Source: Promethearchaeia archaeon (GTDB lineage: Archaea > Asgardarchaeota > Lokiarchaeia > Sigyniarchaeales > SOKP01). From it: a DNA stretch of 18,703 nucleotides. Below the pieces are notes generated by a model. It was not told the origin of the DNA. It saw only the letters and a list, made by a program, of their open reading frames with translations, and searched no databases. How positions within the stretch are numbered: the first letter of the stretch is position 1; every line of letters starts with the position of its first letter. The translations under genes and the position numbers were made by a program. Of this stretch, positions 1 to 18,703 are shown piece by piece. The stretch spans positions 1 through 18,703 of the forward strand of contig JAHQWX010000004.1 in assembly GCA_029856375.1 (NCBI GenBank), read 5' to 3'.

Positions 1-2
1 AA

Positions 3-545
3 ACTGTACAGCGAGCGGAACTATTAATGAAGGAATTAAACCTTACCCCACTCGATCGAGAAGTGGTGAAACACGCTCGTCAGGCGTCCTTAGAAGCTCA
101 GGAGAAAGGCAAAGGGCATCAAGGTGTATACGCAGGAGCTGCGATTCAATTGAAAAATGGTACTATAATAACGGGAAAAAACTCACCAATGATGCACGCA
201 GCTTCCGCTTTAGTCTTAAACGCGATTAAGGAATTAGCTGGTATCCCCGACAATATTCACCTATTATCCCCAAATATTTTAGGATCAATAAGCAACTTGA
301 AATCCGAATTTTTTAACTACAAACGCTTGAGTCTGAATCTCGAAGAAACTCTCATAGCTTTAAGCATTAGTGCGGATTTTAATCCCTCTGCAAAAGTTGC
401 AATGGAAAAACTCAAAGAACTCAAAAGCTGCGAAATGCATTCGACTCATATACCGACTCCTGGAGACGAAGCTGGACTTCGTAAGCTAGGGTTAAATACA
501 ACTTCAGATGCTAATTTTTCGTCGAGAAGTCTTTTTATCCTCTGA
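3..545 (+). CDS. DUF1846 family protein, C-terminal part (5' end outside window)
   Basis: The reading frame is open from base 3, and the visible 180 residues resemble the C-terminal third of DUF1846 proteins, which are usually about 500 residues long. The first in-frame ATG at 27 is therefore internal, not a start. Recognisable family blocks are a GKGHQGVYAGAAIQL-like stretch, the TGKNSPMMHAASA segment followed by LNAIKELAGIP, a later LEETLIALSISAD helix, and the closing THIPTPGDEAGLRKLG and TSDANFSSRSLF blocks. The biochemical function of the family is not established as far as I know. It is best known from bacteria (Firmicutes, Bacteroidetes), so its presence beside archaeal-looking genes may reflect transfer. 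It runs tail to tail into purF and shows no link to the nucleotide genes beyond position. The family call is from memory of conserved motifs. Confidence 0.8.
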   Translation, partial: TVQRAELLMKELNLTPLDREVVKHARQASLEAQEKGKGHQGVYAGAAIQLKNGTIITGKNSPMMHAASALVLNAIKELAGIPDNIHLLSPNILGSISNLKSEFFNYKRLSLNLEETLIALSISADFNPSAKVAMEKLKELKSCEMHSTHIPTPGDEAGLRKLGLNTTSDANFSSRSLFIL

Positions 546-629
546 ACTACTTTCTTTTATATGGTTTCCTTGATTCTTTGAGAACTGAAGTAATGGGGAA
601 AACTTAATTTTCTTCGAAAAGGCTCCTTA

Positions 630-641
630 TTTTTTAAAAAA
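630..641. terminator. bidirectional T-tract terminator between convergent genes
   Basis: The sequence is six T followed by six A, so each strand presents an oligo-T tract just downstream of the convergent DUF1846 gene (+) and purF (-). Archaeal RNA polymerase commonly stops at such tracts without a hairpin. No strong GC hairpin is visible. Inferred from position and composition. Confidence 0.45.
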
Positions 642-656
642 CTTCCACCCATTTAT

Positions 657-2222
657 TTAAACTCGATGCATGCTTCTTTCGAAAAACACATCTAAAGCTT
701 GTAAATCAGGGATACTTTTAATTAAATACTCTTCTGTTAAGCATGCTAGGCAGAGTTGATCCTTTCTTAAACCAATACACTGAATTAAACCTTCTACACT
801 CTGATAACCTAAAGAATCTGCACCAATTTCTTTTCTAATCAATTCAATATAGTTTTCTTTATCGATCTTTTCCACTCGGCCAGCCAACAACTCTTGTTTA
901 GTTGGGAAATCAATACCCATATAGCAAGGACATCTAACAGGTGGACAACTTATTCGCACATGAACTGATTTTGCGCCTCCTCTTCTGAGAAGTGTAATAA
1001 TTTGAGATATTGTTGTCCCTCGAACAATCGAATCGTCCACAAGAACAACATTTTTGTTTTTTAATGTTGATCGAATTGCATTTAATTTTTCAGACACCGC
1101 CTTTTTTCTAGCAGTAGGCATTATAAAAGTACGCCAACTATATCTATTTTTCATTAAGCCTTCTTCGTAAGTAAGTCCGGATTCTTTTGCAAATCCAAGT
1201 GCAGCACTTCTTCCTGAATCCGGAATAGGGACAACAATCGTGTTGGCTAAATCAATAGGATGCTCTTTAGCTAGATTCCTTCCAAAATTTTCTCGAGCTT
1301 TGTTTACTGGAATCCCATCAATTACGGAATCGGGTCGAGCAAAATATACAAACTCGAATTGGCATAATGCTGTCCTCGAATTAGTAGAAAAAATCTCTTT
1401 ATTTGTATTTCCATCGGGATCAATGTGTAGTATTTGACCCGGCTTAATATCAGCAATGAATTCGGCATGTAATGTATCCATTACACAACTTTCTGAGGCT
1501 ATTATATTCCTAGTTCGTTGATCGTCATTAAATATCCCATGGCATAAAGGTTTGAATCCATAAGGATCTCTTACAGCATAAAGATCTCCTTCTGGAGTTA
1601 ATAATGTCAGTGAATAAGAGCCGTCTAGGTATTTTGCTGCGATTTTAAAAATTGCAATCCAGTCTTTAGTATCAATACTTAAAGAGGCTAATAAATTAGC
1701 AAATACTTCAGTATCGCTATCTTTAATTATTATTAATCCACTATCTTCCATCTGCGCTTTTAATTTCATATAATTTGCGATCGTTCCATTAAAAGCGTAT
1801 GAAAATTCGATTTGATTTGTTGTTATGTGATAAGGTTGCGCGAAATAGACATCGGAACCCGCAGTTGTCCCATATCTCACATGACCAATTCCAATATTAC
1901 CCCAATAATTTTTTAATGTTTCTGGATCTAAAGCTTGCGCAACCAAGCCAAGATCTTTAAAAGTATAAACTTTTTTGGTGCCATTTACAATTGAAATCCC
2001 AGCAGACTCTTGTCCTCGATGCTGTAGCGTCATTAATCCTAAATATAGATCGTGCACGATGCTATATTTTGAATCTAGCGACGAAATACCAACAATACCA
2101 CACTTATCTTGAGGTTTATCGTTAGGGTAAATAAATGAGCAAAAGGAAGAGTTTTTTTCTTTAATTCTTGAATAAATAGAGTTATTTTTTGGGTTATACG
2201 AACAAGAAATAAATTCCTTCAT
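657..2222 (-). CDS. purF: amidophosphoribosyltransferase with a long N-terminal extension
   Basis: It catalyses the first committed step of purine synthesis, moving the glutamine amide nitrogen onto PRPP to give phosphoribosylamine. The N-terminal Ntn glutaminase domain starts at Cys41 (CGIVGI), followed by LQHRGQESAG and GHVRYGTT. The phosphoribosyltransferase domain carries the PRPP loop VVLVDDSIVRGTT near residues 392-404. Cys287, Cys433, Cys491 and Cys494 match the four [4Fe-4S] ligands of the B. subtilis-type enzyme, and the 146-residue spacing of the first two is the same. The catalytic Cys must become the N-terminus, so 40 residues must be removed. No ATG, GTG or TTG lies between the ATG at 2222 and Cys41, so the extension is encoded unless a non-standard start is used. 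Usual propeptides are zero to about a dozen residues. The gene diverges from pyrG. Confidence 0.96.
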   Translation of the reverse strand: MKEFISCSYNPKNNSIYSRIKEKNSSFCSFIYPNDKPQDKCGIVGISSLDSKYSIVHDLYLGLMTLQHRGQESAGISIVNGTKKVYTFKDLGLVAQALDPETLKNYWGNIGIGHVRYGTTAGSDVYFAQPYHITTNQIEFSYAFNGTIANYMKLKAQMEDSGLIIIKDSDTEVFANLLASLSIDTKDWIAIFKIAAKYLDGSYSLTLLTPEGDLYAVRDPYGFKPLCHGIFNDDQRTRNIIASESCVMDTLHAEFIADIKPGQILHIDPDGNTNKEIFSTNSRTALCQFEFVYFARPDSVIDGIPVNKARENFGRNLAKEHPIDLANTIVVPIPDSGRSAALGFAKESGLTYEEGLMKNRYSWRTFIMPTARKKAVSEKLNAIRSTLKNKNVVLVDDSIVRGTTISQIITLLRRGGAKSVHVRISCPPVRCPCYMGIDFPTKQELLAGRVEKIDKENYIELIRKEIGADSLGYQSVEGLIQCIGLRKDQLCLACLTEEYLIKSIPDLQALDVFFERSMHRV

Positions 2223-2272
2223 TATTGTTGAGGATTTATCTTCATAATACTAACCATTGTTGAATATAATTC

Positions 2273-2285
2273 ATTTATAACTTTT
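2273..2285 (-). promoter_or_regulatory. candidate purF promoter (TATA-like box)
   Basis: Read on the minus strand this is AAAAGTTATAAAT, an A-rich BRE-like stretch leading into a TATA-like box. It lies about 50 bases before the purF ATG, so a start site some 25 bases downstream would leave a leader of roughly 25-30 bases. The region is AT-rich throughout, so other boxes (2283-2290) are possible. Confidence 0.35.
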
Positions 2286-2309
2286 ATAATATACGCTATG
2301 AAAGTTATA
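2276..2309. repeat. 9-bp inverted repeat in the purF-pyrG divergent promoter region
   Basis: TATAACTTT (2276-2284) is the exact reverse complement of AAAGTTATA (2301-2309), with a 16-base spacer. The left arm overlaps the putative purF TATA box, so a protein bound here could block purF initiation. AT-rich DNA makes such repeats fairly likely by chance. Confidence 0.4.
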
Positions 2310-2343
2310 CTGGTTATATTTCTTGATTTATAATTAATCCGTT

Positions 2344-2359
2344 GGTAAACTTTATTTAA
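2344..2359 (+). promoter_or_regulatory. candidate pyrG promoter
   Basis: GGTAAAC followed by TTTATTTAA resembles a BRE plus TATA box. It lies 60-75 bases before the preferred pyrG start at 2418, giving a leader of roughly 35-40 bases that would include the ribosome binding site at 2408-2411. A second AT-rich box near 2370-2386 cannot be excluded. Confidence 0.35.
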
Positions 2360-2417
2360 TTGAGTAGGACTATAATATTTTATAATCTCTCTTTAAAATG
2401 TATTAATGGAGTGTTTG

Positions 2418-4097
2418 ATGGAAAGCAAATATAAAATTGTGTTCGTCACAGGAGGCGTTATGTCGGGAATTGGGAAAGGATTAGTGACGGCAAGCGTTGG
2501 AAAATTGTTCCAATTTAGAGGATTCAAGGTTTCTGTTATAAAAATTGACCCTTATTTTAATGTCGACCCTGGAACGCTTAATCCAATCGAACACGGGGAA
2601 TGTTTCGTAACTGAAGAAGTGTGGAATTTTGAACCCGTTCCTGATTCAAAAGACATCTCGTTTAACATTTCTGAAATTGACCAAGATTTTGGCACATACG
2701 AGAGGTTTTTAGGAGTTGATATTCATCCCTCTCACAACATTACATCGGGGCAAATTTATCTAGCTACTATTTTAAGAGAAAGAAAAGGAGAATTCCTTGG
2801 TAGAACTGTCCAAATCATCCCACACGGAACAGATATTATTAAGAATAGGCTGAAAAGTATCGCTGAAGAAGAAAATTTAGATGTGTTGCTCGTAGAGTGC
2901 GGTGGAACTGTAGGTGATATCGAATCTCAGATATTTTTAGAGTCCTTTAGACAATTAAAGCTTGAGCTTCCAGGAAATACTGCGTTAATTCATGTCACTT
3001 TGGTTCCATATTTCGATATTATTGGTCAACACAAGTCAAAACCAACTCAACACTCAGTAAAAGCTTTGCAAGAAGCGGGCCTTCAGCCAAATGTAATCGT
3101 AGGAAGGTCAAGTAAACCATTAGACGACGAAATAAGAGAAAAGATCTCTTTATATTCTAATGTGCCAATAAACGCCGTAATTTCCGATCCAGATCTCGAA
3201 ACTGTCTGGGAACTTCCCCTCTTGTTTGAAGACCAAAAATTGGGAGATTATCTCTGCGAAATATTAGATTTGAAAGCAAAATTGGTAACTTACAGTTCTA
3301 TAAATAATTATTCGGAATGGGAGAAATTAGTTCAGATCTATAAGAACGCTAATAAATCGATAACAATCGGCATGCCTGGTAAATATTTTAATATAACGGA
3401 TTCATACATATCTATTAATTACGCGTTAGAACACGCCGCCGCACACGAAGGATATAAGCCTAATTTAAAAATGATAAATATTACAGAAGACACGGATATT
3501 GAAAAAGAATTAGCAGATTGTGACGGGATATTGCTAACGCCCGGATTTGGCGAAAGAGCCGTCGAAGGTATGATTAAAACTGCCGAATTTGCTATGGAAA
3601 AGAAGATTCCATATTTAGGAATTTGTTTCGGTGCTCAATTGTTTTACGTTGCATTTTGTAGGAAATATTTGGGATTAAAAGGAGCTAATTCAACAGAAAT
3701 AGATCCAAAAACGCCCCATCCAGTAATTGATCTGCTTGAAAGCCAGAAGGAAGTGGACGCTAAGGGTGGAACTATGCGACTTGGTGCAATTAAAGTAAAA
3801 CTAATTCGAGGAACGAGATTATACGACGCTTACAAGAAAGACGAAATTCTTGAAAGATTTCGACATCGGTACCACATTCAAGAAAAGTATATTGACGATA
3901 AGGCAAAAGAAATGGGTCTTGTCATATCAAGCAGAGACGAGACTGGGAAAATAATTAATAGCATTGAGTTAAATCGCGAAGATCACTGGATGGTTGGGAC
4001 TCAATTCCATCCAGAATTCAAATCGCGTCCATACGATCCATCTCCTATCTATTCTGCTTTTATTAAGGCGGTAATCCAGCGCAAAAACAAGAAATAG
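2418..4097 (+). CDS. pyrG: CTP synthase with an unusual insertion in the synthetase domain
   Basis: It converts UTP to CTP using ATP and glutamine. I prefer the ATG at 2418 (559 residues) over the ATG at 2406 because GGAG at 2408-2411 sits six bases before it, and the family starts just ahead of the FVTGGV motif. The amidoligase domain has SGIGKG, KIDPYFNVDPGT, CGGTVGDIES and KPTQHSV. The C-terminal class I glutaminase domain keeps Cys403 (GICFGAQ), His531 and Glu533 (QFHPE). Compared with the usual FVT-(about 10 residues)-G-x-YERF spacing, about 16 extra residues lie near positions 68-83, just before the Asp aligning with the Mg ligand Asp72 of E. coli PyrG. The oxyanion-loop segment reads TPGFGER where most enzymes have PGGFGxR. 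glnA follows after 80 bases. Confidence 0.97.
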   Translation: MESKYKIVFVTGGVMSGIGKGLVTASVGKLFQFRGFKVSVIKIDPYFNVDPGTLNPIEHGECFVTEEVWNFEPVPDSKDISFNISEIDQDFGTYERFLGVDIHPSHNITSGQIYLATILRERKGEFLGRTVQIIPHGTDIIKNRLKSIAEEENLDVLLVECGGTVGDIESQIFLESFRQLKLELPGNTALIHVTLVPYFDIIGQHKSKPTQHSVKALQEAGLQPNVIVGRSSKPLDDEIREKISLYSNVPINAVISDPDLETVWELPLLFEDQKLGDYLCEILDLKAKLVTYSSINNYSEWEKLVQIYKNANKSITIGMPGKYFNITDSYISINYALEHAAAHEGYKPNLKMINITEDTDIEKELADCDGILLTPGFGERAVEGMIKTAEFAMEKKIPYLGICFGAQLFYVAFCRKYLGLKGANSTEIDPKTPHPVIDLLESQKEVDAKGGTMRLGAIKVKLIRGTRLYDAYKKDEILERFRHRYHIQEKYIDDKAKEMGLVISSRDETGKIINSIELNREDHWMVGTQFHPEFKSRPYDPSPIYSAFIKAVIQRKNKK

Positions 4098-4177
4098 AGC
4101 AAAAATTATTAAATCCCCATTAATTCTCCTTATTAATCCAATTAGATATAATTAAGTTAAATTCTAAAGTGATGAGT

Positions 4178-5506
4178 ATGAACAGAGACGAAAAAATTGA
4201 GGAAGTTCTCAAAACAATTAAGGAAAAAGAGATTGAGTTCGCAACATTAGAATTTACTGACATTAATGGAATTATAAAAAGTTTTGGCGTCACTACAGGA
4301 CGAATTGAGTCAATACTTAAAGAAGGCGAGCATTTCGATGGTTCCAGTATTACTGGGTACGGTTCAATCGAGGAATCAGACATGGTTGCAATTCCAGATC
4401 CATTTACATTTCACGAGATCCCTTGGGATATGGGAAATGGACTTGATGAGTGTGCCTTTTTGTGTGACATCTACGAACCTGATGGAAAAAGGTATGCAGG
4501 AGATCCGAGGTACATCCTCCAGAAAATAGCTGAAGAAGCGAAAAAAATGGGATACGAATTCATGTGCGCTCCTGAACTCGAATTCTTTATTTTAAAGGAG
4601 GAAGAATCCATCGAACCCAGAGATATGCGGGGCTATTTTGAAGCTGATCCACACTTAATCGACGAGCAAATGAGAAAGGAAATAGCCTACTACGCCAAAG
4701 AGTATGGAATCGAAATAGAGACGCTTCATCACGAAGTTGCGGAAGGACAGAGCGAAATTGATTTTAAATACGATACTGCGCTAAAAACTGCGAATCATAC
4801 TGTGTGGTTGAAAATGCTCGTGAAAGTGGTTGCTGCGCAATACGACTATATCGCTACATTTATGCCAAAACCATTCCAAAATGTAAACGGAAGCGGAATG
4901 CATGTCCATCAAAGTCTCTGGAAAGAAGGAAAAAACGCATTTTACTCGAAAACCAATGAGAACAATCTCTCTCAAGTAGCTAAGCATTTCATAGGGGGAC
5001 AGTTGAAATACGCAAAAGAAATGGCCGCCGTTCTGTGTAGTTGGCCTAACTCGTACAAGAGATTAGTACCCGGGTACGAAGCACCAGTTTATCTCGGTTG
5101 GGGTTTTAAAAATAGAAGCTCGCTTATTCGCGTACCAAACTATACGAGCGAGAAAGGTGCCAGATGCGAAATTCGCTGCCCCGATCCCGCGGGTAACCCT
5201 TACTTGCAATTAGCTGTATTGCTCGCAACTGGATTGGAAGGTATCAAGCAAAAAATCGAACCTCCAGAACCGAGCGATGTGAATGTCTATAAGTTGTCTA
5301 CGAAAGAAATGAAGAAACGAGGCATTGAAGCCCTTCCCGCAAACCTTTACGAAGCATTAATGGAATTTGAGAAGTCGGACCTGATGAAGAAGGTATTTGG
5401 AGAAAAAACATTTAGGAATTTTTTATGGGCAAAACTAGAAGAGTTTGATAAGTACAGAGTCGTGATTAGCGATTGGGAGTTCGAGAGATATGTTAGAAAA
5501 TTATAA
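4178..5506 (+). CDS. glnA: glutamine synthetase, type I (alpha-like)
   Basis: It makes glutamine from glutamate, ammonia and ATP and would supply every intact amidotransferase in this window. The frame opens with GTG 4169 and ATG 4172, but I prefer ATG 4178 (442 residues): GTGAT (4169-4173) then lies four bases upstream, the same spacing as at the RAM gene. The beta-grasp domain has the FDGSS motif. The catalytic domain has PELEFF with Glu133 and Glu135, EVAEGQSEID, NGSGMHVHQSL, NSYKRLVPGYEAP and NRSSLIRVP. The length and the short C-terminal region (ALPANLYEAL) fit the GSI-alpha group, which lacks the adenylylation site of enterobacterial enzymes. The position of B. subtilis Arg62, used for glutamine feedback, holds Ser63 (GYGSIEESDM). 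It may share a transcript with pyrG or use its own AT-rich promoter around 4106-4115. Confidence 0.97.
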   Translation: MNRDEKIEEVLKTIKEKEIEFATLEFTDINGIIKSFGVTTGRIESILKEGEHFDGSSITGYGSIEESDMVAIPDPFTFHEIPWDMGNGLDECAFLCDIYEPDGKRYAGDPRYILQKIAEEAKKMGYEFMCAPELEFFILKEEESIEPRDMRGYFEADPHLIDEQMRKEIAYYAKEYGIEIETLHHEVAEGQSEIDFKYDTALKTANHTVWLKMLVKVVAAQYDYIATFMPKPFQNVNGSGMHVHQSLWKEGKNAFYSKTNENNLSQVAKHFIGGQLKYAKEMAAVLCSWPNSYKRLVPGYEAPVYLGWGFKNRSSLIRVPNYTSEKGARCEIRCPDPAGNPYLQLAVLLATGLEGIKQKIEPPEPSDVNVYKLSTKEMKKRGIEALPANLYEALMEFEKSDLMKKVFGEKTFRNFLWAKLEEFDKYRVVISDWEFERYVRKL

Positions 5507-5512
5507 CCTTAA

Positions 5513-5578
5513 TTTTTTCACTTAAAATTCGCTCAAATTTGTTTACAAGCTTTATGTGTTTAGCCCTTCTATTTTTTT
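5513..5578 (+). terminator. T-tract terminators after glnA
   Basis: Two oligo-T runs follow the glnA stop: T6 at 5513-5518 and T7 at 5572-5578. They fit intrinsic archaeal termination and suggest that guaA is transcribed separately. No GC-rich hairpin is visible. Confidence 0.4.
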
Positions 5579-5592
5579 CTAATATATATTAG
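5579..5592. repeat. 14-bp perfect palindrome CTAATATATATTAG
   Basis: This self-complementary sequence lies directly after the T7 tract and 45 bases upstream of the putative guaA TATA box. It could be an operator or simply low-complexity AT DNA. Confidence 0.35.
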
Positions 5593-5635
5593 TTATATTT
5601 ACTTAATCAGCAATACCTTGTTAATCTCTCATTAG

Positions 5636-5662
5636 GATATAATTTAATACCAAAAAGTATTA
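5636..5662 (+). promoter_or_regulatory. candidate guaA TATA box with overlapping inverted repeat
   Basis: A TATA-like box (ATATAATTTA, near 5637-5646) runs into an inverted repeat: TAATAC (5645-5650) pairs exactly with GTATTA (5657-5662) across CAAAAA. A third GTATTA lies at 5682-5687. A repressor site just downstream of a TATA box would fit, with a leader of about 60 bases before guaA. Otherwise the 215-base gap shows only AT-rich DNA. Confidence 0.35.
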
Positions 5663-5721
5663 GTCCTATCAAGAATTTTTAGTATTAAAAAAGGAAATTT
5701 TCGCAAAGAATTAAATTCAAA

Positions 5722-7281
5722 ATGGATAATGTAATCGTTCTGGATTTTGGAGGTCAATACACTCACCTAATCGCAAGAAGGGTGCGAGATTTGGGAGTTT
5801 TCTCAGAAATTTATCCGTTCAATGTTGAAATTGATAAGTTAAAGATGCTTTTTCCGAAGGGTATCATTCTCTCGGGAGGACCAAGCAGCGTTTACGAAAA
5901 AAATAGCCCAAAATTACCAGAAGCTTTTTTTGATTATGTAAAAGCAGCAAATATTCCTATATTAGGAATTTGTTATGGATTTCATTTAATAATTCACCAA
6001 TTAGGTGGAAAAATTGAACCACATAAACAAAAAGAATACGGTAGAACAGAACTTGAAATTCTAAAATCTGGGATATTATTAGATTCGCTAGAAAATAAAG
6101 AGATTGTTTGGATGTCTCATGGAGATCGAGTTAAGACAATGCCCAAGGATTTTGAGATCTTAGCTAAAACTGAAACTTGTCCAATAGCTACATATGGGAA
6201 CGAAGCCTTGCGAATGTATGGTGTTCAATTCCACCCCGAAGTCGTGCACACTCCAAAAGGAAATGTTATTTTAAATAACTTCCTGAGTAAAATTGCTAAC
6301 GCTAAAAAGGAGTGGAAATTAGAAGATTGGATAAATAAAGCGATTGAAAAAATAAGGGATATTGTTGGACCAGATAAAAAGGTTATTTTAGGACTAAGTG
6401 GTGGCGTTGATTCGTCAGTAACTGCGGCGCTTATGCATAAATCGATTGGGGATCGATTGCACAGCATCTTTGTGAACAATGGAGTTTTAAGAAAAAACGA
6501 AGAAATTCAGGTACAGCAAAGTTTCAGAGACGATTTACAGTTTCAAAACTTTCACTATGTGGACGCTCAGCAGTTATTTATGGAGAAATTAAAAGGTATA
6601 GAAGATCCAGAAGAAAAGAGACGAATTATTGGACATACATTTATCGAAGTTTTCGAGAATAAGACAATTGAGCTTGAAAAAGAGTACCCCGATATCGAAT
6701 TTCTGGCTCAAGGAACGATTTATCCTGATCGAGTCGAAACAAGCGCGACAAGCAATGCCTCTGCGAGAATTAAATCTCATCATAACCTAACTCTTCCCGA
6801 CGATATGACGCTTAAAGTCATTGAACCGTTAAGAGATTTGTATAAAGACGAAGTAAGAAGAATTGGATTGAAGCTAGGAGTACCCAAGGAAATAATCAAT
6901 CGTCATCCATTTCCAGGACCAGGTCTGGCGGTAAGAATAATTGGCGCTATTGACAAGGAGAAACTCGACATATTAAGAGATGCTGACGAGATTTTAATTG
7001 AAGAAATAAAAAAAGCGGGCGTGTACGAAAAACTATGGCAAGCGTTTTGCGTGTTTTTGCCTTTGAAAACAGTTGGAATCATGGGAGATTATCGAACATA
7101 CGAATACATTTGCGCTATTAGGGTAGTAGAATCGTTAGATGCGATGACGGCTAATTTCGCAAAATTAGACATGGACTTGCTGGAGAAAATTGGAACGCGG
7201 ATAATAAACGAGGTTAAAGGGATTAATAGAGTTGTATACGATATTTCCAATAAACCTCCTTCGACAATTGAATACGAGTAA
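5722..7281 (+). CDS. guaA: GMP synthase (glutamine-hydrolysing), fused two-domain form
   Basis: It converts XMP to GMP with ATP and glutamine. At 519 residues it has the glutaminase and synthetase domains on one chain, whereas many euryarchaea encode them separately. The glutaminase domain (about 1-195) has Cys84 (GICYG) with His171 and Glu173 (QFHPE). The ATP pyrophosphatase domain has the SGGVDSS P-loop at 226-232. The XMP-binding dimerisation domain has HPFPGPGL at 395-402 and the family ending DISNKPPSTIEYE. One oddity is His88 (GICYGFH) where class I amidotransferases nearly always have Gln, the residue four after the nucleophile that contacts the glutamine substrate. No convincing ribosome binding site precedes the ATG. 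The gap to carA1 is only 58 bases with no T-tract, so the two may be co-transcribed. Confidence 0.97.
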   Translation: MDNVIVLDFGGQYTHLIARRVRDLGVFSEIYPFNVEIDKLKMLFPKGIILSGGPSSVYEKNSPKLPEAFFDYVKAANIPILGICYGFHLIIHQLGGKIEPHKQKEYGRTELEILKSGILLDSLENKEIVWMSHGDRVKTMPKDFEILAKTETCPIATYGNEALRMYGVQFHPEVVHTPKGNVILNNFLSKIANAKKEWKLEDWINKAIEKIRDIVGPDKKVILGLSGGVDSSVTAALMHKSIGDRLHSIFVNNGVLRKNEEIQVQQSFRDDLQFQNFHYVDAQQLFMEKLKGIEDPEEKRRIIGHTFIEVFENKTIELEKEYPDIEFLAQGTIYPDRVETSATSNASARIKSHHNLTLPDDMTLKVIEPLRDLYKDEVRRIGLKLGVPKEIINRHPFPGPGLAVRIIGAIDKEKLDILRDADEILIEEIKKAGVYEKLWQAFCVFLPLKTVGIMGDYRTYEYICAIRVVESLDAMTANFAKLDMDLLEKIGTRIINEVKGINRVVYDISNKPPSTIEYE

Positions 7282-7285
7282 TAAT

Positions 7286-7301
7286 AAAAGATAAATATAA
7301 G
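7286..7301 (+). promoter_or_regulatory. weak candidate promoter for carA1B1
   Basis: AAAAGATAAATATAAG contains an A-rich BRE-like stretch and a TATA-like core about 45 bases before the carA1 GTG. A start site 25 bases downstream would leave a leader of some 20 bases. Read-through from guaA is equally possible. Confidence 0.25.
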
Positions 7302-7339
7302 AAAAAATTTGAAATCTAAAATAGAAGTATGAACAGAAA

Positions 7340-8476
7340 GTGCTTTTAAAAAACGAGCGTCCAGCAATTCTCATGCTCCAAGATGGGAGATTTTTTAGAG
7401 GAATTGGCTTTGGCGCGTCGAAAATTCTAACGGGAGAACTCGTTTTTACTACAATCACTGGGGCGGGTTATCCCGAAACATTAACTGATCCTTCTTATCA
7501 AGGTCAAATAGTTATCATGACTCACCCGTTAGTGGGGAATTATGGCGTTCCTCCTTGGGAAAAAGACGAATATGGGATTATCAAGTATTTTGAGTCCGAT
7601 TCGATTAAAGTTACAGGTTATGTTGTGAACGAATGTTGCACGAATCCAAGCCATTACGAGAGCGTGAAAACCCTCGATGAGTTTCTTCAAGAGCAAGATG
7701 TGCCCGGGATTGAATGGATTGATACTCGTGCGATTACAAAAATATTACGAGAGGAAGGCGTGCAAATTGGACTTTTAGCTGTGTATGATGCCGGTGAAGA
7801 ACCTAGCATTGAAGAGTTAAAAAAAATGGTACAAAAAGCTGAAGATCCTAACTTACGACCTCTGTCAAGCGAAGTTTCCACGAAAGAAGTTAAAAAATAT
7901 AATCCGCTCAATCCCATTGGTAAAGTTGTCGTATTAGATATGGGTGTAAAATTAAACATTTTAAGAAATTTCGTTAAGCGAGGCATAGAAACTATCGTCG
8001 TTCCTTACAATTACAATTACGATCAAATCATGGCGCTTAAGCCAAACGGCGTGATTATTTCAAACGGTCCCGGCGACCCGGCAACATATAAAAACGCCAT
8101 TGAATTGTGTAAGCATTTAATCGAAAACGATATTCCCACATTTGGTATTTGTTTAGGCAACCAAATCATTGGGTTAGCCGCAGGTGGCACTTCTTTTAAG
8201 TTAAAATACGGACATCGCGGTGGAAATAAAACTGTAATTAATCCGGAGACAAAGAAATGTTACATTACTACTCAAAACCATGGTTTTTGCGTGAAAGATT
8301 TTGAAAAAGGAGGTTTTAAAGAGTTTTTAACCAACATTGACGACAACACGAATGAAGGGATTATACACAAAACTAAACCAGCGTTTGCCGTTCAATTCCA
8401 TCCCGAAGCGTGTCCAGGACCGTGGGATTCTCTCTATTTATTCGATAAATTCCTTGAAATTATGGAGCTGAAATAA
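7340..8476 (+). CDS. carA: carbamoyl-phosphate synthase small subunit, active glutaminase copy
   Basis: It hydrolyses glutamine and channels the ammonia to the large subunit. Translation starts at GTG 7340. An ATG at 7329 is out of frame, and the N-terminus lines up with that of the second copy. The N-terminal domain includes TDPSY with Ser52, matching the glutamine-contacting Ser47 of E. coli. The class I glutaminase domain keeps the full active site: Cys271 in GICLGNQ, Gln275, Asn313-His-Gly-Phe316, and His354 with Glu356 in QFHPEACPGP. The SNGPGDP and GHRGGN motifs of the oxyanion hole and tunnel region are also intact. It is 378 residues, usual for CarA. carB1 begins two bases after its stop, so the two are translated as a pair. 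I call this the glutamine-dependent copy. Confidence 0.97.
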   Translation: MLLKNERPAILMLQDGRFFRGIGFGASKILTGELVFTTITGAGYPETLTDPSYQGQIVIMTHPLVGNYGVPPWEKDEYGIIKYFESDSIKVTGYVVNECCTNPSHYESVKTLDEFLQEQDVPGIEWIDTRAITKILREEGVQIGLLAVYDAGEEPSIEELKKMVQKAEDPNLRPLSSEVSTKEVKKYNPLNPIGKVVVLDMGVKLNILRNFVKRGIETIVVPYNYNYDQIMALKPNGVIISNGPGDPATYKNAIELCKHLIENDIPTFGICLGNQIIGLAAGGTSFKLKYGHRGGNKTVINPETKKCYITTQNHGFCVKDFEKGGFKEFLTNIDDNTNEGIIHKTKPAFAVQFHPEACPGPWDSLYLFDKFLEIMELK

Positions 8477-8478
8477 CA

Positions 8479-11400
8479 ATGCCCTTAGATAAATCCATCA
8501 AAAAAGCGTTGGTACTAGGCTCTGGAGGAATCCGCATCGGTCAAGCTGGAGAGTTTGATTATTCTGGCTCGCAAGTTTTAAAAGCGTTAAAGGAAGAGGG
8601 CATCGAAACTATTCTCGTAAACGCAAACATAGCTACTATTCAAACAGATCCACAACTATCTGATCGAGTGTATTTATTACCGATTAATGTGAAATATATT
8701 GAGGAAGTAATCAAAAAGGAGAAGCCAGACGGAATTTTATTAGCGTTTGGTGGCCAGACTGCTCTAAATGTAGGGGTTGAGCTAAAAGAAGAGGGCATTT
8801 TGAAAAAATATGATATAAAAGTATTAGGAACACCAATTGAAGCGATTGAAGCGACTGAAGACCGCGATTTGTTTGTTCAAGCTATGAATCGAGCTGAAGC
8901 AAGCGTGTGTAAAAGTATCGCTGTGAGTTCTTTTACCGATGCGGTTAAAGCAGCAAGACAGATCGGCTTTCCTTTGATGATTAGGGTCGCATATACTCTG
9001 GGCGGTAGGGGTTCTGGATTAGTAGATAATATGAAAGATTTCGAAAAAATGGCTAGAAAAGGGCTCGCACAATCTAGAATTCACCAGATTTTAATCGAAG
9101 AAAGCGTATGGGGTTGGAAAGAAGTCGAATACGAAGTTGTTAGAGATGCGGAGGATAATTGTTTCATAAACTGCAATATGGAAAATTTCGATCCCGTTGG
9201 TATCCACACGGGGGAGAGCATTGTAGTTGCCCCTAGCCAAACGCTTACTAACGAAGAATATCATATGCTTCGCTCTGCTTCCATTCGAATCATTAGAAGC
9301 TTGGGAATTATCGGAGAATGCAACATACAATACGCGTTAGATGCGACTTCGAAAGAATTTCGCGTTATCGAGATTAACGCCCGATTATCGAGATCGTCAG
9401 CGTTAGCATCAAAAGCTACGGGATACCCATTGGCATATATAGCGGCTAAGCTAGCTATTGGATATACATTACCCGAATTGAAAAATAAAATTACAGGAAT
9501 CACCACCGCCTGTTTCGAACCTGCTTTAGATTATCTTGTTTTGAAAATTCCACGATGGGACCTGCCAAAATTTCAAAGAGTCGACCGACATATAGGTACT
9601 CAAATGAAAAGCGTTGGAGAAGTAATGGCTATTGGACGAACATTCGAGGAAGTGTTACAAAAAGCAATTCGAATGCTCGATATTGGTATGAAAGGACTAG
9701 TTGCAAATGAATTAGAACCAATTACTGACTTAAACGAATTGAAATACGAATTGAACAATCCAACAGATTTGAGAGTATTTCGCTTAGTGGAAGCAATTAA
9801 GCGAGGGCTCTCGCTCGACGAAATATATCGTCTCTCGCGAGTTGATAAGTGGTTTCTACACAAAGTTAAGAATATAATTGATGTCGAGAACCAATTGGAA
9901 AAAGTCGACTTCTTGTCTTCGCCTGACGAGGAGAAACAATACTTATTGGAAAGAGCTAAGAGGTATGGCTTCTCAGATGGGCAAATCGCAAAAATTATGG
10001 GCGTTGATACGATTAAAGTAAGGCAAATGAGAAAGAAATACGGAATTGTGCCTTATGTAAAAAGGATCGACACCCTCGCAGCGGAATGGCCTGCTATTAC
10101 CAATTATTTGTATTTAACTTATGCAGCTACGGAACATGATATCGATTTTGAAGAGGAAAACGCAAAAAAAATGAGAAAAGTGATTGTGCTTGGCTCCGGA
10201 ACTTATCGTATTGGAGCATCCGTGGAGTTCGATTGGGGATCCGTTAATTGCTTATGGGGTTTAAAGAAATTAGGCATAGATCAAGCTATAATAATTAATT
10301 ACAATCCTGAAACTGTCAGTACCGACTACGACATTTCGGATAAATTGTATTTTGAAGAACTCTCCGGAGAGAGAGTAGTCGATATTTGCGAGTTGGAGAA
10401 AGCCGATGGAGTGGTAGTTTCTGTCGGCGGGCAAATCGCTAACAACCTAGCTGCAAAATTCTCGAAGTATCACGAATTTTTTAGAAAAACCAGACTAAAT
10501 ATATTAGGTACTCATGGTACTCGAATAGACATGGCAGAAAATCGAAGTAAATTCAGTAAGCTATTAGATCAATTGAAGATAAATCAACCCGAGTGGAACG
10601 CTTTAACTAAAAAAGAAGCTGCGCTCTCCTTTGCTCAGCAAGTAAAATATCCCGTATTGGTGCGACCATCGTATGTTTTAAGCGGTGCGGCAATGCGCGT
10701 GTCTTACGATGAGAAGACGCTTAAGGACACGCTCGATTTAGCTGCAGCAGTGTCAAACGAGTATCCGGTCGTCATTACGAAATTTTTTACGGATGCCAGA
10801 GAAGTCGAATGCGATGGCGTTTGCGATGGAGAAAATGTATTTATTGGCGCAATTGTTGAACATATCGAAAACGCGGGAATTCACAGCGGAGACGCTACGA
10901 TGTCTATCCCACCTCAAACGATTTCTGAAAGCGTAATCCAACAAATTGAGAAAAATACAAGAGATATCGCTTTAGCACTTAAAATCCACGGACCGTTTAA
11001 CATTCAGTACCTTGTAAAAAACAATCAAGTATATGTTATTGAATGCAACCTTCGCTCGTCGCGATCAATGCCTTATGTCTCTAAAACGCGCGGCATTAAT
11101 TTGATGCGCCTTGCAGCCGAGGTGTTTATGGGTAATAAAATCCCAGAAAAATTAATGGATTTACCGCTTGGAAATTATGTTTCCATTAAAGCTCCAATGT
11201 TTTCGTTCATGAGATTAGATAAAGCGGATCCAATTCTAGGTGTAGAAATGGCATCGACTGGCGAAGTTGCGTGCATTGTGAACGATTTTCCAGAAGCATT
11301 GATAAAATCCTTAGAAGCCACCGAGCAATACATTCCAGTTGATGGGGGAAATGTACTTATCTCAGTTGGTGGGGAAGAATTAAAAAAACAAGTAATTCCT

Positions 11401-11790
11401 TTGGCAAAAAAATTGAAAAACATGGGATTTATGATTTTCGCGACTGAAGATACATCCCTCGCTTTAAAAGAGAATGGAATTGAATCAGTGAGACTTTATA
11501 AAGTCCATGAGGTTGGAAAAGAACCCAACATCATGAAATGTTTGTTAGACGGGCGCATCGACATGGTAATCAATATTCCAATGCCTACAACCGTTGAGGA
11601 AAAATTCAAGACAATCATTGAAGACGAATATAAAATCAGGAGAATGGCGGTGGATTATAATATCCCCGTTATCGTTAATTTGGAGCTCGCTGAAGCCATT
11701 GTTGACGCAATCGAAAAAGTTCGCGAGAAAAAAGTGACAATCAAATCTCTCAACGAGTACCACGAAACTCTAAAGGAAGTATACTGGTAA
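8479..11790 (+). CDS. carB: carbamoyl-phosphate synthase large subunit, copy 1
   Basis: It makes carbamoyl phosphate from bicarbonate, ammonia and two ATP, feeding pyrimidine and arginine synthesis. The chain of 1103 residues (E. coli about 1073) is a duplicated ATP-grasp enzyme. The first half has the GSGGIRIGQAGEFDYSG dinucleotide-type loop, LGGRGSG, and the metal site Glu298-x-Asn300-x-Arg302. A helical connector of about residues 420-560 includes DTLAAEW at 531-537. The second half has VEFDWGSV, SYVLSGAAM and Glu855-x-Asn857-x-Arg859. The C-terminal regulatory domain has TEDT (989-992), KVHE (1008-1011) and IRRMAVD. Several second-half blocks (VIECNLRSSRS, EMASTGEVAC) are closer to eukaryotic CAD/CPS1 than to E. 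coli CarB. It follows carA1 by two bases; GGAG inside carA1 lies 11 bases before its ATG. Confidence 0.97.
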   Translation: MPLDKSIKKALVLGSGGIRIGQAGEFDYSGSQVLKALKEEGIETILVNANIATIQTDPQLSDRVYLLPINVKYIEEVIKKEKPDGILLAFGGQTALNVGVELKEEGILKKYDIKVLGTPIEAIEATEDRDLFVQAMNRAEASVCKSIAVSSFTDAVKAARQIGFPLMIRVAYTLGGRGSGLVDNMKDFEKMARKGLAQSRIHQILIEESVWGWKEVEYEVVRDAEDNCFINCNMENFDPVGIHTGESIVVAPSQTLTNEEYHMLRSASIRIIRSLGIIGECNIQYALDATSKEFRVIEINARLSRSSALASKATGYPLAYIAAKLAIGYTLPELKNKITGITTACFEPALDYLVLKIPRWDLPKFQRVDRHIGTQMKSVGEVMAIGRTFEEVLQKAIRMLDIGMKGLVANELEPITDLNELKYELNNPTDLRVFRLVEAIKRGLSLDEIYRLSRVDKWFLHKVKNIIDVENQLEKVDFLSSPDEEKQYLLERAKRYGFSDGQIAKIMGVDTIKVRQMRKKYGIVPYVKRIDTLAAEWPAITNYLYLTYAATEHDIDFEEENAKKMRKVIVLGSGTYRIGASVEFDWGSVNCLWGLKKLGIDQAIIINYNPETVSTDYDISDKLYFEELSGERVVDICELEKADGVVVSVGGQIANNLAAKFSKYHEFFRKTRLNILGTHGTRIDMAENRSKFSKLLDQLKINQPEWNALTKKEAALSFAQQVKYPVLVRPSYVLSGAAMRVSYDEKTLKDTLDLAAAVSNEYPVVITKFFTDAREVECDGVCDGENVFIGAIVEHIENAGIHSGDATMSIPPQTISESVIQQIEKNTRDIALALKIHGPFNIQYLVKNNQVYVIECNLRSSRSMPYVSKTRGINLMRLAAEVFMGNKIPEKLMDLPLGNYVSIKAPMFSFMRLDKADPILGVEMASTGEVACIVNDFPEALIKSLEATEQYIPVDGGNVLISVGGEELKKQVIPLAKKLKNMGFMIFATEDTSLALKENGIESVRLYKVHEVGKEPNIMKCLLDGRIDMVINIPMPTTVEEKFKTIIEDEYKIRRMAVDYNIPVIVNLELAEAIVDAIEKVREKKVTIKSLNEYHETLKEVYW

Positions 11791-11882
11791 AACGCGCTCC
11801 TTAAATAACCACTCGCTTCCGAATTACTATTCAATAACATCACGCAATCAATCAATTATTGACTGGTTATTATAATGCGAAA

Positions 11883-11890
11883 TATAAATT
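11883..11890 (+). promoter_or_regulatory. candidate carA2B2 TATA box
   Basis: TATAAATT lies 50-58 bases before the carA2 ATG in a 150-base gap with no T-tract after carB1. A start site near 11910 would leave a leader of about 30 bases. This suggests that the second synthase can be expressed independently of the first, although read-through is not excluded. Confidence 0.4.
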
Positions 11891-11891
11891 A

Positions 11892-11924
11892 ATTAGTTAT
11901 ATTATCTATACAAGAATAACTAAT
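11892..11924. repeat. 9-bp inverted repeat spanning the expected carA2 start site
   Basis: ATTAGTTAT (11892-11900) is the exact reverse complement of ATAACTAAT (11916-11924), with a 15-base spacer. It starts two bases after the TATA-like box and covers the predicted transcription start, where archaeal repressors often bind. Its AGTTAT core also occurs in the purF-pyrG repeat (2303-2308) and upstream of guaA (5591-5596). Confidence 0.45.
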
Positions 11925-11940
11925 ATTATTTTGATATAAG

Positions 11941-13077
11941 ATGATTTACAAGTCTGAAAAACCTGCCATGTTAATGTTTCAAGACGGAACTTATTTTGAA
12001 GGTATTGGATTTGGAGCCACCAAAAAAGTTATGGGAGAAATAACCTTTTCCACAGTCCCTGGTTCAGGTTATGTAGAGGTATTAACCGATTGCACCTACA
12101 AAGACCAAATTGTACTTTTTACATATCCCTCCATTGGAAATTACGGTGTTCCTGCGAAGATACAAGACGAGTTCGGAATAGTGAAGCAGTTCGAATCCGA
12201 TTCGATTAAATTGAAAGGTATGATTGTAAACGAATATTGCAAACTACCGAGCCATTATGAAAGCGTGAGAACCTTGGAAGACTGGTTGGTAGAAGAGGGT
12301 ATGCCAGCAATACAATGGATTGATACGAGGAGAATAACCCAACAGTTAGTTGAGGAAGGGAGTAAATTAGGCGTACTACAAGTGCTTGAAAAAGGAGAAA
12401 CGCCAGACATTGAAAAATTAAAAGAAGAAGTGCAACAAGTTGAAGATCCAACGAATAAAGATTTCGTTAATCTGGTTTCTGTTAAAGATGTAAAAAAATA
12501 TACCCCCACAAATCCAATAGGAACAGTTGTCGTACTTGACATTGGGCTGAAAAACAACATTTTAAGAACTCTGCTTTCGAAAAATATTGAGGTAATCGTA
12601 GTTCCGTATACTTCTAACTACGAAAAAATAAAGAGTTTCAATCCTAGCGGTGTTTTAATAACTAATGGACCAGGAAATCCAACCCTTTTAACTGAAACAA
12701 TTAATACCGCAAAAATTTTGATGGAAAATAGCGTTCCTACTATGGGGATTGGCTTAGGAAATGTTATTATTGGATTAGCAGCTGGTGCGAGCGCGTATAA
12801 AATGACTGCAGAACATCGTGGTGGGCGCACAACCGTAGAAAGCGCAACGGGACATTGCTATATAACTTTTCAAAATCACTCTTATTGCATAACGGATGTA
12901 GAAAAAAATGGATTCAAGCAATTATATCACGATAAAGACGATGAGACGAACGAGGGTTTAATTCACGAGAATAAACCTATTTTTTCGGTCGCTTTCAATC
13001 CAGAAGCGTCTCCTGGAGCCTTAGACACCAAAGACATGATTTTTAATAAATTCATTGAGCTAATGGAGGTAAAATAA
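11941..13077 (+). CDS. carbamoyl-phosphate synthase small subunit paralogue with a dead glutaminase site
   Basis: This is a full-length CarA homologue (378 residues, intact frame). By hand count about 40 of the first 70 aligned residues after the start match copy 1. The fold motifs remain, but the glutamine site does not. The nucleophile Cys is Gly271 (GIGLGN), the Gln four residues later is Val275, the catalytic His is Asn353 (AFNPEASPG, Glu355 kept), the substrate-loop Gly-Phe after Asn312-His is Ser314-Tyr315, TDPSY is TDCTY, and GGN is GGR. CarA needs Cys and His for hydrolysis, so this subunit should not use glutamine. Loss of several contacts in an otherwise intact protein argues for maintained non-catalytic use. 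The likely role is a structural partner for an ammonia-fed CarB2. carB2 starts three bases after the stop, with GGAGGT at 13065-13070 inside this gene. Confidence 0.93.
   Translation: MIYKSEKPAMLMFQDGTYFEGIGFGATKKVMGEITFSTVPGSGYVEVLTDCTYKDQIVLFTYPSIGNYGVPAKIQDEFGIVKQFESDSIKLKGMIVNEYCKLPSHYESVRTLEDWLVEEGMPAIQWIDTRRITQQLVEEGSKLGVLQVLEKGETPDIEKLKEEVQQVEDPTNKDFVNLVSVKDVKKYTPTNPIGTVVVLDIGLKNNILRTLLSKNIEVIVVPYTSNYEKIKSFNPSGVLITNGPGNPTLLTETINTAKILMENSVPTMGIGLGNVIIGLAAGASAYKMTAEHRGGRTTVESATGHCYITFQNHSYCITDVEKNGFKQLYHDKDDETNEGLIHENKPIFSVAFNPEASPGALDTKDMIFNKFIELMEVK
13065..13070 (+). promoter_or_regulatory. carB2 ribosome binding site inside carA2
   Basis: GGAGGT lies ten bases before the carB2 ATG and within the last codons of carA2. 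It is the strongest Shine-Dalgarno match in the window and indicates coupled, high-level translation of the second large subunit. Confidence 0.6.
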
Positions 13078-13080
13078 ATT

Positions 13081-16000
13081 ATGCCATTAGATAAATCGCT
13101 TAAAAAGGTTTTAATCTTAGGGTCAGGTGCCGTAAGAATCGGACAAGCTGGTGAATTCGATTATAGTGGAAGCCAAGTGCTTAAAGCCTTAAACGAAGAG
13201 GGAATTGAGACAATTCTAATCAATCCTAACATTGCAACCATCCAAACAGACCCACAAATGTCTTCGAAGGTATATCTACTTCCCATCAATGTGAAATATT
13301 GCGAAGAAATAATAAAAAAGGAAAGGCCCGATGGAATTTGTTTAGCGTTTGGTGGACAAACGGGGCTGAATGTAGGCGTGGAACTTGAAGAAGCAGGTAT
13401 ATTAGAGAAGTACAATGTGAAAGTATGCGGAACTCCAGTTAAAGCAATTGAAGCTACTGAAGATAGGGACTTATTCGTCCAGGCAATGGAAAGATCTGAT
13501 TGTCCCGTTTGCAAGAGTAAAGCTGTTAATAGCTACGCTGATGCCAAGAAGGTGGCAGAAGAGCTTGGATTCCCATTGATAATAAGAGTAGGATATGTTC
13601 TTGGAGGTAGAGGGTCCGGTTTTGTACACAATTGGGAGCAATTTGAGCGGATTGCGAAGAGGGGTTTAGCACAATCGAGAATTCATCAGATATTAATCGA
13701 GGAATCCGTATGGGGATGGAAAGAGATTGAATTTGAAATTCTGAGAGATGCTGAAAACAATTGCTTCATTAATTGTAGCATGGAAAATGTCGATCCTTGT
13801 GGGATTCACACTGGAGATTCAATAGTTGTAGCACCAGCCCAAACTTTACCAGACGAAGAGCTCCAGATGCTTCGATCAGCTTCAATTAGGGCTACTCAAG
13901 AGGTAGGTGTATGTGGAGAATGTAATATCCAGTGGGCGCTTGATCCTTTTTCTAAGAGATACAGAGCAATTGAAATTAACGCCCGATTGTCCAGATCTTC
14001 TGCCCTCGCTTCTAAAGCCACAGGATATCCATTGGCTTATATTGCAGCTAAAATAGCTATAGGCTATACTTTACCAGAATTAAAAAACCAGATCACGCTT
14101 AAAACAACAGCTAATTTCGAGCCAGCCACAGATTATATGGTTTTAAAATTTCCTCGTTGGGATCTAACGAAATTCGAAAGTGTAGATCGACATATTGGTC
14201 CACAGATGAAAGGGGTTGGCGAATGCATGAGCATTGGTCGAAATTTTGAGGAGGTGTGTCAAAAAGCAATTAGAATGCTAGATATTGGATTCAAAGGTTT
14301 TGTGGGTAATGATTTAGCACCAATTGAAGATATCAACGAATTAAAATACGAGTTAAGAAATCCCACGGATTTAAGATTCCTAAGGATTGGAGAAGCGATT
14401 AAAAGAGGAATTTCAATCGACGAAATATACGAAAGATCGATGGTTGATAAGTGGTTTTTGTATAAATTAAAAAATATTATAGATATCGAGGAGGAGCTCA
14501 AAAATCTGGATTTCTTAGGATCGTCTGACGAAGATAAACAATATTTGATTGAACGGGCTAAAAGGTACGGCTTTTCAGACGGTCAAATTGCTAAAATATT
14601 AGGCTTAGATACACCAACTATAAGGCGATTAAGGAAAAGATATAACATCGTTCCTTATGTGAAGCAAATTGACACTTTAGCCGGGCAATGTCCCCCAACT
14701 CGGCATTATTTATACCTTACCTATTGGGGAGATAAGCACGATGTAGATTTTGATAAAGAAGAAAAAGATAGACTAAAGAAGGTAATCGTGTTAGGTTCTG
14801 GAACCTATCGAATAGGGGCCTCCGTAGAGTTCGATTGGGGATCTGTCAATTGTTTATGGGGTTTGCAAAAATTAGATGTTGATAAAGCGATTATCATCAA
14901 TTATAATCCCGAAACAGTATCAACCGATTACGATATACCGGACCGTTTGTATTTCGAAGAACTATCTGGTGAAAGAGTGTTAGATATTTGCGAATTGGAA
15001 AAACCTTTTGGCGTTGTTCTAAATGCTGGGGGTCAAATTGCGCAAAATTTAGCTGCAAAATTCGCCAAATACTCCGAATTTTACCGAAAAGCGAATATTA
15101 ACATTTTGGGAACTCACGGCTCTCGCATAGATATGGCAGAAGACCGTTCTAAATTTAGCAGCTTACTCGATCAACTTGGCATTAAACAACCCGAATGGGC
15201 TATGTTGACCACTAAGGAAGAAGCTTTAGAATTTGCGAAGAAAGTAGGGTATCCTGTTCTTGTAAGACCTTCCTATGTACTAAGTGGTGCTGCGATGCGA
15301 GTTTCTTACGACGAGAAGACTTTAAGGGACACGCTCGATCTCGCAGCTGCAGTCTCGAGGGAATATCCTGTTGTTATCACAAAATTCTTTACGGATTCCA
15401 AGGAGGTTGAATGCGACGGAATTTGCGACGGAACAAATGTGTTGATTGGCGCAATCGTCGAACACATAGAAAATGCGGGAGTACATAGCGGAGACGCAAC
15501 AATGTCCATACCCCCTCAAACCATTTCAAAGAATGTAGTTGAACAAATTAATAAATATACAAGGGATATAGCGCTCGCGCTTAAAATTATGGGACCATTT
15601 AACATTCAATACTTAGTAAAAAACGAAGAGGTATTTGTCATCGAATGTAATTTGCGCTCAAGCAGGAGCATGCCCTATGTTAGTAAGTGTATTGGCTTAA
15701 ATTTGATGAAAATTGCAGCGGAGGTAATTATGGGAAAAAAGATTCCAGAAAATCTATTAAATTTACCTTATGGAAATTTTGTTGGGGTTAAATCGCCAAT
15801 GTTTTCCTTCATGCGATTAGATAACGCCGATCCAATCTTGGGAGTTGAAATGAACTCAACTGGAGAAGTTGCATGCATCGGCGAAGATATGCCTGATGCG
15901 CTCATGAAATCGTTGGAAGCCACCGAGATGAAAATCCCCGTTGAGGGCGGAAACATATTAATCTCTGTTGGTGGTGAAGAGTTAAAACGACAAGTTATAC

Positions 16001-16392
16001 CCCTCGCTAAAAAACTAAAGAACTTGGGTTTTGCCATCTTTGCAACCGAAGATACAGCTAAGGTTCTTAGAAACGAAGGTGTTGAGGCAGTTAAGTTATA
16101 TAAAGTTCACGAGCAAGGAATGGAACCAAACATAAAGAGTTGCATGATGGATGGGCGTATAGATATGGTTATTAATATTCCTTTGCCCACTACGGTCGAA
16201 GAAAAGTTTAGACAAATTATTGAAGACGAATTTCAAATAAGGAGGATGGCAGTGGATTTTAACATTCCAGTAATCGTGAATTTACAGTTAGCTGAAGCGA
16301 TTATCGACGCTATTGAAAAGACGCGTAAAAAAGAAATAGTTGTGAAATCGCTCAACGAGTATCACCAGGAATTAAAGGAAATATATTGGTGA
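13081..16392 (+). CDS. carbamoyl-phosphate synthase large subunit, copy 2 (predicted ammonia-dependent)
   Basis: It is collinear with copy 1 (1103 residues, key residues at identical numbers) and matches it at about 51 of the first 60 positions by hand count. The active-site elements I checked in both ATP-grasp halves are kept: GSGAVRIGQAGEFDYSG, LGGRGSG, Glu298-x-Asn300-x-Arg302, VEFDWGSV, SYVLSGAAM and Glu855-x-Asn857-x-Arg859. The regulatory domain keeps TEDT, KVHE and IRRMAVD. The clearest change I found is in the connector: the almost invariant AAE after Asp-Thr is Ala534-Gly535-Gln536, followed by CPPTRHYLYLTYWG, where copy 1 has AAEWPAITNYLYLTY. With its partner CarA2 unable to hydrolyse glutamine, this enzyme should take free ammonia. 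Its product would feed arginine, pyrimidines or an ammonia-handling route; nothing here decides which. Confidence 0.95.
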   Translation: MPLDKSLKKVLILGSGAVRIGQAGEFDYSGSQVLKALNEEGIETILINPNIATIQTDPQMSSKVYLLPINVKYCEEIIKKERPDGICLAFGGQTGLNVGVELEEAGILEKYNVKVCGTPVKAIEATEDRDLFVQAMERSDCPVCKSKAVNSYADAKKVAEELGFPLIIRVGYVLGGRGSGFVHNWEQFERIAKRGLAQSRIHQILIEESVWGWKEIEFEILRDAENNCFINCSMENVDPCGIHTGDSIVVAPAQTLPDEELQMLRSASIRATQEVGVCGECNIQWALDPFSKRYRAIEINARLSRSSALASKATGYPLAYIAAKIAIGYTLPELKNQITLKTTANFEPATDYMVLKFPRWDLTKFESVDRHIGPQMKGVGECMSIGRNFEEVCQKAIRMLDIGFKGFVGNDLAPIEDINELKYELRNPTDLRFLRIGEAIKRGISIDEIYERSMVDKWFLYKLKNIIDIEEELKNLDFLGSSDEDKQYLIERAKRYGFSDGQIAKILGLDTPTIRRLRKRYNIVPYVKQIDTLAGQCPPTRHYLYLTYWGDKHDVDFDKEEKDRLKKVIVLGSGTYRIGASVEFDWGSVNCLWGLQKLDVDKAIIINYNPETVSTDYDIPDRLYFEELSGERVLDICELEKPFGVVLNAGGQIAQNLAAKFAKYSEFYRKANINILGTHGSRIDMAEDRSKFSSLLDQLGIKQPEWAMLTTKEEALEFAKKVGYPVLVRPSYVLSGAAMRVSYDEKTLRDTLDLAAAVSREYPVVITKFFTDSKEVECDGICDGTNVLIGAIVEHIENAGVHSGDATMSIPPQTISKNVVEQINKYTRDIALALKIMGPFNIQYLVKNEEVFVIECNLRSSRSMPYVSKCIGLNLMKIAAEVIMGKKIPENLLNLPYGNFVGVKSPMFSFMRLDNADPILGVEMNSTGEVACIGEDMPDALMKSLEATEMKIPVEGGNILISVGGEELKRQVIPLAKKLKNLGFAIFATEDTAKVLRNEGVEAVKLYKVHEQGMEPNIKSCMMDGRIDMVINIPLPTTVEEKFRQIIEDEFQIRRMAVDFNIPVIVNLQLAEAIIDAIEKTRKKEIVVKSLNEYHQELKEIYW

Positions 16393-16409
16393 TCTTAATA
16401 AATATGTGA

Positions 16410-16417
16410 TTTTTTTT
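16410..16417 (+). terminator. T8 tract after carB2
   Basis: Eight T follow the carB2 stop within 20 bases, a plausible intrinsic archaeal terminator. It lies before the RAM gene, which may then have its own promoter (AT-rich sequence TTAATAAATAT near 16395-16405) or receive leaky read-through. Confidence 0.4.
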
Positions 16418-16444
16418 AATTTAAAACAAAAAAAAGTGATAAAA

Positions 16445-16732
16445 ATGTATTATAGAGGATATATATTAGTTAGGTTAAAAATTATAGGCGAAGAATGGAA
16501 AGTGGTCGAAAAAATAAGCGGATTAAAGTCCACTGAAGCAGGAGAAAATTGGGAAGTGTCCTACGCAACTCCAGTATACGGAGGATGGGACCTGATAATC
16601 GAGTGCTCCTTTACCAAACTCGAAGAATTAGATAAAATAGTTACCGCTTTAAGAAGCGATTCTGAAATTGCTTCTGCAATTGAAGAAACAACGACCCTAT
16701 GCGGGACAAAACCAAATTATTCAAAAAATTAA
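16445..16732 (+). CDS. stand-alone Lrp/AsnC-type ligand-binding (RAM) domain protein
   Basis: I start it at ATG 16445 (95 residues), not GTG 16406, because GTGAT (16436-16440) sits four bases upstream. The chain looks like the RAM domain of Lrp/AsnC regulators: an initial strand GYILVRLKI, a VVEKISGLK helix-turn, the characteristic GGWDLIIE strand, a LEELDKIVTALR helix, and a final TTTLCGT strand. No helix-turn-helix is present, so it should not bind DNA alone. Stand-alone RAM proteins in archaea form oligomeric rings with amino acids bound between subunits and may act on partner proteins. It lies 52 bases after carB2, so sensing an amino acid for the nitrogen genes, or acting on the synthase itself, is a reasonable guess only. 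Another dimeric alpha-beta-barrel family is the main alternative. Confidence 0.65.
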   Translation: MYYRGYILVRLKIIGEEWKVVEKISGLKSTEAGENWEVSYATPVYGGWDLIIECSFTKLEELDKIVTALRSDSEIASAIEETTTLCGTKPNYSKN

Positions 16733-16735
16733 ATA

Positions 16736-16744
16736 TTTTTTTTT
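16736..16744 (+). terminator. T9 tract after the RAM gene
   Basis: Nine T lie just after the RAM gene stop, in the short convergent gap before the PIG-L gene on the other strand. Two copies of ATTAGAAATT follow directly. Confidence 0.45.
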
Positions 16745-16755
16745 ATTAGAAATTA

Positions 16756-17436
16756 TTAGAAATTATAGTATTTTCCATAATCTTTTAATTCAAAAATTGC
16801 TATCCTTCTAGTTCTCGAGTATTTTATAAATCTATTCAGTGTTTTCCAAAACTGTGGCATTAAGCTCTGAGACTCGTAAATCTGAAGCCATTCTAAAAGT
16901 CTGGACCTCAAAGTTTTACTAATATTTATTAAGATTTGCTTATCTTCAGAATCTCTATTAAAAACTCCATATAATGGTAAAAAATAAACCCAATACTCCA
17001 AATTCTTTAAATTTAATTCCTTAGCAGCGCCCATACAAATGTCGTGAGCAGCCTGATGGTCTTTATGTTTGTTATTTTTACTCGGCAAAACCACTCGATT
17101 CGCATCTTTAATAATTCCTTTTACTCTTTCAATACCTTCTTCTACATATTTCTGCCCGTCAGCGTCTTTAAAATCCAAATAGTGGTGATTCATTTGAGAT
17201 AATCCTAAAAACTCAATAACCTTTTTAGATTCTTGGAACCTCAATTCCCTTACTTTGTCTGCGGACATGAATCTAATCTCATCACTTAACTCCTCTGGAG
17301 AGGTTTCATAACATTTAGAACCATCTGTTATTGTTATGATATGTAAATCGTGTCCTTCCTTTAACCAGTCAAAAACGAAATGACCAGCGCCCAATAAAAG
17401 GTCGTCTGGGTGAGGTTCAAAAATTACAATCTTCAA
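16756..17436 (-). CDS. PIG-L/LmbE family zinc deacetylase, copy 1
   Basis: This family removes acyl groups, typically acetyl, from amino sugars such as GlcNAc-inositol lipids, GlcNAc-Ins and bacillithiol precursors, at a single zinc. Visible motifs are PHPDD near the start (His9, Asp12 as zinc ligands, Asp11 as the likely base), DGS at 38-40, and HKDHQAAH with His127 as the probable third ligand. Leu follows HPDD where Glu is commonest. At 226 residues it is about family size and has no signal peptide or membrane segment, so it is probably cytoplasmic. The start is TTG at 17436; a stop lies a few codons upstream in frame, and the HPDD motif leaves no room for a later start. It ends in GKYYNF, the same six residues as copy 2, so the two are paralogues. 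The substrate cannot be told. Confidence 0.85.
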   Translation of the reverse strand: MKIVIFEPHPDDLLLGAGHFVFDWLKEGHDLHIITITDGSKCYETSPEELSDEIRFMSADKVRELRFQESKKVIEFLGLSQMNHHYLDFKDADGQKYVEEGIERVKGIIKDANRVVLPSKNNKHKDHQAAHDICMGAAKELNLKNLEYWVYFLPLYGVFNRDSEDKQILINISKTLRSRLLEWLQIYESQSLMPQFWKTLNRFIKYSRTRRIAIFELKDYGKYYNF

Positions 17437-17524
17437 GTCTAATTACTCTATTTTAATAATTCTAATTTTGTATTTCTTATTTTTCTTTTTATTCGTTTAT
17501 TTTGATTTTTTTAGATAGATTTGA

Positions 17525-17596
17525 CAAAATTGTAAAAACTTAAATTTGCATAAGAACAGAAGATATTGTTTTATAATTTTATAAAACTCAATTTTG
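17525..17596. repeat. nested inverted repeats upstream of the 107-residue gene
   Basis: An inner perfect repeat, GTTTTATAA-TT-TTATAAAAC (17568-17587), lies inside an outer pair, CAAAATTG (17525-17532) and CAATTTTG (17589-17596). The first could be a compact operator overlapping a TATA box. The DNA is very AT-rich, so chance is a real alternative. Confidence 0.4.
17537..17548 (+). promoter_or_regulatory. candidate promoter of the 107-residue gene
   Basis: The AAACTTAAATTT-like stretch resembles a BRE plus TATA box about 80-90 bases upstream of the ATG. A second AT box inside the repeat at 17568-17587 would give a shorter leader of about 20 bases. The sequence cannot decide between them. Confidence 0.3.
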
Positions 17597-17613
17597 TAAA
17601 AAAACCAATTAAA

Positions 17614-17619
17614 AGGTGA
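17614..17619 (+). promoter_or_regulatory. ribosome binding site AGGTGA
   Basis: AGGTGA lies seven bases before the ATG at 17627 and fixes the start of the small gene. It complements the usual archaeal 16S rRNA 3' end. Confidence 0.6.
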
Positions 17620-17626
17620 AAAAAAT

Positions 17627-17950
17627 ATGCCATATGTTATGGTTACATCGTGGGTTCCAAATATAAGAGTAAATAAATCGGTAGAAATTTATATGGAATT
17701 AATGAAAAAATACCCTCCTCAAGATTGGGAAAACGATGTCGTACTATTGGGCGTAATGGCGGATGGCGATTGTATTAAATCTATTTCCGTTTCTGAAGTT
17801 CCAAAAGCGAAACTAGGCGAGGCGATGGAGCTTGCAGCTAAAAGAATGCTATTATTCTGGCCTATTGAGGGCTATAGATATGTAATTGACACACTATTAA
17901 CGGGATCTGAAGCCATGCCAATGATAGGAAAAGCTATGCCTCAAGTGTAA
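17627..17950 (+). CDS. small protein of unknown function
   Basis: I do not recognise this 107-residue protein with confidence. It is likely real: it has a good AGGTGA ribosome binding site, codon use like its neighbours, a T10 tract after its stop and an upstream AT-rich promoter region. It begins with a hydrophobic strand (PYVMVTSWVP), then a helix (VEIYMELMKKYP), a second strand (VVLLGVMADGD), the ISVSEVPKAKLGEAMELAAKRM strand-helix, and a last strand before an Ala/Met/Pro-rich tail. That order is compatible with a ferredoxin-like or dimeric alpha-beta barrel fold. There is no signal peptide, membrane helix or Cys motif. It sits between two paralogous PIG-L deacetylase genes on the other strand, sharing a divergent promoter region with the first. 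No function is assigned. Confidence 0.75.
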   Translation: MPYVMVTSWVPNIRVNKSVEIYMELMKKYPPQDWENDVVLLGVMADGDCIKSISVSEVPKAKLGEAMELAAKRMLLFWPIEGYRYVIDTLLTGSEAMPMIGKAMPQV

Positions 17951-17984
17951 TATCTTCAGGATTTAATTTTAATTATCCAAATTC

Positions 17985-17994
17985 TTTTTTTTTT
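17985..17994 (+). terminator. T10 tract after the 107-residue gene
   Basis: Ten T lie about 35 bases after the stop codon, in the convergent gap with the second PIG-L gene. This fits archaeal intrinsic termination. Confidence 0.45.
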
Positions 17995-18006
17995 CAATTT
18001 TTTCAT

Positions 18007-18681
18007 TTAGAAATTATAATACTTCCCAATATCGTCGAAACTGTATACGCCGAATCGTTCTTTTCGTTTTCTTAGGATTAATTTGTAATACATGTCAACG
18101 GTGGTGATGTATAGTTGAGATTTGTATTTTCCTAAGGCTTTGTAAACCTTGTCCCTATATGGCACGATGTCAATAAACACTTGTTTTTCTTTTGGTGTCT
18201 TGTTTCTAACATAAAGGATATAGCTATAAAATTCCACTTCTTTCAAACCTAATTCCTTAGCGGCCCCTACAGCAATATCATAGGTCGCTTGATGGTCCTC
18301 GTGAACATTATTATTGCTGGGTAATACAATTCGATCAGCGTCTTTTATAATTTCTTTACTTTTTTCGATTCCTTCTTTAATGTGATTCTTTACATCTTGG
18401 TCTGGTAGCATAAACTTATGGATGTTCTGACGAGGTAAATTTAAATATTCAATAACATCGTCGATTTCTTTCATTCGAATTGCTACTAATTCTTCTTCTG
18501 ATATTTGTGTTTCTTCAGCTTCTACGAGTCGTCCCATCTTTCTCTCGAATGTATATGCCGCCCTTCCATCGGAGATGTAAATTATGTGTACTTCATGTCC
18601 CTCTTCCATCCATTTTAAAATGCTGCCCCCGGCCCCTCCTAATTCGTCGTCCGGATGCGGTGCAAAAACTACGATCTTCAT
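18007..18681 (-). CDS. PIG-L/LmbE family zinc deacetylase, copy 2
   Basis: It has the canonical family signature PHPDDELGGAGG (His9, Asp11, Asp12), ISDGR near 36-40, and HEDHQATYD with His130 as the likely third zinc ligand. Its 224 residues begin at ATG 18681. No signal peptide or membrane helix is seen. It shares with copy 1 the MKIVxFxPHPDD opening, the GIE(K/R)xKxIIKDAxRxVLPS block and the GKYYNF ending, so the two arose by duplication. The segment between DGR and the next helix differs most (Glu-rich ERKMGRLVEAEETQ here), which could mean a different substrate. Members act on N-acetylated amino sugars or lipids; the substrate here is unknown. Only 22 bases upstream are in the window, so its promoter is not fully visible. 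Confidence 0.9.
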   Translation of the reverse strand: MKIVVFAPHPDDELGGAGGSILKWMEEGHEVHIIYISDGRAAYTFERKMGRLVEAEETQISEEELVAIRMKEIDDVIEYLNLPRQNIHKFMLPDQDVKNHIKEGIEKSKEIIKDADRIVLPSNNNVHEDHQATYDIAVGAAKELGLKEVEFYSYILYVRNKTPKEKQVFIDIVPYRDKVYKALGKYKSQLYITTVDMYYKLILRKRKERFGVYSFDDIGKYYNF

Positions 18682-18703
18682 GTTAAATAACCTTAATTAA
18701 GAG

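Follow-up and report, generated by a model that had tools for sequence, protein, structure and literature searches.

CarA2 and CarB2, encoded side by side in a Lokiarchaeal genome, likely constitute a carbamoyl-phosphate synthase (CPS) that is unable to hydrolyse glutamine and takes free ammonia instead. CarA2 lacks both the catalytic Cys and the catalytic His of class I amidotransferases and has in their places Gly271 and Asn353, which are invariant throughout the clade of proteins to which it belongs. As both catalytic residues are gone and the partner synthase is complete, ammonia use is the simplest reading of the pair. The Gly/Asn replacement is not a one-genome error, and the clade appears to have arisen locally, beside an ordinary archaeal CarA and apart from the ammonia-dependent CPS1 of vertebrates.

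The tandem car locus and the glutaminase site of CarA2

The window, that is, the whole stretch of DNA analysed, is contig C89 (18,703 bases) of G000, a fragmentary genome of 2.54 Mb in 503 contigs with a completeness of 69%. It carries purF, pyrG, glnA and guaA, followed by carA1-carB1, carA2-carB2 and a small ORF; the first four genes were named by reading their translations, and the identity of CarA and CarB was checked and confirmed with family models. The initial annotation was confined to 11941..16392, a range that covers carA2-carB2 but leaves out the preceding tandem pair carA1B1 (7340-11790) and the following small ORF (16406-16732), which are parts of the same unit. The features discussed here are as follows.

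7340..8476, + strand: carA1, ordinary glutamine-type small subunit with Cys, His and Gln present (ORF, alignment)
8479..11790, + strand: carB1, ordinary synthase subunit (ORF, alignment, CarB tree)
11941..13077, + strand: carA2, CarA-fold small subunit with a predicted inactivated glutaminase (pseudo-glutaminase), 378 aa, ATG start (intact ORF, alignments, family model, AlphaFold model)
12751..12753, + strand: codon 271 of carA2, Gly where the nucleophile Cys is expected (E. coli Cys269; alignment)
12763..12765, + strand: codon 275 of carA2, Val where the Gln of GxCxGxQ is expected; nine different residues across the clade
12826..12828, + strand: codon 296 of carA2, invariant Arg straight after a one-residue deletion in the ammonia-tunnel loop, adjacent to where E. 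coli has Gly293
12997..12999, + strand: codon 353 of carA2, Asn where the catalytic His is expected (E. coli His353)
13081..16392, + strand: carB2, dedicated synthase subunit, 1103 aa, ATG start, ATP-grasp motif and gate residues intact
13717..13935, + strand: residues 213-285 of CarB2, carboxyphosphate-site and ammonia-gate stretch, with clade-specific fixed changes at 13 of 59 conserved sites
16406..16732, + strand: small carAB-linked ORF, 108 aa if started at GTG, with weak similarity to the Lrp/AsnC ligand-binding domain, below the cut-off

The two genes of interest are separate ORFs, with a stop codon and three bases between them. The small ORF, whose relatives point to a start at or near an internal MYYRGY rather than at the GTG, lies directly after carB2 in five genomes (G000, G030, G009, G057 and G018) and after carB1 in G043; it matched no Pfam or NCBIfam family at E 1e-3, and its match to PF01037 (E 0.011) is below the cut-off.

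CarA2 is 54% identical to CarA1 of the window and passes the CarA model TIGR01368 with 347.3 bits (cut-off 307.35). Its AlphaFold model has a mean pLDDT of 94.2, and the best fold matches of that model are E. coli CarA and human CPS1, which are tied. Residues were called from alignment to CarA1 of the window, E. coli CarA and human CPS1. The positions taken by Gly271 and Asn353 correspond to E. coli Cys269 and His353, which are described in excerpts of PMC6245113 as essential for glutamine hydrolysis. All the changes read in the initial annotation, namely Gly271, Val275, Asn353, Ser-Tyr (NHSY where NHGF is expected) and Thr52 in place of the glutamine-contacting Ser, were seen in this alignment, as was the full-length frame. 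As a set, however, they do not characterize the clade: Gly271 and Asn353 are fixed, whereas position 52 is Thr in 83 of 103 rows and takes eight states in all, position 275 takes nine different residues, and the substrate loop is mostly Gly-Tyr or Ala-Tyr, with variation at the Gly-Phe position. CarA2 also has GPGN instead of GPGD, as CPS1 does. The one-residue deletion, the Arg296 that follows it and Asn353 occur together in 112 of the 112 Gly-type proteins in a larger set of 192 CarA rows; the deletion is placed beside Gly293 by the multiple alignment, while pairwise HMMER alignment to the E. coli protein puts the gap further on, and the E. coli numbering of the loop is our own count from a pairwise alignment. 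As read from the translations, guaA, pyrG and purF next to the car genes retain their Cys motifs, so the loss of glutaminase residues is specific to CarA2 and does not reflect a general loss of glutamine use.

Distribution and history of the CarA2 clade

From 97 related genomes, 75 distinct CarA genes or fragments were retrieved and read. Eleven are of the CarA2 type (10 of full length and a fragment in G022), all from family f1, and Gly and Asn are found in all 11, which come from separate genomes; the other 64 keep the Cys, and also the His wherever the row reaches the second motif. Among the best 120 of 998 database homologues, which were picked by similarity to CarA2 so that their ratio is not a natural frequency, 102 have Gly/Asn (one being the protein of the window itself), 18 have Cys/His, and none is mixed. 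Division of the same 120 by overall identity gave the same partition, with Gly/Asn in 102 of 102 proteins nearer to CarA2 and Cys/His in 18 of 18 nearer to CarA1. In the 192-row set, where groups were defined by the residue at position 271, duplicates between sets were kept and locus-derived CarA rows were included if longer than 300 aa, that position is Gly in 112 rows and Cys in 80 (59 of the family and 21 of the outgroup), with no other residue. The CarA tree, from which two G022 fragments shorter than 250 aa were left out, unites its 10 CarA2 rows with support of 100/100 and places them beside CarA1 within Lokiarchaeal CarA.

Beyond these sets, a search of 227 genomes of the phylum gave matches of CarA2 strength only in 10 f1 genomes; eight weaker matches in seven genomes (G024, the second copy of G060, G165, G168, G169, G170 and two in G171) all scored below the lowest CarA2. 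A contig scan with two peptide patterns from the CarA2 alignment returned nine loci, all assigned to Lokiarchaeota/Lokiarchaeia and all in genomes already counted. Where hosts are named among the best 120 of 998 homologues, they are Lokiarchaeota, Promethearchaeota, Hermodarchaeota or Hodarchaeota. Many CarA2 records in that list bear in NCBI the name "glutamine-hydrolyzing carbamoyl-phosphate synthase small subunit", which is the name of TIGR01368 and was presumably assigned because such proteins pass that model.

The expectation that the enzyme is kept next to a normal glutamine-dependent one held in part. The two pairs stand in tandem in 5 of the 11 CarA2 genomes (G000, G009, G029, G020 and G030, where carB1 is cut by the contig end), but they lie on different contigs in three (G010, G015 and G017) and are both present as fragments in G022, and in the remaining two, G018 and G057, a glutamine-type CPS was not found. 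The last two genomes (99% complete with 6% contamination and 97% complete with 9% contamination, respectively, values that bound any claim of absence) each have a single CarA and a single CarB, which belong to type 2. Their carA2B2 occupies the place of carA1B1 in G043, as the preceding gene and a transporter gene beyond the following side match by BLASTP. The history is likely that of a tandem with reciprocal loss.

Three genomes of the window's own genus (G001, G002 and G004) have a single carAB that falls outside the group of CarA1 and CarA2 (support 96/92). G002 and G004 have it at the same address, pyrG-glnA-guaA-car-LmbE; in G001, glnA is inverted and two extra genes are present. CarA1 of the window is 84% identical to that of G021 and 63% to that of G004, while its pyrG is closer to that of G004 (79%) than to that of G021 (73%), which suggests that the native carAB was probably displaced by transfer of the tandem unit. 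The whole carAB would have been duplicated after the lineage of G001, G002 and G004 split off, forming the order carA1B1-carA2B2-small ORF, and one or other pair might later have been lost, moved or kept alone, lineage by lineage.

The synthase partner and the source of its nitrogen

CarB2 is 76% identical to CarB1 of the window and passes TIGR01369 as a full-length, two-half synthase (1400 bits, cut-off 1027). In agreement with the earlier reading that CarB2 keeps its synthase residues, all 11 CarB2 rows have the ATP-grasp motif residues that we checked, together with Cys232, Ala251 and Ala313, the equivalents of the ammonia-gate residues Cys648, Ala667 and Ala729 of CPS1. The 11 rows are monophyletic (SH-aLRT 100) in a CarB tree restricted to rows of at least 900 aa. 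The initial annotation asked whether a Gly-type CarA always sits beside a CarB, and carA2 does adjoin carB2 in 10 of 10 full loci.

When sites with 90% conservation in each of the two groups, CarB1 (26 rows) and CarB2 (11 rows), were compared, most clade-specific changes fell within the carboxyphosphate half, the site of ammonia attack. Fixed differences number 32 of 286 sites in residues 1-404, 7 of 71 in 405-560, 5 of 230 in 561-945 and 0 of 70 in 946-1103; the first segment differs from the last two combined (5/300) with Fisher p=1.5e-6, or p=5.6e-6 without the G015 row. Residues 213-285 stand out within the N-half (p=0.005 against the rest of it, for a stretch picked after the positions were seen). 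CarB2 of G015 is a natural recombinant, in which the N-half is of the CarB2 type, the C-half groups with CarB1 of G015 and G007, and the CarA2 partner is kept, suggesting that it is the half receiving ammonia that remains matched to CarA2. Conversion of the C-half by the carB1 gene, of which G015 is the one clear case, could partly account for the excess of changes in the N-half.

If CarA2B2 is an ammonia-using CPS, CarB2 would make carboxyphosphate, ammonia would arrive without glutamine, and the resulting carbamate would be phosphorylated as in any CPS. CarA2 would persist in a structural role beside CarB2 and may influence the route of ammonia, because the loop at the position of E. coli Gly293 has been rebuilt. 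E. coli C269G and H353N mutants have reportedly been published that lost glutamine use and kept ammonia activity. According to excerpts of PMC6245113, ammonia serves E. coli CPS only when its concentration is very high and probably unphysiological.

An alternative that is compatible with ammonia use, but which we consider rather unlikely, is that CarA2B2 serves a special purpose, such as the cyanide ligands of [NiFe] hydrogenase via HypF or an arginine-only pool, and that CarA1B1 supplies pyrimidines. In G010, carA2B2 does have hypF as a neighbour and an AIRS-family (HypE-like) gene nearby, but the hypF adjacency occurs in that genome only. The gene argG exceeds its cut-off in 8 of the 11 genomes with CarA2 and in 4 of 18 others tested, but it follows genus lines, and the association with CarA2 was discarded as confounded by genus; moreover, G018 and G057, in which CarA2B2 is the only CPS found, have no argG over the cut-off.

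Quite improbable is a scheme in which CarB2 is normally fed by a working glutaminase, through a swap of CarA1 or some other docking, and CarA2 acts as a regulatory competitor, shutting down the use of glutamine. The 76% identity of CarB1 and CarB2 and the adjoining of the two pairs in 5 of 11 genomes speak for it, but CarA2B2 exists in two genomes with no CarA1 found, and CarA2 and CarB2 are neighbours at every full locus and have co-diverged. Very improbable, too, is the idea that CarA2 binds glutamine or another amino acid uncleaved, as a sensor gating CarB2. It would fit the invariance of the two former catalytic positions, which are not drifting, and the structure PDB 1a9x, titled "caught in the act of glutamine hydrolysis", whose chain likewise carries Asn in place of the catalytic His in our alignment and which we take to be an engineered mutant; the glutamine-contact positions, however, do drift, as position 275 is occupied by nine residues, Ser52 is one of eight states and the Gly-Phe loop is variable.

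The sequence comparisons indicate that carA2 is under purifying selection and that its glutaminase domain is not preferentially decaying. The dN/dS analysis proposed in the initial annotation gave NG86 values of 0.115, 0.123 and 0.133 for the three unsaturated pairs of the five listed, two pairs involving the gene of the window being saturated, and 0.05-0.11 for the four finite CarA1 pairs. Identity in the glutaminase domain and the N-domain is 0.63 and 0.69 for CarA2 and 0.75 and 0.81 for CarA1, a similar proportion. Neutral decay in relatives, which had been named as evidence against a functional CarA2, was not observed. That CarA2 is a decaying paralogue, a pseudogene or a sequencing or assembly artefact is hardly conceivable and was rejected, because, even though CarA2 diverged faster than CarA1, all 10 full-length loci are intact, dN/dS is about 0.12 where measurable, and identical replacements recur in 102 proteins among the best 120 of 998.

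Relation to CPS1 and metabolic setting

According to excerpts of PMC4655335, glutamine is used by all CPS types except CPS1, which lost the glutaminase Cys and uses ammonia, so that the combination is viable. Human CPS1, a liver enzyme, is the top-scoring PDB relative of CarA2B2 by sequence, and the two have in common a CarA-like part without the glutaminase Cys (Ser294 in CPS1), an intact synthase and a changed tunnel loop at the Gly293 position, where Gln318 of CPS1 is described in the same excerpts as blocking the old tunnel. The solutions differ in detail, however: CarA2 has Gly and Asn where CPS1 has Ser and keeps the His, its tunnel loop has a one-residue deletion and Arg instead of Gln, and CarA2B2 consists of two separate subunits in contrast to the single fused polypeptide of CPS1. 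In one pairwise alignment of CarB2 with CPS1, Thr1391, Thr1394 and Asn1437 of the N-acetylglutamate site (residues as named in excerpts of PMC4655335) are kept, and Trp1410 and Asn1449 are not. CarA2 is 38% identical to CPS1, as against 54% to CarA1. The independent origin that had been suspected from the different replacements agrees with the position of CarA2 as a single clade beside CarA1 in a CarA tree built without CPS1, and the origin of CarA2 looks local; descent from eukaryotic CPS1 finds no support in that tree.

The same two positions are changed in E. coli CarA C269S (PDB 1c30) and in the 1a9x chain with Asn353, but the changes in CarA2 are natural, present both at once and clade-wide, and accompanied by a co-diverged CarB. 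Compared with glutamine-dependent CPS, as represented by E. coli CarAB and by TIGR01368/TIGR01369, CarA2 is without nucleophile and catalytic His, and the glutamine-hydrolyzing name therefore does not fit. Archaeal carbamoyl phosphate without glutamine is also provided by the carbamate-kinase route of Pyrococcus and the arginine route of Thermococcus (excerpts of PMC6022934 and PMC13260591); those routes employ unrelated enzymes, whereas CarA2B2 would be an ordinary ATP-grasp CPS, retained and re-purposed.

A more ambitious view, which we hold possible though not probable, is that the dead glutaminase is a re-engineered ammonia port. Gly271 and Asn353 would clear the old site, the Gly293 loop would be rebuilt, and the carboxyphosphate half would be retuned for physiological ammonia. 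As the sole CPS in some species, the enzyme would then make pyrimidines from free ammonia, in a second independent invention of the vertebrate urea-cycle solution.

The product of CarA2B2 would feed pyrimidines in both genomes in which it is the only CPS found, where pyrB (aspartate transcarbamoylase) scores 370 bits in G018 and 362 bits in G057 (cut-off 237), and possibly arginine where argG is present, so that its physiological role may differ by lineage. G018 and G057 also have carbamate kinase beside ornithine transcarbamoylase; arginine breakdown could thus supply carbamoyl phosphate, and CarA2B2 is not necessarily its sole source. In the near-complete relatives G008, G011 and G016, no CPS was found though transcarbamoylase-family genes are present, suggesting that CPS is not strictly demanded in the family. 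The ammonium transporter AmtB was considered as a marker of the clade and dropped: it occurs in 4 of the 11 genomes with CarA2 and in 2 of the 18 without, and amtB follows carB2 at a distance of 4-5 kb in two genomes of one genus, G020 and G029, but also lies about 16 kb from carA1 in G021, which has CarA1B1 only, and thus looks like part of a general nitrogen island. The host may, we infer, lead the high-ammonia, amino-acid-fermenting life proposed in the initial annotation.

Excerpts of PMC6245113 describe bacterial CPSs as glutamine enzymes, and no Cys-less CarA from archaea or bacteria was described among the matches listed, which cover open-access titles and the beginnings of abstracts, with subscription journals mostly outside that scope. 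The conserved archaeal clade would be an independent replicate of glutaminase loss by different residues, and it lets one test how a CPS turns into an ammonia enzyme, including the fate of the tunnel, the accompanying changes in the synthase and the reason why a dead subunit persists. The clade also brings to light that many CarA2 genes are mis-annotated in public records as glutamine-hydrolyzing, and it would bear on how the archaea closest to eukaryotes metabolize nitrogen.

Origin of the tandem car locus

Gene order in the window (2406-18681) was compared with that of the related loci L045 and L047, and partly with that of L046. In this genus carAB natively lies in the arrangement pyrG-glnA-guaA-car-LmbE, and in the window this place is occupied by the tandem carA1B1-carA2B2. 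Window CarA1 is nearest to that of G021, a genome of another genus (84% identity, versus 63% to G004, of the window's own genus), and therefore the tandem probably replaced the native carAB in place by gene transfer.

Rearranged car genes, and genomes in which none was found

The C-terminal half of CarB2 from the related genome G015 (L038:6713-10021) is of the CarB1 type, and this protein is thus the product of gene conversion between paralogues. In another relative, G010, carA1 and carB1 are kept apart by ~3 kb (L042:9300-12418), probably an insertion, which contains three small ORFs plus one of 398 aa on the opposite strand. On one side of carA2B2 in G010 lies an AIRS-family gene (HypE-like), separated from it by a 4Fe-4S gene, and on the other lies hypF (L040:3194-13084), whose product consumes carbamoyl phosphate in [NiFe] hydrogenase maturation.

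Neither CarA nor CarB was found in G008, G011 and G016 (92-99% complete), despite the presence of transcarbamoylase-family genes. The argG matches in G000 (the window's genome), G007, G008, G020 and G021 were reported to contain 1-2 in-frame stop codons and have long open frames.

Small protein downstream of carB

A small uncharacterised protein, weakly similar to the Lrp/AsnC ligand-binding domain, is encoded after carB in six genomes and may act as a regulator.

Small ORFs after carB
Window, 16406-16732
L035, 3466-3765
L036, 9066-9359
L034, 5204-5497
L033, 5877-6179
L050, 16027-16323
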